Shown here one piece after another: positions 1 through 64,000 of a stretch of 64,000 nt of DNA. Every line of letters starts with the position of its first letter. The stretch's first letter is position 1. The position numbers and the translations under genes are program-made. A model generated the notes under the pieces. The model was not told where the DNA came from and did not search any database. It saw nothing but the letters and a program-made list of their open reading frames with translations. Source of the stretch: Flavobacteriales bacterium (GTDB lineage: Bacteria; Bacteroidota; Bacteroidia; Flavobacteriales_E; Vicingaceae); NCBI GenBank assembly GCA_002706365.1, contig PALM01000018.1:1-64000 (forward strand). The letters run 5' to 3'.

Positions 1-1
1 G

Positions 2-601
2 ATCAGTGGATCATCTGCATCAATATTGACAGGCGAACGCTTAGCCTTGAATTATATGCAAAGGATGAGCGGTATAGCCACACATAGCCGTCGCTTGCTT
101 AAGTTGATAGAGGGAACAAGCTGCAAGATCCTCGATAGCCGAAAAACCACACCTAACAATAGAATATTCGAAAAAATGGCAGTCGAGATCGGCGGTGCTC
201 AAAACCATCGCTTTGGATTGTATGATATGATGATGATAAAAGACAATCACATTGATTATGCCGGAGGGATTAAAGAAGCAATTCATAAGTGTAGAACTTA
301 TCTAGATGAAAAGAACTTAGATCTGAAGATCGAGATCGAAGCAAGAGATTTGAATGAGTTGGAAGAGATCTTAGCTGCAGAGAAAGTAGATCGAATTATG
401 CTAGATAATTTCAATTACAAAGACCTTAGAAAGGCAGTGGAGATGATTGGAGATTATGCAGAAACTGAAGCTTCTGGTGGAATCAATGAAGATACCATAG
501 CAGATTATGCTGCATGTGGGGTAGATTTCATCAGTGTGGGTGCTTTAACGCATCAGATCAACAGTCTCGACTTGAGTTTAAAAGCAGTAGAAGATGAGTG
601 A
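2..601 (+). CDS. nadC: Nicotinate-nucleotide pyrophosphorylase (carboxylating), 5'-truncated by window edge
   Basis: This is the quinolinate phosphoribosyltransferase of de novo NAD synthesis, which makes nicotinate mononucleotide from quinolinate and PRPP. The reading frame is open from base 2, so the start codon and N-terminal domain lie outside the window; the first in-frame TTG at 26 is not the real start. The visible part holds the core alpha/beta-barrel motifs: GERLALN, SRKTTP with its Lys, NHRFGLYDMMMIKDNHI, EIEARDLNELEEIL, MLDNF, EASGGI and the end motif SVGALTHQI. These match NadC closely. It overlaps the next gene by 8 bp, which suggests co-transcription. Family assignment is near certain. 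Confidence 0.95.
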   Translation: MSGSSASILTGERLALNYMQRMSGIATHSRRLLKLIEGTSCKILDSRKTTPNNRIFEKMAVEIGGAQNHRFGLYDMMMIKDNHIDYAGGIKEAIHKCRTYLDEKNLDLKIEIEARDLNELEEILAAEKVDRIMLDNFNYKDLRKAVEMIGDYAETEASGGINEDTIADYAACGVDFISVGALTHQINSLDLSLKAVEDE

Positions 602-1535
602 AGGAATCATAGCTAGGCTTAGAAGATCTGCTCCTGTAAGAAAGGCAATTTACATCTCTAAGAAGATCGTACTTCCGGGATTTGATAAGCTGCCTATATA
701 CTATGTTGCCAAGTTCTTCTTTACCGGTTTGGTTGAAGGAGCATTAGAGCTCAAAGCTTCTTCCTTGGCCTTTAAATTCTTTCTAGCCATATTCCCAACG
801 ATCATCTTTTTGCTTACTCTAATTCCTTTTATTCCTATTGATGGATTTAGAGATGAGCTTTTGGAAATATTGAACAATCTACTTCCAGAACAGGGGTACC
901 AATTCTTAAACGACTCATTGATCAATCTGATTACCAATGCAGATGGAGGCTTACTTTCATTTGGTTTCATCTTTGCGCTATATCTAGCGACTAGCGGTTT
1001 TGATGGGATGCAAAATGCCTTTATGGAAAGCTACAATACCAACTTCAAGCGCAGCATTATTCGAACAAGACTGGTTTCTGTTTTAATGCTTTTTATTCTG
1101 ACCATTCTTCTTGTTGTGGCCATTTCAGCTATTCTGATAAGTGAGTATTTGGTGAATTTTACTCTTGAACCAGGTAGTATCTCCTCTACTCTATTGATAG
1201 TTGGAAAATGGATCATTATTATGGCATTGTGCTTTTTCTGTATTTCGGTTTTGTACTATTTAGGAGGAAACCGAAAGATGAAATGGAAATTCTTTTCTGC
1301 AGGATCCAGTTTGGCAACCTTCCTTGTGATCATAGTCTCTCTGGCCTTCGGTTTCTATGTCGATAATTTTGCCAATTACAATAAGATCTACGGCTCCATC
1401 GGTACAATCATCATTCTTATGTTGTGGATCTATTTCAATTCTTTCGTTCTACTGATTGGTTTTGAACTGAATGCCAGTATCCAACAAGCTGGTTCTATTG
1501 AGCGCTTGGAAGACGAAATGGACAATCTACTCTAA
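594..1535 (+). CDS. YihY/BrkB-family inner-membrane protein
   Basis: This 313-residue protein has about six hydrophobic segments. Its first membrane segment contains the family motif around KASSLAFKFFLAIFPTIIF, followed by a region with Pro and Gly residues (LIPFIPIDGF) and the later SIGTIIILMLWIYFNSFVLLIGFELNA segment typical of YihY. The family was once annotated as ribonuclease BN, which is wrong; its molecular role is not established. The ATG at 594 overlaps the end of nadC, so translation is probably coupled. The next gene starts five bases after its stop. I infer an inner-membrane location from hydrophobicity. Confidence 0.9.
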   Translation: MSEGIIARLRRSAPVRKAIYISKKIVLPGFDKLPIYYVAKFFFTGLVEGALELKASSLAFKFFLAIFPTIIFLLTLIPFIPIDGFRDELLEILNNLLPEQGYQFLNDSLINLITNADGGLLSFGFIFALYLATSGFDGMQNAFMESYNTNFKRSIIRTRLVSVLMLFILTILLVVAISAILISEYLVNFTLEPGSISSTLLIVGKWIIIMALCFFCISVLYYLGGNRKMKWKFFSAGSSLATFLVIIVSLAFGFYVDNFANYNKIYGSIGTIIILMLWIYFNSFVLLIGFELNASIQQAGSIERLEDEMDNLL

Positions 1536-1540
1536 ACTTT

Positions 1541-3361
1541 ATGAGCAAGGCATCTCAAATAGTCCTTTTAAGCAGGAGGTTGAGCAAGGGAGAAGAACAA
1601 CATCTTCTGAATAGAAAAGTAGATGAGATCCTTTTGATGGAAGATGGCTTCATGCCACATAAAGAAGCGCTGAAAGCTAAGTCGAAGCTCCTAAAGCAAT
1701 CCGATAGCGATTTATCTGAACGCCATATCCAACGAATAATAGAATTCGGACATAAGCCTTTGATCAAGGGAAAATCTATTGCAGAAAGACTAAGGAATTC
1801 AGAAGGTTCTGATTGGTATTATCTTCGATTCAGTCTTTTTCATAGAAGCAGGAATCAATTGATCTCAGCAGACGAGATCAACGAGGTATTAGACACTTTA
1901 GATTCGGATGCTAAAATCACGCTATACCATACGAATGGAATAGATTCAAGACTCTTGAAGAGGGAGGTCAATCAGCAAACAAACCCTCCACAATCAAAGA
2001 AGAGCTTGCCATTGGATTTCATTTTTAATTATCTGCTTTTATTCTTCTACCGTTCAATATTTGGAAAAAGAGCACGATCTAAATCTGTAAGAACTGCCAA
2101 AAAGCTCATCATAGCCAATCCTTACCTTGAACAAGAGATAATTGAGTTGGGAAGCGGTAAGTTAAAAATGGGAGATCCACATTTACAGAATGTGATCGAC
2201 ATGAGTATAGCCAATGAAGACATCATATTCCTCACCCAGCTTCGTCCGCCTAGTCTTGAAGCTAATCATCAATTAAAACTGCGATCCTACTTCAGGAGTA
2301 GAGCTTACGATAGAAGGAGTATTTACTTAGAACCTTATTTATTAGAATCTTTCTTCAGCAATGATTTCAAGAAAGTTAAAAGGGAGATAAGAAGCTTATT
2401 TTCAGATCTAGAGGATAACATTAAAGATGAAAAGTTGAGCTCTGAAGATGCCTTTCTACTTGAAAGCTTTTGCAGACTTAGAAAGACCTTATGGCTCGCC
2501 AAATGGAGAGAAGTAGCTGCCAGTAGAATGTTTTCAAAACTCAATTTGGAGAGTTTATTGGCAATTGATGAGCATTCATTGCAAAATCGCTCGATTCTTA
2601 TACCTGCTAGAAAGAAGCAAATCAAAACCTACGCTTTGCAACATGGAGCAATCAGCAGAGCTAATGTGGCATATCGTTTCACGGCTGCCGACAAAGAATA
2701 CAAGCCTTGGCCAGATCTGAGCTTTATAAGGGGTAACCACACTAAAATACAACTAGAAGCTAATTGCTACCCCAGTAGTGCAGTTGAAGTTGTAGGTCAT
2801 CTAAGAACTGATGTAATCCCTGAATTAAAGGCCACAGCTAAAGGAAAGTCAAAGATCGTTTATGCCACACAGCCAATGCCACCGGCAGATCGCGAATTAA
2901 AGCGCAGACAATTAGTTGACTTCCTATCGCTCGTTAAGGCATTTCCGGATGAAGAATTTGTCATTAAACCTCATCCTAATGAGAGTGAAATTGCCGACTA
3001 CTACGACCTAACTACAGACCCAGACTATCAGAACCTATCTATATATGAAGGCAATCTTTATCATTTGCTGGCAAGTTGCAGCTTTCTGATCACATACTAC
3101 AGTACAGTGGGATTAGAAGCGATCTATTTCGATAAGGAAGTGATTTGTCTGGACTATGAAAAGAGGGATTATCAAGGATACCATGCTGCTGAAGTAGCGC
3201 ATAGAGCTTTGAATGGAGGAGAATTGATCCAACTAAGCAGGGATATACTCCAGGGGAATCTAAAGAGCGATCAATTGAAGAAAAATAGCTTTATCGAAGC
3301 TAGAGCCTTTAGAATTGACGGGAAAGCTACGGAAAGAGTAATGCAGTTTCTGAGTCGGTAA
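1541..3361 (+). CDS. GT-B-fold surface-carbohydrate glycosyltransferase (sialyl/Kdo-transferase-like motifs)
   Basis: This 606-residue protein has no signal peptide. Its C-terminal half resembles CDP-glycerol and polysialyl transferases: a DEHS...ALQHG stretch (QHG at 368-370), KPHPNE at 476-481 and an STVGLEA motif at 521-527. An EDG triplet sits near the N-terminus (34-36). The D/E-D/E-G, HP and S-S/T trio is known from bacterial sialyltransferases (GT38/52/80) and related Kdo transferases. With a nonulosonic-acid-like operon 6 kb away, transfer of such a sugar is a reasonable inference, not a demonstrated function. It follows the YihY gene by five bases and ends convergently six bases from the methyltransferase. 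Donor and acceptor cannot be read from the sequence. Confidence 0.65.
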   Translation: MSKASQIVLLSRRLSKGEEQHLLNRKVDEILLMEDGFMPHKEALKAKSKLLKQSDSDLSERHIQRIIEFGHKPLIKGKSIAERLRNSEGSDWYYLRFSLFHRSRNQLISADEINEVLDTLDSDAKITLYHTNGIDSRLLKREVNQQTNPPQSKKSLPLDFIFNYLLLFFYRSIFGKRARSKSVRTAKKLIIANPYLEQEIIELGSGKLKMGDPHLQNVIDMSIANEDIIFLTQLRPPSLEANHQLKLRSYFRSRAYDRRSIYLEPYLLESFFSNDFKKVKREIRSLFSDLEDNIKDEKLSSEDAFLLESFCRLRKTLWLAKWREVAASRMFSKLNLESLLAIDEHSLQNRSILIPARKKQIKTYALQHGAISRANVAYRFTAADKEYKPWPDLSFIRGNHTKIQLEANCYPSSAVEVVGHLRTDVIPELKATAKGKSKIVYATQPMPPADRELKRRQLVDFLSLVKAFPDEEFVIKPHPNESEIADYYDLTTDPDYQNLSIYEGNLYHLLASCSFLITYYSTVGLEAIYFDKEVICLDYEKRDYQGYHAAEVAHRALNGGELIQLSRDILQGNLKSDQLKKNSFIEARAFRIDGKATERVMQFLSR

Positions 3362-3366
3362 CTCTC

Positions 3367-4068
3367 TTAGGAATTCACTTGAGTATATGCCGGAATGGAA
3401 AATGCGTGATCATCCTTTTGAAACCTCAGATTGTGCTTTTCACAGAATTCAATTAATGCCTTGGTTTCTCCACCCTGTTTCTTCTCATCTATACAGATGA
3501 TGGCTCCAGGAGATAAATGAGGTCTAAGGTTCTCCAATGCTCTAATAGCAGGCTCGTAGGCATTGCAATCAACATACACCATCGCAGCTCTAAAGTTGGG
3601 ATTCTCCTCTAAAAAAGAAGGAATACTCTTATTGATATCCCCTTTTATGAGTCGGTAAGGTTTGTTCTTTATGGTCGACTTAATACGTTTTTCTACCTCG
3701 CTAATAGAAATGCCTTTCCAGGAATGCTTAGAAAGCTGCTTGCTTGACTTAAGACTCTCTTCTGTAAAGCCGTCAAAGGTGTCGAATCCAAAATACTTGC
3801 GCACATCATTCTCATTCGACATATTGATCAGATGGGAGAAGATAATGGTATTCCTACCATAAGCTACGCCTAGCTCAACGATATGACCGGGAACATTGGC
3901 TATTTTCTTGTAGACATCATAGAGAGATAAGATATACTTGAACTCCGACTTCTCAAGATATTGTTGCTTATTCCAATATTTGTGGAAGGTGAGATTCTCG
4001 ATCTTCACCAAATGCATTCCAAAAGTGTTTAGAAAACCATTGATGGTCTTTCCAAGAAAAGTGGCCAT
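3367..4068 (-). CDS. TylF/MycF-like class I SAM-dependent O-methyltransferase
   Basis: This 233-residue protein has the SAM-binding motif VELGVAYGRN, then FGFDTFDGFTEES and the later VYVDCNAYEPAIRALENLRPHLSPGAIICIDE segment. The order matches the TylF/macrocin O-methyltransferase group, which methylates sugar hydroxyls using a divalent metal; acidic residues in VDCN and IDE fit metal binding. The protein is likely cytoplasmic. Its position among glycan genes suggests sugar or polysaccharide methylation, which is inference. It lies just downstream of the first Kelch gene on the same strand with a 19-bp gap, so the two may be co-transcribed. Confidence 0.8.
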   Translation of the reverse strand: MATFLGKTINGFLNTFGMHLVKIENLTFHKYWNKQQYLEKSEFKYILSLYDVYKKIANVPGHIVELGVAYGRNTIIFSHLINMSNENDVRKYFGFDTFDGFTEESLKSSKQLSKHSWKGISISEVEKRIKSTIKNKPYRLIKGDINKSIPSFLEENPNFRAAMVYVDCNAYEPAIRALENLRPHLSPGAIICIDEKKQGGETKALIEFCEKHNLRFQKDDHAFSIPAYTQVNS

Positions 4069-4087
4069 TGACTATTATTCTTATGTA

Positions 4088-6190
4088 TTACTTAGAGATT
4101 ACAATTTTACCGCTTTCGGTGGAATTAGCCCCAGTAATTACAAATAAATAAGTAGATGTCTTCAAAGCTCTCAGATCAATTTGAGAATTAGGCCTAATGG
4201 TTTCTTCGTAGACTAACTTCCCATTTAATGAGTATACTCTTAATACAGCAACTTCTTTCACATTAGAATAAAAGATTCCCTCACTAGGATTTGGAAATAT
4301 ACTGAGCGACTTCTGCTCAAAAGCATCTGAAGCATGAAGCCCCGTAGATACGAGATTGTACTCCCATAAATCGCCCAAACTACCTGAAACATTATTAGTA
4401 GTCCCAGCAAAGATGAAAGCTGAATTATTGATGCTAAACATTGCATAAGCCGCTCTCGAACTATCTCTAAATGAGTTACTAATATTCGTCCATTGGTTTA
4501 CAGTAGGATCATAGATGTAGTAATCGTTCATATAAGGAGCACTACTCAAATTAATTCCCCCACCGACAATTGCTCTGCCGTCATTCGTAGCAATGAATCC
4601 AGCTCGCGCTCTGCCAACTCCTGGGAAACTTGCCTTTTGGCTCCATGTTGAATCATTTACACTATATCCCCAAAGATCATTAAGAACCTGGCTACCATTA
4701 TATCCCATTCCGAAGTACACTGTATCCGCAATTGTGAATGAAACACCGCTTGATCTATTTCCAAAAGGAAGATTGGGCAATTGTCTCCAACTATCATTTG
4801 AAGGATTGTACTCATAGAAACTATTGACCAATGGACCGCTACCACTGCTTGTAACACCGCCACCTGCATATGCCTTTCCATTGTGAACTGCATGAAACAC
4901 AAGCCTATTACCTCCTGGGTAATTATTGATGCTTGACCATTGATTCGTTAGAAAGTTAAACCGATACATATCACTCTTAACTGTTGAGCCAGCAACTCCG
5001 GCACCCACATATGCATTATTACCAATAACAAATGCCATTGCATTTCTTCGTGCATCTCCAGGAAAATCAGGCATGGGAATCCAGTAGTCATTCAATGGAT
5101 CATACTTCCAAAAATCTTTTTTATGCGGACCACCCGTAACATTTCCAGTGGTAATATAACCGTAGCCTCCATGTGAGAAGCCAACCGGATTTGCTCTAGC
5201 AGTTGGAGGTGTTAAAACAGCTTTAAACCATGCATTGATAGTGCCTACATTGCCATAACCCCATAGGTCATTAAGCAATGTACCTCCATTTCTAGTGATG
5301 GAACCTCCAAATACATAAGCTCTATTATTAAGTGAAAAAGTGGCAAAAGCTGCTCTAGCGCTATCTACAAAATTAGAAGTGAGGGAAGTCCAATTATTCG
5401 TAGCTGGGTCATACTCATAATAATCTCCTAGCATAGCAGAACTTGACGACACCCTAAATCCTCCTCCAACAATAGCTTTGCCATTGATTACAACTGCACT
5501 AGCTCTCACTCTTCCAACACCAGGCAAACTTGCTTTTTGAGTCCATGTGCTATCATTCACACTGTAAGCCCAAATATCATTGTGATCCTGGCTTCCATCA
5601 TATCCTAATCCGAAATAAACGGTATCATTGATCGTGAAAGAAATTCCGCTAGTTCTATCACCAAAAGGGATATTAGGTAATTGTCTCCAATTATCCGTTG
5701 CAGGGCTGTATTCATAAAAATCGCGTTTGTCACTTGCACCAGATCTACCTCCTCCTACATATGCCTTACCATTACAAGCAGCATTGAATTGCAGTCGATC
5801 CCCATCACCAGGATAGTTGACCAAAGTCGACCATTGATCATTGGTCATATCATATCGATACATATCCCTTACACCAGTTACCCCAATTGCTCCCGCGCCT
5901 ACATAAGCGTAGTTTCCTATGGTAAAACAAATGGTATTCTTTCTTGCACTACCTGGAAAGTCGGCCACTCTAGTCCATTTCTTAGTAGAAGGGTCATATC
6001 TCCACATATCTTTCAAGTGGTTGCCATTAGCGTCAACACCAAGAAGAACATATCCAAAATTGCTATTTGAGAAGCCTACAGCATTCGATCTTTCAATTGG
6101 TGCATTATAGCTCTTCTCAACCCAGTTTTGAGCCGTTGAGGAAAGGGTAATTACAAAAAATAGAGAAAGTAGTAGAGATAGAGATTTCAT
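4088..6190 (-). CDS. Secreted double six-repeat Kelch protein with type IX sorting tail
   Basis: The 700-residue product starts at the ATG ending at 6190; an upstream in-frame ATG would spoil the signal peptide MKSLSLLLSLFFVITLSSTAQ. The mature part is two homologous halves of about 310 residues, each with about six Kelch repeats. Parallel blocks are YVGAG, DMYRY/F, GKAYVGGG or GKAYAGGG, FYEYxPxxDxWRQLPN, DTVYFGxGYxGSQ and WxYSVNDSTW. This predicts two beta-propellers. The last 75 residues (FPNPSEG..., RVYSLNGKLVYEE, YLFVITG, GKIVISK) form a type A Por sorting domain. Its role at the cell surface is unknown; Kelch propellers commonly bind partners. A TAnnTTTG box lies at 6205-6212. Confidence 0.88.
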   Translation of the reverse strand: MKSLSLLLSLFFVITLSSTAQNWVEKSYNAPIERSNAVGFSNSNFGYVLLGVDANGNHLKDMWRYDPSTKKWTRVADFPGSARKNTICFTIGNYAYVGAGAIGVTGVRDMYRYDMTNDQWSTLVNYPGDGDRLQFNAACNGKAYVGGGRSGASDKRDFYEYSPATDNWRQLPNIPFGDRTSGISFTINDTVYFGLGYDGSQDHNDIWAYSVNDSTWTQKASLPGVGRVRASAVVINGKAIVGGGFRVSSSSAMLGDYYEYDPATNNWTSLTSNFVDSARAAFATFSLNNRAYVFGGSITRNGGTLLNDLWGYGNVGTINAWFKAVLTPPTARANPVGFSHGGYGYITTGNVTGGPHKKDFWKYDPLNDYWIPMPDFPGDARRNAMAFVIGNNAYVGAGVAGSTVKSDMYRFNFLTNQWSSINNYPGGNRLVFHAVHNGKAYAGGGVTSSGSGPLVNSFYEYNPSNDSWRQLPNLPFGNRSSGVSFTIADTVYFGMGYNGSQVLNDLWGYSVNDSTWSQKASFPGVGRARAGFIATNDGRAIVGGGINLSSAPYMNDYYIYDPTVNQWTNISNSFRDSSRAAYAMFSINNSAFIFAGTTNNVSGSLGDLWEYNLVSTGLHASDAFEQKSLSIFPNPSEGIFYSNVKEVAVLRVYSLNGKLVYEETIRPNSQIDLRALKTSTYLFVITGANSTESGKIVISK

Positions 6191-6204
6191 TTTTTCCGTT
6201 TTAT

Positions 6205-6212
6205 CAAAGATA
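6205..6212 (-). promoter_or_regulatory. Candidate -7 box TAnnTTTG for the first Kelch gene
   Basis: The minus strand reads TATCTTTG, an exact match to the Bacteroidota -7 consensus, 14 bp upstream of the chosen ATG. This supports the start at 6190. No clear -33 TTG is seen at the usual distance. Confidence 0.5.
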
Positions 6213-6279
6213 AACACGAGATACTAAGCATGCCATTAAATATTCACAATTCTTAAGTCAGTAGAATCTTCATACATCG

Positions 6280-6287
6280 TATTTTTG
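6280..6287 (+). promoter_or_regulatory. Candidate -7 box TAnnTTTG for the PhyH-like gene
   Basis: TATTTTTG lies only five bases before the ATG at 6293, which would give a leaderless or nearly leaderless mRNA. It forms a divergent promoter region with the Kelch gene. No -33 TTG was found. Confidence 0.4.
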
Positions 6288-6292
6288 TATGT

Positions 6293-7105
6293 ATGGAGAC
6301 TGGTATTAAGAATTTAAGAATCAAATATCAAGGAGAGAATAGTATCGATCCATGTTTGGAATTATTAGTCGAGCATGGAGTACTTGTAATCGAAGATTTC
6401 CTAGTTGAGGATATGCTGAAGTCTTTGATCCAGGAGTATGAAAACATTCTCAAGCTTGAGAATGATGTAATATCAGCAATAGACTATCCCCAAGGAGTAG
6501 CCAGGAGAATTGAGTTCTCAAAGCTAGATGCCAATAGTTTTCCAAAGACTCATGAAGTGTTCAATATGGAATTCATGAAGAAGGTTACAAATAGGTATCT
6601 CGGCACTCCAAATCATTTCAACCACGAGATCTATGTGGCAAGAGATGAGCATGAAGAGTTCAATGCACTCAATAAATTGCATTACGATAAGCTTTCAACC
6701 CTCAAATTCTTCCTTTATCTCAACGATATCGATAAGTCGAATGGAGCCTTTGAGGCTGTTCCCGGCTCTCATAAGCTAGCCCAGTCGATCATGGAGTTCT
6801 ATCGCAAAAGGGGTAAAAAATTGGCCAAACTTCCGAATAGAGAGCTGCCCGAAGAGCTACAAAATGCAGTACCAATGGAGGCTAAGGCAGGCTCTTTGAT
6901 CGTATTTACCACAGACACATACCACAGAGCAGGTAGAGTTGAAAAGGGCAAGAATCGCATGATCATGCGTGGACACAGTAGACCCGATCCTATGCCAAAA
7001 TACTCTCCTAGTATCTTTTCAAAACAGTGGTTCAATGAGTCTATTCTCAACCCTTCTCGCTACATATATGGAGTAAGTGATCTCATAGGCGGAAAAGAGG
7101 CCTAA
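6293..7105 (+). CDS. Phytanoyl-CoA dioxygenase (PhyH) family Fe(II)/2-oxoglutarate oxygenase
   Basis: This 270-residue protein carries the metal-binding triad of the family: H130 and D132 in LHYDKLSTLKFFLYLND, and H211 in TDTYHRAGR, with R222 well placed for 2-oxoglutarate. FEAVPGSHKL and the closing MRGHSRPDP stretch are also typical. Members hydroxylate lipids, amino acids, sugars or natural products, so the substrate cannot be named. It stands alone between two Kelch genes on the opposite strand, within a region of sugar-modifying enzymes. Oxidation of a glycan or lipid-carrier component is possible but is only inference from context. Confidence 0.85.
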   Translation: METGIKNLRIKYQGENSIDPCLELLVEHGVLVIEDFLVEDMLKSLIQEYENILKLENDVISAIDYPQGVARRIEFSKLDANSFPKTHEVFNMEFMKKVTNRYLGTPNHFNHEIYVARDEHEEFNALNKLHYDKLSTLKFFLYLNDIDKSNGAFEAVPGSHKLAQSIMEFYRKRGKKLAKLPNRELPEELQNAVPMEAKAGSLIVFTTDTYHRAGRVEKGKNRMIMRGHSRPDPMPKYSPSIFSKQWFNESILNPSRYIYGVSDLIGGKEA

Positions 7106-7204
7106 TCAAATTTTAGCGGACGAATACTGATCTATTGAGTTCAAAGACAGAACGAAAGACACCTGATTAGATTCCATTGAAAGTAAGCTATGATTTTCAG
7201 TTAA

Positions 7205-9286
7205 TTAGTGAATCATAAAGCTTTTCGTAACAACTTCATCATTTGAGTCTAACTGTATAAAGTACTGTCCTTTAGGTAAATCCAAATTCAGCTTCAAGGC
7301 CTTTCCAACTTGCTGAATCCTTCTAGACTCAACTAATCTTCCATTTGAATCATAGATCCTTATATATTCAATCCAATCTGAATAGTTTATAAATAGTTCG
7401 CCATTGCTTGGGTTGGGATAAAGTTTAGCCTTTTCTGAATTCTCAATATTGTCAACAGAACTTATTATCCCTTGAATTTCCCATAGATCCCCTCTGTAAC
7501 CATTATTAGCCTGATAACCTCCGAATACATAAGAAGTATTGTTGATCTTAAAAGTAGTGGCATTAGACCTAGCGGTAGCCGCTGAAGGCACAGTTATGGA
7601 AGACCATTGATTGGTTCTAGGATCATATTCATAATAATCAGATAACTTTTGAGAAGAGTTTGTAGCTCTAAACCCACCACCGACGATTGCTTTACCATCG
7701 ACCACAATTGCAACTGCACTCAACCTTGGCACTCCTAAGAATGAAGCTCTTTGCGTCCAGCTTGAGTCTCTGACACTGTATGCCCAAAGATCATTGCGAT
7801 CACTTGTACCATCGTATCCTTGTCCGAAGTATATGGTATCTCCTATTGTAAATGATATTCCACTTGACCTGTTTCCGAATGGTAGGTCTGGTAATGCTCT
7901 CCATGTATTTAATACCGGATTGAATTCGTAAAATCCATCGTGATATGTAATCCCAGAGAATCCAGTTGCTCCCCCTCCAACATAGGCCTTGCCATTAGCC
8001 GCACCATGAAAGTTGAGCCTAAGTCCCTGACCGGGATAATTTGCCACAGAATCCCATTGATTCGTATTCATGTTATATCTGTATACTTTGTTACTATGGG
8101 AGTTATTCGTTTGTCCTGCACCAACATAGGCAAAAGAATCAATGGTGAATGCGAATGAATTTCTTCTTGGAGAAGCAGGAAATCTAGCAACTGCTTTCCA
8201 CTGATCCAGTGTAGGATAATACCTCCAACACTCATTATTATTTGAGGAAGCAGAACTGTTCCCCAGAGCAATAAAACCAAACTCATGATTGGCAAATCCA
8301 ACTGCATTTGCTCTTGCGGTAAGTGAAGGAATATTTGTCCATTGAAGGCTAGACGACACATCTTCAACCAAATGAAATTCGCCATGGTAGATATTATTAG
8401 CAGTTCCACCAAAAAGGTATCCTTTGTTTAATAGAGAAAAGCAGAGTGCAGCTGATCGATTAGATAAAGGAGTAGGTCCAGCACTAGACCATTGATTGGC
8501 AGAAGGGTCATATAGGTAATAATCGCTTAGATTACTTGATCCAAGTCTACCACCTCCCCCAACTAATACTTTACCATTAACATGTACGATATTAGGAGCA
8601 TATCTACCTAAACCTAAAAAAGATGCTTTCTGTGTCCAGCTTGAGTCTTTAACGCTATACCCCCAAATATCATTGTAATTTGAAGTACCATCATGCCCTA
8701 AACCAAAATAAATTGTATCCTGAACAACAAAGGACAAACCAGTAGATCGATCACCGAAAGGTAGATCTGGCAATTGCCTCCAACTATCTGTTTGTGGGTT
8801 ATATTCATAAAAATCATCTTCAGGACCGGTATTCCAGCCTCCTCCAACATATCCCTTTCCATTGGCTGCTCCGCTGAATAAAATACGACTCCCTGCTCCT
8901 GGATAGTTTGCCAGTGTATCCCAGATATCAGAATTCATATTGTATCTGTAAAAGTCTCTTTTCAGCACCCCTCCAGCACTTCCAGCACCGACATATGCAA
9001 ATGAATCGATTACAAAAACAAATGAATTCTTTCTTGAACTCCCTGGAAAATCAGTTACTCTTGTCCAACTCTGAGTGATCGGATCAAACTTCCAACAATC
9101 GTTGTATTCAATACTATTTGCATTTCTTCCTAATGCGATAAAACCATAAATGGAATTAGAGAAAGAAACACCCGCACTTCTCCCAAGTGGGGAGTTGCCA
9201 ACGGATTGCATTTGTGTCCATGTTTGAGAAGAGAGAGAGAGGCTAATAAAAAGAGCGAAGAGAATAGAGAGTAGCTTTGTTTTCAT
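7205..9286 (-). CDS. Secreted double Kelch protein with type IX sorting tail (paralog)
   Basis: This 693-residue protein starts with the signal peptide MKTKLLSILFALFISLSLSSQ. Like the protein encoded at 4088-6190 it has two similar halves of about 300 residues, with Kelch blocks such as FAYVGAG, GKGYVGGG, FYEYNPQTDSWRQLPD, DTIYFGLGHDGTS and WGYSVKDSSWTQKASFLG. The C-terminus (LYPNPSNGELFINY, IRIYDSNGRLVESRRI, LPKGQYFIQL, KSFMIH) is a type A Por sorting domain. The two genes are clear paralogs on the same strand, separated by the oppositely oriented PhyH-like gene. This one has a good promoter candidate directly upstream. Confidence 0.88.
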   Translation of the reverse strand: MKTKLLSILFALFISLSLSSQTWTQMQSVGNSPLGRSAGVSFSNSIYGFIALGRNANSIEYNDCWKFDPITQSWTRVTDFPGSSRKNSFVFVIDSFAYVGAGSAGGVLKRDFYRYNMNSDIWDTLANYPGAGSRILFSGAANGKGYVGGGWNTGPEDDFYEYNPQTDSWRQLPDLPFGDRSTGLSFVVQDTIYFGLGHDGTSNYNDIWGYSVKDSSWTQKASFLGLGRYAPNIVHVNGKVLVGGGGRLGSSNLSDYYLYDPSANQWSSAGPTPLSNRSAALCFSLLNKGYLFGGTANNIYHGEFHLVEDVSSSLQWTNIPSLTARANAVGFANHEFGFIALGNSSASSNNNECWRYYPTLDQWKAVARFPASPRRNSFAFTIDSFAYVGAGQTNNSHSNKVYRYNMNTNQWDSVANYPGQGLRLNFHGAANGKAYVGGGATGFSGITYHDGFYEFNPVLNTWRALPDLPFGNRSSGISFTIGDTIYFGQGYDGTSDRNDLWAYSVRDSSWTQRASFLGVPRLSAVAIVVDGKAIVGGGFRATNSSQKLSDYYEYDPRTNQWSSITVPSAATARSNATTFKINNTSYVFGGYQANNGYRGDLWEIQGIISSVDNIENSEKAKLYPNPSNGELFINYSDWIEYIRIYDSNGRLVESRRIQQVGKALKLNLDLPKGQYFIQLDSNDEVVTKSFMIH

Positions 9287-9300
9287 AAATCAGGTTTACT

Positions 9301-9331
9301 CAAAAATACACTTGGAATGCAATAATATCAA
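9301..9331 (-). promoter_or_regulatory. Candidate Bacteroidota promoter (-33 TTG, -7 TAnnTTTG) for the second Kelch gene
   Basis: On the minus strand TTG (9329-9331) is followed after 20 bases by TATTTTTG (9301-9308), then the ATG 15 bases later. Spacing and both boxes fit the consensus, the best such match seen in this window. Confidence 0.55.
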
Positions 9332-9498
9332 GGATTCAGTGATCCTATTACAAATAAATGAAGTTGGTATTGTAAACTTGCGTAATCTGTTTTGAGTATG
9401 ATTTTAGTTAAGATTCCCAAAATCGCTTGGTATAAGGGTTTAATCCATTGCTTCTCTTTAATTTTACCTGCTAAGCAACTCATAGATAAAAGAAGAAG

Positions 9499-10200
9499 AT
9501 GAATAGTAAAAGTTGCATTTGCATAATCCCCGCCAGAGGGGGCTCTAAACGTATACCCAGAAAGAACATCCTGCCTCTTAATGGCAAACCATTGATGGCT
9601 TACTCTATTGAGGCAGCCAAGAATTCTGCTGTATTCGATAAGATCGTCGTTTCAACAGAGGATCCAGAAATCAAAGAGATCGCACTTCAATATGGAGTTG
9701 AAGTTGATGATCGACCTGAGCATATGGCTGGAGATCAAGTGACCAAGGTTCAAGTGATCAATGAATATATTCAACGAAATCAGATTCAGGATGATTATGA
9801 TTACGTAGCTGCACTTCTACCTACTTGCCCTTTCAGAACCTCTGAGGATGTAAAAGAGGCCTTCAATAAGATTTCAAGTCAGAAAGAACACGATTTTCTT
9901 ATCGGGGTGACTGAATATGAATTCCCGGTCGATTTTGCCCTTCGTTTGAATGATGAGATCGTTGAAATGGTCAATCCAGAAGGATATGCGGTAACCCGTT
10001 CTCAAAACAAAGAGAAAAAATACCACCCTAATGGTGCTGTCTATATTGCAACAATGAAGGGGTTTATAGAAAAAGAAACATTTTTTAACAGACAGATGAT
10101 GCATCATATAATGCCCGCTTTGCGTTCATATGATATTGATTATCCATATCAGTTTGAAATAGCTGAAATCATCGCCAAAAGAATATTGAATGAAGAATAA
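9499..10200 (+). CDS. Acylneuraminate/nonulosonate cytidylyltransferase (CMP-sugar synthetase)
   Basis: The 233-residue protein activates a nonulosonic acid as its CMP derivative. The N-terminal nucleotide-binding motif IIPARGGSKRIPRKN, then IVVSTEDPEI, LLPTCPFRT and NGAVYI are hallmarks of the NeuA/PseF/LegF family. I cannot tell from sequence whether the substrate is Neu, legionaminic, pseudaminic or another acid, so no symbol is given. It is the first gene of an eight-gene operon and overlaps the next gene by 11 bp. About 200 bp of non-coding DNA precede it; no convincing promoter box was found there. Confidence 0.9.
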   Translation: MNSKSCICIIPARGGSKRIPRKNILPLNGKPLMAYSIEAAKNSAVFDKIVVSTEDPEIKEIALQYGVEVDDRPEHMAGDQVTKVQVINEYIQRNQIQDDYDYVAALLPTCPFRTSEDVKEAFNKISSQKEHDFLIGVTEYEFPVDFALRLNDEIVEMVNPEGYAVTRSQNKEKKYHPNGAVYIATMKGFIEKETFFNRQMMHHIMPALRSYDIDYPYQFEIAEIIAKRILNEE

Positions 10201-11107
10201 ATATATTGACGAGATCAGAGGAACTGTGATTCCTCTTCCTACTCCTTTTAATGAGGATGAGTCTATCGACCATGAATCTTTAGCTAAATATGTCAAATTC
10301 TTAGCAGATAGCGGGATTCCAAACGTAATGACAACGGTTGGAACATCCAGATACAATCTTCTAAGCTCTGATGAGATCAAAGCTGTTAATGAAACAGTTG
10401 TAAAAGCTGCTGATGGTAAAATGAAGACCATAGTTGCCAATCCTCCCTTTGGCCGCCAAGAAGATGCAATTGAATTTGCAGAGCACAGTAAAGCAATTGG
10501 AGCAGATCTCTTTCTTGCTTACTATCCTGAGCGATTTTATGGAGAGGAATACTTATTGGACTTCTTTGGCAAAATATCGGATGCAGCTGGAATTGGAGTA
10601 CTTATCCATGAGATGCCAATGAGAAATGGCCTAGGTGGTGGAAGTGTTCAGTATCCAATTGAAACTCTGCATAAGCTATTCGACATACCAAATGTGGTTG
10701 GATTGAAAGAGGAAGCACTTGATATAGCCTACAGTGGAACCGTTGTGAGAGAATTGGCTAAAAAGGCGGTAATTATTGGAGCTGGCGGAGGTATGAGCCG
10801 CTACCTAAGAGATTATTGGACCGGTGCTCAGGCCTTTCTCGGTGGAATTGGAAACTTCCAGGCAGATGTTGAATTGGATTTCTTCAATGCAATGCAGACT
10901 AAGAATTATGACAAAGCATATAGCATTGTTCATGATGTTGAAATCCCTCTCTTCCAAAAGATATTGCCATTTGGTTGGCATCCATCATTAAAAGCTATCT
11001 TATCGCTTCGAGGTCATATGAAGAAGTATGAAAGAAAGCCTATGAAAGAGAGTCCGGAAGAAGAAAGAATTGCCTTAGACAAGGCTTTGAAAAACAATGG
11101 CTGGTAA
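10190..11107 (+). CDS. DapA/NanA-family aldolase-like enzyme with His in place of catalytic Tyr
   Basis: This 305-residue protein is a class I aldolase barrel of the dihydrodipicolinate synthase/N-acetylneuraminate lyase family. The Schiff-base lysine is K173 in VVGLKEEA. The loop usually reading LYNVPSRTG reads LIHEMPMRNG here, so H140 stands where DapA has its proton-relay Tyr133. The usual GTTGE motif reads GTSRY (51-55). Both changes argue against ordinary DHDPS activity. It lies between the CMP-sugar synthetase (11-bp overlap) and a NeuB-like synthase (11-bp overlap), so a role in making or trimming the same sugar is likely. A pyruvate-binding aldolase next to two PEP-dependent synthases is unusual. 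Confidence 0.85.
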   Translation: MKNKYIDEIRGTVIPLPTPFNEDESIDHESLAKYVKFLADSGIPNVMTTVGTSRYNLLSSDEIKAVNETVVKAADGKMKTIVANPPFGRQEDAIEFAEHSKAIGADLFLAYYPERFYGEEYLLDFFGKISDAAGIGVLIHEMPMRNGLGGGSVQYPIETLHKLFDIPNVVGLKEEALDIAYSGTVVRELAKKAVIIGAGGGMSRYLRDYWTGAQAFLGGIGNFQADVELDFFNAMQTKNYDKAYSIVHDVEIPLFQKILPFGWHPSLKAILSLRGHMKKYERKPMKESPEEERIALDKALKNNGW

Positions 11108-12152
11108 GATGTTGAATCAATTGAAGAAAGAAATAAAGATTGCCGGAAAGACGATCGGAAAAGGGTTTCCAGCCTATGTGATCGCAGAAATGGCATGTGC
11201 GCATAACGGTCGATTCGATGATGCTAAAGCATTGATCAAGGCTTCTGCCGATGCGGGTGCTGATGCTACTCAATTGCAGCTTTTTGATATGGGTCATGTG
11301 GTTACACCAACCAATGAGCTCTTCCCTATTCTCGACAGAATATCATTCTCAGCTGATCAATGGAAAGAATTGACTGATTATGGTAGACAATTGGGAATTG
11401 ATGTCTGGGCATGTACCTACGACGTTCCTTCAGTTGAACTAGCTGTAAAATTGGGGGTAGATGGGATTAAACTCAATTCCGCAGATTTGTCGAACCCAGA
11501 AGTTGTAGAAGCTGTTGCTAAATCCGGTATTCCATTCACTTTAGGAACAGGTGCTTCAACATTGGATGAGATCAGAGGAGGGTTAGAAACTGCCGTAAAA
11601 CATGGTGCTGAGAATATCATCCTAATGCATGGAGTTCAAAACTTCCCCACACAAATTGAAGATCTGAATATTTCGAAGATCCAATTACTCAGAGAGGAAT
11701 TTGAAATACCTGTTGGCTATCACGATCATGTTGATGGCGATAATCCCTTTGGTAAGATCGTAGACCTGATTGCTATTGGCCTGGGAGCCAACATAATTGA
11801 AAAGCACATTGCATTAGATCGATCCAAAGAAGGATTGGATTATCAGGCAGCTCTAGAGCCGGAAGAGTTCAAGCTTTTCGTATCCAATTTGAAGAAGGCG
11901 CATACGGCTTATGGAAGTAAGGAGCCAAAGCCATTTACCGACTCGGAATTACGTTACAGAAAATTCCAAAAGAAGAGCATCATAGCACATAAAGACTTGA
12001 AAGCGGGAGATACTTTGAAAAGAGAAGATGTGTTCTTTAGCAGGAATAATGATGCGGGAATACCTCCTACCAAGTTTCCAGAAATGGAAGGGAAAAAACT
12101 GAATCGAGATATTCCACAATTCGAAAACTTAAAATTAGAAGACGTCACATAA
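11097..12152 (+). CDS. NeuB-family nonulosonate synthase, divergent paralog with SAF domain
   Basis: The 351-residue protein has the NeuB barrel (about 20-270) and a C-terminal SAF/antifreeze-like domain (about 290-350). Conserved features are E31 in IAEMACAHNG, K125 in IKLNSAD, and H211 and H237 in GYHDH and EKHIALD, the expected metal ligands. R316 in the SAF domain matches the Arg that reaches the partner active site. It departs from classic NeuB at several places: KFQTF reads QLQLF (Lys to Gln59), the LQCT..YP motif reads LMHGVQNFP, and GPDH reads GLDY. These suggest a different substrate rather than loss of activity. It overlaps its neighbours by 11 bp and 1 bp. Confidence 0.82.
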   Translation: MAGKMLNQLKKEIKIAGKTIGKGFPAYVIAEMACAHNGRFDDAKALIKASADAGADATQLQLFDMGHVVTPTNELFPILDRISFSADQWKELTDYGRQLGIDVWACTYDVPSVELAVKLGVDGIKLNSADLSNPEVVEAVAKSGIPFTLGTGASTLDEIRGGLETAVKHGAENIILMHGVQNFPTQIEDLNISKIQLLREEFEIPVGYHDHVDGDNPFGKIVDLIAIGLGANIIEKHIALDRSKEGLDYQAALEPEEFKLFVSNLKKAHTAYGSKEPKPFTDSELRYRKFQKKSIIAHKDLKAGDTLKREDVFFSRNNDAGIPPTKFPEMEGKKLNRDIPQFENLKLEDVT

Positions 12153-13198
12153 TGCAATTCAATAAGCAAATAGCCATTGAGAATAAGGTCATTTCAGAAG
12201 CTCACCCTACCTTCGTTATAGCTGAAGCTGGTGTGAATCACGGGGGTGACATGAAGATTGCAACCCAATTGATTGATCTGGCTGCAAAGGCTGGCGCTGA
12301 TGCGGTTAAGTTTCAAACCTTCAAAGCAGAGCATCTTATTCTCGATAATGTGGAAAAAGCCCCTTATCAGCAAAAGACAACGGACTCTGGAGAGTCGCAA
12401 TACAATATGCTCAAGCGCCTTGAAGTCTCTAGAGAGCAAAACTTAGAACTAAAGGCTTATTGCAAACAAAAAGGGATAATCTTTTTAACTACACCTTTTG
12501 ATGAAGTTAGCCTTGATGAATTGGATGAGCTAGATCTTCCCGCTTATAAAGTGGCTTCTACAGACACCACGAATATTCCATTTCTGAGAAATCTCGCTAA
12601 AAAAGGAAAACCGATCTTCCTATCAACGGGTATGACTTACCTTTCTGAGGTTAAATTGGCTTTGGAAACCATCTATGAATTCAACAAGGATGTGGTTTTA
12701 CTTCAGTGTACTGCCAATTATCCAATAGGAGATCATGAAGCTAATCTGAAAGTAATAGATACTTATAAAGCAAACTTCGATGTACTTCTTGGTTATTCTG
12801 ACCATACAGTTGGTGTAGGAGCAGCTCCTTTTGCAATTCCAATGGGAGCCAAAGTAGTAGAGAAGCACTTTACATTGGATAAAAGCTCTGAAGGTCCAGA
12901 TCATCGCGCTTCCCTTGATCCGGAAGAACTGATTGAATTTGTGCAGCTCGTTAGAAAGGTCGATGCCTTTATGGGTAGTGAAGATAAGAAGCCGAATATT
13001 TCTGAAGTTAAGACAAGAGCATCGCTCCAAAAGTGTCTGGTTGCGAAAAAAGACATTAAGGCCGGGGAAACCTTCAGCGAAGACAACCTCATTGCCAAAA
13101 GAACGGGAGGCATTGGTATCTCTCCTATTTATTATCATGATGTACTTGGTAATAAGGCGACAAAAGACTTTGGCAAAGACAGCATAATAGAGTTGTAA
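12152..13198 (+). CDS. NeuB-family nonulosonate synthase (canonical motifs)
   Basis: The 348-residue protein condenses PEP with an N-acylated six-carbon sugar to form a nine-carbon nonulosonic acid. All family motifs are present: FVIAEAGVNHGGD, AVKFQTFKAEHL, YKVASTDT, STGMTYLSE, LQCTANYPI, LLGYSDHTVG, EKHFTLDKSSEGPDH and, in the SAF domain, KRTGGIGISP. Loop sequences are close to Neu5Ac and legionaminate synthases, but I cannot decide between them. It is the second of two adjacent NeuB-type genes, whose products differ strongly in sequence, so this is not a recent duplication. Its start and the preceding stop share one base, which implies translational coupling. Confidence 0.9.
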   Translation: MQFNKQIAIENKVISEAHPTFVIAEAGVNHGGDMKIATQLIDLAAKAGADAVKFQTFKAEHLILDNVEKAPYQQKTTDSGESQYNMLKRLEVSREQNLELKAYCKQKGIIFLTTPFDEVSLDELDELDLPAYKVASTDTTNIPFLRNLAKKGKPIFLSTGMTYLSEVKLALETIYEFNKDVVLLQCTANYPIGDHEANLKVIDTYKANFDVLLGYSDHTVGVGAAPFAIPMGAKVVEKHFTLDKSSEGPDHRASLDPEELIEFVQLVRKVDAFMGSEDKKPNISEVKTRASLQKCLVAKKDIKAGETFSEDNLIAKRTGGIGISPIYYHDVLGNKATKDFGKDSIIEL

Positions 13199-13959
13199 TG
13201 AAAATTGTCTACTGTGGATTTGGAAGAGCTGGCTTAGAGTGTTTCTATCAATTGATCGGACATTTCAAGGCTGAACCTAAAGACATATTGGTCTTTACTC
13301 ATGAGGCAGCAGAAAATGCCGAATTCATTAAACATCTAGATAATCTTGGTGTAAAGTATCTTTACTCTTCGGTGAATGATCATCTAGATGAGATAAAGGA
13401 ATTCAAAGCAGAATATCTTTTATCGGTTTACTATCGATATATAATCAAGGGGTCTATCATAGATTTGGTAAATGCTAGATCAATGAACCTACACCCTTCC
13501 CTCCTGCCCGCATATAGAGGTACAAAGTCAAGTGTTTGGGCCCTCTTGAATCATGAAGAAGAAACAGGTATTTCATTCCATTATATCAATGAAAAGATCG
13601 ATGACGGCAAATTGATCTTACAAGAAAAAGTAAAGATTGATGAAAGTGATACGGCATACTCCCTCTACCACAAGCTAATCGGAGTATTTAGTCGGAATTT
13701 TAACAAAGCCTTTCAACTATTGATAGATGGCTACAAAGGAGAAGAACAGAAAGGAGAAGCTTCTTACTATCCTCGAAAATTACCATTCGATGGAAAGAGA
13801 GTACTTTCCGAAATCAATGAGAAGGAAGCAATTGCCTTTATCAAGGCAATGTATTTCCCTCCATTCAAAGGGGCGATATTTGAACTACCGACTGGGGAGC
13901 TTGTAGAAATACAAGACAAAAATGACTTAGAACCCTATAAAGCGTATTTAAAAGATTAG
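13198..13959 (+). CDS. Formyltransferase-family enzyme, likely sugar N-formyltransferase
   Basis: This 253-residue protein has the N-terminal formyltransferase fold with the catalytic Asn-His-Asp set: N97 and H99 in SMNLHPSLLPAYRG, and D135 in KIDDGKLI. Methionyl-tRNA formyltransferase is longer (about 310 residues) and has a different C-terminal domain; a housekeeping role is therefore unlikely. Known sugar formyltransferases use 10-formyl-tetrahydrofolate to formylate an amino sugar, and this gene sits directly after two NeuB-like genes and before an aminotransferase. N-formylation of a nonulosonic acid or its precursor is a good inference. The start shares a base with the preceding stop. 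Confidence 0.82.
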   Translation: MKIVYCGFGRAGLECFYQLIGHFKAEPKDILVFTHEAAENAEFIKHLDNLGVKYLYSSVNDHLDEIKEFKAEYLLSVYYRYIIKGSIIDLVNARSMNLHPSLLPAYRGTKSSVWALLNHEEETGISFHYINEKIDDGKLILQEKVKIDESDTAYSLYHKLIGVFSRNFNKAFQLLIDGYKGEEQKGEASYYPRKLPFDGKRVLSEINEKEAIAFIKAMYFPPFKGAIFELPTGELVEIQDKNDLEPYKAYLKD

Positions 13960-13960
13960 A

Positions 13961-14812
13961 ATGATATATGTATCATCTTCATGCGTAAAGGCTGAGCATA
14001 TAAAAGACTCGGTTAAACAACTCGTAGAAGCTGGATTTTTCAATATTGAATTATCTGGTGGAACTGAGCCATATCCGGATCTCGAGAAGGATCTATTGAT
14101 GTTGCAAGACAAATACAATATCAATTACCTGTGCCACAATTACTTTCCTCCACCACAGACACCTTTTGTACTCAACTTGGCATCCTTAGATAAGGAAGTA
14201 GCAAGAATGAGCTTAGATCATTGTAAGAATGCGATTGACCTTTCACAGAAATTAGGAGCGAAGAAATTTGCATTCCATGCCGGATTCCTCATCAATATTC
14301 CTATTGATCAAATTGGCAAGAAGATATCCAAGAAGGATATGTTCGACAGGCATGAAGCGATTGCTCAATTTTTGAATAACGTAAGACAGTTATTAGACTA
14401 TTCGGGCGACAGGATTGAATTGTACATTGAAAACAATGTGATTTCAGAAGCCAATTTCAAGGAGTTTGATGAAGAAAATCTATTCTTCTTTACTCATGAA
14501 GGAAACTTAGCCGAATCTAAAGGTGATACTGGCATAAATTACTTATTAGACCTCGCCCATTTGAGTGTTAGCTGCAATAGCTTGGGGCTTAATTTTAAAG
14601 AAGAATTGAACTCCCTAATAAATGGCACCGATTATATTCACCTCTCTGCAAATGATGGCAGAGCAGACCTCAATTGGGCGATTACAAAGGACTCAACAGT
14701 ATATCAAAACCTAAAAGATTACGATATCAGCAACAAGACTATAACCCTAGAGACTTATGCTGATATTGATAAGATTAGAGAATCATTCCAGTTAATAGAA
14801 GACTTAAGATGA
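13961..14812 (+). CDS. Xylose-isomerase-like TIM-barrel protein (sugar isomerase/epimerase family)
   Basis: The 283-residue protein looks like an AP-endonuclease-2/xylose-isomerase-like barrel. The blocks FNIELSGGTEPYPDLEKD, KKFAFHAGFLI, IELYIENNV, YLLDLAHLSVSC and YIHLSANDGRADLNW supply Glu, His and Asp residues in the order expected for a divalent metal site. The family includes sugar and inositol isomerases, epimerases and dehydratases, so the reaction is open. Position inside the operon, one base after the formyltransferase and overlapping the aminotransferase by four bases, points to a step in the same sugar pathway. Family placement is fairly secure; function is not. Confidence 0.78.
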   Translation: MIYVSSSCVKAEHIKDSVKQLVEAGFFNIELSGGTEPYPDLEKDLLMLQDKYNINYLCHNYFPPPQTPFVLNLASLDKEVARMSLDHCKNAIDLSQKLGAKKFAFHAGFLINIPIDQIGKKISKKDMFDRHEAIAQFLNNVRQLLDYSGDRIELYIENNVISEANFKEFDEENLFFFTHEGNLAESKGDTGINYLLDLAHLSVSCNSLGLNFKEELNSLINGTDYIHLSANDGRADLNWAITKDSTVYQNLKDYDISNKTITLETYADIDKIRESFQLIEDLR

Positions 14813-16203
14813 AGGGATCCACTTGCAAATACAACAGCAATTTCAGGGAACTGATCACGGCAATAGATCATGAACCCGCAGGGACAGCTTTCATTACAGA
14901 TGAAAATGAAAAGCTTTGTGGTATAGTAACCGATGGTGACTTCAGAAGGATGTTACTTAAGGGGAAGAGTATGGATGACCATCTTTCCAAATCTGATTTT
15001 GGCGATTTTGTTGTAGCCAAAAAAGGTGAAAGTATGGAAGCTTTGCTGAAAAAGACCAGTAAGAAGATCCGTATTATCCCCATAGTTGATGATGAAGGAT
15101 TTCTGGTAGATTATTTCGTCTACAGACATCAAACGCGCTTCACGCCTATTGCGGAACCTACACTTGACAATACTGAGTACAGATATTTGATGGATGCCTT
15201 TACCTCTACCTGGATTAGCAGTCGTGGTAAATACATCGATCAATTTGAAGAGAATTTCTCAAATTTCATTGGCTGTAAATATGGAGTTGCCGTAAGTAAC
15301 GGTACAGTAGCCATTCACCTAGCTTTAGAAGCACTAGGTGTGGGAGAAGGAGACGAAGTCATTATCCCAGACCTCACTTTTGCAGCAACCATCAATGCAG
15401 TATTGCTAGCCAAGGCTACCCCTGTGCTGGTGGATGTGGATCTTGAAAGCTGGACCATCTCGCCAGATGAGATTGAAAAAGCGATCAACCCTAATACCAA
15501 AGCGATCATTCCGGTGCATGTGTATGGACAAGCATGCGATATGGAAGGCATCATGGATATTGCAAAGAAGCATGACCTAAAAGTGATCGAAGATTGCGCT
15601 GAAGCCCATGGAGCTGAGTTTAAGGGCAAGAGAGTAGGTAGTTTCGGAGATATCGCTACTTTCTCTTTCTTCGCGAATAAGATCATCACTACCGGTGAAG
15701 GTGGAATGTGCATGACCAATTCAGCTGAATTAGACGATCGCATGCGCCAAATGAGAGATCATGGAATGAGCAGGGAGAAAAAATATTGGCATGAGATGAT
15801 CGGTTTCAATTACCGCATGACCAACCTTCAAGCTGCTATTGGCTGTGCTCAATTAGAGAAGATCGATCAATTGCTTGAGCGCAATGATAATTTCGAGAAA
15901 CAGTACAAAGAGGCTCTAGATGAATTGGGCTTGATCCAGTGGCAAAAAGAGATCGAAGGACGAAGAAAGGTCGTTTGGTTGGTAGCTTGTCTTAGCGACC
16001 ACAAAGAAGCTATTAGCAATGCATTAAGAGAGAACTCGATCGACGTTAGACCTTTCTTCTATTGTCTATCAGATATGCCTATCTATTCAAAGTATCACTT
16101 CTCTAATAAGAATGCCAAATTGCTCTCAGAGAAAGGTATGAATCTACCAACAGTCGAGAATGTGGATTATGGTCTAATCAAAAAGATTCTTTCCCAGATC
16201 TAG
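14809..16203 (+). CDS. CBS-domain/DegT-family PLP aminotransferase fusion
   Basis: This 464-residue protein has two parts. Residues 1-115 form a pair of CBS motifs (AFITDENEKLCGIVTDGDFRRM and RIIPIVDDEGFLVDYFV). Residues 120-464 are a DegT/DnrJ/EryC1 sugar aminotransferase, with SNGTVAIHLAL, DLTFAATINA, HVYGQACDM, EDCAEAHGA (D262) and the PLP-binding K291 in FSFFANKIITTGEGG. Such enzymes transfer an amino group from glutamate to a 4-keto or similar sugar. CBS pairs are known fused to the nucleotidyltransferase PtmE of legionaminate synthesis; fusion to the aminotransferase is unusual and suggests nucleotide-responsive control. It overlaps the preceding gene by four bases. Confidence 0.87.
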   Translation: MKGSTCKYNSNFRELITAIDHEPAGTAFITDENEKLCGIVTDGDFRRMLLKGKSMDDHLSKSDFGDFVVAKKGESMEALLKKTSKKIRIIPIVDDEGFLVDYFVYRHQTRFTPIAEPTLDNTEYRYLMDAFTSTWISSRGKYIDQFEENFSNFIGCKYGVAVSNGTVAIHLALEALGVGEGDEVIIPDLTFAATINAVLLAKATPVLVDVDLESWTISPDEIEKAINPNTKAIIPVHVYGQACDMEGIMDIAKKHDLKVIEDCAEAHGAEFKGKRVGSFGDIATFSFFANKIITTGEGGMCMTNSAELDDRMRQMRDHGMSREKKYWHEMIGFNYRMTNLQAAIGCAQLEKIDQLLERNDNFEKQYKEALDELGLIQWQKEIEGRRKVVWLVACLSDHKEAISNALRENSIDVRPFFYCLSDMPIYSKYHFSNKNAKLLSEKGMNLPTVENVDYGLIKKILSQI

Positions 16204-16210
16204 TATCTAA

Positions 16211-17707
16211 ATGGGTATCATAAAACGACAAACGATCAAGGCATCCATTGTAACCTACATTGGAGTTGCCCTTGGTGCGATCAATACACTTTGGCTCTAC
16301 CCTAATTTCCTCAAACCAGATGAGATAGGTTTAATTACGTTGCTCACCAACATAGCCTTGATGATTGCTCCTATAGCTCAGTTTGGAGTTACAGGAGTTA
16401 TTCTGAAGTACTATCCATATGTAAAGGATGATAAGAAACAGAAGGGTGCATTTGTCTATCTGATCATGCTTATCCCATTCTTGGGCTATATCCTTTCAAT
16501 GATTTTTCTCTTTATCTGTAAGGGACTCATCATTAAGAACTTTGCGGAGAACTCTCCCCTCATTATCGACTACCTGATTTGGTTGGTACCGCTGACATTC
16601 ATTTTAATGGCGAGAAATGTAGCAGATGCTTTTGCTAGGGCGCAGTTTAGAACAGCCATGCCAAAGTTCTTTAAAGAAGTTGTATATCGTCTGCTTCTAT
16701 TCATTGTGATCATACTTTACTCCTTTTATCATCTTCCTCTAGATTCACTTGTGTTAGGAGTTGTGGTAGCCTTTGGTATCAATTTGATCATGGTGTTATT
16801 GTATTTACGTCAATTGCACTTCATTAAAGTGGTATGGAGACTCAGTCTTCTGAAGAAGAAGATGATAAAGGAGTCCTTGATCTTTGGAGGTTATATCATT
16901 TTAAGTGGATTTGCGGGAATGTTGGTAACCAAGATCGATAGTTGGATGATCGCCCGAAAGCTCGACTTGGACAATACCGGTATCTTCACTATTGCACTAT
17001 ACATTGGCTTGGCGATAGAGATGCCAAAGAGATCCTTGAACTTGATCTCCTTACCAGTAATCGGGAAAGCAATGAAGGAAAAGAAGCTGGGCGAGGTTGA
17101 AGAGTTGTATTCTAAATCTTCTTTGATCCAATTGATAGTTGGAAGTCTACTATTGATCTGTGTTTGGATCAATATAGATGAGATCTTCATGCTAATACCA
17201 AATTCGGAGATCTATTCTGCGGGTAAGTATGTAGTCTTATACATAGGATTGGCAGTAGTTTTTGATATGGCTACAGGGGTGAATAATGAGATCATTGTGA
17301 TGTCTGATTTTTACAAGTGGAACATTCTCATAATGCTTTTCCTCATTGTAGTTGCCATTATCAATAATGAGATTCTTATCCCTATCTATGGAATAACCGG
17401 AGCTGCAATGGCAACTGCCATCTCTATTTTTCTATTCAATGTGATAAAATACATTATTGTTTACATAAAGCTTGGGATTCAACCATTTAGCAAGAAAACA
17501 CTTATCTCCTTGATCATTGCTTTTGGGGTATATTTCTTGGGAGTAAACTTACCATCTAGCTCAATTCCCCTGCTTGACATAGGATACAAGAGCGTTGTAT
17601 TAATTGGAGTCTACTTGTTCATTCATCATTATCTTAAGACCTCTGAAGACCTCTCAAAACTTAGCAAACAAGTGTTTGGAATTTTGAGAAAAGGAAAGAA
17701 GAAATAG
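16211..17707 (+). CDS. Wzx-like polysaccharide flippase (MATE/MOP superfamily)
   Basis: This 498-residue protein has about 14 predicted membrane helices and a positively charged N-terminus (MGIIKRQTIKAS) entering a helix, as in Wzx/RfbX transporters. The pattern VTYIGVALGAINTLWLYPNFL, QFGVTGVILKYYPY, MLVTKIDSWMIARKL with LDNTGIFTIALYIGL, and ITGAAMATAISIFLFN is typical of the oligosaccharidyl-lipid flippase group. It would move lipid-linked glycan units across the inner membrane. It is the last gene of the sugar operon, seven bases after the aminotransferase, and ends convergently with the glycosyltransferase at 17750. Its presence implies that the operon's sugar goes into a surface glycan. 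Confidence 0.87.
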   Translation: MGIIKRQTIKASIVTYIGVALGAINTLWLYPNFLKPDEIGLITLLTNIALMIAPIAQFGVTGVILKYYPYVKDDKKQKGAFVYLIMLIPFLGYILSMIFLFICKGLIIKNFAENSPLIIDYLIWLVPLTFILMARNVADAFARAQFRTAMPKFFKEVVYRLLLFIVIILYSFYHLPLDSLVLGVVVAFGINLIMVLLYLRQLHFIKVVWRLSLLKKKMIKESLIFGGYIILSGFAGMLVTKIDSWMIARKLDLDNTGIFTIALYIGLAIEMPKRSLNLISLPVIGKAMKEKKLGEVEELYSKSSLIQLIVGSLLLICVWINIDEIFMLIPNSEIYSAGKYVVLYIGLAVVFDMATGVNNEIIVMSDFYKWNILIMLFLIVVAIINNEILIPIYGITGAAMATAISIFLFNVIKYIIVYIKLGIQPFSKKTLISLIIAFGVYFLGVNLPSSSIPLLDIGYKSVVLIGVYLFIHHYLKTSEDLSKLSKQVFGILRKGKKK

Positions 17708-17749
17708 ATTAAGCTCAGCTAATTCTAAGTTCCAAAAAAGTAGTTTTCA

Positions 17750-19027
17750 TCAAGCAGATAGCTGATCTAGATAAGCCGCCAATTTCGCTGTAAGCTTTTC
17801 CCTACTATACTGCTTTGAAGAGCTTTTTGAAGGATGGCCTTGAGCGATTAGTGAATTGAGGGCTGCTTTAATGCTCTCTTTATCCTTAGAGCTATAGAGG
17901 AAGTACTTTCCGCCATTTTCTTCTACAATTTCTGCCGAATCTCCTCTATCTGGGCCAAATGCCAGGATTGCTTTCTCGGATGCTAGATATTCGAAAAGCT
18001 TTCCAGGTATATTTCCCCTACCACTTTTAGAATTGAAGAGCAGTAGTAGTAAAAGAGAAGATCTTTGATACTCAGTAATCACTTCTTCATGAGAGATATA
18101 AGGGAACACTTTCAAGGAAGAGGATAAATTGGGATAGCCCTCAATTTCTTTAATGATCTCGCCATCAATTGTACCTCCAAGATGGAGTTTGAAACTATTC
18201 TTAAAGTCGGGATCCTCATTCAACATCTCTTCTAAAGCTTCCCAGAGTGTTGAAGGGTTGCGCATATGATTTAACAAACCAAAATGCGAGATAACGAAGT
18301 CCTTATAAGGTTCTACACTATTTTCAAAGTCACTTTCATCATATCCGTTGGTAATGCATTCGCATCTTGCCGCACCTAATCTTTCAAAATCTTTAGCCCA
18401 AACTTTAGATGTAGTAATGCAGAGATCAGCTGTGTCTAATACCTCTTTTTCGTAATTCCTGTACTTCTTGAAGGATGATGAGCTGATATGATATTCTTCA
18501 AGCATATCCAATTCTGTCCAGGGATCCCTGAAATCGGCTATCCATTTCAATCCTAGCTCTCGCTTAAGATCCATTGCAATCAAGTGCATAGAATGAGGAG
18601 TTCCACTACTGATAATCAGATCAACTGGATGCTCTTTCAAGTATTCCTTGAGATATTTCACTGATGGTTTTCGCCAAAAGACTTTAGGATCTGGAATAAA
18701 GAGGTTTCCTCTAAGCCAATTAGCAATCTTCGACTTCAGACCTTCCTTTTTCATTACTCCGGTTGAAAGATCCTTCTCTTCAGATTTCCCAAATAGCTTT
18801 CTATAGGTAGAATAGGGTTCCCAAATGGGACGTTTGATCACTTCTGCCTCTGATGGAATCTCCGAAAGAAGATTCTCATCCTGCAGTTTGAAATCGGGAT
18901 TTTCAGGAGTGTAAATTACAGGCTGCCAATTGTAATTGGGAAGATATTTGGCAAACTTCAACCAGCGTTGTACTCCAGCCCCTCCACTGGGAGGCCAGTA
19001 ATAAACGATGATCAAAACCCTTTTCAT
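17750..19027 (-). CDS. GT4-like GT-B glycosyltransferase
   Basis: The 425-residue protein begins with MKRVLIIVYYWPPSGGAGVQRW, a glycine-rich loop typical of GT4 enzymes. The C-terminal domain has GNIPGKLFEYLASEKAILAFGPDRGDSAEIVEENGG, where Lys and Glu sit at sugar-nucleotide binding positions. The central segment DADLCITTSKVWAKDFERLG-like (here DTADLCITTSKVWAKDF) and CITNGYDESDFE fits the same family. Donor and acceptor are unknown. It overlaps the YfhO gene start by four bases on the same strand, a pairing I would expect to be co-transcribed, and ends convergently with the flippase gene, so it may serve the same or another surface glycan. Confidence 0.83.
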   Translation of the reverse strand: MKRVLIIVYYWPPSGGAGVQRWLKFAKYLPNYNWQPVIYTPENPDFKLQDENLLSEIPSEAEVIKRPIWEPYSTYRKLFGKSEEKDLSTGVMKKEGLKSKIANWLRGNLFIPDPKVFWRKPSVKYLKEYLKEHPVDLIISSGTPHSMHLIAMDLKRELGLKWIADFRDPWTELDMLEEYHISSSSFKKYRNYEKEVLDTADLCITTSKVWAKDFERLGAARCECITNGYDESDFENSVEPYKDFVISHFGLLNHMRNPSTLWEALEEMLNEDPDFKNSFKLHLGGTIDGEIIKEIEGYPNLSSSLKVFPYISHEEVITEYQRSSLLLLLLFNSKSGRGNIPGKLFEYLASEKAILAFGPDRGDSAEIVEENGGKYFLYSSKDKESIKAALNSLIAQGHPSKSSSKQYSREKLTAKLAAYLDQLSA

Positions 19028-21741
19028 GCCTGCTCTTTAGCAGTGTACTTCTTGTAAAAAACTCCCGCAATAATGAGCAAGATCAATATTGAACCGATCC
19101 AGGTGCTTGCTTTTCCAATTGCATAGGTTCCCGGCTCAAACTTGAATACGATCTCACCTTCACCTGCAGGGACTTTCATCCCCCTGAGAATGTAATTCAC
19201 TTTGATATGAGGGACTTTTTGTCCATTGATATATGCATTCCAGCCTTTATCGTAGTAGATCTCAGAGAAGACAGCCAATTGGTCTCCTGTAGATTGATAA
19301 GAGTATACCAACTCATTTGGCAGGTACGACTCTAGTCGAATGAATCCACCGGCTGAACCTACACCTTGAATTTGATATCTATACTCTTCTCTTACAACTG
19401 CTTCCTGACGAGCATCCAGATTCTGAAGAGCCATGATCTCTTCATCTGCATTGCTCACAAACTGATGAGATTTAACAAACCATGCATTACCCAGCGCATT
19501 ATCATTTCGGACTAAGGTCTGAACCGGCTTATCTCCAGCTTTCTCCAGTCCAATGATATACTTCGCATTCAGCATATTCGTCACATTCATTTGCGGCAAC
19601 ATTTGTTTTACCATGCGTTCACCACCTTGCGCAAATGCTTGTCGCAACTGATAATGCTCTATACCTAGCTCAAAGTCGATCAATTCCTGATACTTCTTCA
19701 TCTTAGCACCATGATAACCACCTAAGGTTTTATGGAAGTAGGCCGTCTTCGCATCTTCATCCATCTTCTGAGTGGTATTCAAGACTCTGTAATGGGTATT
19801 CCTCATTAAGACATTGAACCTGACCTTCTCCAATTCACCTAGATCGGGTCTGCGGTTTACTTCTTTTAGCTTCGCTTCTTCCCGATTGATCTCTTGTTTG
19901 ATCTCAGGATTGTTTTGCATCTCTGTTTGCAGAATTGCATAATCAACTCGATCTGCCTGATGTGGAGCTTTTTGTTGATCTACTTTCTCATATTTCAAGA
20001 ATCGATTAACTGCTGTTCTTGAAGCTCCTGGTGTCTCTTCATTATTGATAAATCCTTTATCCACTACCCATAGATCAACTAATACCAGAGCTCCTATGCC
20101 TAGGGCCATATAAGATCGCTTGAGTTTATCGTAAGTGTAAAGGAGGATAAGTCCAATGGCCAAGACCAAATACTTAAGCACACCCAGCACATCACTTCTG
20201 AATGCGTCTATCCTCAAGGATTCGATCTTCTCAAAATTGGCATAAATCAGATTTGATTGTGCAGGCTGGGTCTGAATCAATTTATTGAGTTGTGCTTTGT
20301 CCTTCTCTGAAAGAAAGTCGAAGAACATATCTGGTAGCATTAGGAAAAGCAGCAATAAGCCAACGAAAGCCCCACTTACTATAAAGAACCTTTTCCTGTT
20401 TGCAGCTAGTATTTGACGGTCTTGATAGAGCTTGGCCAAAAACAAAATAGCCAATATTGGGACCACCAGTTCCACTAGAACCAATATCATAGATACTGCC
20501 CTAAACTTATTATACATCGGAAAATAATCGATGAAAAATTCTGAGAATGGCATGAGGTTCTTACCCCAAGCAAGCAAAAGAGCAAGCAATGCTGCCAAAC
20601 CTAGACCTGTAACCAGTGGGTCTTTGATAAAAAAGAAAGACAAGAATGCCAAAAAGCAGATCACTATTCCAAGATATACCGGTCCAGAAGTGAAGGGCTG
20701 ATTACCCCAATAGGTATTCACCACATATCTATCTTTTTGATATTGTTCCACCATGAAGTTGAAGAAAGCAGGGTCTTCTCTTCTCAAGCGATCAACTTCT
20801 TCCTGATCTGCAATAATAGCTCCTGAAGCACCTCCCTTTACATTTGGAATCATCAAGCTAAAACTCTCTTGCATTCCATAGCTCCAACGAGTGATGTAAT
20901 CTTTATCCAATCCTGTACTCTTGATATCTTCATTTGAGCTTCCATCAGGCTGAATGGTCAGCTCAGAAAGACTTCGAGTGGAGTGTTTAGAGTACTCATA
21001 TGTAAGTAGGATGTTTCCAAGGTTTGGCAATACTCCTATGATCACTGCTACCACAACGATTGCCGCTCTTTTGAAGAAAGTTGGAGCCTGACCTGCCCTT
21101 AATTGAGCGATCATCTCTACTATTCCCACAATTGCGATCACAAAGATTAGGTAGTAGGTAATCTGAAGGTGATTTGCATACAGCTCCATCCCCATGAAAA
21201 CAGCTGTAAGAAGCGCGCCAATCCACAGCCTACCTCTGAGAATGGATATTATCCCACCGAGTAATGGCGGCATATAAGCTATTGCAAAAGCCTTTGATGT
21301 ATGCCCTGCTTCAACGATGATGATGAAATAGGAAGAAAAGGCAAAAGCTATAGCCCCAATAATAGCAAGCCAGGGGTCTATTTTCAAGGCCAATAACAAG
21401 ATATAGAAGCCAATCAAATAAAGGAACAGCAGCCCTATCGGATAAGGGAATCCCAATGTCATCAATTGATGAATGAAATCTAGGATATTCCCATTGTATC
21501 TTACGGTAGAAACCTGATAGGCTGGCATTCCAGCGAACATATTTCCTATCCAAAGAGGTTCTTCATCGAACTTCTCCTTATGGGCTCTCACCTCTTGCGA
21601 CATGCCCTTATGTTGCTTGATATCCGTACTCTTAATACGGTAACCCTGCAAAACTGGGTAAAAGTATACTACTGCGATTGCCACAAAGAGCAATACTGCT
21701 GTGAGATAAGGAACGAGTGACTTCCAGGAGATCTTAGCCAT
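19024..21741 (-). CDS. YfhO-family large membrane protein
   Basis: The 905-residue protein has roughly 12 membrane helices in residues 1-560, a large soluble segment (about 570-870), and one last helix near the C-terminus (WIGSILILLIIAGVFY). The early segment YFYPVLQGYRIKSTDIKQHKGMSQE and the later WFVKSHQFVSNADEEI and YDKGWNAYINGQKVPHIKVNYILRGMKVPAGEGEIVFKFEP are typical of YfhO proteins of Bacteroidota. YfhO in Bacillus takes part in lipoteichoic-acid glycosylation; a GT-C-like membrane glycosyltransferase role is plausible here but not shown. It lies between DUF4834 (2-bp gap) and a glycosyltransferase (4-bp overlap). Confidence 0.87.
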   Translation of the reverse strand: MAKISWKSLVPYLTAVLLFVAIAVVYFYPVLQGYRIKSTDIKQHKGMSQEVRAHKEKFDEEPLWIGNMFAGMPAYQVSTVRYNGNILDFIHQLMTLGFPYPIGLLFLYLIGFYILLLALKIDPWLAIIGAIAFAFSSYFIIIVEAGHTSKAFAIAYMPPLLGGIISILRGRLWIGALLTAVFMGMELYANHLQITYYLIFVIAIVGIVEMIAQLRAGQAPTFFKRAAIVVVAVIIGVLPNLGNILLTYEYSKHSTRSLSELTIQPDGSSNEDIKSTGLDKDYITRWSYGMQESFSLMIPNVKGGASGAIIADQEEVDRLRREDPAFFNFMVEQYQKDRYVVNTYWGNQPFTSGPVYLGIVICFLAFLSFFFIKDPLVTGLGLAALLALLLAWGKNLMPFSEFFIDYFPMYNKFRAVSMILVLVELVVPILAILFLAKLYQDRQILAANRKRFFIVSGAFVGLLLLFLMLPDMFFDFLSEKDKAQLNKLIQTQPAQSNLIYANFEKIESLRIDAFRSDVLGVLKYLVLAIGLILLYTYDKLKRSYMALGIGALVLVDLWVVDKGFINNEETPGASRTAVNRFLKYEKVDQQKAPHQADRVDYAILQTEMQNNPEIKQEINREEAKLKEVNRRPDLGELEKVRFNVLMRNTHYRVLNTTQKMDEDAKTAYFHKTLGGYHGAKMKKYQELIDFELGIEHYQLRQAFAQGGERMVKQMLPQMNVTNMLNAKYIIGLEKAGDKPVQTLVRNDNALGNAWFVKSHQFVSNADEEIMALQNLDARQEAVVREEYRYQIQGVGSAGGFIRLESYLPNELVYSYQSTGDQLAVFSEIYYDKGWNAYINGQKVPHIKVNYILRGMKVPAGEGEIVFKFEPGTYAIGKASTWIGSILILLIIAGVFYKKYTAKEQA

Positions 21742-21743
21742 AT

Positions 21744-22022
21744 TTATTTGCTTTCTTTTTCGTCAATTTCTTCATATTCGACGTATTCACCAAGATTTGA
21801 ATCCATTGATTTTTGCTTTGGCTTACTTTTCACCTTTACTTCACCCTCTTTCTCTCTATTCTGAGAGGAGGAATTACCGTAAAACTGCTCTTGTTGCTTG
21901 CGAACAAAACGCTGTAAAAGAAAGGGAATCAACCAACGGAATAGTAGGCGAAAGCCGTAGAATACCGCCACGATGATGAGAAAAGTGCGCAAAAAGGAAA
22001 CAAATCCTGCTTGAAAAACCAT
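21744..22022 (-). CDS. DUF4834 family small membrane protein
   Basis: This 92-residue protein has one hydrophobic helix (about 8-35: FLRTFLIIVAVFYGFRLLF and following) and a basic, charged tail rich in Gln, Ser, Lys and Glu that ends EYVEYEEIDEKESK. The pattern matches DUF4834 proteins of Flavobacteriia. Function is unknown. The gene fills the space between carB and yfhO with gaps of two bases on each side, so the four minus-strand genes from carB to the glycosyltransferase probably form one operon. Confidence 0.75.
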   Translation of the reverse strand: MVFQAGFVSFLRTFLIIVAVFYGFRLLFRWLIPFLLQRFVRKQQEQFYGNSSSQNREKEGEVKVKSKPKQKSMDSNLGEYVEYEEIDEKESK

Positions 22023-22024
22023 AC

Positions 22025-24844
22025 CTACTTACTAAGGTAAAGGTTTCTCTCGGAATAAACCTCTCTGAAGAATTTATCTTTTAGGTCATCAATGAAGCGA
22101 ATAGCTTCGCCAGTCGACTTCATCTCAGGTCCCAATTCCTTGTTCACATTCGGGAATTTGTCAAATGAGAATACTGGAATCTTGATGGCATAGCCCTTTT
22201 CTTGAGGATTCATCTTGAAATCCTTCAATTTCTTATCGCCCAACATCACCTTAGTTGCATAATTCACATAAGGCTCTTTGTACGACTTAGAAATGAATGG
22301 CACTGTTCTAGATGCTCTTGGATTCGCTTCAATGATATATACTTTCTCGTCTTTGATCGCAAACTGAATATTGATCAAGCCTTTGGTTTCAAGGGCTAAT
22401 GCAATCTTCTTAGTGTACTCTCTGATCTGCTTCATCACATCATCCGATAGATCGAATGGAGGAAGCACAGCATAAGAATCACCTGAGTGAATTCCTGCAG
22501 GTTCTATATGCTCCATGATTCCAATGATATACACATCCTCGCCATCACAGATCGCATCTGCTTCAGCTTCGATTGCCCCGGAAAGGAAATGATCCAGAAG
22601 GATCTTATTGCCCGGCATTTTTCTAAGGATGTTCACTACATGCTTTTCGAGTTCAGTTTCGTTGATCACGATCTTCATGCTTTGTCCACCGAGCACATAG
22701 GAAGGTCTCACCAATAAAGGGAAACCAAGTGTACGACTTAACTCTATTGCCTCGTCGGCTGTTTCTATGGATCCAAATAGTGGATAGGGAATATCATTGT
22801 CTTTCAAGAGATTTGAGAAACTACCTCTATCTTCGGCAAGATCAAGCGCCTTATAGCTTGTTCCAATTATATTGATCCCATATCTATCTAGTTTTTCAGC
22901 TAGCTTTAATGCAGTCTGACCACCCAGTTGAACGATCACACCAATAGGTTTCTCGTGCTGAATTATGTCGTAGATGTGTTCCCAGAAAACTGGTTCAAAA
23001 TATAGTTTATCTGCTGTATCGAAGTCGGTAGAAACCGTCTCTGGATTACAGTTGATCATGATAGTTTCATAGCCAGCCTCTTTTGCAGCTAGAATACCAT
23101 GAACGCAGCAATAATCGAACTCAATTCCCTGTCCAATTCGGTTTGGACCAGAACCCAGAACGATCACTTTTTCCCTATCGCTAACCACAGATTCATTCTC
23201 CTCTTCGAATGTACTGTAGTAGTAAGGAGTCTGCGCTTCAAATTCTGCTGCACAGGTATCAACGAGCTTATAAACTCTATTGATGTTAAACTCATTTCTC
23301 TTGGCATACACTTCTGATTCAAGACAATTCAACAGGTGGGCTATCTGTCTATCGGCATAGCCTTTTTGTTTAGCCTCTAGTAGGATGTCTTTTGGAAGGG
23401 TCTTAAGGTTGAATTTCTGGATCTCATTCTCCAAATTGATCAATTCTTCGATCTGTCTCAAGAACCAAGGATCAATTCTCGTGGCCTTATAGACTGTATT
23501 GATTGGAATACCTAACTTGATCGCATCATAAAGGTGAAATAATCGATTCCAACTTGGATTTCTCAAGCTATCCAATATCTTTTCTTGGTCCTTCAACTCC
23601 TTCCCATCTGCGCCAAGTCCATTCCTCTTGATTTCCAAAGATTGACAAGCCTTTTGAAGAGCCTCTTGGAATGACCTACCTATTCCCATGACTTCTCCTA
23701 CCGACTTCATTTGCAAGCCTAGAGTCTTATCAGGACTATCGAATTTGTCGAAATTCCACCTTGGGATCTTCACGATCACATAGTCTAATGTTGGCTCAAA
23801 GTAGGCCGATGTAGTACCTGTAATTTGGTTACTCAATTCATTTAAGTGATACCCTATCGCCAATTTGGCTGCAATCTTTGCAATTGGATAACCGGTTGCC
23901 TTTGATGCCAATGCCGAAGATCTTGATACTCTAGGATTAATCTCTATAGCAATGATTTCTTCCTTCTCATCATTACTAACTGAGAATTGAACATTACATC
24001 CCCCCGCAAAATCTCCAATGGATCGCATCATATGTATGGCCATATCTCTCATTTTCTGATAAGTAGTATCAGAAAGAGTCATGGCAGGAGCAACTGTTAT
24101 TGAGTCTCCAGTATGAATACCCATAGGATCCATATTCTCAATAGAGCAGATGATAATAACGTTGTCGTTTGCATCTCTCAATAACTCTAGCTCATATTCT
24201 TTCCAGCCCAAAACGGCCTTATCTATCATCACCTCATGAATAGGTGAAATATGCAACCCCCTTGTTAAGAGCTTATCAAAATCTTTCTCATTATAAACGA
24301 TTGCAGCTCCTGCTCCACCTAAGGTATATGAGGCTCGGACACAAAGAGGGAATCCAAATTCCTGTGCTATATTCTTTCCTTCAAGGAATGATTTAGCCGC
24401 TGCCTGTGGAGCCATTGCAACTCCAATCTCCGACATTAAGTCTCTAAACTTCTCTCTATTCTCTGTGATCTCAATGGCATCAATGTCAACACCAATCATT
24501 CTCACATTATGTTCTTCCCAGAGTCCAATCTCCTGACATTTAATTGCCAAATTCAAAGCCGTTTGACCTCCCATGGTTGGGAGCACTGTATCAATGTCGG
24601 GATGCTCTTCTAGAATCTTCTCAATTGATTCTGGCTCTAGTGGTTCTAGATAGATATTATCGGCTATAACCGGATCGGTCATAATGGTTGCCGGATTGGA
24701 GTTGATCAATGTCACTTTGATCCCTTCTTCTCTCAAAGAGCGTGAAGCTTGGGATCCAGAGTAATCAAATTCACAGGCCTGTCCGATAACGATGGGCCCA
24801 CTTCCAATAATAAGTGTGTGTTTAATGCTAGTGTCCTTAGGCAT
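22025..24844 (-). CDS. carB: Carbamoyl-phosphate synthase large subunit, lacking C-terminal allosteric domain
   Basis: The 939-residue subunit makes carbamoyl phosphate for pyrimidine and arginine synthesis. The first synthetase half starts HTLIIGSGPIVIGQACEFDYSG and the second KVIVLGSGPNRIGQGIEFDYC; each carries its ATP-grasp domain (MIGVDIDAIEITENREKF, NIIGTSYKALDLAEDRGSF). E. coli CarB has about 1,073 residues; this protein stops just after GPEMKSTGEAIRF, so the C-terminal allosteric domain is missing. Short CarB proteins of about this length occur in other Flavobacteriia, so this is probably not a local truncation. A TATCTTCG element (24863-24870, minus strand) resembles a -7 box with one mismatch. 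Confidence 0.96.
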   Translation of the reverse strand: MPKDTSIKHTLIIGSGPIVIGQACEFDYSGSQASRSLREEGIKVTLINSNPATIMTDPVIADNIYLEPLEPESIEKILEEHPDIDTVLPTMGGQTALNLAIKCQEIGLWEEHNVRMIGVDIDAIEITENREKFRDLMSEIGVAMAPQAAAKSFLEGKNIAQEFGFPLCVRASYTLGGAGAAIVYNEKDFDKLLTRGLHISPIHEVMIDKAVLGWKEYELELLRDANDNVIIICSIENMDPMGIHTGDSITVAPAMTLSDTTYQKMRDMAIHMMRSIGDFAGGCNVQFSVSNDEKEEIIAIEINPRVSRSSALASKATGYPIAKIAAKLAIGYHLNELSNQITGTTSAYFEPTLDYVIVKIPRWNFDKFDSPDKTLGLQMKSVGEVMGIGRSFQEALQKACQSLEIKRNGLGADGKELKDQEKILDSLRNPSWNRLFHLYDAIKLGIPINTVYKATRIDPWFLRQIEELINLENEIQKFNLKTLPKDILLEAKQKGYADRQIAHLLNCLESEVYAKRNEFNINRVYKLVDTCAAEFEAQTPYYYSTFEEENESVVSDREKVIVLGSGPNRIGQGIEFDYCCVHGILAAKEAGYETIMINCNPETVSTDFDTADKLYFEPVFWEHIYDIIQHEKPIGVIVQLGGQTALKLAEKLDRYGINIIGTSYKALDLAEDRGSFSNLLKDNDIPYPLFGSIETADEAIELSRTLGFPLLVRPSYVLGGQSMKIVINETELEKHVVNILRKMPGNKILLDHFLSGAIEAEADAICDGEDVYIIGIMEHIEPAGIHSGDSYAVLPPFDLSDDVMKQIREYTKKIALALETKGLINIQFAIKDEKVYIIEANPRASRTVPFISKSYKEPYVNYATKVMLGDKKLKDFKMNPQEKGYAIKIPVFSFDKFPNVNKELGPEMKSTGEAIRFIDDLKDKFFREVYSERNLYLSK

Positions 24845-24920
24845 GAGAGGGTTTTTGAGCTGCGAAGATACTTCACACTAGCTGATTGTGGAAATGCTTT
24901 TAAGAATAGTTATAAATAAA

Positions 24921-24945
24921 AAGGGACTGTTATTAACAGCCCCTT
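24921..24945 (-). terminator. Intrinsic terminator downstream of the 1,111-residue secreted protein
   Basis: AAGGG and CTGTT pair with AACAG and CCCTT around a short loop with one A-C mismatch. On the minus strand the hairpin is followed by a T-rich run, as expected for a gene that ends at 24968. Confidence 0.75.
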
Positions 24946-24967
24946 AATGATCTATAAAGAAATCTTA

Positions 24968-27900
24968 TTATCTATATATTAAAAGCTTATTGCTAGCGAC
25001 TTTATCTCCGCTAATTGCACGGATAATATAAGTACCGTTACTAAGCTCATCTAGATTGATCTGGATAGTATTCTTGCCTTCAGATTGATTAGCATATTGC
25101 TCATCGAGAACAAGTCTACCATTTAAGCTATAAACCTGAATTCTCACATCAGCTCTTTCGGCCATCTCAAATTCAACCTTGGCAACATCCTTCACAGGGT
25201 TTGGATAGATCTTCAAACCGCTTTCAAAAGAAACCTCAGTTTCTTCCTTGCGATCCAGATTCTGTACAGAAACGAACTGATCTGTTTCAAATACACCTCT
25301 ACCGTGAGTTCCGGCATAGATCTTACCATCATTAGAAGCGACATTATAGTCAAAGATCATTTGATCTAGATCGTATACAGGTACTCTTCCAATTCCGATG
25401 TTCTCTTCATACCACTCTACATTGGCAGGAGCAGCAGAAAAAGCATTGCTAGTTGCAAATATTCCAAGGTCAGTTCCAAGAATCAATCTGTTAGGATTGT
25501 TCTTGTCAATTAGAACTGAATAAGCTGGAACATCTGGAAGTGCAGTATTTCCCGAACCAGTAATCAGAGTAAATGTAGAAGTTGGATCAGTTGCTGTAAG
25601 AGCAAATGTGGTTCTAGCAACAAATCCTGTATTACCATAATTTCCTAAGGCAACTGCCACATGGTTAGGATTATTTGGATCTACAGAGATATCAGTAACG
25701 GCTCTACCAGTGAACCTACCTATCTTTCTACATTTTCCAGCCAATATTCCATTTTGGATCGAATATAGGTTACCTCCTGTAGATGCATTTATTTCTGGGA
25801 AGAATACACTATCGATATCAGAAATTCTATACACATCTCCTCGACTGGTTCCCACAAACAGGTGATTACCATCTCTTGTGAATTCCATGGTTAATACGGT
25901 ATTGAAATCATCAATAGGATCCGGTGATGAATTCGGTCCGGCGATATTAAACCATTTCATATCCGGACTATTCTTCAATAGATCTCTAGTTATGATAATG
26001 TTTCTCTGATTAGTATTGATCGTACCTGTCAAACCAGGCCAGTTTGCTGATGCAAATATTGATTGTACATAATCAGTGAATTCAAATCTATACCTGAATA
26101 AAATTCTCGGCTCATACACCGTAATAGATTCTCCATTCGCCGACACTTTAATCCTAGTATCGATATCATCATAATTTGCATTCACATTGGTATCTACCGC
26201 AGTAGTTACCTCATTAGCTACAGCATATGTTGTATTTACTGAGTAATTGATCAATGTATCTGGAAGGTTTCTTCTCAATACAGCGATCTGGCGGTTAACA
26301 GTATCAAAAACAATAGTATCGAAATTGGCTACCAAACGATTGTCTGATGCTGCCTCATAGGTCAAGGATAGCGTATCGATCCATGTTACTAGGGTATCAT
26401 ATGGGAATGAATCGGCCGCCAAAGTATCGTATTGAAGGTATCCATTATTGTTTCCTTCAAATTCGAAGATTGTATCTTGCGGAACTGGAGGAAGATCACC
26501 TCTATCGAATCTAACTTCTACAACATCTCTTGTCCCTTCATGATAGAAAGACTCCCATAATTCAACTACTGAATAGAATGGGCCCTGACAACTATTCCCA
26601 CTACAAAGTCCTCCAAAGAAGACATTATTGCTTATGATATCTGCTCTGGAAATATTGGTATTACCCAAAGTAGTTCCAATACCTTGTATTCTTCTGAAGA
26701 AGTTAAAATATAAGGTTGCAACTCCAATCTCAGGGTTGATAGACGACAATTCAGATCCAAATCCATCACCACCTTGAACCTCAAGACCTGATTTATTTGA
26801 ATTGTATTGCAAGCCAATCAAATGACTACCATTATCCTGTGTGCCTCCCAAGACAATATCATTGGAGTTTACTGAAATGTTGTAGTACTGAGATGTATTG
26901 AAATTAAAATTCGAAGCTAGATATGTCGGTTGAATATCTAGTATATTAGTTGATTTAGCAACCCCACCATCTGAGGTAATATAGGCTATATTAGAATCTG
27001 TTGGATCAAATACCATTCTATGCTTATCTGAATGAACATACCTTGGATCCAAGAAGCCATTGATGAACTCAATTGTCACATCAATTCTTCTCCACGATCC
27101 ATTTGCAGGTGCAGGATCAACAGAACTTTGCTCCCATGTCCATAGAGTAATTCCACCAATGAATAATTTACCTGCATCAGAAGGTGAAACCGCGATCAAA
27201 TTATCCCAATAACCTTGACAGGTTATACTATTTGAGAAAGGCTGAAAAGAACTTGCTCCGCCAGGACCAATAATATCCCATGTAGCACCCGCATCACGTG
27301 ATCTATAGATATTGTGCAGACATCCACTGTTCGCAGCAGCTGACAAATACATCACATTCTGATTTGAAGGTGCAATAACACCATCAATTCTACCTGCATT
27401 GAACTGACTCAAAGTCCAGTTCTGCATACCATCAGTACTCGTATATACTCTCGCCTGATCATTGTTATTTAGGGATCTGTATGTTACAAGAGCATTGCCA
27501 TTAGCAGAAACCTCAACATCCAAACATTTTGCATTATAGCCGATAGGATCTGAATCAACCCAATTGCCACCCTGCTTTTCTATAACTCTAAAACCATGGT
27601 TTGCAGCAACATAAATCTTCTCTGGAGTATTTGGATCTGCTACTATGCTTCCAATTGTAGACCAGTCAAGCGCTATTGTATTGAAATTTGGGTTTGGACC
27701 AACAATTAGCTCATAATTCCCATTACCTGTCAGTTTGTAAACACCCGAACCGATGAATTTTGTACCTCTATTCTTGTCGTCATTCGCAACTCCTCCACCT
27801 GAAAGCGCATCAAAATGCCCACCAGTACCAATATAGAAATCTCCTGCAGCATCTTGAGTAATGCAGCTAATTCCCATTACTGAAAATGATGGATCGTAAG

Positions 27901-28303
27901 GTTGCCATGAGTTTGCGCCATCAAATGACTCATAAACACCACCACCTTGTCCACCAGCTAAAAGGTGATTAGGATTATTTCTATCGATTACTATTGCACG
28001 AGTTCTTCCGCCGACATCATCCGGACCTTTGAATGTCCAATTGATTCCCAACGCAGTCTTTGAAGACGGCATTCTATCAACATGTTGTTTTGCTCTTATA
28101 ACATCATTAGGATCAACAGTTCCAGTTTGACGATTGGCCTTAACCATATCGATATATTCCAAATAACCATTTGCTAGAGAAGGGCTATTGAATTGAGTTT
28201 GTCTTGGAAAGTAGGTTGGTTCTGATGTTTCCCAAAAGCTAAAAAACGATACTCCTAGGAAAAAAGCTACTAATGCAAAAAGGGTAAACCTCTTGACTAT
28301 CAT
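24968..28303 (-). CDS. Large secreted protein with sialidase/BNR-like propeller repeats and type IX sorting tail
   Basis: The 1,111-residue protein has an N-terminal hydrophobic signal (RFTLFALVAFFLGVSFFSFW). Residues 90-560 contain repeated blocks like GGRTRAIVIDRNNPNHLLAGGQGGGVYESFDGANSW, IYVAANHGFRVIEKQGG and VYTSTDGMQNW with Asp-box (SxDxGxxW-like) patterns found in sialidase and VPS10-type propellers. A second group lies at about 830-1020. The C-terminus (LKIYPNPVKDVAKVEF, RIQVYSLNGRLVLDEQY, NGTYIIRAISG, NKLLIYR) is a type A Por sorting domain. It is probably a surface or released protein. The propeller fold does not by itself imply sialidase activity; no catalytic set was identified. 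Confidence 0.85.
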   Translation of the reverse strand: MIVKRFTLFALVAFFLGVSFFSFWETSEPTYFPRQTQFNSPSLANGYLEYIDMVKANRQTGTVDPNDVIRAKQHVDRMPSSKTALGINWTFKGPDDVGGRTRAIVIDRNNPNHLLAGGQGGGVYESFDGANSWQPYDPSFSVMGISCITQDAAGDFYIGTGGHFDALSGGGVANDDKNRGTKFIGSGVYKLTGNGNYELIVGPNPNFNTIALDWSTIGSIVADPNTPEKIYVAANHGFRVIEKQGGNWVDSDPIGYNAKCLDVEVSANGNALVTYRSLNNNDQARVYTSTDGMQNWTLSQFNAGRIDGVIAPSNQNVMYLSAAANSGCLHNIYRSRDAGATWDIIGPGGASSFQPFSNSITCQGYWDNLIAVSPSDAGKLFIGGITLWTWEQSSVDPAPANGSWRRIDVTIEFINGFLDPRYVHSDKHRMVFDPTDSNIAYITSDGGVAKSTNILDIQPTYLASNFNFNTSQYYNISVNSNDIVLGGTQDNGSHLIGLQYNSNKSGLEVQGGDGFGSELSSINPEIGVATLYFNFFRRIQGIGTTLGNTNISRADIISNNVFFGGLCSGNSCQGPFYSVVELWESFYHEGTRDVVEVRFDRGDLPPVPQDTIFEFEGNNNGYLQYDTLAADSFPYDTLVTWIDTLSLTYEAASDNRLVANFDTIVFDTVNRQIAVLRRNLPDTLINYSVNTTYAVANEVTTAVDTNVNANYDDIDTRIKVSANGESITVYEPRILFRYRFEFTDYVQSIFASANWPGLTGTINTNQRNIIITRDLLKNSPDMKWFNIAGPNSSPDPIDDFNTVLTMEFTRDGNHLFVGTSRGDVYRISDIDSVFFPEINASTGGNLYSIQNGILAGKCRKIGRFTGRAVTDISVDPNNPNHVAVALGNYGNTGFVARTTFALTATDPTSTFTLITGSGNTALPDVPAYSVLIDKNNPNRLILGTDLGIFATSNAFSAAPANVEWYEENIGIGRVPVYDLDQMIFDYNVASNDGKIYAGTHGRGVFETDQFVSVQNLDRKEETEVSFESGLKIYPNPVKDVAKVEFEMAERADVRIQVYSLNGRLVLDEQYANQSEGKNTIQINLDELSNGTYIIRAISGDKVASNKLLIYR

Positions 28304-28431
28304 ACAGATACAATTTTTGAATTAACTACAGTAAAGCTCCACAAGTTACAAATAATATTAAATTGGAAACTCTTTATTAAAAAAATGTGAAATCACTCTA
28401 AAGACAAGCTTAAAGCTAAAAATGTTGCCTC

Positions 28432-29178
28432 TTACTCAACCTTTCTTTCTCCAAAGAAGAATTCTAGGTAAAAATTGACGAAATATGGCTGATTATCAGT
28501 GAATGCCATTAGTGGGATCTCCTCTAAGTATATATCAGTTTTTATTCCTACTTCTATAGAGCGAAGTGCTTCTCTCCTCTGCCCATAATCAAAGTGAAAT
28601 CCAAACTTTCCGAATATCCCTGGATATAAACGCAACTCGTCCATCCCATTCAAGAATGAAGCTCTTCCGTAAATATCTCCCTGATCATGTTTATCTGGAT
28701 CATAACGTCTACTCACTATTATGGTATTATTGGTTCCGGCCTCATCTTCCTGAATATTCAAATAGACTGGTTTTGCAAATCCAAATGAGAATCCGCCATG
28801 TAATACATAAGTCACCGAGACCCCACGTATAGATTGCTTTGGAATGAATACTTTATGATGCCCAATACTCGGTCGTAAAAAATAGAAATAGTTGAGCTTC
28901 CCAAACACATAACCCCTTACATCATTCTCAAATGGGTTAATACTCTTGATCTCCTTAGGATGCTTGATATTGCCAATCTCTACCTCATAGATCCTTTTGC
29001 TAAAGCCAGTGAGGTATTTACCATAGCGAAATGTCCCTACAAATCCATTTGTATGCATACCAATTCCACCTGAAGTCTCATTTGCATAGATAGTAGTGGT
29101 CTCTTCGAAGATCGTCTCCTGCGAACAGATATGCTGAGTCAGAAATAAGAGGATTGATATGGATAATAGTCTTCTCAA
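28432..29178 (-). CDS. Exported hypothetical protein, probable outer-membrane beta-barrel
   Basis: I do not recognise a named family. The 248-residue protein starts at a TTG (29176-29178); no ATG upstream gives a complete signal peptide, whereas this start yields MRRLLSISILLFLTQHICSQ. The mature part has many alternating hydrophobic/polar strands with aromatic ends (YVFGKLNYFYFLRPSIG, VTYVLHGGFSFGFAKP, PYFVNFYLEFFFGE), which suggests a small outer-membrane barrel. A TAnnTTTG box lies 16 bases upstream of the start. It stands alone between the large secreted protein and the divergently transcribed osmC-like gene. Confidence 0.7.
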   Translation of the reverse strand: MRRLLSISILLFLTQHICSQETIFEETTTIYANETSGGIGMHTNGFVGTFRYGKYLTGFSKRIYEVEIGNIKHPKEIKSINPFENDVRGYVFGKLNYFYFLRPSIGHHKVFIPKQSIRGVSVTYVLHGGFSFGFAKPVYLNIQEDEAGTNNTIIVSRRYDPDKHDQGDIYGRASFLNGMDELRLYPGIFGKFGFHFDYGQRREALRSIEVGIKTDIYLEEIPLMAFTDNQPYFVNFYLEFFFGERKVE

Positions 29179-29194
29179 GGGCTTACCTTTATCA

Positions 29195-29202
29195 CAAATT
29201 TA
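29195..29202 (-). promoter_or_regulatory. Candidate -7 box TAnnTTTG upstream of the beta-barrel gene
   Basis: The minus strand reads TAAATTTG, an exact consensus match 16 bp before the TTG start. It supports that unusual start codon. No -33 TTG was found at standard spacing. Confidence 0.45.
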
Positions 29203-29225
29203 AGCATTCAGCCTGTTAATAGAAT

Positions 29226-29627
29226 ATGAATCAGATTCAAGGTAAATATATAGATAACTTAAGATGCGAAATGGTGCATCCTTCGTCTACTGTAATCAGA
29301 ACCGATGCTCCTAAAGACAATCGTGGAGAAGGAAAGTTTTTCTCCCCTACCGACCTGGTAGCTGCAGCATTGGGATCTTGTATGCTAACCATTATTGGAA
29401 TAAGAGCTAGAGATAAAGGAATAAATATTGGCAATCCTGATTTTGAGATCGTGAAGCATATGCAATCAAACCCTAGAAAGATCTCGAAAATTGAGGTGAA
29501 GATTAAATTCTTTTCGGAATTGAATGAGGATGAAAGAGCATATCTTGAAAATGAAGGGAGAAAATGCCCGGTTGCCCTGAGTATCTCAGAAGAGATCGAA
29601 CAAGATATTAGCTTTGAATATGCTTAG
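29226..29627 (+). CDS. OsmC/Ohr-family hydroperoxide-reducing protein
   Basis: This 133-residue protein has the two redox cysteines of the OsmC family: C52 in AALGSCMLTIIG and C114 in GRKCPVALSI. FFSPTDLVAAALG is the characteristic helix leading to the first. Members reduce organic hydroperoxides with thiol partners in the cytoplasm. Its 3' end overlaps the convergent ytxJ gene by 20 bp. The side-by-side position with a bacillithiol-linked protein suggests a small redox-defence neighbourhood, although the two are on opposite strands and not co-transcribed. Confidence 0.88.
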   Translation: MNQIQGKYIDNLRCEMVHPSSTVIRTDAPKDNRGEGKFFSPTDLVAAALGSCMLTIIGIRARDKGINIGNPDFEIVKHMQSNPRKISKIEVKIKFFSELNEDERAYLENEGRKCPVALSISEEIEQDISFEYA

Positions 29628-29946
29628 CTACTGCTGAGCTTGATATCCCAATATGAGACGCATGGTAGGTACTGACGCCATTCTGAAGAAGAATCAATTG
29701 AGGGGATTCATGCTGAATATCGAACTTTTGGGCAATAGTGTTGCTCAACTCCCGATTGGCAAGTAAATCTAAAATGTAGATCGAAATTTTGGGGTTCTTA
29801 GCTTCCCACTGAAGCTCCAACCTTTTCTTGACCATTGCACTTATACCACATCGGGTAGAATGCTTCAAGATAGCTTGAGGATGTTGGTGGGAATCTTCTA
29901 TGATATCATTGAGATCCCCTTCAGAATTTAGGGATCGCCAATTCAT
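29608..29946 (-). CDS. ytxJ: Bacillithiol-system thioredoxin-like protein YtxJ
   Basis: The 112-residue protein has the single-cysteine motif KHSTRCGIS (C33) and a thioredoxin-like core followed by SPQLILLQNG with the cis-Pro. This is the pattern of YtxJ, a monothiol protein thought to act as a bacilliredoxin that removes bacillithiol from proteins. It therefore implies that the organism makes bacillithiol; no synthesis genes are in this window. It starts one base below the stop of a small lipoprotein gene on the same strand, and the two probably share a promoter. Confidence 0.85.
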   Translation of the reverse strand: MNWRSLNSEGDLNDIIEDSHQHPQAILKHSTRCGISAMVKKRLELQWEAKNPKISIYILDLLANRELSNTIAQKFDIQHESPQLILLQNGVSTYHASHIGISSSAVAKHIQS

Positions 29947-30072
29947 CTAGCAAGGCTCTTTTGCAGTTTCAATATCTGCTTTACTGTAAGCAGCGCATCT
30001 TTGGTGTGACTTGCATGAATACAGAGTAGCCACGACAAAAGTAAATGCTAGAATAAGAGTTAGCTTTTTCAT
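29947..30072 (-). CDS. Small lipoprotein of 41 residues
   Basis: A short gene encodes MKKLTLILAFTFVVATLYSC followed by a 21-residue mature tail with Cys, Tyr and Lys residues. LYSC is a lipobox, so Cys20 would be lipidated and the protein membrane-anchored. The stop codon is immediately next to the ytxJ start, and an exact TAnnTTTG box lies 23 bp upstream, which together support it as a real gene. Similar tiny lipoproteins with an RCxAY-type tail are common in Flavobacteriia, but no function is known to me. Confidence 0.75.
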   Translation of the reverse strand: MKKLTLILAFTFVVATLYSCKSHQRCAAYSKADIETAKEPC

Positions 30073-30094
30073 TGGTTTTCTTCTTTCTCGAATA

Positions 30095-30102
30095 CAAATG
30101 TA
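30095..30102 (-). promoter_or_regulatory. Candidate -7 box TAnnTTTG for the small lipoprotein-ytxJ unit
   Basis: The minus strand reads TACATTTG, an exact consensus match 22 bp from the lipoprotein ATG. The -33 region shows no clear TTG. Confidence 0.45.
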
Positions 30103-30178
30103 ATTAAAAGGCTTTTGAATCATTTGATTAATATCATTTTTGTTAACAATAAAATGGTGATAACAGCAGCCTTATAAT

Positions 30179-30862
30179 ATGGTAAATAATGTGACCCCAA
30201 AAATTGAGAGTGGTTGGAAGTCGGTCTTAATGCCGCAGTTTCAAGCTCCATACTTTTCTGAATTAAAAGAAACTTTAATACGTGAGTATGATCAAAAGGT
30301 TGTCTATCCACCTAAGTCTAAGTTATTTGCGGCTTACGACACTACTCCCTTTGACAAAGTTAAAGTGGTAATACTAGGACAAGACCCCTATCATGGTCCT
30401 GGGCAAGCACACGGTTTATGCTTCTCAGTACCACATGGAATACCTCAGCCACCTTCTCTGAAGAATATATTTAAGGAAATAAATAAGGACTTAGGTATTG
30501 AGCTTCCTGATAATGGTAATCTTGAGCATTGGGCAAAACAAGGAGTGTTCTTGCTAAATACCTTCTTGTCGGTTAGAGAAGCCTCTCCTCTATCTCATAG
30601 CAAAATAGGCTGGGAACGCTTTACAGATGCAAGTATTGAAGCACTTTCTGAGCACCGTCAAGGCTTGATATTCTTACTTTGGGGGAGCAATGCCAGAAAA
30701 AAGAAAGATTTGATCGATCTAAATAGACATCATGTACTTGAAAGTGTGCACCCAAGCCCTTTATCTGCTCACCGAGGGTTCTTTGGCTGTGGTCATTTCT
30801 CTAAAACCAATGAATTGCTCAATCAAATGGGAAAAGAGCCAATTGATTGGGAAATAAAATAA
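30179..30862 (+). CDS. ung: Uracil-DNA glycosylase (family 1)
   Basis: The 227-residue enzyme removes uracil from DNA in base-excision repair. It shows the complete family 1 signature: catalytic D69 in GQDPYHGPGQAHG, the Pro-rich loop IPQPPSLKNI, N127 in LLNTFL and catalytic H191 in HPSPLSAHRGFFG. Length is normal. It is a single gene between the divergent small lipoprotein gene and the outer-membrane D15 protein, which starts 21 bp after its stop. Confidence 0.97.
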   Translation: MVNNVTPKIESGWKSVLMPQFQAPYFSELKETLIREYDQKVVYPPKSKLFAAYDTTPFDKVKVVILGQDPYHGPGQAHGLCFSVPHGIPQPPSLKNIFKEINKDLGIELPDNGNLEHWAKQGVFLLNTFLSVREASPLSHSKIGWERFTDASIEALSEHRQGLIFLLWGSNARKKKDLIDLNRHHVLESVHPSPLSAHRGFFGCGHFSKTNELLNQMGKEPIDWEIK

Positions 30863-30883
30863 AATGCAATCTCCTTTGTTTCT

Positions 30884-32617
30884 ATGTCGATGAGATATAC
30901 CATTCTAAGCCTTCTTTTACTGCTATTTAGCAGTTTGAGCGCACAGCGACTTCTCCTGGAAGTGAAAGGTGTGAGTGGTATCGACTTGGATCATCCAAAA
31001 TATGTGAATGATAGTGCTGAAGGAGAGATTATTGCCGATCAATTGATCACTCAACTTCATTCAGCTGCATATCTTGAGGCACAGATTGATAGCAGTTATA
31101 GCAATGGTGGCCGTTTTAGGATAAAGATTGATCAAGGCAAAGAGTACCAATGGGTGAAGCTGAAAGCTTCAAATATGGATGAGTTTGCTATCAATCAAGT
31201 TGATCTGAATGGCAGGCTATTCATGAATAGACCCTTTAATCCTAAACAACTCAACAGGCTTTTTGAAAGGACGGTAAAATTCTATGAGGAAAGAGGGTAT
31301 CCTTTTGCCAGAGTTAAGTTGGATAGTATTGAGATCAGTGATCAAAGGGAGATCAATGCTACTCTTTGGGTTGAAAAGGGCAAATACTATAAGATCGACA
31401 GTTTAAAGATTGAAGGGAATAGCAGAGTTAACGAGACTTTCCTAAAGTCGTACCTCAATATCAATATCGGTGGACCCTACAAAGAATCCGTTGTATCCAA
31501 CATCGACAACCGTATGGATGAGATTCCTTTCCTAAGTGAAGCAAAACCTAAAGAAGTTAGATTCTTCGAAGAGGGCGTAAGCTTGGTGGTATATCCCAAA
31601 AAAAAGAAAGCTAGTCGCTTCGATGGTATCTTGGGCCTACTTACCGAAGAAGAAACAGGAAAGATAGAATTTACGGGTGATGTCGACCTTCTTTTGATCA
31701 ATTCCTTCAACAGAGGAGAACGCATCGGATTCAACTGGAGAAAACTGAAAGGAAACTCAACCGACCTACAATTGGAATTGGGATACCCTTACATTTTCCA
31801 ATCTCAGTTTGGAGTTGACTACAACTTTAAACTCTTTAGAAGAGACACTACCTTCATCGATCTGCAAAATAGATTGGCGTTGAGCTATGCTAAAAGTGCG
31901 AGAAACTACTTTAGTCTGTTCTATGAGCGAAAGACCTCAAGGTTGTTATCGAGAAATGGCTTGAATAGCACCAACATTTCTTCTCTCGGACTAGGTGATG
32001 TTGCGATAAATCTATTTGGCGTTGGCTATAATCTACAGAAGTATAATTACATCTATAATCCTAGAAAGGGATACGGACTTAACTTAGATTTTGGTGTGGG
32101 GTTAAAGGATTTGGAGAAGATCAAGGCCCTGGAAGAAGACAATCCAAACCTTTATGATGGAGTTGAGCTGAGTACAACCCAGTATTCGGGGAATCTCAAA
32201 GTGAATTACTTCATCCCAATCGGAGGCAGGTCTGCTATAATGATCGGCAATCAATCCGCTATCGTGTATTCTGAGAATGTCTATCAAAATGAGCTCCTGC
32301 GATTTGGAGGCTTGAAATTACTTAGAGGTTTTGATGAAGAGGCCTTAACAGGATCTGCCTATAGCTTCATGACGGTTGAGTACCGCTTCATATTGGATAG
32401 GAATTCCTACTTCGCATTATTTTCAGATGGTGGCTACTATGAAAGCAATACTGTTTCCGGCTATAGCAACGATCAACCAATTGGAATTGGTGCAGGGATC
32501 AACTTTGAGACCGGAGCAGGAATCTTCTCTTTCAACTATGCAGTGGGTAAACAAGAAGATACTTCATTCGATCTTCGAGTGGCAAAGATCCACTTTGGTT
32601 TCGTGAACATCTTCTAA
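30884..32617 (+). CDS. Outer-membrane D15/BamA-superfamily protein with POTRA-like domains
   Basis: This 577-residue protein has a signal peptide (RYTILSLLLLLFSSLSA, start ATG at 30884 or 30890). Residues 30-245 contain POTRA-like segments: FNPKQLNRLFERTVKFYEERGYPFARVKLDSIEI and YKIDSLKIEGNSRVNETFLKSYLNIN are clear. The rest is strand-rich with a surface-antigen end (LLRGFDEEALTGSAYSFMTVEYRFILD, AGINFETGAGIFSFNYAVG, KIHFGFVNIF) that finishes in an aromatic residue, as in D15 barrels. It is shorter than BamA and has fewer POTRA units, so a TamA-like or other translocation role is more likely than the essential BamA. Confidence 0.83.
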   Translation: MSMRYTILSLLLLLFSSLSAQRLLLEVKGVSGIDLDHPKYVNDSAEGEIIADQLITQLHSAAYLEAQIDSSYSNGGRFRIKIDQGKEYQWVKLKASNMDEFAINQVDLNGRLFMNRPFNPKQLNRLFERTVKFYEERGYPFARVKLDSIEISDQREINATLWVEKGKYYKIDSLKIEGNSRVNETFLKSYLNINIGGPYKESVVSNIDNRMDEIPFLSEAKPKEVRFFEEGVSLVVYPKKKKASRFDGILGLLTEEETGKIEFTGDVDLLLINSFNRGERIGFNWRKLKGNSTDLQLELGYPYIFQSQFGVDYNFKLFRRDTTFIDLQNRLALSYAKSARNYFSLFYERKTSRLLSRNGLNSTNISSLGLGDVAINLFGVGYNLQKYNYIYNPRKGYGLNLDFGVGLKDLEKIKALEEDNPNLYDGVELSTTQYSGNLKVNYFIPIGGRSAIMIGNQSAIVYSENVYQNELLRFGGLKLLRGFDEEALTGSAYSFMTVEYRFILDRNSYFALFSDGGYYESNTVSGYSNDQPIGIGAGINFETGAGIFSFNYAVGKQEDTSFDLRVAKIHFGFVNIF

Positions 32618-32665
32618 GGGACAAAAGCTAAAATCTCGCCCTAAGAATTAATAATTTAGCAATCC

Positions 32666-34024
32666 ATGGATTTTGTCACTTATCTCATTCCGATTCTCAT
32701 TCTTTTAGTTGCAATTGCAATACTGTTCATTCTTTTGAAGAATCAGAGAGGCAAAGGAATTGTCGGGGCCGACACATCAGATCTTGAAAGGCAAATTACC
32801 GAGTTGAGCTTTGAGAAAAAGCACCTTGAATCTAGATTGGAGAATGCCAAAGAAGAGTTTAGACTCAAACAAAAGCGAGAAAATGAGTTGATCGATGAGA
32901 AAACAGAGCTCAGCAATCAACTATCCTCCGCAAGAACCAAGCTTGAAAATCTAGAAGAACAACTCGCTTCTGAAGAGAAACGATTAAAGGAACTTCAAGA
33001 GAAATTCAATAAGGACTTTCAAATACTTGCAAATAGAATCCTGAAAGAGAATTCAGATCAGTTTTCAAAGACGCATCAAAAAGAACTTGATGATATCCTT
33101 AAGCCATTGAGAGAGAAAATTAAAGGCTTTGAAGAAACCGTTGAGAAACGCTATGAAAACGAACAAAAGGAAAGAATTACACTAAAAACAGAGATCGAAA
33201 ATCTGCTAAAGCTTAATAATACCTTGAGCGACCAAGCTCAGAATCTCACCAACGCTCTTAAAGGGGAAAGTAAGACCCGTGGTAATTGGGGTGAATTGGT
33301 ATTAGAGAGAATTCTTGAAAGTTCCGGACTAATTGAGGGTGAGGAGTATGTGACACAGCATTCAGATACCAATCAGGAAAATAGAAGAATTCAGCCTGAT
33401 GTGATCATCAAACTGCCAGATGAAAAGCATTTGATCATTGATTCAAAAGTTTCATTGGTGGCATATGATCAATACATTGCTGCTGATGAGGATAAGGAAA
33501 AGAGCACTCAGCTTAAGCTGCATCTTGCAAGTGTGAAGAACCATGTGAGTCAGCTTAGCGAAAAGAACTATCAAAGCGGGAAAAAGCTCAACTCTCCTGA
33601 TTTTGTCCTTCTTTTCATGCCCATTGAACCAGCTTTTAGTTTGGCCGTGCAGGAGGATTCTCAGTTGTATGCTTATGCCTGGGAACGAAAAGTAGTAATC
33701 GTAAGTCCCACTACCCTATTGGCCACGCTTCGCACCATTGCATCAGTCTGGAAGAATGAAAAATTCACACGCAATGTGCAAGAGATCCAGGAAAAAGCAG
33801 GTTCGCTCTACGACAAATTTGTGGGCTTTTTAGAGGATATGCAGAAGATAGATCGCGGACTAGCATCCGCCAGAACGGCTTATGATGATGCTCATAATAA
33901 ACTCAAAGAAGGAAGAGGAAATATTGTGAAGCGTATTGAAGATATAAAGAGTCTTGGTGCTAGTTCAAAAAAGGAGATCCCAAGCGAATTCAAAGACGAA
34001 ATAGATGCAGATGAAAGTCACTAA
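32666..34024 (+). CDS. rmuC: RmuC-family DNA recombination protein
   Basis: The 452-residue protein has an N-terminal membrane helix (about 4-26), a long coiled coil (about 37-220, rich in Glu, Lys and Leu), and a nuclease-like C-terminal core. The core carries KTRGNWGELVLERILESSGL, QPDVIIKLPDEKHLIIDSKVSL and DFVLLFMPIEPAFSLA, the RmuC signature; Asp and Lys in IIDSKVS fit a restriction-endonuclease-like fold. In E. coli RmuC limits inversions at short repeats, an interesting link in a genome rich in short repeats, but that link is only suggestive. It overlaps the GWxTD gene by up to 20 bp. Confidence 0.92.
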   Translation: MDFVTYLIPILILLVAIAILFILLKNQRGKGIVGADTSDLERQITELSFEKKHLESRLENAKEEFRLKQKRENELIDEKTELSNQLSSARTKLENLEEQLASEEKRLKELQEKFNKDFQILANRILKENSDQFSKTHQKELDDILKPLREKIKGFEETVEKRYENEQKERITLKTEIENLLKLNNTLSDQAQNLTNALKGESKTRGNWGELVLERILESSGLIEGEEYVTQHSDTNQENRRIQPDVIIKLPDEKHLIIDSKVSLVAYDQYIAADEDKEKSTQLKLHLASVKNHVSQLSEKNYQSGKKLNSPDFVLLFMPIEPAFSLAVQEDSQLYAYAWERKVVIVSPTTLLATLRTIASVWKNEKFTRNVQEIQEKAGSLYDKFVGFLEDMQKIDRGLASARTAYDDAHNKLKEGRGNIVKRIEDIKSLGASSKKEIPSEFKDEIDADESH

Positions 34025-35261
34025 ATATCTATCTCTCCTATTCCTCCTGCTGATGATTGCTTGTTATTCAGGCAGTCGACTCAGTCAGCCCGACTACACC
34101 TATCTCTATAATCCCGAGCAAAAACTCATCAAGCCAGACCTCAAAGTTTATCATAATTCAGCCGATAGCAGCACCCTTTATTTTCGTATCAAGGCAGATG
34201 ATATCCTATATGGGAAGATGCAAAGCGATAGCAATCTTACCACTAGACTTCTAATGAAGTACAAGGTGTATGATTATGAGAATAAAGATGTGCTTTTAGA
34301 CAGCGCAACGATCGGGCTAATAGACCGAGGGCAGAACGAGAACACAGATTATCTGCAAGGCAAGGTGAATATGTATATGCCTATAGGAAAGTTGTATCGC
34401 TTGCGTATTTATTTTAGAGATGAATACAAAGACCTCAACACGGTATATGAGCAGCTTTATGATAAACGATTAAATGGCAATCAGGAATTCTATCTGCTAA
34501 AGCAAAATGGGAAGATCGTATACAATGCAGTGGCTACGAAAAACAATAGCATCAGCGTGCACAAAAGTCCTCTAATCACCACAACCAACTATGAATTAGA
34601 TTCCGCCAATCATCAGTTCAAAATGACCCCTCCTCCTTTTGTGATGGATGCAGGCCAACAACAGATCAACTTTAGCTATAGAAGTAATCTGGTTTTTGAA
34701 GATAGTTTGCTGATTAGCAATATCGGTCGTTTGAATCGACTTATCCCAGCTGATAGCCAGCTTTTGAGGATGCATTTCTTCTACTTCCAAGATGATTATC
34801 CCTATATCACAGAATTGGAACAAATGATTGAACCTATTCGATATATCAGCACTACTGCAGAATACAAGCGAATAAAGAATGCATTGAACCTAAAGAAGGA
34901 AATCGATGCATTTTGGATGAAGATCGGCAAGGATGAGAACACAGCTAAGTCGCTCATTAGGGAATACTACAAACGTGTTGAAATAGCCAATCGTTATTTT
35001 GGTACTTATAGAGAAGGTTGGAAGACGGATAGAGGAATAATATTCATCGTCTATGGTCAGCCTAGCACAATCTATAAAGACCTCAACTCAGAAAGTTGGA
35101 TCTATGGAGAAGAAAACAACATCCTCTCTGTTAAATTCACCTTCAGAAAGATCAGAAGCGAGGAAAGCGATAATATATTCATACTTCAACGCAGCGAAGA
35201 CTATAAGAGCAATTGGTATAGAGCGGTTGATGATTGGAGACAAGGACGAATAAATTCGTAG
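34005..35261 (+). CDS. GWxTD-domain lipoprotein
   Basis: The 418-residue protein begins at ATG 34005, or more likely at 34011, giving MKVTKYLSLLFLLLMIACYSG with a lipobox ending in Cys. The C-terminal domain has the eponymous motif GWKTDRGIIFIVYGQPSTIYKD followed by SWIYGEE. GWxTD proteins are common in Bacteroidota; their function is unknown. The N-terminal part (about 25-270) is beta-rich without a name I recognise. The gene overlaps rmuC and is followed by 247 bp of repeat-rich DNA. Confidence 0.85.
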   Translation: MQMKVTKYLSLLFLLLMIACYSGSRLSQPDYTYLYNPEQKLIKPDLKVYHNSADSSTLYFRIKADDILYGKMQSDSNLTTRLLMKYKVYDYENKDVLLDSATIGLIDRGQNENTDYLQGKVNMYMPIGKLYRLRIYFRDEYKDLNTVYEQLYDKRLNGNQEFYLLKQNGKIVYNAVATKNNSISVHKSPLITTTNYELDSANHQFKMTPPPFVMDAGQQQINFSYRSNLVFEDSLLISNIGRLNRLIPADSQLLRMHFFYFQDDYPYITELEQMIEPIRYISTTAEYKRIKNALNLKKEIDAFWMKIGKDENTAKSLIREYYKRVEIANRYFGTYREGWKTDRGIIFIVYGQPSTIYKDLNSESWIYGEENNILSVKFTFRKIRSEESDNIFILQRSEDYKSNWYRAVDDWRQGRINS

Positions 35262-35268
35262 TGGAGCC

Positions 35269-35331
35269 GGGAGTTGGGAGCTGGGAGCTGGGAGCTGGGA
35301 TGAAGGAGAAAAGATGAAGGAGAAAGGAGAA
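35269..35331. repeat. Heptanucleotide array, 9 units
   Basis: Nine contiguous 7-mers in strict register: GGGAGTT, GGGAGCT three times, GGGATGA, AGGAGAA, AAGATGA, AGGAGAA, AGGAGAA. The register is kept although the unit sequence changes midway. Confidence 0.9.
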
Positions 35332-35352
35332 ATCTGTCTTCCCGACGGCTCC

Positions 35353-35384
35353 CGAGTGATTCCGCGAAGCGGAATTGTATCGAG
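35353..35384. repeat. REP-like imperfect palindrome, copy 1
   Basis: CGAGTGATTCCG, a short loop region, then CGGAATTGTATCGAG. The inverted arms ATTCCGC and GCGGAAT pair. A second, inverted copy with another loop lies at 62030-62063. Confidence 0.75.
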
Positions 35385-35508
35385 GGATAGTCGGTGGCGA
35401 AAGAAATCTGAAATTAGGCTTGCTATTTAAGAACAAAATGCCGGCCTCGGTCCTCGGACTCGGCCTAAATTACTTTCCTTTGAAACGATATTTACTTCTT
35501 AGAATAAA

Positions 35509-36267
35509 ATGGACGAAGAAAAACGTATATCCAAAACCGACTACATCTACGGAATGCATCCAGTAATGGAAGCGATCAAGGCACAAAAGACCATTGATAA
35601 GGTCTTGGTGCAGTCGGATCTTAAAGGACCCAATATTACCGAGCTTCGAAGACTGCTTAAGGATCATAAGATCAGCTCACAGAACTTGCCTTTGGGTAGA
35701 CTCAATCATCTGTATAAGAAGAATCATCAAGGTGTTGTGGCACTTCTTTCCCCTATTGAGTTCCAACCTTATGAAGAGGTACTCAACAAGGTTTATGAAG
35801 AAGGACGCACTCCCCTATTTCTAATCCTTGACAGAGTTAGTGATGTTGGCAATTTCGGCGCTATTTGTCGCTCTGCTGAATGTCTTGGAGTTGATCACAT
35901 CATCATCCCTGTAAAAGGCTCAGCTCAAATCAATGACGAAGCTATCAAACGTTCTTCCGGAGCATTGTTGAATATCTCAGTTTCTCGTGAACGCGATCTT
36001 GCCGAAGTATGTCAGAAACTGGCGGCCTCTGGCTTACAATTGATTGGCTGTAGTGAAAAAGGCGAAAAGAATATCTATGAGGTCAAATATGAGTTGCCAC
36101 TTGCCATTGTAATGGGATCTGAAAGAGATGGGATCAATTCTACAATAGTTAAAGAATTGAATGATATGGTCCAGATTCCAATGAGTGGAAAAACCGATTC
36201 TCTAAACGTGGCCGCATCAACAGCCATTATTCTCAGCGAAATAAGCAGACAAAGAGGTGGCTTTTAA
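35509..36267 (+). CDS. rlmB: TrmH/SpoU-family rRNA 2'-O-methyltransferase (RlmB-like)
   Basis: The 252-residue protein has an N-terminal substrate-binding domain (about 1-85, starting DYIYGMHPVMEAIKAQ) and a SPOUT catalytic domain. The three SpoU motifs are visible: LILDRVSDVGNFGAICRSAECLGV, IVMGSERDGINS and VQIPMSGKTDSLNVAASTAI. The overall layout matches RlmB, which methylates G2251 of 23S rRNA; TrmH-type alternatives cannot be fully excluded. It overlaps the next gene by 11 bp. It starts after a repeat-rich gap. Confidence 0.88.
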   Translation: MDEEKRISKTDYIYGMHPVMEAIKAQKTIDKVLVQSDLKGPNITELRRLLKDHKISSQNLPLGRLNHLYKKNHQGVVALLSPIEFQPYEEVLNKVYEEGRTPLFLILDRVSDVGNFGAICRSAECLGVDHIIIPVKGSAQINDEAIKRSSGALLNISVSRERDLAEVCQKLAASGLQLIGCSEKGEKNIYEVKYELPLAIVMGSERDGINSTIVKELNDMVQIPMSGKTDSLNVAASTAIILSEISRQRGGF

Positions 36268-38185
36268 GCATAAATCTATCTATTCATGGTTGTTGCTTCT
36301 TCTTGTTCTATTAGCAGCAATCCTAAGATTTTGGGATTTCAATGCTTGGTCGCTCCACAATGATGAACTGAGTACCATTTTCAGGGCCAAATACGACTCC
36401 TTAAAAGAGGTAATAGAGTTTGGTGTAATGAGCGATGTTCACCCTTGGCTTAATGAGGTCTTCATGCATTATTGGATCCAACTCTTTGGCGATAGTCCCT
36501 TTGCTGTAAGACTCCCATATGTGCTTATGAGTATTCGAGGAGTCTGGTACTTCCACTCTTTTACTAGATCAATATCAGGTAAAACCGCTGCACTCTTGGC
36601 GACTTCTGTAGTAGCAACTAGCCAGATCTTCGTGCTTTACAGTCAGATCGCCAGACCTTATGCAATGGGCTTCTTGATTATGATGGTCTTTGCCTACAGC
36701 TGGAAAAGACTTCTTGATGAAAACAATTGGAAATGGAGTCTGATCACCGGGCTAATGGCCACTCTAGCGGCTATGACTCACTATTTCTTGGCATTGAGCG
36801 TGCTTTTGCTCTTTGTGATTGGGCTATTTTGGATACTTCAGAAAAGAGCTTTGTGGACAAGATATCTAAGCTCAGGGTTTTTCGCCCTAATCCTCTTTAG
36901 TCCGCACCTTGCAATCACTATCGACCAACTTAGTCAAAAAGGCTTGGGCTGGCTTTCAAAACCCGAAAGTGATTTCTTCATTGATTTTATCTATTTCTCT
37001 TTGAATGAGTCGCTGATCTTTATTCTCCTTATTCTAATTGCTCCTTTAATTGCCTATCGTATGGGCTTGTTCAGATGGCCAACTTTAAAAGAGGCTTCAC
37101 TCTCATTGGTCTTCATCGCCTCATTCCTTATCGGCTATTTCTATAGTGTAAAGGTGGAGCCGGTTATTCAGAAATCTACATTGATCTTCAGCTTCCCCTT
37201 TCTTTTGATCTTGCCTTTTAGCTTTTTTAAGGATGAGAATGAAAGAAGAGAAGTATCAATATTTGCCGGACTTACAATGGCTCTTGGATTGATCACACTG
37301 ATATTTTCAGCAAACTTCTACGGTCCGAAAGCATTCGCAGATTTTGAAAAGGTTGCCGGACATCTTGTCAACTGGAAATCCAATATGGGCCGTGACTTGA
37401 GCATCATAAGCAATTCCAGCAATCCTAAATACTTGAACTACTACTACCAGCTTAAAGGATTCGAGCTTGAAGAAGAGATGGATAGTCTTTACGGACGCGA
37501 GAAGATAGAAGAAGCAGCGAAAATAATAAGGGAGAGCAGAACTGAGAACCTAGCCCTGGCTTTTGCCAATGCAAACATTCCTCCGGATGTATATGAATAC
37601 GCTAGAATATTCTATCCTTTTGAACATGAGCGCAATCGATACTTCAATTCAGAAGCTCTTCTTCTTGCGAAAGTAAATAAAACGCAACGTTCTTCTGCAA
37701 ATGCTCGTTCTTACAGCTTTATGACGAGATTAAGTGATCGCAATCATTCAGACAGATGGGAAGTGAGACCAGATCTCTATGAAGATAGCATTTACCTTAC
37801 TGAGCCATCAGCTTTTCGTATATCTGAGAATGATCTCTATTCACTTACCTATAGAACTAAGGTTAAAACCGTCTTTAGAGATGGAAGCAACTGGCTCACC
37901 TTAAAAGCAAGAATGAAAAATCCTTTGAAGAACGGGATGCATCTCGCAGTTTCTACGGAAAGAGGAAGCGAGCATATCGATTGGCGAAGTGTAGAATGCG
38001 ATTATTATCATGTAAAGGGCGAATGGTATTGGGTAACATTCGTCTATCAAATACCTAAAGAAGCTTTACCAGAAGACGATCTATTGGTCTACTTTTGGAA
38101 TCCCAAAAAGGGAGAGGCTTTGATCGATGAAGTGGAGCTAATCAACTATGAGGACAGTGATTTTGATTATTATCAATTGCCATGA
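36257..38185 (+). CDS. GT39/ArnT-like membrane glycosyltransferase with C-terminal beta domain
   Basis: This 642-residue protein starts at a GTG (36257), overlapping rlmB by 11 bp. About ten membrane helices cover residues 8-350. The first periplasmic loop contains WSLHNDELSTIFRAKYDSL, with the acidic residue expected in GT-C enzymes (here DE after the first helix), then DVHPWLNEVFMHYWIQLFGDSPFAVRLP, typical of the GT39/PMT group. Residues about 480-640 form a soluble, strand-rich domain that may bind carbohydrate. The donor would be a polyprenyl-phosphate sugar. The next gene overlaps it by four bases. Confidence 0.78.
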   Translation: MAFKHKSIYSWLLLLLVLLAAILRFWDFNAWSLHNDELSTIFRAKYDSLKEVIEFGVMSDVHPWLNEVFMHYWIQLFGDSPFAVRLPYVLMSIRGVWYFHSFTRSISGKTAALLATSVVATSQIFVLYSQIARPYAMGFLIMMVFAYSWKRLLDENNWKWSLITGLMATLAAMTHYFLALSVLLLFVIGLFWILQKRALWTRYLSSGFFALILFSPHLAITIDQLSQKGLGWLSKPESDFFIDFIYFSLNESLIFILLILIAPLIAYRMGLFRWPTLKEASLSLVFIASFLIGYFYSVKVEPVIQKSTLIFSFPFLLILPFSFFKDENERREVSIFAGLTMALGLITLIFSANFYGPKAFADFEKVAGHLVNWKSNMGRDLSIISNSSNPKYLNYYYQLKGFELEEEMDSLYGREKIEEAAKIIRESRTENLALAFANANIPPDVYEYARIFYPFEHERNRYFNSEALLLAKVNKTQRSSANARSYSFMTRLSDRNHSDRWEVRPDLYEDSIYLTEPSAFRISENDLYSLTYRTKVKTVFRDGSNWLTLKARMKNPLKNGMHLAVSTERGSEHIDWRSVECDYYHVKGEWYWVTFVYQIPKEALPEDDLLVYFWNPKKGEALIDEVELINYEDSDFDYYQLP

Positions 38186-39450
38186 TGTATAAGGCCTTAC
38201 AATGGATCATGAGGAGAAGTCTGTCTGCACATTATCTGCAGATCAAGGCAGATCTTTTCAAAGTCCCAAAAAAGGGTCCCCTACTGATTGCGGCTAACCA
38301 TCCGAATTCATTCTTGGATGCCATTATAATTGCCTGTTTGATCGACAGGCCATTATATTTTCTCGCTCGTTCAGATGTATTCAATAAGAAATGGTCTGAC
38401 TTCATTCTGCGAAAGCTCAATCTGATCCCTATCTATCGCCGACAAGAAGGGACGGATAAATTGGAGAAGAACGAATTGACCTTTGATGAGAGTTCTAAGA
38501 TCTTATCTGAAGGTGGAGCAATACTGGTCTTCGTAGAAGGAATAAGTGTGATCGATATGAAACTCAGACCGCTGAAAAAAGGCTTGGGAAGGATCATCAT
38601 AAAACATTTACAATCAAATCCTCATTCTAAGCTGAAAGTAGCCAGTATTGGGATCAATTACGATCGTCCAAAAGAGTTTAGATCAAAAGTGCTTCTGGGA
38701 AGTGGGGATAATATCCACATCGATAAAAAATGGCTGGAGGAATACAGTCATCCACATAAGGCCATAGTGGCATTGAATCAGGAGATCTATCAAAACCTTC
38801 AAGCACATACTATAGAAGTTGAACCTGAAGATGAATTTGAGTTCCATACCCTTTCAAATATGGATAGTAGCTTCAAGCTAAACTCTTTATCTAGAAAGAT
38901 CCTAATCGCAAAAACAATCAAAAGGATGCAGGAAAGACATCCTTTGCAAGCTTCAAGATTGAAAGAAGACAGCAAGAAAGCACAAGAGATCTTAGATCGA
39001 TACAAGCTCAACTTTAGAAAGCTCAAAGCGCATGAAGGCTTCGACTATGCCAAATTCATGATCTGGCTTATTCTGAGTCCAGTCGCATTAGGCAGCCTTT
39101 TATTGAACATCATTCCTATAGGACTTGGTAAATGGATTACCGATAAAACAGTGAAGCTAGAAGAATTCTATGCCTCAGTAAGAATTGTACTGAACACTAT
39201 ACTCTGGTTGATCTTCCAGATCAGTATAATGATCGTACTAATCCAATTTCACTGGATAGGATGGCTCTATATTCCAGTGGTTTTTGCTCTTCTTAATTTC
39301 TATCTCTGGTATAGAGAAATCACACACTTTTTGAGATCCACTAGAAGATTGATGAGACTTAGAAAGAACACAGATGATTATCGTCAGCTGCAAGACCTAG
39401 TGAAGGAAATGTACCGTATTAGAGCTTCATTTGGCCTAGGACCGCAGTAA
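38182..39450 (+). CDS. PlsC-like lysophospholipid acyltransferase
   Basis: The 422-residue protein has acyltransferase motif I as NHPNSFLDA (His and Asp separated by five residues instead of the usual four), followed by NLIPIYRR (motif II-like) and ILVFVEGISVIDMKLRPLKKGLGRI, which takes the place of FPEG. Two membrane helices lie near residues 290-380. These features match a PlsC-related subgroup that transfers acyl chains to a glycerolipid or similar alcohol. It is longer than typical PlsC (about 240) because of the C-terminal membrane part. It overlaps the GT39-like gene, so both may act on the same envelope lipid. Confidence 0.82.
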   Translation: MMYKALQWIMRRSLSAHYLQIKADLFKVPKKGPLLIAANHPNSFLDAIIIACLIDRPLYFLARSDVFNKKWSDFILRKLNLIPIYRRQEGTDKLEKNELTFDESSKILSEGGAILVFVEGISVIDMKLRPLKKGLGRIIIKHLQSNPHSKLKVASIGINYDRPKEFRSKVLLGSGDNIHIDKKWLEEYSHPHKAIVALNQEIYQNLQAHTIEVEPEDEFEFHTLSNMDSSFKLNSLSRKILIAKTIKRMQERHPLQASRLKEDSKKAQEILDRYKLNFRKLKAHEGFDYAKFMIWLILSPVALGSLLLNIIPIGLGKWITDKTVKLEEFYASVRIVLNTILWLIFQISIMIVLIQFHWIGWLYIPVVFALLNFYLWYREITHFLRSTRRLMRLRKNTDDYRQLQDLVKEMYRIRASFGLGPQ

Positions 39451-39480
39451 ATTTGGTCTAAAGATTGTTGATCAAATCCT

Positions 39481-40275
39481 ATGAAAAGTATTTCTCCACT
39501 TCTTTTCTTCCTTCAATTTGCATTATTTGCCTGTGTACAAGCTCCAGTTGAAAGCAAGGCTCAATACAGCGATTCCGACAGTAAATTCATTGAACTTTCG
39601 ATCAATTTTTTGGCCGATCTAAAAGATGATAAGAGCACTGATCGATATGTAGAAAGATATGCTAAACTAGATCTTGACAGCCTTCACAAAGCACTAAAAA
39701 GTCCCAATCAAAAGAAGGCTTTTTGGATCAATACCTACAATGCTTTCATCCAATATACACTGAAGGAAGACCCCACACTATATGAAAATAGATCTTCATT
39801 CTTTTCAAAGGAGCGAATTGACATTGGAGGCAAAAAAATGAGCTTCGATGATATTGAACATGGCTTATTAAGGGCTTCTACTATAAAGCTATCCCTGGGA
39901 TATGCTAAAAACCCCTTTGCTCCGGAATTCGAAACCAAATTCAGAATGCAAAAAACCGATGAACGCATACACTTTGTCCTCAATTGTGGTGCGAAGTCTT
40001 GTCCGCCCGTTGGAATCTATTCTGCTGTTGACTTCGATCGTGAAGTAGATAAGGTTGCAATGGCATTCCTCAATTCTGTATCTGTTTACAACAAAGAAGA
40101 GGATGAAGTAAGCACTACTATCCTATTTTCGTGGTTTAGAGGAGATTTTGGAGGAAATTCCGGAATACGCTCAACTTTAATAAAATATGGAGTGTTACCT
40201 AAGGGTTCAGATGCATCTTTGAATTATAAAGATTACGACTGGACGCTTGATCTCGATAATTATGTGGAAGATTAG
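39481..40275 (+). CDS. DUF547 exported protein
   Basis: This 264-residue protein has a signal sequence (ISPLLFFLQFALFACVQ), with FACVQ suggesting a lipobox. The DUF547 core is plain: KKAFWINTYNAFIQYTL, GKKMSFDDIEHGLLR and HFVLNCGAKSCPPVGIYSAVDFDREVD. The domain resembles cysteine-containing transglutaminase-like folds; no activity is established. It overlaps the rhodanese gene by 14 bp, so the two are probably translated together. Confidence 0.87.
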   Translation: MKSISPLLFFLQFALFACVQAPVESKAQYSDSDSKFIELSINFLADLKDDKSTDRYVERYAKLDLDSLHKALKSPNQKKAFWINTYNAFIQYTLKEDPTLYENRSSFFSKERIDIGGKKMSFDDIEHGLLRASTIKLSLGYAKNPFAPEFETKFRMQKTDERIHFVLNCGAKSCPPVGIYSAVDFDREVDKVAMAFLNSVSVYNKEEDEVSTTILFSWFRGDFGGNSGIRSTLIKYGVLPKGSDASLNYKDYDWTLDLDNYVED

Positions 40276-40765
40276 AATCTTTTTTCTCTGCTTTGTCCTA
40301 TTGAACTCTATTGAACTTATGTCGCAAAAAGTAAATAGCAAGACATATGATATGTTATTATCCTCGCTTTTGAGTCATGAAGCAGAAGAGATCGACATTT
40401 GGGATGCAAAGAAAATGGATTCTGCGATCTTCATAGATAGCAGGAAACAAGCTGAATATGAAGTAAGCCATATTCCCAAAGCCGTTTGGGTGGGATATGA
40501 GAATCCAAACTTAGAGTCTTTGGAAAAGCTCGATAAAGAAACGCCATTGATCATTTATTGCTCGGTGGGATATCGCTCTGAAAAGATTTCATTGCAATTA
40601 GAAAAAAAGGGTTTCAAGAAAGTCTACAACCTTTATGGTGGAATATTCGAATGGGTGAATCAAGGCAATGAAGTAGTAGATAATGAAGGAAAGACTACCG
40701 ATAAGGTTCACGCTTATAACCTCTTGTGGGGAGTTTGGCTGACTAATGGCGAAAAAGTTTATTAG
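40262..40765 (+). CDS. Exported rhodanese-like sulfurtransferase
   Basis: The 167-residue protein starts at ATG 40262; an upstream TTG at 40247 gives no better signal. An N-terminal hydrophobic segment (RIFFLCFVLLNSIELMS) suggests export. The rhodanese core has FIDSRKQAEYEVSHIPKAVWV and the active-site loop YCSVGYRSEKIS with C100, followed by KVYNLYGGIFEWVNQG. Rhodaneses bind persulfide sulfur on this Cys; the physiological acceptor is unknown. It overlaps the DUF547 gene and precedes the S46 peptidase by about 95 bp. Confidence 0.85.
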   Translation: MWKIRIFFLCFVLLNSIELMSQKVNSKTYDMLLSSLLSHEAEEIDIWDAKKMDSAIFIDSRKQAEYEVSHIPKAVWVGYENPNLESLEKLDKETPLIIYCSVGYRSEKISLQLEKKGFKKVYNLYGGIFEWVNQGNEVVDNEGKTTDKVHAYNLLWGVWLTNGEKVY

Positions 40766-40826
40766 CCTTACGTCAGCTATATTTTCCATCCAACCTTAAG
40801 GACTTTAGAAAACGCTTTATAAGCTT

Positions 40827-40834
40827 TATTTTTG
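40827..40834 (+). promoter_or_regulatory. Candidate -7 box TAnnTTTG for the first S46 peptidase
   Basis: TATTTTTG lies 26 bp before the ATG at 40861. The exact -7 match supports an independent promoter for the peptidase; no -33 TTG at standard distance. Confidence 0.45.
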
Positions 40835-40860
40835 GGTCCGTTTAACTGTAAAATCTAGAA

Positions 40861-43020
40861 ATGAAGAAAGTAGCACTGTTTATAGCAGGATTTATGCTTG
40901 TGTTCGCTCCTATCAAAGTGAACGCCGACGAAGGAATGTGGTTACCGCTTTTTATCAAGCGCTTGAACTACGCCGATATGAAGAAAGAAGGGCTAAAACT
41001 GAAGCCCGAAGAGATATACTCTGTGAACAACTCCAGTTTAAAAGACGCTATCGTGCGTTTGGGAAGAGGTTTTTGTACAGGTGAAATGATCTCTGATCAA
41101 GGATTGATGTTGACCAACCACCACTGTGGATTTGGTGTGATCCAAAAGTACAGTACCGAGGAGAATAACTATCTGGATGATGGTTTCTGGGCAATGGAAA
41201 AGAAAGACGAATTGCCAGCTGGTTTCTCGGTTTCTTTCCTTGTAAGTATGGAAGATGTAACTGAGAAGGTGAATGCAGAACTCAATGAGGAAATGACCCT
41301 TGAAGAGCGTAACAAAGCCATCAAGATGATCTCGGATTCTCTTGAAAAAGAAGCCAAAGGAGAAACTGATTATGAGGTGAATGTGAGAAGTTTCTTCAAT
41401 GGAAACCAATTCTTCCTTTTCATCTATCAAACTTTCCAGGATGTAAGATTGGTAGGAGCGCCTCCATCATCTATCGGTAAGTTCGGTGGCGACACTGACA
41501 ACTGGATGTGGCCAAGACATACGGGCGACTTCACACTATTCCGTGTTTATGCAAATGAAAACAATGAGCCTGCAGAATATTCTGAGGACAATGTGCCTTA
41601 TAAGCCTAAGCATCACTTGCCGGTTTCATTGAAAGGAATTGAAGAAGGCGACTTCTCAATGATCTTTGGTTTTCCTGGAAGTACAGATCGTTTCTTGACT
41701 TCTGCAGGAATCAAATATGAGCTAGAAACTCGTCAGCCTACATACGTGAAATTGAGAAGAGCTGTGCTGGATATTTACGAAGAAGAAATGGCTCAAGATG
41801 AAGCTACTCGTATCGCATACGCTTCTAAGCACGCTTCTATTTCAAACTATTGGAAGTACTTCAAAGGTCAGAGTGCCGGATTGAAGAGACTTAAGGTTTA
41901 CGATAAGAAGAAAGCTCAAGAAGATGCACTTCAAGAGTGGATCAATCAGGATGAAAGACGCAAGGAACTTTATGCAGGAGTTCTTGAAGGATTTGATACG
42001 GGATATGAGAATCTGAAAGAAGTGAATCGCTACCGTATCTATCTTAACGAGGCCATCTTTAGAGTTGAAGCCATAGCTTACTCTAGAAGATTTGGCACTC
42101 TAAAAGGCCTTTTGGAAGCTGAGGAGAAAGATGAGGAAGCTATTGCCAAAGAAGTAGAAAAGCTTAAGGCAGGCATGGAAGCGAATTATAAAGATTACAG
42201 TAAGAAAATTGATGTTCAGGTATTTGCTGAAATGATGAAGACTTTCAGTGAAGATATTCCAAAAGAAAATCAACCAGAAGCAGTTGTAAATCTGTTTGCA
42301 AAATACAATGGAGATTTTGAGAAGATGGCAGCTGAGTTTTACGATTCAACAATCTTTGCTGATCCTTTGTCGACCAAGGAATTCCTCGACAATCCATCTG
42401 CAGAAGGAATTGCAAACGACCCAATCTGGATCATCCAAAATGCTGTAATTTCAGATTACTACGACAATGTAAAACCTATGATCAGTAAAGAAACTGAAGG
42501 TTTGGCCAGATCTGAGCGCTTGTTCGTGAAAGGATTGATGGAAATGAATTCAGATAAGAATTACGCTCCTGATGCCAACTCTACCATGAGAATGACTTAT
42601 GGAACTGTTGGTGATTATGTGCCAAGAGATGCGGTGAAGTACGATTACTACACTACTGCTCAAGGTATCTTGGAAAAAGAAGATCCTACCGATCACGAAT
42701 TCATTGTACCAGCTAAGTTGAAGGACTTGATCCTTGCTAAGGATTACGGTCAGTACGCTAGCGAAGATGGCGAATTGGTGGTAAACTTCATCTCTAACAA
42801 CGACATCACAGGTGGTAACTCAGGTTCTCCAATGATCAATGGAAATGGAGAATTGATCGGTACTGCATTCGATGGTAACTGGGAAGCAATGAGTGGTGAT
42901 ATTGCATTTGAAACTCAATTGCAAAGAACCATTGGTGTGGATATTCGCTATACCCTATTCATCATCGACAAATTCGCCGGTGCGAAGCACTTGATTGACG
43001 AGATGACGATTGTGAAATAA
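40861..43020 (+). CDS. S46 dipeptidyl-peptidase, DPP7-type
   Basis: This 719-residue exported serine peptidase releases dipeptides from oligopeptide N-termini. A signal peptide precedes DEGMWLP. The catalytic set appears as H88 in TNHHCG, D223 in PRHTGDF and S654 in TGGNSGSP. Eighteen residues after the Ser stands G672 in FDGNWE. In the S46 family this position is Gly in DPP7 (hydrophobic P1) and Arg in DPP11 (acidic P1), so hydrophobic P1 preference is predicted. A paralog with Arg here is encoded at 44597-46723. Such peptidases are part of periplasmic amino-acid scavenging in Bacteroidota. Confidence 0.93.
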   Translation: MKKVALFIAGFMLVFAPIKVNADEGMWLPLFIKRLNYADMKKEGLKLKPEEIYSVNNSSLKDAIVRLGRGFCTGEMISDQGLMLTNHHCGFGVIQKYSTEENNYLDDGFWAMEKKDELPAGFSVSFLVSMEDVTEKVNAELNEEMTLEERNKAIKMISDSLEKEAKGETDYEVNVRSFFNGNQFFLFIYQTFQDVRLVGAPPSSIGKFGGDTDNWMWPRHTGDFTLFRVYANENNEPAEYSEDNVPYKPKHHLPVSLKGIEEGDFSMIFGFPGSTDRFLTSAGIKYELETRQPTYVKLRRAVLDIYEEEMAQDEATRIAYASKHASISNYWKYFKGQSAGLKRLKVYDKKKAQEDALQEWINQDERRKELYAGVLEGFDTGYENLKEVNRYRIYLNEAIFRVEAIAYSRRFGTLKGLLEAEEKDEEAIAKEVEKLKAGMEANYKDYSKKIDVQVFAEMMKTFSEDIPKENQPEAVVNLFAKYNGDFEKMAAEFYDSTIFADPLSTKEFLDNPSAEGIANDPIWIIQNAVISDYYDNVKPMISKETEGLARSERLFVKGLMEMNSDKNYAPDANSTMRMTYGTVGDYVPRDAVKYDYYTTAQGILEKEDPTDHEFIVPAKLKDLILAKDYGQYASEDGELVVNFISNNDITGGNSGSPMINGNGELIGTAFDGNWEAMSGDIAFETQLQRTIGVDIRYTLFIIDKFAGAKHLIDEMTIVK

Positions 43021-43025
43021 GACAT

Positions 43026-43060
43026 GAGAATCTAGAGTCTAGACTTAGGATTTATAATCT
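43026..43060. repeat. Heptanucleotide array, 5 units
   Basis: Units GAGAATC, TAGAGTC, TAGACTT, AGGATTT, ATAATCT in a continuous 7-nt register, beginning six bases after the stop codon of the S46 gene. Confidence 0.75.
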
Positions 43061-43062
43061 TA

Positions 43063-43099
43063 AAAGGCCCTTTGGTAATTCTGAAGGGTCTTTTTTTTT
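43063..43099 (+). terminator. Intrinsic terminator of the S46 peptidase gene
   Basis: AAAGGCCCTT pairs with AAGGGTCTTT (one G-T wobble) around an 11-nt loop and runs into a stretch of nine T residues. Confidence 0.85.
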
Positions 43100-43327
43100 G
43101 GCCGAAATTAGAATTATAATTAGGTAGGCTAGCGCGGACATGCTGTCCGTGCGATGCTATTTGCTTAGACAAAAGTATTTTGGATTACAACTGCCGGACT
43201 CGATCCTATTGAAAGAATAATTGATTAGGATATTGGTCTCGACTGAGTTTAGCCTGAGCGAAGTCGAAGGCCTCGACCTGACATTGGTATAGAGATGCCG
43301 GCCTCGACCTTGAAGCGATAGCTTCAA

Positions 43328-44107
43328 TCATTCCGAATCAAATCGCAGATGCTTCACCGATTCTCCTGAATCCTTCAACTCAAGAAGTGCATCGATCCCT
43401 ATCTGTAAATGAGGTACTACAAAATCATTGGTGACTTTACTGTCGCTTTTGGAGGTCTTTACCCCTTCTGGGATCATTGGATTGTCTGAGACTAATAGCA
43501 ATGCCCCATGTGGAATCTCATTGATGAATCCCACAGAAAAGATAGTAGCAGTCTCCATATCAATGGCCATAGCTCTGATCTCACGCAAGTAATTCTTGAA
43601 GTTTTGATCATGCTCCCAAACCCTCCTATTTGTAGTGTATACCGTTCCAGTCCAATAGTCGAGCTGATGCTTTTTAATCATAGATGATACGGAACGTTGC
43701 AATCTAAATGATGGTAGTGCAGGCACTTCCGGTGGAAGATAATCATCGCTAGTTCCATCACCGCGAATGGCAGCAATAGGCAAGATCATATCGCCGATCT
43801 GAGTCTTTTTCTTCAATCCACCGCACTTTCCAAGGAATAATACTGCCTTCGGCTCTACCGCAGAAAGCAAATCCATGATAGTAGCCGCATTGGCACTACC
43901 AATTCCGAAGTTGATGATGCTAATTCCATTGGCTGTGCAGCTTTGCATGGGCTTACCTTCGCCTCTGATGGGTGCATTAAAGCGCTTGGAAAAGAGTTCA
44001 AGGTAGTTGCTGAAATTGGTGAGTAAGATGTACTCTCCGAATTCATCGAGGTCGGTCCCGGTGTATCTAGGTAACCAGTCTTGTACTATTTCACTTTTAC
44101 TTTCCAT
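43328..44107 (-). CDS. amn: AMP nucleosidase
   Basis: The 259-residue enzyme splits AMP to adenine and ribose 5-phosphate. The purine-nucleoside-phosphorylase fold is shown by INFGIGSANAATIMDLL, VLFLGKCGGLKKKTQIGDMILPIAAIRGDGTSDDYLPP and RAMAIDMETATIFSVGF, matching the short AMP nucleosidases of Bacteroidota. I place the start at 44107 (MESKSEIVQ). An in-frame ATG 24 bases upstream lies in the heptamer array and would add eight residues coded by repeat DNA. Its 3' end sits next to repeat-rich DNA as well. Confidence 0.88.
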   Translation of the reverse strand: MESKSEIVQDWLPRYTGTDLDEFGEYILLTNFSNYLELFSKRFNAPIRGEGKPMQSCTANGISIINFGIGSANAATIMDLLSAVEPKAVLFLGKCGGLKKKTQIGDMILPIAAIRGDGTSDDYLPPEVPALPSFRLQRSVSSMIKKHQLDYWTGTVYTTNRRVWEHDQNFKNYLREIRAMAIDMETATIFSVGFINEIPHGALLLVSDNPMIPEGVKTSKSDSKVTNDFVVPHLQIGIDALLELKDSGESVKHLRFDSE

Positions 44108-44117
44108 ATTTTTTTTT

Positions 44118-44152
44118 GAAGCTTGAGGCATGAAGCTTGAAGCTAGAAGACA
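44118..44152. repeat. Heptanucleotide array, 5 units
   Basis: Units GAAGCTT, GAGGCAT, GAAGCTT, GAAGCTA, GAAGACA directly upstream of the amn start; an ATG inside it creates a false N-terminal extension of amn. Confidence 0.85.
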
Positions 44153-44307
44153 TTAATTAACCACGACGAGCACTGCGAAGGCATCCTTCTACGCTAAAGC
44201 TTTGAAGGACTCAGCAGCGAACCTGCCTACCGGGCTCCTACGCTAAAGCTTCAACGCCAGCGTGCAGGCAGGCACAGCGGATTAATCTTTTGCAAAAGCC
44301 AACAACT

Positions 44308-44369
44308 TTCACATTTCATATCTCACATTTCAAATTTATTTTTCCGATTTCTGATCTCAGATTTCTGAT
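44308..44369. repeat. Heptanucleotide arrays, 8 units in two blocks
   Basis: Block 1: TTCACAT, TTCATAT, CTCACAT, TTCAAAT (44308-44335). Block 2: TTCCGAT, TTCTGAT, CTCAGAT, TTCTGAT (44342-44369). A six-base spacer separates the blocks. Confidence 0.9.
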
Positions 44370-44413
44370 TTGTATTATGTCTTTACTATTTCGTCTTTGT
44401 TTTCCATTTTATT

Positions 44414-44448
44414 CAGAAGCCAGAGTCCAGAATCCAGAAACCGGATGA
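44414..44448. repeat. Heptanucleotide array, 5 units
   Basis: Units CAGAAGC, CAGAGTC, CAGAATC, CAGAAAC, CGGATGA without interruption. Confidence 0.85.
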
Positions 44449-44554
44449 TTTTTTGATTGTTATGAGATCTGCGAAAATCTGCGAGATCTGCGGGAAACCA
44501 AAAAAAGGTCTTTCTCCCACTGATTACGCTAATTAACACAGATTACTCTTAAAA

Positions 44555-44596
44555 CTAAGAACCTAGCTCTAATATCTAAACTCTAAGCTCTAAAAT
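44555..44596. repeat. Heptanucleotide array, 6 units, ending at a stop codon
   Basis: Units CTAAGAA, CCTAGCT, CTAATAT, CTAAACT, CTAAGCT, CTAAAAT. The next three bases, CTA, are the minus-strand stop codon of the second S46 gene and would be the start of a seventh unit. Confidence 0.9.
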
Positions 44597-46723
44597 CTAC
44601 TTGGCCACAAGTTCCATCTCATCAATCAGCCTCTGCGCTCCGGCAAACTTATCCACTACCCATAAGACGTAACGAATGTCTACAGAGATGTTTCTGCACA
44701 AATTGATATCGTAGTTGATGTCGCTCATAGTTCCTTCCCAGTTTCTGTCGAAATTGAGTCCGATCAGCTGTCCTTTGGCGTTGATCACAGGGCTTCCCGA
44801 GTTTCCTCCTGTAGTATGATTGGATGCAATAAAACATACTCTCATACTGCCATCCTTATCGGCATAATCACCATAGTCGCTATTCTGGATCAATTCCACC
44901 AAACGCTCTGGAAGATCGAAATCCACATTTGTAGGGTCGTACTTTTCCAAAATACCATTGGTTGTAGTAAAGAAGTCGTACTCCACCCCATCTCTAGGAT
45001 CGTAATCTTCTACCTTGCCGTATGCCAGACGGAGTGTTGAATTCGCATTCGGATAGTACTTGCCGTCCACGTATTTACGCATCCCTTCCACATACAAACC
45101 ATAAAGCGAATCCAATCGATGATCCAATGAATCATAGTCTGGTTTGATCATTTCATAATAGACATCCCAGAATTGCTTCATGTAAACGAAGGCCTTATCA
45201 TTTTGAAGTGCAATGATCTCTTCTGTTTTCCCTGAATCGATCAATTGCGTTAAAGCTTCTCGGTCATTGAAAAGAGAGTTAGCATATAGATCGCTAACCA
45301 AGGCACCCATATCATCGCTATTAGATAAGAATTCAGGAAGGAAGTCGCCCTTCATATCTCTTTTGTAGATCTGCATCAGCTCAATGGCAATCAGACTATC
45401 TGTTGTGGAGTCGAAATCCTTGAAGTGCGACTCAATGCGTTTCTTCATCTTATCCTTCTCATCATCACTTAATTCAAAAGTATCTTCCTTGAACCAAGTT
45501 CTAAATCTTGATGCTAGATTGATGATCTCCAATCTCCGATAAGGTATCTCGATGAAGTAATTCCTCGCCATCGTATATGGCTCAATGGCCGATTGTTCTT
45601 GTTCCAATGCGGCTAGAAGGCCTTCATAATCCGACTGGCCGGCAACAGCCTTTCGATAAGCAGCTTCTTCCTTTTCCTTTTTGCCGATGGCATTTGAAGC
45701 TTGTAAACCTCTATTCTCACCAATCCATTTCTTCCAATAATTGCTGGCACTCGCATACTTAGAAGCATATTGGATTCTTACTTTATCAGAGGCTTTCATT
45801 TGCTTGTCCATGATCTCCAAAGCAGCCTCACGAACGGCAATTCTAGCTGGATTCAACTCCTCTTTGATGTAGCGGATCGCATCTGAGGTCAAATACTCAT
45901 CTGTAGTTCCCGGAAACCCAAATACCATGGTAAAATCACCTTCTTGAATACCCTTGGTTGAGATGGGTAAATGATGACGAGGCTTGTAAGGAACGTTGTT
46001 TTCAGAGTAGTCCGCCGGAAGATTATTACTATCTGCATAGATGCGGAATAAGCTAAAATCCCCGGTATGACGAGGCCAACTCCAATTGTCGGTATCGCCT
46101 CCAAACTTGCCAATGGCCGAAGGTGGAGCACCTACCATACGCACATCTTTAAAGACCTCGGTAACAAACATATAGTACTCCTTACCATAGTAGAACGGAC
46201 GAATATAGGCTTCATAATGTGTGTCTTCTGTGGCCAAATTGGTTAGTGAGTCCATTCGATTCTTAATGATCTCTTCGCGCTCTTTTCCTGCCAAACCGGC
46301 TAGGTCTTGTAGAATTGCATCCGTTACATCTTCCATGCGGACGATGAAAGTGGCGGTGAGTCCTTCATTATGAAGCTCATCTTTAAGAGACTTTGCCCAA
46401 TAGCCATCAGTGAGGTAATCGTTCTCAACCGATGAATGACTTTGAATGCTTCTATAGCCGCAATGATGGTTAGTGAGGATCAAACCCTGATCAGAAATGA
46501 TCTCTCCAGTGCAAAATCCACCAAAGGAGATCACTGCATCCTTTAAACTCGACTGATTGATACTGTAGATGTCTTCAGCGGAAAGTTTTAAACCCATCGA
46601 CTTCATATCACCTTCTATGCTCTTGAGCAAGATTGGCAACCACATGCCCTCTTTGGCTTGCAGTTGAATTGAGCTTATGCTGATCAATATGGAAAGTGTA
46701 AGGATCTTAATACGAGATTTCAT
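44597..46723 (-). CDS. S46 dipeptidyl-peptidase, DPP11-type
   Basis: The 708-residue peptidase starts at the ATG ending at 46723, which gives the signal peptide MKSRIKILTLSILISISSIQLQA; a longer upstream frame would bury it. The core has TNHHCGY, GGDTDNWSWPRHTGDF and TGGNSGSP (S642). Eighteen residues beyond the Ser is R660 in FDRNWE, the DPP11 specificity residue that accepts Asp or Glu at P1. It is a divergent paralog of the DPP7-type enzyme at 40861; together they would cover hydrophobic and acidic P1 residues. It is transcribed divergently from the gene at 46790. Confidence 0.93.
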   Translation of the reverse strand: MKSRIKILTLSILISISSIQLQAKEGMWLPILLKSIEGDMKSMGLKLSAEDIYSINQSSLKDAVISFGGFCTGEIISDQGLILTNHHCGYRSIQSHSSVENDYLTDGYWAKSLKDELHNEGLTATFIVRMEDVTDAILQDLAGLAGKEREEIIKNRMDSLTNLATEDTHYEAYIRPFYYGKEYYMFVTEVFKDVRMVGAPPSAIGKFGGDTDNWSWPRHTGDFSLFRIYADSNNLPADYSENNVPYKPRHHLPISTKGIQEGDFTMVFGFPGTTDEYLTSDAIRYIKEELNPARIAVREAALEIMDKQMKASDKVRIQYASKYASASNYWKKWIGENRGLQASNAIGKKEKEEAAYRKAVAGQSDYEGLLAALEQEQSAIEPYTMARNYFIEIPYRRLEIINLASRFRTWFKEDTFELSDDEKDKMKKRIESHFKDFDSTTDSLIAIELMQIYKRDMKGDFLPEFLSNSDDMGALVSDLYANSLFNDREALTQLIDSGKTEEIIALQNDKAFVYMKQFWDVYYEMIKPDYDSLDHRLDSLYGLYVEGMRKYVDGKYYPNANSTLRLAYGKVEDYDPRDGVEYDFFTTTNGILEKYDPTNVDFDLPERLVELIQNSDYGDYADKDGSMRVCFIASNHTTGGNSGSPVINAKGQLIGLNFDRNWEGTMSDINYDINLCRNISVDIRYVLWVVDKFAGAQRLIDEMELVAK

Positions 46724-46771
46724 AATAAACAAAATGATAAATGGATTGCTAAAATAGTAAGTTCTGGCCCT

Positions 46772-46779
46772 TATTTTTG
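46772..46779 (+). promoter_or_regulatory. Candidate -7 box TAnnTTTG for the gene at 46790
   Basis: TATTTTTG lies 10 bp before the ATG; a TTG at 46746-46748 precedes it by 23 bp, a little more than usual. Confidence 0.4.
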
Positions 46780-46789
46780 ACCGTTCATC

Positions 46790-47821
46790 ATGAAGACCGA
46801 CAAAACTTTTCTTTCCTATCATCAAATTGCCGATCAAGATGTGGTGGTTGTTGATGGTTTACACCCTCAAAAGACAGTCCTTTCCCATTGGAAAGGAGCC
46901 AATGTGCATGCAGAAGTAGAGGCTGATACCAGCGGAGAGATTGCCATCAATGCCATAGAGAAAGGCTTTCCAGGGGTTGAAGCTCCCTATGTTTCCGCAA
47001 CCCACTTCGATATTGATGGATTTGTAGGGGTTTTCGCGCTTTTTTATCCCGAATTGACCCTAAAATACAAGTCGGCCATGATCGAAATGGCCCGCATAGG
47101 TGATTTTCGGGAGTATTTACCCAAGAATGAGGGTTCAGATCTGGCCTTAAAGCTCTGCTGCTGGATGAATAAGGTGGAAAAAGACATGTTTTACCGTCCC
47201 TTCGAAGAAAAAGACGAGATCAAAAGCTGCGTTCCCAAATTCGAATATTTCCTAAAGATCTTTCCGGATGTGCTGCAGCAAATTGATCAGTATAAGACCG
47301 ACTGGGAAGCAGAGTATATGCGAGTTAAGGAAGATATGCACTTGCTTCAAGAGGAAGAGAGAGTAAATGAATTGGGACTGATCATCAGAAAGGCAGCTCA
47401 GCCACTGCATTATTACGCACTTTTCTCAGAGACTGAGGGATTGGATATGGTGTTGAGTATTTATCCGAGTAATCGATATGAGTTGGAGTGCAAATACACC
47501 ACCTGGATCGATCTGGCATCCAGGCCAAATTTGCCTAGAGTCGATCTAAGACCCTTGGCAGAGCAATTGAATCAGATCGAAGCAAGCGAACAGATCTGGG
47601 AAGTCGACCGCATCACAGATACCGGTCCGATCTTGAGACTGGAAAGCAAGAAACTCCACAAAGCCGAGCGATATGCTCATCCTTTTGAGAGAGAGATCTA
47701 TGGATCTTCGATTGAAGAAGTTGAATTTGTGAAGTTGGTAAAGGAATTTTTGAAGAAAGGGTTTGAAGGTATAAAGCCTAAACGTTTTTGGACTTGGAAG
47801 GAGATGAAAGCAGGAGCTTAA
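46790..47821 (+). CDS. Conserved hypothetical protein (possibly DUF6687)
   Basis: The 343-residue protein has no signal peptide or membrane helix. The segment SATHFDIDGFVGVFALFYPEL resembles metal- or phosphate-handling motifs with His and Asp pairs, and PLHYYALFSETEGLDMVLSIYPSNRYELECKYTTWIDLASRPNLPRVDL is another conserved-looking block. It may belong to DUF6687, which I cannot confirm. No catalytic role is assigned. The coding statistics and the promoter-like box support a real gene. It is divergent from the DPP11-type peptidase, and its stop is followed within two bases by repeat DNA. Confidence 0.65.
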   Translation: MKTDKTFLSYHQIADQDVVVVDGLHPQKTVLSHWKGANVHAEVEADTSGEIAINAIEKGFPGVEAPYVSATHFDIDGFVGVFALFYPELTLKYKSAMIEMARIGDFREYLPKNEGSDLALKLCCWMNKVEKDMFYRPFEEKDEIKSCVPKFEYFLKIFPDVLQQIDQYKTDWEAEYMRVKEDMHLLQEEERVNELGLIIRKAAQPLHYYALFSETEGLDMVLSIYPSNRYELECKYTTWIDLASRPNLPRVDLRPLAEQLNQIEASEQIWEVDRITDTGPILRLESKKLHKAERYAHPFEREIYGSSIEEVEFVKLVKEFLKKGFEGIKPKRFWTWKEMKAGA

Positions 47822-47888
47822 ACTCTCCGTGAACTCTGAGCCTTCTCAGTGTGCTCTGTGTCAAAAAAACCTAAAGCTGTTTCGCAAA

Positions 47889-47976
47889 GGTTCCCCAAGG
47901 ATTCGCTAGGGTTCACAATGATGGGTATCAAATCTGAATATCTGTAGACTTAAAATCTATTCTCTTCATATTTCCC
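47889..47976. repeat. 88-bp dispersed direct repeat, copy 1
   Basis: Copy 2 is at 49181-49268, the same orientation, 1,292 bp downstream. By my reading the copies differ at three positions only. The homology continues on the left into the CTCTGTG-type repeats. Confidence 0.88.
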
Positions 47977-48048
47977 TGCCGGCAGGCAGGCAGGTTACGC
48001 AGATTCTATTCGCCACTGACTTAGTCGGGGCAGGCAGATTACGCAGAT

Positions 48049-48083
48049 CTTTCATCTTTAATCCTTACTCTTTCATCCTTCGA
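48049..48083. repeat. Heptanucleotide array, 5 units
   Basis: Units CTTTCAT, CTTTAAT, CCTTACT, CTTTCAT, CCTTCGA in register. Confidence 0.8.
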
Positions 48084-48110
48084 AGCTCAACGAGCGTAGA
48101 AGGACATACT

Positions 48111-48160
48111 CCTTACTCCTTTACTCCTTAATCCTTTCTCCTTACTTCGAGCTCCAGACT
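48111..48160. repeat. Heptanucleotide array, 7 units
   Basis: Units CCTTACT, an eight-base CCTTTACT, CCTTAAT, CCTTTCT, CCTTACT, TCGAGCT, CCAGACT, ending 23 bp before the start of the secreted protein gene. Confidence 0.85.
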
Positions 48161-48183
48161 CCAATTTTCGTATCTTACACAAT

Positions 48184-49092
48184 ATGAAAACACTACTACT
48201 CTCTTTCTCACTGATCAGCGTTTTCGTATTAAACGCTCAAACCTCAAGCTATCACGAATTCCCCGATAGCAATGCAGCATGGAACTACAATTTCCAATTG
48301 AATTGCTTTGCGAATGGTACAGCCGATGAGTCATACTCGATCATGATCTCAGGAGATACCACTATTAATAACACCACTTATAAAAAGCTTTCAATCCCCT
48401 ATTTGCAGTCGCAATCTACAGGAACATGCGGAGCTTATGCTATTGGATACAAAGGAGCGATTCGAGAGGATGTGCAGGCTAAAAAGATCTACATTGTAGC
48501 TCCTGCAAGCAATTCTGAAGAGCTTCTTTACGACTTCAATTTAGCAGTTGGTGATACGTTAAAAGGCTATCTAGAGAGCCCGATAGGTGTTGATGTGATA
48601 CAGTCGGTCGATTCTATACTAGTAGGTAGTTCATTCCGTAAAAGATGGGAGGTCAATAGCTGCTATAATATCTACTTTATTGAAGGAATAGGCTCAACTT
48701 ATGGATTGATTGAACCTTCCCCAGGCTGTGTGTCTGACTTGCCTGATTTCTCGCTCATTTGTTTTCAGGAAAATGGAAGATCTCTGCTTCCTGATACTAC
48801 TTCAAGCTGTAATCTAATCACTTCTCTTCAAGAGCAAAGAGCTAAGGTGAAGACCACTTTCTACCCTAATCCCTTTTCAACTTATAGCAAACTTCAGTTT
48901 GATCGGAATCTTCTAAATGCCAGTCTGAGCATCACTGATCTAAATGGCAAATTGGTGAAACGAATTGAGAATATCAATGGCGATAATTATACTTTCTATG
49001 CAAATGAGCTTAGTGAGGGAGTCTATATTGCCAGAATTGAGGAGAACGGAGATGTGTTATCGACTAAGAAGATTGTGATTTTAGGATTGTAA
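48184..49092 (+). CDS. Secreted protein with type IX sorting tail
   Basis: This 302-residue protein has the signal peptide MKTLLLSFSLISVFVLNAQ and a C-terminal Por tail (TFYPNPFSTYSKLQF, LSITDLNGKLVKRI, LSEGVYIARIEENG, KIVIL). The mature middle part has six or so cysteines and no fold I recognise; similar short cargo proteins occur widely in Bacteroidota. Its upstream region and signal peptide resemble those of the gene at 49358, although the mature proteins differ. No function is assigned. Confidence 0.82.
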   Translation: MKTLLLSFSLISVFVLNAQTSSYHEFPDSNAAWNYNFQLNCFANGTADESYSIMISGDTTINNTTYKKLSIPYLQSQSTGTCGAYAIGYKGAIREDVQAKKIYIVAPASNSEELLYDFNLAVGDTLKGYLESPIGVDVIQSVDSILVGSSFRKRWEVNSCYNIYFIEGIGSTYGLIEPSPGCVSDLPDFSLICFQENGRSLLPDTTSSCNLITSLQEQRAKVKTTFYPNPFSTYSKLQFDRNLLNASLSITDLNGKLVKRIENINGDNYTFYANELSEGVYIARIEENGDVLSTKKIVILGL

Positions 49093-49180
49093 ATGATCCT
49101 GCTTCAGAATACTCTGTGAACTCTGTGCCTTCTCTGTGTTCTCTGTGTCCAAAAAAAGAGAGCCTAAGCTGTTACGAAAA

Positions 49181-49268
49181 GGTTCCCCAAGGATTTGCTA
49201 GGGTTCACAATGATGGGTATCAAATCTGAATATCTGTATACTTAAAATCTATACTCTTCATATTTCCC
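49181..49268. repeat. 88-bp dispersed direct repeat, copy 2
   Basis: It matches 47889-47976 with three differences by my reading (C/T, G/T and T/A changes). Confidence 0.88.
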
Positions 49269-49293
49269 GCAGATCACGCAGACTCACGCAGAT

Positions 49294-49342
49294 CCTTTTT
49301 CCTTATTCCTTCATCTTTCATCCTTAGTCCAAGCTTCTAATT
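49294..49342. repeat. Heptanucleotide array, 7 units
   Basis: Units CCTTTTT, CCTTATT, CCTTCAT, CTTTCAT, CCTTAGT, CCAAGCT, TCTAATT, ending 15 bp before the ATG of the next gene. Confidence 0.85.
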
Positions 49343-49357
49343 CGTATCTTGGACATA

Positions 49358-50842
49358 ATGAAATCACTACTTCTCTCTTTCTTCTTGTTGAGTGTTTTTG
49401 TTTTAAAAGCACAGAGCTTCGACCTATTGTATAATACAACTACCTCACCTGAGGTTATTGGTCTAAGTGAGAAAAGTGGATTCTATGAAGTTCGAGCCTA
49501 TGAGGACTCGGCAGGCACTCGCTTCCCTTTGCTATTGAGGGTGAGTCTTAATGGTGCACTCATTCTCGATAGTCTTGATCTCACTAGACCGGATGAAGTA
49601 CTGATTGATGAATTTTATTATTCACGAGATCATCTTGGAGTCATTCAAACCATTTCGTCGCAAGGTAAAGCCTGCTTTGCAATTGAATTTATCGACACCC
49701 TTTCTGGTTTTTTAGTGCTTCGAAATCTTGTAACAGATACTTCTGAGTACTTTGTTGAACGCGCACGATTGTATGGTGATACACTTTTTGTGGTTGGATC
49801 TTTAAGAAACCCAAATAACTCAATGGATGCCTTTGTGTATCAATGGGACCTACCGAATAATAGAGATACAATTATCAATTTAGGAAATTCTAACCCTAGC
49901 ATAGATCTAGCATCTGATATACTTAAGATATCCGATAAGCTGTATATTTTTAAAACCCGCAATTCAACTGCCAATTGCAACACATTTAATGAAGTATTGA
50001 GGTTTAATCTGGATTTGACACTGGATACAACTGTAGCCATTTGTAATTCAATTTCTAATTCTGCCAATCATTCCAGATACATCATTAGCGCTTTGGAATT
50101 ACCAAATAGCGAGTTTATGATCAGCTCAAGAGCTGAATTTCTGCCCAACCCCAATGCCCCGAACCCTGAACAAATTGGATTTTTTAGATGGGATACTTCT
50201 CTTGTTGAGCAGCAGGCTGTTCTTTTTGGGAAGCATGATTCCGTTGCATTAGAAGCCAATAGGGCTGTTTCCCGGTTTCCTGGTTCTAATTCAGTCTATA
50301 TAGGAGGAACAGAAAACTATGTTGTCAATTCATTCGGTTATGATACCTCTGATTCCTATTATGCAATTACGAGAGCAGATCTCCTAGGAAATGTTATTTG
50401 GACCAAATACTATACGAATAACACATTCCTGCACTTAAGACAAGTACTCGCTACTTCTGATGGAGGTGTTTTATTAGCAGGGACTTCCTATGATGATAAA
50501 ACTGCTGTTGGACAAGAGAAAGACATTTGGATTCTAAAACTTGATAGCAACGGAAATTATCCTCAAACTTCTTCTTTAGGCGAGAGTTTAAGTTATCAAG
50601 CTGAAATTCTCATTTTCCCTAACCCGGTGAAAAATCAGCTCAACATAAGGCAGCTCAATTCGGAAAAAGCATTGGAGCTAGTGCTCTTTGATTCTAATGG
50701 AAGAATCGTCTTAGAATCCATGATTGATAATTCAGATCAAGAAGTCGATGTATCTGGACTTCCTAAAGGAATCTATTTCTACAATATCCGTGAAGCAGCT
50801 AAGCAAAGCAATCTGAAATCAGGAAAGTTGATCATCAAATAA
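49358..50842 (+). CDS. Secreted protein with type IX sorting tail
   Basis: The 494-residue protein starts at ATG 49358 (an in-frame TTG nine bases upstream is less likely), giving MKSLLLSFFLLSVFVLKAQ. The mature part is strand-rich with repeated SDGGVLLAGTSYDD-type and KDIWILKLDSNGNY motifs, which are common in propeller-like secreted proteins of this phylum. The C-terminus (ILIFPNPVKNQLNI, ELVLFDSNGRIVLE, LPKGIYFYNI, SGKLIIK) is a type A Por tail. Upstream DNA and signal peptide are related to those of the gene at 48184. Function unknown. Confidence 0.84.
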   Translation: MKSLLLSFFLLSVFVLKAQSFDLLYNTTTSPEVIGLSEKSGFYEVRAYEDSAGTRFPLLLRVSLNGALILDSLDLTRPDEVLIDEFYYSRDHLGVIQTISSQGKACFAIEFIDTLSGFLVLRNLVTDTSEYFVERARLYGDTLFVVGSLRNPNNSMDAFVYQWDLPNNRDTIINLGNSNPSIDLASDILKISDKLYIFKTRNSTANCNTFNEVLRFNLDLTLDTTVAICNSISNSANHSRYIISALELPNSEFMISSRAEFLPNPNAPNPEQIGFFRWDTSLVEQQAVLFGKHDSVALEANRAVSRFPGSNSVYIGGTENYVVNSFGYDTSDSYYAITRADLLGNVIWTKYYTNNTFLHLRQVLATSDGGVLLAGTSYDDKTAVGQEKDIWILKLDSNGNYPQTSSLGESLSYQAEILIFPNPVKNQLNIRQLNSEKALELVLFDSNGRIVLESMIDNSDQEVDVSGLPKGIYFYNIREAAKQSNLKSGKLIIK

Positions 50843-50873
50843 TTCTGTTTTAAATTCCGACTTCTCCCGTAGA

Positions 50874-50943
50874 TCTTTCTCCTTTCTCCTTTCTCCTTCA
50901 TCCTTACTCCTTTCTCCTTCATCCTTACTCCAAAATCCCATTT
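50874..50943. repeat. Heptanucleotide array, 10 units
   Basis: Units TCTTTCT, CCTTTCT, CCTTTCT, CCTTCAT, CCTTACT, CCTTTCT, CCTTCAT, CCTTACT, CCAAAAT, CCCATTT, in perfect register over 70 bp. It is the longest array in the window and has a repeated higher-order pattern of three (CTTTCT, CTTCAT, CTTACT). Confidence 0.93.
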
Positions 50944-50994
50944 AAAGTTTTCCCGCAGATCACGCAGATTCTATTCGCTGATTATCGCAGATCT

Positions 50995-51043
50995 CTAATA
51001 TCTAAACTCTAACATCTAAAATCTTATCTCCCATTTCCCAATT
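50995..51043. repeat. Heptanucleotide array, 7 units
   Basis: Units CTAATAT, CTAAACT, CTAACAT, CTAAAAT, CTTATCT, CCCATTT, CCCAATT, ending 27 bp before the uvrB ATG. Three units are identical to units in the array at 44555-44596. Confidence 0.9.
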
Positions 51044-51070
51044 ACCTAATTTAGAGGTCCAATTGAAAAA

Positions 51071-53089
51071 ATGAAATTCAACCTACAATCCGACTACAAA
51101 CCCACTGGCGATCAGCCCAATGCCATCAAGCAATTGGTGGAAGGCGTAGAGGCCGGTGATCCGGCGCAGACCTTACTCGGGGTGACCGGTTCCGGTAAGA
51201 CCTTTACCATTGCCAATGTGATCCAACAGACGCAGAGACCTACTTTGGTGCTTTCCCATAACAAGACATTGGCCGCTCAGCTTTACGGAGAGTTCAAGCA
51301 GTTCTTTCCGGATAATGCAGTGGAGTATTTTGTGTCCTACTACGACTACTATCAACCGGAAGCCTATATCCCGGGTAGCGATACTTACATTGAAAAAGAC
51401 CTTTCCATCAATGATGAGATCGAAAAGCTTCGTCTGAGTGCCACTTCTGCCCTACTCTCAGGGAGACGAGATGTGATCGTAGTTTCTTCGGTTTCTTGTA
51501 TTTATGGTATTTCCAATCCTTCCGACTTCAAACAGAATGTCACTCATATCAAGAAAGGACAGCTGATTTCGAGAAATAAATTGTTACATCAATTCGTGGC
51601 GGCGCTTTATTCGAGAAGCTCAACCGAATTCGTAAGAGGTAAGTTCAGGGTGACAGGAGATACAGTCGATATCTTCCCGGCTTATGCCGATATCGCTTAT
51701 CGGATTAGCTTTTTCGGTGATGAAATCGAAGATATCCGTTCATTTGATCCAGGGAATGGAAGTACGATCGAGATCTTCGATAGTCTGAATATCTATCCGG
51801 CCAACATCTTCGTCACTACCAAAGAACGTATGAACGATGCCATTTGGGAGATCCAGCAGGATATGGTGAAGCAGGTTGAGTATTTCAAAGAGATTGGCAA
51901 GCCTCTAGAGGCAAAACGCTTGGAAGAGCGTACGCTTTACGATCTGGAAATGATGAAAGAATTGGGCTATTGTTCAGGCATTGAGAACTATTCTCGCTAT
52001 TTCGATCAGCGTGAGCCGGGTACTAGACCATTCTGCTTGATGGACTATTTCCCAGATGATTATCTATTGGTGGTGGATGAGAGTCATGTGACCGTTTCTC
52101 AAGTCAATGCTATGTATGGTGGCGACAGATCCAGAAAGATCAATCTAGTGGATTATGGATTCCGACTGCCCGCCGCCTTGGATAACCGTCCGCTTAAATT
52201 CGATGAATGGGAAGCGCTCAGAAACCAAACGATTTATGTCAGCGCTACTCCGGCCGACTATGAACTAAGAGAATCTGAAGGAGTCTTGGTAGAGCAGTTG
52301 ATAAGGCCTACAGGCTTATTGGATCCACCTATAGAAGTCAGACCGACAGCCAACCAAGTCGATGATCTAATGGAGGAAATCGCTCAGCGGACAGAAAAAG
52401 ACGAGCGAGTATTGGTGACTACCCTGACCAAGCGAATGGCGGAGGAACTGACCAAATACTTCACGAAGAACAGTATTAAATGTCGTTATATCCACTCCGA
52501 TGTAGACACCTTAGAAAGGGTCGAGATTCTTAGGGATCTAAGACTGGGGAATTTCGATGTCTTGGTAGGAGTGAATCTATTGAGAGAAGGATTGGACCTA
52601 CCAGAAGTCTCTCTAGTAGCAGTGATGGATGCCGATAAGGAAGGATTCTTGCGATCTGGGAGATCATTAACTCAGACTGCAGGTAGAGCTGCCAGAAATA
52701 TCAATGGAAGGGTGATCTTCTATGCAGATACCATCACAGGATCCATGCAGAAGACCATGGATGAGACAGAGAGAAGAAGGGAAAAGCAGATCGCCTATAA
52801 TGAGAAGCATGGACTCACACCCCAGGCGCTCAAGAAAGAAAGATTTACCATACTCTCTCAAACCAAAGTGGCTGATGGCAGCAAAGCTCAGCAGAAATAC
52901 CAAGAAGAGCAGCAGTCGGTAGCAGCAGATCCGGTAGTGGCCTATATGAAACCAGAGCAACTTGAAAAAGCCATCGCTCAAACGAGAAGACAGATGGAGA
53001 AAGCTGCCAAGGATCTTGACTTCATGGAGGCGGCAAGATTGAGGGATGAGATGTTTGAGTTGGAAGCTTTGTTGAAAAAGAAGAAATAG
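51071..53089 (+). CDS. uvrB: Excinuclease ABC subunit B
   Basis: The 672-residue helicase-like protein loads onto damaged DNA with UvrA and recruits UvrC in nucleotide-excision repair. Walker A is GVTGSGKT at 37-44; the beta-hairpin region has YYDYYQPEAYIPGSDTYIEKD, and Walker B is VVDESHVT. RVLVTTLTKRMAEELT, VGVNLLREGLDLPEVSL and QTAGRAARN are helicase motifs. A UVR motif (about 630-667: EKAAKDLDFMEAARLRDEMFELE) ends the protein. Length is normal. It is flanked on both sides by repeat-rich DNA and converges with dinB. Confidence 0.98.
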   Translation: MKFNLQSDYKPTGDQPNAIKQLVEGVEAGDPAQTLLGVTGSGKTFTIANVIQQTQRPTLVLSHNKTLAAQLYGEFKQFFPDNAVEYFVSYYDYYQPEAYIPGSDTYIEKDLSINDEIEKLRLSATSALLSGRRDVIVVSSVSCIYGISNPSDFKQNVTHIKKGQLISRNKLLHQFVAALYSRSSTEFVRGKFRVTGDTVDIFPAYADIAYRISFFGDEIEDIRSFDPGNGSTIEIFDSLNIYPANIFVTTKERMNDAIWEIQQDMVKQVEYFKEIGKPLEAKRLEERTLYDLEMMKELGYCSGIENYSRYFDQREPGTRPFCLMDYFPDDYLLVVDESHVTVSQVNAMYGGDRSRKINLVDYGFRLPAALDNRPLKFDEWEALRNQTIYVSATPADYELRESEGVLVEQLIRPTGLLDPPIEVRPTANQVDDLMEEIAQRTEKDERVLVTTLTKRMAEELTKYFTKNSIKCRYIHSDVDTLERVEILRDLRLGNFDVLVGVNLLREGLDLPEVSLVAVMDADKEGFLRSGRSLTQTAGRAARNINGRVIFYADTITGSMQKTMDETERRREKQIAYNEKHGLTPQALKKERFTILSQTKVADGSKAQQKYQEEQQSVAADPVVAYMKPEQLEKAIAQTRRQMEKAAKDLDFMEAARLRDEMFELEALLKKKK

Positions 53090-53166
53090 TTTCTTAGAAG
53101 GTTTGTTTTCTGAATTTAAACTCTCCACTAAATGGTTCGAGGCCGGCAATCTTGTCCTAGCTGTCA

Positions 53167-53186
53167 GGTCGAGCGGAGTCGAGACC
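53167..53186. repeat. Imperfect palindrome GTCGAG...CTCGAC-type
   Basis: GGTC and GACC arms surround GAGCGGAGTCGA. A related degenerate copy lies at 43237-43272. This kind of motif is common in intergenic DNA of many Flavobacteriia by my recollection. Confidence 0.6.
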
Positions 53187-53313
53187 TTTTATTGAAGTAA
53201 ATTCTGCTCAAAAAGTCCGAGGCCGGCATTAAGTACAAAATGTCCTCCATGTTCTCTGCCTGACCCGATTTAATCGGTGGTGCCTTCTCTAAGTTTTCAT
53301 TGTAGTAATATTT

Positions 53314-53348
53314 AAAGATCGGTGATCGGAGACTGGAGACTGAGGTTG
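53314..53348. repeat. Heptanucleotide array, 5 units
   Basis: Units AAAGATC, GGTGATC, GGAGACT, GGAGACT, GAGGTTG in register. Confidence 0.75.
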
Positions 53349-53362
53349 CTTATCCTAAAGTC

Positions 53363-53397
53363 ATTCGTAATTCGTAATTTGAAATTCGTAATTAGTT
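53363..53397. repeat. Heptanucleotide array, 5 units
   Basis: Units ATTCGTA, ATTCGTA, ATTTGAA, ATTCGTA, ATTAGTT in register. Confidence 0.87.
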
Positions 53398-53504
53398 TAG
53401 TCTGCTTTTATATGCTGCCTTCGAGTCACCTCATGCAGTCGCATTTAGGACAATAATGACGCAGTGATCGCTGTGCCTCCGCTGTGGCCGCCGTGGTTAA
53501 AAAA

Positions 53505-54590
53505 CTACTCAAAAGTCAATGTCAACTGCCCTCCCGCATCCGCTTCAACCTCGTCTAACTGGCTTAAACTGATTCCCAGCAACCTTACTCCCTCTTCCCA
53601 GTCGACATCCGGTAGCAGTTCATTCACCACATCTCTGATCTGTTTCTCATCATCGGTATAGCTATCCAAGCTCTTAGATCGATTGCGAATGGTGAAGTCG
53701 CTGTACTTGAATTTGAGGGTGATGGTACGAGCTTTTCTGCCCGACTTCTTAAGTCGCTCCATCAATTTCTCCTGAACCTCATCCACTTTTTCTCGGGCCT
53801 CCTCAAGACTTTTCAGGTCCTCAGAGAAGGTACGTTCGGCACCGATCGACTTGCGAATGCGGTTCGGCTTGACTTCTCTTTGATCATTGGCATTGACGAT
53901 ATTGAAGTAGTGCTTGCCCGATTTACCGTACTTTCTGATCAAGTCGGTTTTGCTGAACTTCATAAGATCTTCTCCAGTAAAGATCCCTTCAGCATGCATC
54001 TTCTCGGCAGTTTTCTTACCAATACCGTGAAACTTCTCCACTTTCAATTGCTTTAAGAAAGGAATAGCCTGTTCGGGAAGGATGACACTCAGTCCGTCGG
54101 GTTTATCCAGATCAGAAGCAGTTTTTGCCAGGAATTTATTGAATGATACACCTGCCGAAGCCGTAAGACCGGTCTTGGATTTGATCTCTTCTCTGATCAG
54201 CATAGCAATCTTGATAGCCGAGCTGATGCCTTGTTTATTGTAGGTGACATCGAGATAAGCCTCATCTAGAGATAAGGGTTCAACCAGATCTGTGTATTCA
54301 TAAAAGATCTCGCGAATCTGTTCAGAGAACTCTCTGTATCGGTCGAAACGAGCTTTTACGAAAATAAGATCAGGACATTTTCTGGCAGCTGTTACTGATG
54401 GCATGGCTGAGTGTACACCAAACTTTCTGGCCTCGTAAGAAGCCGCTGCCACCACTCCCCTCCTGCTTGAACCACCAACAGCAATTGGCTTTCCTAAATA
54501 CTCTGGATGGTCTTTTTGCTCAACAGAAGCATAGAAAGCATCCATATCGATGTGGATGATCTTTTTATCTGCTGAACTCTTTTTTTCCAT
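53505..54590 (-). CDS. dinB: DNA polymerase IV (Y-family)
   Basis: The 361-residue translesion polymerase starts at the ATG ending at 54590; an in-frame TTG 12 bases upstream is less likely because it lies in a repeated operator-like sequence. Catalytic acidic residues are in IHIDMDAFYASVEQ and SLDEAYLDVT; GVVAAASYEARKFGVHSAMPS is the finger motif and FHGIGKKTAEKMHAEGIFTGEDL the thumb HhH. The end QLTLTFE is close to a beta-clamp-binding-like tail but I would not insist. It converges with uvrB, so two repair genes are adjacent without sharing a transcript. Confidence 0.96.
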   Translation of the reverse strand: MEKKSSADKKIIHIDMDAFYASVEQKDHPEYLGKPIAVGGSSRRGVVAAASYEARKFGVHSAMPSVTAARKCPDLIFVKARFDRYREFSEQIREIFYEYTDLVEPLSLDEAYLDVTYNKQGISSAIKIAMLIREEIKSKTGLTASAGVSFNKFLAKTASDLDKPDGLSVILPEQAIPFLKQLKVEKFHGIGKKTAEKMHAEGIFTGEDLMKFSKTDLIRKYGKSGKHYFNIVNANDQREVKPNRIRKSIGAERTFSEDLKSLEEAREKVDEVQEKLMERLKKSGRKARTITLKFKYSDFTIRNRSKSLDSYTDDEKQIRDVVNELLPDVDWEEGVRLLGISLSQLDEVEADAGGQLTLTFE

Positions 54591-54634
54591 TCTGTTGAAC
54601 AATTTTCGAATTTATCGCTTTTTCTGTTGAACAA
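54590..54634. promoter_or_regulatory. Operator-like 13-nt direct repeat upstream of dinB
   Basis: TTCTGTTGAACAA occurs exactly at 54590-54602 and 54622-54634. Each contains TGTTGAACA, an inverted repeat of four bases on either side of one central base. One copy touches the dinB start codon. Two such sites in a dinB promoter suggest binding of a dimeric repressor, perhaps of the SOS type; the regulator is unknown. Confidence 0.55.
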
Positions 54635-54663
54635 CATTTTTTAACAGTTGTTTGTATTCACAT

Positions 54664-54681
54664 TATATGTATATACATATA
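54664..54681. promoter_or_regulatory. Perfect 18-bp AT palindrome between dinB and yceI
   Basis: TATATGTATATACATATA reads the same on both strands. It overlaps the yceI -7 box candidate, so a protein bound here could block that promoter. An AT-rich palindrome of this size may also arise by chance. Confidence 0.45.
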
Positions 54682-54685
54682 TTTG
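54678..54685 (+). promoter_or_regulatory. Candidate -7 box TAnnTTTG for yceI
   Basis: TATATTTG lies 35 bp before the ATG, followed by an A-rich leader as seen in well-expressed genes of this phylum. A TTTG at 54651-54654 precedes it by 23 bp. Confidence 0.5.
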
Positions 54686-54720
54686 CAATCTAATTAAACT
54701 AAAATCAAAAAAACAAAGAC

Positions 54721-55308
54721 ATGAAAAAATTACTAAGTATTGCTACTGCTCTTGTAATCAGCCTAGCATCATTTGCAGGTGGAGGAGAAAAGTATAACGT
54801 TGACAGTAAAGTCAGCAAGATGGAATGGGTCGGTAAGAAAGTTACTGGTCAGCACAATGGAACTATCACTGTTGATGGTGGTGAAGTAACCGTAGAAGAT
54901 GGAATGATCACCGGAGGTACCCTTTACATTGATATGAATTCAATTGTGGTATTGGACATTGAAGATGAAGGTACAAATGCCAAGCTAAGCGGTCACTTGA
55001 GATCAGATGACTTCTTCGGAGTTGAAAAGCATCCAAAATCAAAACTAGTTATCACTAAAGTTGAGAAGAAAGGAGATATCTATCATATCCACGGTGATTT
55101 AACTATTAAAGGAATTACGCAAAAAGTAGAAATTCCGGCAAAGATTACTATGGAAGATGGCAAACTAGTTGCAATTGGAGAAACAGAAATTGATAGAACG
55201 AAATTCGATATCAGATATGGTTCTGGAAAATTCTTTGAAGGTTTAGGTGACAAAATGATCTATGACACTTTTACTGTAAAATTCAAAGTAGGAGCTAAGA
55301 AGTCGTAA
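54721..55308 (+). CDS. YceI-family exported lipid-binding protein
   Basis: The 195-residue protein has a signal peptide (MKKLLSIATALVISLASFA) and the YceI lipocalin-like barrel: YNVDSKVSKMEWVGKKVTGQHNGTI, GTLYIDMNSI, HLRSDDFFGVEKHPKSKLVITKV, GDLTIKGITQKVEIPAKI and DRTKFDIRYGSGKFF. YceI proteins bind isoprenoid-like lipids in the periplasm. The gene has its own promoter region and a strong terminator and is therefore probably transcribed alone. It is divergent from dinB with 130 bp between the starts. Confidence 0.93.
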   Translation: MKKLLSIATALVISLASFAGGGEKYNVDSKVSKMEWVGKKVTGQHNGTITVDGGEVTVEDGMITGGTLYIDMNSIVVLDIEDEGTNAKLSGHLRSDDFFGVEKHPKSKLVITKVEKKGDIYHIHGDLTIKGITQKVEIPAKITMEDGKLVAIGETEIDRTKFDIRYGSGKFFEGLGDKMIYDTFTVKFKVGAKKS

Positions 55309-55334
55309 AGATTTTCATTAGTGGTTAGTAGAGT

Positions 55335-55376
55335 CAAAGGTCGCAACTCATCTGAGTTTGCGACCTTTGTTTTTTA
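55335..55376 (+). terminator. Intrinsic terminator of yceI
   Basis: CAAAGGTCGCA-ACTCA pairs with TGAGT-TTGCGACCTTTG (one bulged base) around a two-base TC loop, then a run of six T residues. Confidence 0.9.
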
Positions 55377-55452
55377 TAGGGTTTGGGCTCCCTTGGCTAA
55401 AAAATCCTAATCTTGTTGGAAATTATCCTTCAGAGGCCCGTAGCAATAGCTT

Positions 55453-57207
55453 ATGCTAAAAAACTGGTTAAAAAAATTTCCCGCTTTATTCAGTCTCTTT
55501 ACACTGATTGCGATACTATATGATTTGGGATTTGACCAAACAGAGGTATTGCAAGAAGTCCTATATGGTGTATACTTGGCGGGACTATTTATTGGGATCA
55601 TATCAACGGTTAGTCGCTATTTCACTTCAAAGACTTTAAAGGTCAAGCGCCTAATCTGGTTCGACCTCTTGAGCATCTTTTTCTTCCTGATCATCATTTT
55701 CAACGACCTCTCTCTATTCAAGAGTTGGGAGTTCTTGAGCTATTTCACGCATGTGAATTGGAAGTATGGTGCCTTGATCTTGGTATTTATCAGAGAGGTT
55801 TCTGCCTTACAGATCAATTTTTCCAGAACCCTCTTTAATCCAGCTCAATTCTTTGTACTTAGTTTCTTCATCATCATAGCCATTGGCACTTTACTCCTAT
55901 CATTGCCAAATGCAACTGTAGGCGGGATCAGTTTTATGGATGCAGCCTTCACCTCCACCTCTGCAGTCTGCGTTACCGGATTAATTGTAGTAGACACCGG
56001 CACTTACTTCACCATATTTGGAAAGGTGATCATCTTGGTTTTGATTCAGATTGGAGGTATAGGCATCATGACCTTTGCCAGCTACTTCAGTTACTTCTTC
56101 AGTGGTGGAAGTAGTTATGAGAACCAATTGGTTCTTAGCGATATGACGAGTTCCAATAAATTGGGAGAGGTCTTTGGCACCTTGAAGAAGATCATCATTG
56201 TGACTTTTACTTTGGAAGCCATTGGTGCCTTCTTGATCTTCTTTACTCTTGAGAACAAAGAGATCTACTCCTATTTAGATAAGGGTTTCTTCTCGATTTT
56301 CCACTCCATCTCGGCATTTTGTAATGCAGGATTCTCCACTCTGGGTGATAGTTTACACGAAGGTGGGTTTCGATTCAACTATGGCTTACAATCGATCATA
56401 TTGCTCTTGTTCATTATTGGAGGATTGGGATTTCCGATTGTGTTCAATCTATTCAATTATGTGACGTATTTATTCAAGAATCGACTTATTCCAATTGTAT
56501 TGGGAAAGGAAAGAAAGCAGATCATCACACCTTGGGTAATCAATTTGAATTCTAGGATCGTACTGATTACAACTGGTATCCTTTTGCTGCTAGGAAGTAG
56601 CATTTTCTTCGCTTTTGAATATCACAATAGTCTGGCTGAACACACCTTCTTCGGCAAAATACTCACCTCCATATTCTCAGCTGCTACTCCGCGTACTGCT
56701 GGTTTTCATACAGTAGACTATTCTGGATTGAACTTTTCTACCATTATGCTCATCTTCCTTTTAATGTGGATTGGTGCTTCCCCGGCTTCTACAGGAGGTG
56801 GGATTAAAACTTCAACCTTTGCGATCGCAACTTTGAACTTTTGGAGTTTAGCCAGAGGAAAGGAGAGAATGGAACTATTCCGAAGAGAGGTAGCTGACAT
56901 CTCTATAAGAAGGGCTTTTGCAATAATCTCATTATCGCTTGTGGCGATTGGTGTTGGAGTTTTTGCGATTGCTTATTTTGACAACGACAAACAATTGATC
57001 GATATAGGTTTTGAATGTTTCTCGGCATACAGTACTGTTGGACTTAGCCTTGGAATAACCGAACAATTGAGCAATCCAAGTAAATTTGTGTTAATTGCTT
57101 TGATGTTTACTGGAAGGGTAAGTATGTTATCCTTACTTATCGCAATTACACAAAAAGAGAAACGCAAGCATTATAGATATTCTCAGGAAGAGATCCTGAT
57201 CAACTAA
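55453..57207 (+). CDS. TrkH/KtrB-family potassium transporter subunit with N-terminal extension
   Basis: This 584-residue membrane protein carries the four pore-loop repeats of the SKT family: TSTSAVCVTGLIVVDTGTYF, SAFCNAGFSTLGDS, SAATPRTAGFHTVDYSG and SAYSTVGLSLGIT. About 130 residues with three or four membrane helices precede the first repeat, more than in TrkH or KtrB. It forms K+ channels or transporters in the inner membrane with a regulatory RCK subunit, encoded by the next gene five bases downstream. No promoter box was recognised in the 145 bp upstream, which begins with the yceI terminator. Confidence 0.93.
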   Translation: MLKNWLKKFPALFSLFTLIAILYDLGFDQTEVLQEVLYGVYLAGLFIGIISTVSRYFTSKTLKVKRLIWFDLLSIFFFLIIIFNDLSLFKSWEFLSYFTHVNWKYGALILVFIREVSALQINFSRTLFNPAQFFVLSFFIIIAIGTLLLSLPNATVGGISFMDAAFTSTSAVCVTGLIVVDTGTYFTIFGKVIILVLIQIGGIGIMTFASYFSYFFSGGSSYENQLVLSDMTSSNKLGEVFGTLKKIIIVTFTLEAIGAFLIFFTLENKEIYSYLDKGFFSIFHSISAFCNAGFSTLGDSLHEGGFRFNYGLQSIILLLFIIGGLGFPIVFNLFNYVTYLFKNRLIPIVLGKERKQIITPWVINLNSRIVLITTGILLLLGSSIFFAFEYHNSLAEHTFFGKILTSIFSAATPRTAGFHTVDYSGLNFSTIMLIFLLMWIGASPASTGGGIKTSTFAIATLNFWSLARGKERMELFRREVADISIRRAFAIISLSLVAIGVGVFAIAYFDNDKQLIDIGFECFSAYSTVGLSLGITEQLSNPSKFVLIALMFTGRVSMLSLLIAITQKEKRKHYRYSQEEILIN

Positions 57208-57212
57208 GACTT

Positions 57213-57902
57213 ATGAAGTACATTATATTCGGTTTGGGAAACTTCGGCTCTTCTCTAGGACAGAAACTAACAGAGCAAGGCAATGAAGTAATTGGTGTAG
57301 ACAAGAGTATGGATAAGGTAGACGACCTTAAAGAGAAGATCTCCCATACAGTTTGTCTTGATTCTACTGATCAATTCACTGTTTCCGGACTACCACTAAA
57401 AGACACGGATGTAGTGATCGTTGCTATTGGTGAAGATCAGGGAGCAAATATCATGACCACAGCGGTATTGAAAAATCTCGAAGTAAAACGATTGATCTCT
57501 AGAGCCATTACACCACTTCACGAAACAGTGCTTGAAGCAATTGGAGTGGATGAGATCGTACATCCGGAAGAAGAAACCGCCGAACGTTGGGCTAAGAAAC
57601 TCTGTATGAAAGGTGTGGTTGATTCCTTTGAGTTAAGTGGTAAATTCTCAATCGTAGAAGTTAGCGTACCAAAGAAGTACGTAGGTCAAACCCTCCAGGA
57701 AGTCGGTTTTAGAAGAAGACACAATTTAGTTGTACTCACTACCATCAAGAAATCCGAGACCACCAATATGCTAGGCATCCATAAGGAAGAGAATCTAGTT
57801 CAAGGTGTTGCCTCGCCAAAGACCGTCTTGGAAGAGAACGACATCATGGTGATCTATGGCGACAATAAGGATATTAGGAAGTTATTGAATGCTGAAGACT
57901 GA
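57213..57902 (+). CDS. TrkA/KtrA-type RCK subunit of the potassium transporter
   Basis: The 229-residue cytoplasmic protein has an N-terminal Rossmann fold with GLGNFGSSLG (6-15) for nucleotide binding, KVDDLKEKISHTVCLDST and the TDVVIVAIGEDQGANIMTTAVLKNL block of an RCK_N domain. The C-terminal part (about 140-229) is RCK_C. One RCK unit, as in KtrA, rather than two as in E. coli TrkA. It gates the adjacent transporter in response to nucleotides. Its end is followed by a hairpin-forming heptamer array shared with the convergent hydrolase gene. Confidence 0.93.
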   Translation: MKYIIFGLGNFGSSLGQKLTEQGNEVIGVDKSMDKVDDLKEKISHTVCLDSTDQFTVSGLPLKDTDVVIVAIGEDQGANIMTTAVLKNLEVKRLISRAITPLHETVLEAIGVDEIVHPEEETAERWAKKLCMKGVVDSFELSGKFSIVEVSVPKKYVGQTLQEVGFRRRHNLVVLTTIKKSETTNMLGIHKEENLVQGVASPKTVLEENDIMVIYGDNKDIRKLLNAED

Positions 57903-57911
57903 TTTTATTAA

Positions 57912-57956
57912 GAACCTAGAGTCTAGAATCTAGACTCTAAATTCTAGGTTCCAAAA
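57912..57956. terminator. Heptamer array that forms a bidirectional terminator-like hairpin
   Basis: GAACCTAGA (57912-57920) pairs perfectly with TCTAGGTTC (57943-57951); GTCTAGA and TCTAGAC also pair inside. The same DNA reads as heptamers CCTAGAG, TCTAGAA, TCTAGAC, TCTAAAT, TCTAGGT, TCCAAAA (57915-57956). It lies between convergent genes and continues into an A-run, giving T residues on the minus strand. Confidence 0.75.
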
Positions 57957-57961
57957 AAGAT

Positions 57962-58831
57962 CTACATATCCTCTCCGTCTTCGTCATCATCTTCTACCTC
58001 AAACAACTCAGCTTTCAAGAACTCCAGTGCTATCGAATTGGCTTCTGTTGCTGCTTCTTCAACATATGACTCTTGAGTAGGGTTTGCAAATGCATGATCT
58101 GCATCAAATGATTTCACGATCAACTCTTCATCCGTTTTCTTCATATTGGCTGCAAACTCATCGGCAACTTCTTGATTGATCCAATGATCTTTCTCAGCAA
58201 AGATGAATAAGACATCAGACTCTAATTTCTTCAATCTCTCGAGATCTTTCTCAGGCATGCCATAATACATTACGCAAGCTTCTGCTCTATCTCCAGCCTC
58301 AATGGATGCTTGAAGCGACCAACCACCTCCAAAACACCAGCCTATGGTGCCAATACTCGCATTTGAAGGTATCATTTTCATTGCTCCACCGAGAATGTTC
58401 ATGATCCTTTCCTTATCTGCCGACTGCATATACTTGGCCGCACTATCTCTTACTGTGGCAATCTTACCATCGTAAAGATCCAGGGCAATCACATTCACCT
58501 CTCCTAGTTCTTCGCTTAGACGATCGGCTTCTTGTTTTACATAATCGTTCAATCCCCACCATTCGTGGAAGACCAAAAGATACTTATCACTGCCTTCACT
58601 CATTAAAGCATAGGCATTCGCGCTTTCGCCACCGTCAACTGATACTTGGATCATTTCGCCTTTGAAGTTGGTCTCGCCCATTTCCTTAGGCTCATCGTGT
58701 TTTTCTTTGAATTCAGCCTGATCTCCAAGATCTTCAAAAGATTCTTCTTGGGCTTTTTTATTATCACTTCCTCCACAGGCCATCAATACAGCCATAAGAG
58801 CAAGAATTAGTAATTGTGGTAGCTTTTTCAT
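57962..58831 (-). CDS. Dienelactone-hydrolase-family lipoprotein
   Basis: This 289-residue protein has a lipoprotein signal (LILALMAVLMACGG, lipobox ending in Cys) and an acidic linker before an alpha/beta-hydrolase domain. VFHEWWGLNDYVKQEADRL, the nucleophile elbow IGWCFGGGWSL with Cys, LFIFAEKDHWI with Asp, and DADHAFANP with His match dienelactone hydrolases. The physiological substrate is unknown; an ester or lactone hydrolase anchored in the membrane is the safest description. The C-terminus is very acidic (EDDDEDGED). Confidence 0.88.
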   Translation of the reverse strand: MKKLPQLLILALMAVLMACGGSDNKKAQEESFEDLGDQAEFKEKHDEPKEMGETNFKGEMIQVSVDGGESANAYALMSEGSDKYLLVFHEWWGLNDYVKQEADRLSEELGEVNVIALDLYDGKIATVRDSAAKYMQSADKERIMNILGGAMKMIPSNASIGTIGWCFGGGWSLQASIEAGDRAEACVMYYGMPEKDLERLKKLESDVLFIFAEKDHWINQEVADEFAANMKKTDEELIVKSFDADHAFANPTQESYVEEAATEANSIALEFLKAELFEVEDDDEDGEDM

Positions 58832-58896
58832 CTTATTTATGTTTTATTGTTGTGTTTTAAGGTAAGCTAAACCGAGCAAAGCTGCAAATGTTTATG

Positions 58897-58931
58897 TGGA
58901 GGATGGAGTTTGAAGCTTGGAGTATGAAGGT
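58897..58931. repeat. Heptanucleotide array, 5 units
   Basis: Units TGGAGGA, TGGAGTT, TGAAGCT, TGGAGTA, TGAAGGT in register, upstream of the hydrolase gene. Confidence 0.82.
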
Positions 58932-58944
58932 GATAATAATCTCT

Positions 58945-58995
58945 CTAAAATCTAAAATCTTTCATATCTCAGCTCCCGACTCTCAAATCCGAGAT
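58945..58995. repeat. Heptanucleotide array, 7 units in two blocks, ending at a stop codon
   Basis: CTAAAAT, CTAAAAT, CTTTCAT (58945-58965), then CTCAGCT, CCCGACT, CTCAAAT, CCGAGAT (58968-58995). The last base is the first base of the minus-strand stop codon of the DUF6438 gene. Confidence 0.87.
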
Positions 58996-59537
58996 CATTG
59001 CATTTCACTCCACTTCATCTTTAGAAATAGCTCGTCGAAGTATTTCTCGAACAGGCTTAATTCTTCCGGACCTTCATATCTATTGATGATCTGCTTGACT
59101 TCATCATCTCTGCGAAGAGTTGTAATGGTAGACGGTAGATCAGTTACATTCTCATTATCATAATTCGACTGTAGCTTAAAAAACCCAATTTCCTCAGCCT
59201 TACTCATTAGCATTTGGATCTTCTGTTCATCAGCTTGGGCTTTGAACTTGCCTTCATATTCCACAAACTTCTCTGCATTGTAGATAACAGTTCCATCATT
59301 ATAGACAGTGATGGTGTATATAGGACAACGACCAAAACAAGGGGTGCGTTGAATTCGTGCAATGGCATTATCTGGAAAGTCGATCGTCTTCTTTACCACT
59401 TTTGCCTCAACTTGCTCCTCCACATCCTCTTTAACTGGATATGTTCTCTCTTGGACTACTTCTTCTTTAGCAGTTGCTTCTTTCTTGTTCTTACAGGCAA
59501 AACTTAATACGATCAACAAAATGGCTAGTATTCTCAT
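58995..59537 (-). CDS. DUF6438-type lipoprotein
   Basis: The 180-residue protein has a lipoprotein signal MRILAILLIVLSFACKN, a charged linker rich in Glu and Lys, and a domain with RTPCFGRCPIYTITVYNDGTVIYNAEKFVEYEG, the hallmark of DUF6438. Two conserved Cys (CFGRCP) may form a disulfide. Function unknown. A perfect TAnnTTTG box lies 21 bp upstream of the ATG. Its stop codon coincides with the end of a heptamer array. Confidence 0.82.
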   Translation of the reverse strand: MRILAILLIVLSFACKNKKEATAKEEVVQERTYPVKEDVEEQVEAKVVKKTIDFPDNAIARIQRTPCFGRCPIYTITVYNDGTVIYNAEKFVEYEGKFKAQADEQKIQMLMSKAEEIGFFKLQSNYDNENVTDLPSTITTLRRDDEVKQIINRYEGPEELSLFEKYFDELFLKMKWSEMQ

Positions 59538-59557
59538 TTTCGGAATTTTGATTTCTT

Positions 59558-59565
59558 CAAAGATA
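59558..59565 (-). promoter_or_regulatory. Candidate -7 box TAnnTTTG for the DUF6438 gene
   Basis: The minus strand reads TATCTTTG, an exact match 20 bp upstream of the ATG at 59537. Confidence 0.5.
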
Positions 59566-59580
59566 ACTTTGTTTTTTTTG

Positions 59581-59615
59581 AGAGTCTAGAATCTAGAGCC
59601 TAGAATCTAGATGAA
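59581..59615. repeat. Heptanucleotide array, 5 units
   Basis: Units AGAGTCT, AGAATCT, AGAGCCT, AGAATCT, AGATGAA in register. Confidence 0.85.
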
Positions 59616-59636
59616 TTAGTTCGCACCTTCAATGCT

Positions 59637-59796
59637 TCCACCCTCTCTATCTTTCTGTTCTTTTTGTCCTAGCCACAAAAAGCTTGTCCGCCTGCTGGCG
59701 AAAACCAAACCTGCCTGCCGGCAGGCATGATAGGCAAGTTTCCTCCAATAGAATTTATCCCGAGACAAAGGGAACAAAAAGAAATCCACCCTCTCT
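59637..59796. mobile_element. Candidate MITE-like element with 12-nt flanking duplication
   Basis: TCCACCCTCTCT is found exactly at 59637-59648 and 59785-59796. The 136 bp between have imperfect terminal inverted repeats (TTTCTGTTCTTTTTGTC at left, its near complement in GACAAAGGGAACAAAAAG at right). Inside are the hairpin CTTTTTGT/ACAAAAAG (59660-59682) and the palindrome CCTGCCTGCCGGCAGGCA. No transposase gene is visible; a non-autonomous element is inferred. Confidence 0.55.
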
Positions 59797-59866
59797 TTCA
59801 TCAGGCAAGATAGCATTGTGTAAGATAAAGCCTAATTATATTTATCTTAGAGCTAATTCATTAAAT

Positions 59867-60895
59867 ATGAAAGCCTTTGCAATTATACTTAGCATAGTAT
59901 CTCTCTTTTTCTCTGCTTGTCAAAACCAAAACCAAGAAGTCTTCTGGGTTAGCGGTTACCAGTCGGAATGCGATATGGGAGCGGGAAAGGGCAACTGCCT
60001 ACTTATCTCAAAGGCAGAAACGCTCGATTCTGCGGAATGGGAGCTATTCTATGCCCCTATTGAAAATTTCGCATTTGAAGCGGGAATACTAAAGAGAATA
60101 AAAGTTGAAAAAAGCGAGAAGGAAAATGCGCCAGCAGACGCTTCTAGCTATGATTATCGTATGATCGCTGTAATCGATAGTATGGATGATCCGAGGGTGG
60201 CGTTAAATAAAGGCTGGACACTTGCCGAGATCAATGGCGGTCCCTTTAACCGTATGATGCCTATCCCCAATTTGCAGATCGATCTATCGAAAAAGACCAT
60301 CAGCGGCACTTCCGGCTGCAATCAATACACGGGAAGTATAGAATATTTGGGGACCTCAAAAGTGGTTTTTAGCCCGATCGTCAGCAGCAGAAGAGCCTGC
60401 ATCGGTAAAAACATTGAGGCAGAATATTATGCTGCCCTTGATCAAATAAAAAGTTACGAAGTAGATAAGGAACTAATTTTCCTTGATGAAGAAGGTAAGG
60501 CGCTTCTAAAATATCTCCCCGGAATCCAGCAAACTAAAATGCGCACTGCTGGCTCAGAACAACGACTCCACGATATCTGGGTGTTGAGTAGATTGAACGG
60601 AAATCCAGTATCTCGAAAAGAGCCTCTACCTCGCTTGGAAATCAATCTTACTAAGAATATGATCATGGGTGATGATGGTTGTAACACTTATAGAGGTCCG
60701 ATAAGTACAGTAAATGACTCTGCACTAGTCTTTGGAGTTTTAGCAGTGACTGAGAAAGCATGCATGAAACAGACTATAGCACAAAGCTATTATGAAGCAA
60801 TGTCAGAGGTGAGCTCTTATCAGTTTGAAGAGCGACTGCTAATCTTAGTCGACGAAGAAGGCAATGAAGTATTGGCCTTTTTGAAGACTGATTGA
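59867..60895 (+). CDS. Lipoprotein with DUF4377-like domain and two META (HslJ-like) domains
   Basis: The 342-residue protein starts at ATG 59867, giving a lipoprotein signal MKAFAIILSIVSLFFSAC. Residues about 25-115 resemble DUF4377 (WVSGYQSECDMGAGKGNCLLIS, EWELFYAPIENFAFEAG). Two META domains follow: LNKGWTLAEINGG...GTSGCNQYTGSIEYLG and HDIWVLSRLNGN...GDDGCNTYRGPIS, each with a conserved Cys pair (GCN and a later ACI/ACM). META domains are linked to heat-shock protein HslJ; function is unclear. It is followed by the DUF1801-like gene after eight bases. Confidence 0.85.
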   Translation: MKAFAIILSIVSLFFSACQNQNQEVFWVSGYQSECDMGAGKGNCLLISKAETLDSAEWELFYAPIENFAFEAGILKRIKVEKSEKENAPADASSYDYRMIAVIDSMDDPRVALNKGWTLAEINGGPFNRMMPIPNLQIDLSKKTISGTSGCNQYTGSIEYLGTSKVVFSPIVSSRRACIGKNIEAEYYAALDQIKSYEVDKELIFLDEEGKALLKYLPGIQQTKMRTAGSEQRLHDIWVLSRLNGNPVSRKEPLPRLEINLTKNMIMGDDGCNTYRGPISTVNDSALVFGVLAVTEKACMKQTIAQSYYEAMSEVSSYQFEERLLILVDEEGNEVLAFLKTD

Positions 60896-60903
60896 TCTAA
60901 TCG

Positions 60904-61548
60904 ATGTCAAAAACGAATCCTGAAATAGATTTATACCTCAAAGAAGGTTGTGGACGCTGTGAGCTTTTTAAAACGCCCGACTGTAAAGTGCATTCATGGA
61001 CAGATGAGTTAGGTGCTTTACGACAAATACTTCTATCAACGGAATTGAAAGAAGAAAGGAAATGGGGAGTGGCTTGCTATACTCACCAATCGAAGAACAT
61101 TGTAATGCTGTCGGCCCTTAAAGATTTTGTGAGCCTTAGTTTTTTGAAAGGCAGCTTGATCAAAGACCCCGACAAAATACTCTCAAAAGCAGGAGAAAAT
61201 AGTCACATCGCTCGCCTCATCAAGTTTAAAAGCCTTGGACAAGTAGAACAATACAGAGAGAATGTATTGGACTTCATCAAACAGGCAATAGAGATTGAGA
61301 AGTCGGGTAAAAAAGTGAAGAAAGAAGCTGTTCCGGAAGAGATACCGGAGGAATTAAAAACTGCTTTTGAGAATGACGCTATATTCAAAGAAGCTTTTGA
61401 GGCACTAACGCCAGGCCGGAAAAGAGGCTATTTAATCCATTTTAATCAGGCAAAACAATCTAAGACTAGGATTTCTAGGATAGAGAAATACCGCTCTCAA
61501 ATAATGAATGGCATTGGTATCCACGATATTTGGAAGCAATCCAAATAG
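60904..61548 (+). CDS. YdeI-like DUF1801/OmdA domain protein
   Basis: This 214-residue cytoplasmic protein begins with DUF1801-like sequence (VHSWTDELGALRQILLSTELKEERKWGVACYTHQSKNIVMLSALKDFVSLSFLKGSLI) and ends in the OmdA part (EIPEELKTAFENDAIFKEAFEALTPGRKRGYLIHFNQAKQSKTRISRIEKY). This order is that of YdeI of Bacillus and many Bacteroidota proteins annotated as bacteriocin-protection or stress proteins. The biochemical role is unknown. It is eight bases after the META-domain gene, probably co-transcribed. Confidence 0.87.
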   Translation: MSKTNPEIDLYLKEGCGRCELFKTPDCKVHSWTDELGALRQILLSTELKEERKWGVACYTHQSKNIVMLSALKDFVSLSFLKGSLIKDPDKILSKAGENSHIARLIKFKSLGQVEQYRENVLDFIKQAIEIEKSGKKVKKEAVPEEIPEELKTAFENDAIFKEAFEALTPGRKRGYLIHFNQAKQSKTRISRIEKYRSQIMNGIGIHDIWKQSK

Positions 61549-61592
61549 CAATAATTGGATCCATTTTGAGTTATTGAGAAAAGCCAAACCAA

Positions 61593-61877
61593 ATGAGAAG
61601 TATACGTTTACCCTTTCTCCTCATATCAGCCACTTTAATCCTGATCACTCCACTCATTGCCATGCAATTTAGCTCTGAGGTAGATTGGGGACTACTCGAT
61701 TTCATACTCGCCGGCATCTTACTGTATGGAACTGCCTTTACAATAAATGCGATCCTCAACAAAGTCCAAGGTAGAACTAAGCAAATCCTCGCTATTGGGA
61801 TAAGCCTGCTAATCCTTCTATTGATCTGGGCCGAACTAGCGGTAGGAGTGTTTGGGACTCCTTTCGCTGGAAGCTAG
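61593..61877 (+). CDS. Small three-helix membrane protein
   Basis: I do not recognise a named family. The 94-residue protein has three hydrophobic helices (LPFLLISATLILITPLIAM, LLDFILAGILLYGTAFTINAIL and ILAIGISLLILLLIWAELAV) and a short tail GVFGTPFAGS. Small proteins of this shape with this tail are familiar in Bacteroidota as hypothetical inner-membrane proteins. It is 45 bp downstream of the YdeI-like gene, and a heptamer array starts three bases after its stop codon. Confidence 0.7.
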   Translation: MRSIRLPFLLISATLILITPLIAMQFSSEVDWGLLDFILAGILLYGTAFTINAILNKVQGRTKQILAIGISLLILLLIWAELAVGVFGTPFAGS

Positions 61878-61880
61878 TGT

Positions 61881-61936
61881 CGGATCTTGGATTTGGGAGA
61901 TGAGATATGAAATGTGAAAGATGGATTAAGGAGGAA
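61881..61936. repeat. Heptanucleotide array, 8 units
   Basis: Units CGGATCT, TGGATTT, GGGAGAT, GAGATAT, GAAATGT, GAAAGAT, GGATTAA, GGAGGAA, starting three bases after the stop codon at 61877. Confidence 0.85.
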
Positions 61937-62029
61937 GGTTTAATGATGAATGATCTACGATTATCTGGTAAATCTATGCCCCGACGGTTCCTGCTTGCCA
62001 CGTCTCAGGCGTGGACTGATTCCGCATGT

Positions 62030-62063
62030 CTCGATACTATTCCGATTTCATCGGAATCACTCG
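62030..62063. repeat. REP-like imperfect palindrome, copy 2 (inverted relative to copy 1)
   Basis: CTCGATACTATTCCG, then ATTTCAT, then CGGAATCACTCG. The reverse complement shares CGAGTGATTCCG and CGGAAT-GTATCGAG with 35353-35384; the loop differs. Confidence 0.75.
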
Positions 62064-62245
62064 ACAAGCTGATGGGATTGCCTGCCCTACGGCTGGCGGG
62101 TATCGAAGGACAGTCGGCTGGAAATAGGATCTGCGCAATCTGCAAATGGGATCAGCGTGATCAGCGGGAAAGTTTATTTGTCCAATTGATTCAAGCAAAT
62201 CTAATCGCAACCCTACAGAGTTTGATTGTGTGACTTTTTATATAT

Positions 62246-62280
62246 CCCAAGTCCCAGCTCTCAGCTCTCACATTCCAAAT
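62246..62280. repeat. Heptanucleotide array, 5 units
   Basis: Units CCCAAGT, CCCAGCT, CTCAGCT, CTCACAT, TCCAAAT in register; CCCAGCT is identical to the main unit at 35276-35296 read from the other strand. Confidence 0.87.
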
Positions 62281-62328
62281 CTGTCTAAACTTGGTTCCTA
62301 AGCCTGTCGAAGGACTAGGTTCTCCTCC

Positions 62329-64000
62329 CTACTTCCCCTTTTGCTTCAACTGCTGCTGCTTCGCCATCTCTTCCATGCGCTTGGCAAAGCCAGATTTCTT
62401 TTTCTTCTTAGGATTCTTTTTATTCTTCTCGATCTTCGCTCTAATAGCATCTTCATTGATGAATACTTTTCTAATCAAGAAGGTTTGTCCGATCGAGATA
62501 ATGTTCGCCAAGAAATAGTAGTAACTCAATCCTGATGAATAAGAGTTGAACCAAAATAGCATCATGATCGGCATTAGATACATCATGATCTTCATCTGAG
62601 CAGCCATTGGTCCTTCAGTAGCCATACCTGCACTCATAGAAGAGTTCAGCTTAGTATAAAGCGCAATAGAAACTGCCATTAAGATGGTAAAGAGCGAGAT
62701 GTGATCACCGTAGAATGGAATACTGAAACCATCAGGGAATGTATAGATCGAATCATATGTAGAAAGATCATCTGCCCATAAAAAGCTCTCCTGACGCAGC
62801 TCAATAGAGGCCGGGAAGAAGCGGAACATCGCAATCAAAATTGGCATCTGGATCAAGAGTGGAATACAACCACTCAATGGGTTTACTCCGGTCTGACGAT
62901 ACAAGCTCATCATCTCTTGCTGCTTTTTCATCGCATCATCCTTGTACTTCTCATTGATCTCATTGATCTCCGGCTTAAGCACACGCATTTTGGCGCCAGA
63001 CAAGTATGTTTTGTAGGTGATCGGCGAAAGCACCAATTTCAAGAGAATGGTAAGTATCAGAATGATTATACCATAGCTCATATCGAAGCTATCTAGGAAG
63101 TTGAAGACCGGGATTACTGCAAATCGGTTTACCCAACCAAAGATTCCCCAACCCAGATCAATGATCTCTTCTAAGCCTAGATCCAGTTCTTTAAGGATAT
63201 CGTATTTGTTTGGTCCGAAATAGAACGACATGCCATACTGCTCAACCTTAGAGCCGCTCAATGGCAAAGTCAAGGCAGCAGTCATTCTCTTCACATATCT
63301 TTCAGATCCTTCATCAGTCTCGGTCTGTATAAATGCACGAGCCTTGTCAAAAGCATCATCAGCAATAATAGTAGTATTGAAGAATTGCTGCTTTAAAGAG
63401 ATCCATTTTGGATCAGCATCAAACTCCTCTTTCTCATCTGAAGTGGCAGTAAGATAATCGATATCCTCATCCTTGAACTTATAGTAGATGGTTGTAGCAT
63501 CTCTCTGGTTCTTCATTGTCTTCTCCTGATCAGGAGCCTGAACCGACCAGTTGAGATACATCTCACCAGTACGCATATCAACCACTTGATCCATTTCGAT
63601 CAAATTCACATCCAAATCGATCAGATATTGGTCACCTCTTATGGTATAAAGCAATTCCAGATAACGACCGCTTCCCGCATTCAATCTAAAGCTCAATTGC
63701 TGCTCGCCTGAACCACTAACACTCATATCTCCAACTACATCTGTTGTGAAGTAGAGCTCATCAGTATAAATATTCTTATTGTCTCTTGTAAAGAAGTTGA
63801 AATTAAAATCAGATGTAGAATCAATCAGCAATAGAGGCTTCTCAGAATAAGTCACATAATCCTTTAGCTCTACTTTCTCAACTTTACCCCCTTTGGTGTT
63901 GAAATAGAGCTTCATCAGCTCATTCTCTACCTTGATGATTCGTGATTCTCCTTCGGCTGAAGCAGCAAAAGCTCCGTATAGTCTTTCTAATTCTGCATTC
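62329..64000 (-). CDS. yidC: Membrane protein insertase YidC, 5' part cut by window edge
   Basis: The frame is open past the window end; the residues just before the first in-window ATG (LERLYGAFAASAEGESRIIKVENELM) continue the periplasmic domain, so the true start lies beyond 64000. YidC inserts and folds inner-membrane proteins, alone or with Sec. The periplasmic domain (NTKGGKVEKVELKDYV and following) is followed by the five-helix core with LSPITYKTYLSGAKMRVLKPEINEINEKYKDDAMKKQQEMMSLYRQTGVNPLSGCIPLLIQMPI and a late segment MYLMPIMMLFWFNSYSSGLSYYYFLANI. The C-terminus is Lys-rich. Confidence 0.96.
   Translation of the reverse strand, partial: NAELERLYGAFAASAEGESRIIKVENELMKLYFNTKGGKVEKVELKDYVTYSEKPLLLIDSTSDFNFNFFTRDNKNIYTDELYFTTDVVGDMSVSGSGEQQLSFRLNAGSGRYLELLYTIRGDQYLIDLDVNLIEMDQVVDMRTGEMYLNWSVQAPDQEKTMKNQRDATTIYYKFKDEDIDYLTATSDEKEEFDADPKWISLKQQFFNTTIIADDAFDKARAFIQTETDEGSERYVKRMTAALTLPLSGSKVEQYGMSFYFGPNKYDILKELDLGLEEIIDLGWGIFGWVNRFAVIPVFNFLDSFDMSYGIIILILTILLKLVLSPITYKTYLSGAKMRVLKPEINEINEKYKDDAMKKQQEMMSLYRQTGVNPLSGCIPLLIQMPILIAMFRFFPASIELRQESFLWADDLSTYDSIYTFPDGFSIPFYGDHISLFTILMAVSIALYTKLNSSMSAGMATEGPMAAQMKIMMYLMPIMMLFWFNSYSSGLSYYYFLANIISIGQTFLIRKVFINEDAIRAKIEKNKKNPKKKKKSGFAKRMEEMAKQQQLKQKGK

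Follow-up and report, generated by a model that had tools for sequence, protein, structure and literature searches.

Two neighbouring type IX secretion cargo genes of unrelated families share upstream DNA and a signal peptide in a Flavobacteriales bacterium

Introduction

How do two neighbouring genes come to have similar upstream DNA and similar signal peptides (SPs) when the mature proteins that they encode are unrelated? This question is raised by two genes, here called A and B, in a stretch of 64,000 nucleotides (the window) that is contig C18 of the 3.02-Mb, 47-contig genome of an uncultured Flavobacteriales bacterium. The nearest relatives of the uvrB gene in this window are from MAGs named Flavobacteriales (85-86% identity). 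A first-pass annotation had described a transplanted 5' module of repeats, a TATCTT box and an SP in front of both genes and had suggested that it was an expression and export cassette and a possible route to new secreted proteins. Here, we compare the two copies, the proteins behind them and the corresponding site in relatives.

Results

Genes A and B encode type IX cargo at a variable site

The window contains, in this order, an S46 peptidase gene on the minus strand, a DUF6687 gene (46790-47821), gene A (48184-49092, plus strand, 302 aa), gene B (49358-50842, plus strand, 494 aa) and uvrB (51071-53089). The intergenic gaps are 362 nt long before A and 265 nt before B. Both proteins have a C-terminal sorting domain (Por_Secre_tail, residues 227-299 of A and 419-484 of B) that scores above the curated cut-offs of PF18962 (43.7 and 54.7 bits, cut-off 27) and TIGR04183 (43.8 and 48.9, cut-off 23). 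By this measure, A and B are type IX secretion cargo with a type A tail, each of its own family. The N-terminus of each is predicted to be a Sec signal, with K at position 2, a hydrophobic core, an AQ end and the homology of the mature protein directly after it. Across the 3.0-Mb genome, the type IX sorting domain has 103 matches, of which 96 exceed the cut-off. Type IX cargo genes also adjoin on contig C30 (about 25400-32000; L144, L164 and L155), and two of these are ordinary tandem paralogs.

We compared the DUF6687-uvrB interval (47822-51070) with loci in relatives (L219, L319-L324 and L329). The site is empty in a genome of the same genus (G001), where the DUF6687 and uvrB genes have an 11-nt overlap. 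In several relatives, the interval holds a peptidase-like gene that encodes a signal peptide and is about 426 codons long; G026 has in addition a cargo-like gene of 316 aa, and another gene lies there in G021. In the present genome, this variable site has a lineage-specific filling that consists of A, B and their repeat-rich gaps.

Similarity of the two front ends stops with the signal peptide

Alignment of the gaps before A and B, start codon and SP codons included, showed 86% identity over 300 alignment columns with a score of 325, compared to no more than 23 in 200 shuffles. This base-by-base alignment bears out that the blocks named earlier occur twice, in the same order and in direct orientation, with a similar SP behind them. 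All lie on the plus strand. The CTCTGTG repeat block starts 3 nt past the DUF6687 stop codon in copy 1 (47825-47869) and 20 nt past the stop codon of A in copy 2 (49112-49156), and its copies are 89% identical. Then comes a contiguous shared element (47863-47976 and 49155-49268) with 91% identity across 114 nt; its inner 103 nt (the core) have 5 mismatches between copies and are 95% identical. The 5' part of the element is a dispersed AAAGGTTC-type repeat and its 3' half is present only in these two copies. It is followed by CGCAGAT repeats (47977-48050, and in short form 49268-49294) and a heptamer array (48051-48146, from Tandem Repeats Finder and alignment, and 49295-49326). Although these arrays are present in both copies, they differ much in length, copy 1 having extra sequence without counterpart in copy 2 (CTGCCGGCAGGCAGG... 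and CACTGACTTAGTCGGGGC... in the CGCAGAT repeats and CGAAGCTCAACGAGCGTAGAAGGA in the heptamers).

Next to the genes stands the 10-mer TTCGTATCTT, a possible -7 box (48167-48176 and 49341-49350), and then the SP, MKTLLLSFSLISVFVLNAQ in A (48184-48240) and MKSLLLSFFLLSVFVLKAQ in B (49358-49414). From the 10-mer through the SP (48167-48244 compared with 49341-49418) the copies are 77% identical. Along the alignment, identity was 90-97% over the CTCTGTG block and contiguous element, 72-85% over the arrays, TATCTT stretch and SP, and 22% over the first 60 nt past the SP. Thus, the likeness ends at the end of the SP. The contiguous elements lie 1,292 nt apart and the SP blocks 1,174 nt apart.

The TATCTT box is in both copies, as had been described. 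The flavobacterial sigma-A -7 consensus, which is the known Bacteroidetes -7 box, is TAnnTTTG (PMC9723704), and the boxes, which read TATCTTAC and TATCTTGG, agree with its TAnnTT part only. Transcription may start after this putative promoter. The box is so near the ATG that an mRNA starting there would be almost leaderless, and such mRNAs are rare (5.5%) in the same study. Because of the partial fit and this rarity, we do not claim a promoter.

The signal peptides of A and B are the closest pair in the genome

For comparison with the SPs of A and B, we took the 5' ends of another 65 type IX cargo genes from this genome (67 genes in all, 2,211 pairs). The A and B SPs are identical at 15 of 19 residues and rank first among all pairs, the next pair having 10 of 19. 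They also rank first of the 2,211 at the DNA level from -17 to +57 (77%; next 59%). The likeness from -17 to 0 is less informative than it appears because TTCGTATCTT also occurs 12 nt upstream of an unrelated cargo gene on contig C20. Composition-preserving shuffles matched the observed core identity in 9 of 1,000,000 cases. For the 15 residues that A and B share, 7 codons differ and 8 are identical (5.1 expected, P=0.08); this is not significantly above chance, and the SP part is therefore nearly saturated at the DNA level.

A profile made from the two SPs matched just the A and B sites in the genome (E 3.7e-11 and 1.1e-9). The earlier observation that the two genes have similar SPs thus holds. 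The next match (E 0.15) leaves no third copy of the SP in the genome, and the joined element has no third copy there either. Against 100 relatives, the best match of the profile was weak (E 1.7e-4) and identified no donor. We found no shared front end among the 5' ends of the 65 other cargo genes. The first-pass annotation had proposed a search for more copies ahead of other type IX cargo; none was found in the genome, and the front end lacks the further copies before other genes that would mark a mobile or repeated expression-export cassette.

The upstream blocks belong to dispersed intergenic repeats

At no more than 3 mismatches, CTCTGTGnnCTCTGTGnCTTCTCTGTG of the CTCTGTG family had 18 sites in the genome and its reversed-pattern control had 0. 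For AAAGGTTCnnnAAGGnTTnGCTAnGGT of the AAAGGTTC family there were 15 sites, again with 0 in the control. Copies of the CTCTGTG repeat sit between genes of many kinds; on contig C20, a CTCTGTG block followed by ACTTAAAATCT and heptamers lies near genes without such an SP. In the window, lag-7 identity was 0.331 in intergenic DNA and 0.259 in genes. The CTCTGTG, AAAGGTTC, CGCAGAT and heptamer blocks are best read as dispersed repeats of intergenic DNA rather than as a dedicated expression cassette; the proposal of a specific cassette is not supported, since these repeat families are scattered between unrelated genes. Two features are peculiar to the A/B pair and absent from the rest of the genome: the SP and the joined 103-nt core, in particular the 3' half of the core. 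The core had no match beyond short repeat fragments in 100 relatives, including the same-genus genome.

The CTCTGTG unit is often split by a palindrome (e.g. ATCCGCCAGCTGGCGGAT or CCCGACGAAGTCGGGG), after which it continues with CTCTGTGTCC or a similar sequence; the pattern looks as though small palindromes had inserted into the unit. Examples among the 18 sites are L332, L340, L345 and L347 at about 1501. Period-7 arrays with differing units occur in window gaps at 35263-35300, 44116-44149, 44341-44371, 44546-44599, 50875-50931, 50993-51024, 53363-53393, 57911-57947 and 59581-59611. A candidate third cassette copy on contig C30 (35664-35715, minus strand) was rejected; it is the dispersed AAAGGTTC repeat followed by CGCAGAT repeats in the opposite orientation. 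The 5' regions of L177 (contig C20) and L180 (contig C24) have in common a repeat of about 65 nt (AAGTG...CTAA.ACTTCTACGCCA.GGCTTCGAAGTGC) before cargo genes with SPs that are not alike.

The mature proteins belong to separate families

BLASTP returned nothing of note. When SP and tail were left out, comparison of the A and B families with hhalign gave a probability of 0.2% and an E value of 0.3. The type IX tails gave a 99% profile-profile match and are about 21% identical. Each protein has its own orthologs. The A family spans the class (48% identity in G012, 47% in G006, 46% in G010), and the B family has orthologs in G008 (41%), G010 (32%) and G019 (30%). Scanning genome contigs with B returned no relative. 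Single-sequence AlphaFold models of A and B had mean pLDDT values of 36.8 and 38.4, too low for the models to be of use. The mature proteins had been described as unlike, with the proviso that homology detected by sensitive search would make the pair an ordinary gene duplication. The profile-profile comparison detected none, and the description stands.

Orthologs align with A and B from just past the SP: QTSSYHEFPDSN of A with QTTTYHSFPDSN, and QSFDLLY of B with QTFDYLYD. In the SP itself, A has 5-10 residues in common with its own orthologs and B has 4-9, compared to the 15 that A and B have in common. By the hhalign comparison, the homologous mature regions expected of an ordinary tandem duplication are absent. 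Homology that stops at the SP-mature junction, with mature relatives that have other SPs, instead fits a partial 5' duplication or an exchange of SPs. Since the shared front end ends at the SP, the mature domains are unrelated and the two families have different SPs, this is not an ordinary gene duplication.

Discussion

Origin of the shared front end

At least one of the two genes acquired its front end by recombination and not by ordinary gene duplication, and there is good support for recombination as the way in which two cargo families came to share an SP. We think it probable that A and B are unrelated cargo with a homologous front end and that local recombination placed the same SP on two mature domains. 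The comparisons show front ends that are homologous up to a sharp border, mature domains that are unrelated and have orthologs with other SPs, and an A+B block inserted at a variable site; the recombination event itself we infer. Most likely it was a short direct duplication or an unequal exchange through repeat-rich intergenic DNA that ended at the SP-mature junction, and the dispersed repeats are best understood as having provided places to recombine.

The core has 5 mismatches in 103 nt and the box plus SP 17 in 74 (Fisher p=4e-4). With the core so much more alike, it is unlikely that the whole front end was copied in a single recent event. Of the proposed transplanted 5' module, the sharing of an SP and its upstream DNA by unrelated cargo is supported, and the unequal divergence speaks against a single recent transplant. 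Two histories would account for the difference: an old copying followed by homogenisation of the core between the direct copies, or a second copying of the core. The unequal divergence makes later homogenisation, by gene conversion or a second copying, likely. We found no intermediate state in any genome examined, and likeness of the SPs to those of the orthologs did not differ between A and B in a way that would point to the donor. The direct copies at 47825-47976 and 49112-49268 flank gene A; recombination between them is predicted to delete A and to place an intact B behind a hybrid front end.

Export of both proteins from the cytoplasm would go by Sec, with near-equivalent SPs, and each would then use its own C-terminal tail to cross the outer membrane, as PMC12618676 describes for type IX substrates in general.

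Alternative explanations

The likeness might instead have two causes, with only the intergenic DNA duplicated and the SPs convergent because the Sec SPs of this clade draw on few residues. The unequal divergence of core and SP, the near-chance codon identity in the SP (P=0.08), the membership of the upstream blocks in dispersed repeats and the occurrence of TTCGTATCTT before another cargo gene would all fit. We nonetheless consider convergence unlikely. Given the SP column composition of the genome, a match of 15 of 19 has a chance of about 6e-8 per pair and no other pair exceeds 10 of 19. Moreover, A and B adjoin with homologous DNA immediately upstream, and identity tapers through the start codon with no stop ahead of it.

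It is very unlikely that A and B arrived jointly by horizontal transfer with a shared front end made elsewhere. The site is empty in the same genus, the same-genus genome has no close homolog of A or B, and the two as a pair are absent from all relatives searched, as such a transfer would predict. Against it, the intergenic repeats are this genome's own, so that the intergenic DNA at least fits a local origin, and the G+C of A (0.40) and B (0.38) is close to that of the window (0.40).

Slightly less probable again is that the core is a regulatory element kept under selection, with the same control for A and B. Its 95% identity, compared to 77% for the box and SP, could be read this way. However, part of the core is a dispersed repeat, and the core is unmatched in the 100 relatives except for short repeat fragments. 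We also considered and rejected a regulatory RNA in the core, as its stability was not above that of shuffles (z 0.3 and 0.7) and it matched no Rfam family.

A whole-gene tandem duplication followed by divergence of the mature domains past recognition would account for neighbours in the same orientation with alike upstream DNA, SPs and type IX tails, but it is scarcely credible, being already contradicted by the profile comparison, which found no similarity of the mature regions, by the separate ortholog families (41-48% identity), by tails that are only about 21% identical and by the tandem paralogs on contig C30, which have a common upstream region, near-identical mature starts and diverged SPs, the reverse of A and B.

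Significance and comparison with known systems

Our preferred reading, local recombination, makes A and B a clear bacterial case in which an SP and its upstream DNA have a history unlike that of the mature protein, the boundary between the two falling at the SP junction. A common SP and promoter region need not imply gene duplication, and the pair is a concrete locus at which strains may be examined for repeat-mediated exchange of export signals. The suggestion of a general route to new secreted proteins is not supported; it would rest on this single instance, which does not establish one. A broader reading, which we regard as quite unlikely, is that the dispersed repeats of this genus are recombination joints that swap export heads between cargo genes, the direct copies allowing gain or loss of A, or its exchange with B, at an appreciable rate. 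If so, type IX surface proteins would be remodelled from the N-terminal side too.

The vpma and vsp loci of Mycoplasma agalactiae and M. bovis have adjoining surface-protein genes with conserved 5' untranslated regions and signal peptides (PMC2268961). Like A and B, these are neighbours with common 5' regions and SPs and differing mature proteins. By contrast, those genes are a switching family; they have a recombinase (Xer1) and defined recombination sites, and their mature regions are partly common to the members. A and B are two genes from unrelated families at a single site. We do not claim that A and B belong to a switching system; the pair acts like a 5' partial duplication. A gene family of Schistosoma japonicum has a similar core promoter and signal sequence (PMC3434034), but it is eukaryotic with dozens of copies through the genome, while A and B are one local pair in a bacterium.

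Heptamer direct repeats, TAACTGA, occur in intergenic DNA of Beggiatoaceae, Cyanobacteria and some Bacteroidetes (PMC4679880). The heptamers of the window resemble them in being 7-nt direct repeats that are intergenic and often just upstream of start codons; their units, however, vary by array (CTTTCTC, TACTCCT, TCTAAAA, GGAGCTG and others) and none is TAACTGA. Compared with type IX cargo (PF18962, TIGR04183), the tails of A and B are ordinary, and it is the N-terminal export head common to unrelated cargo that is unusual.
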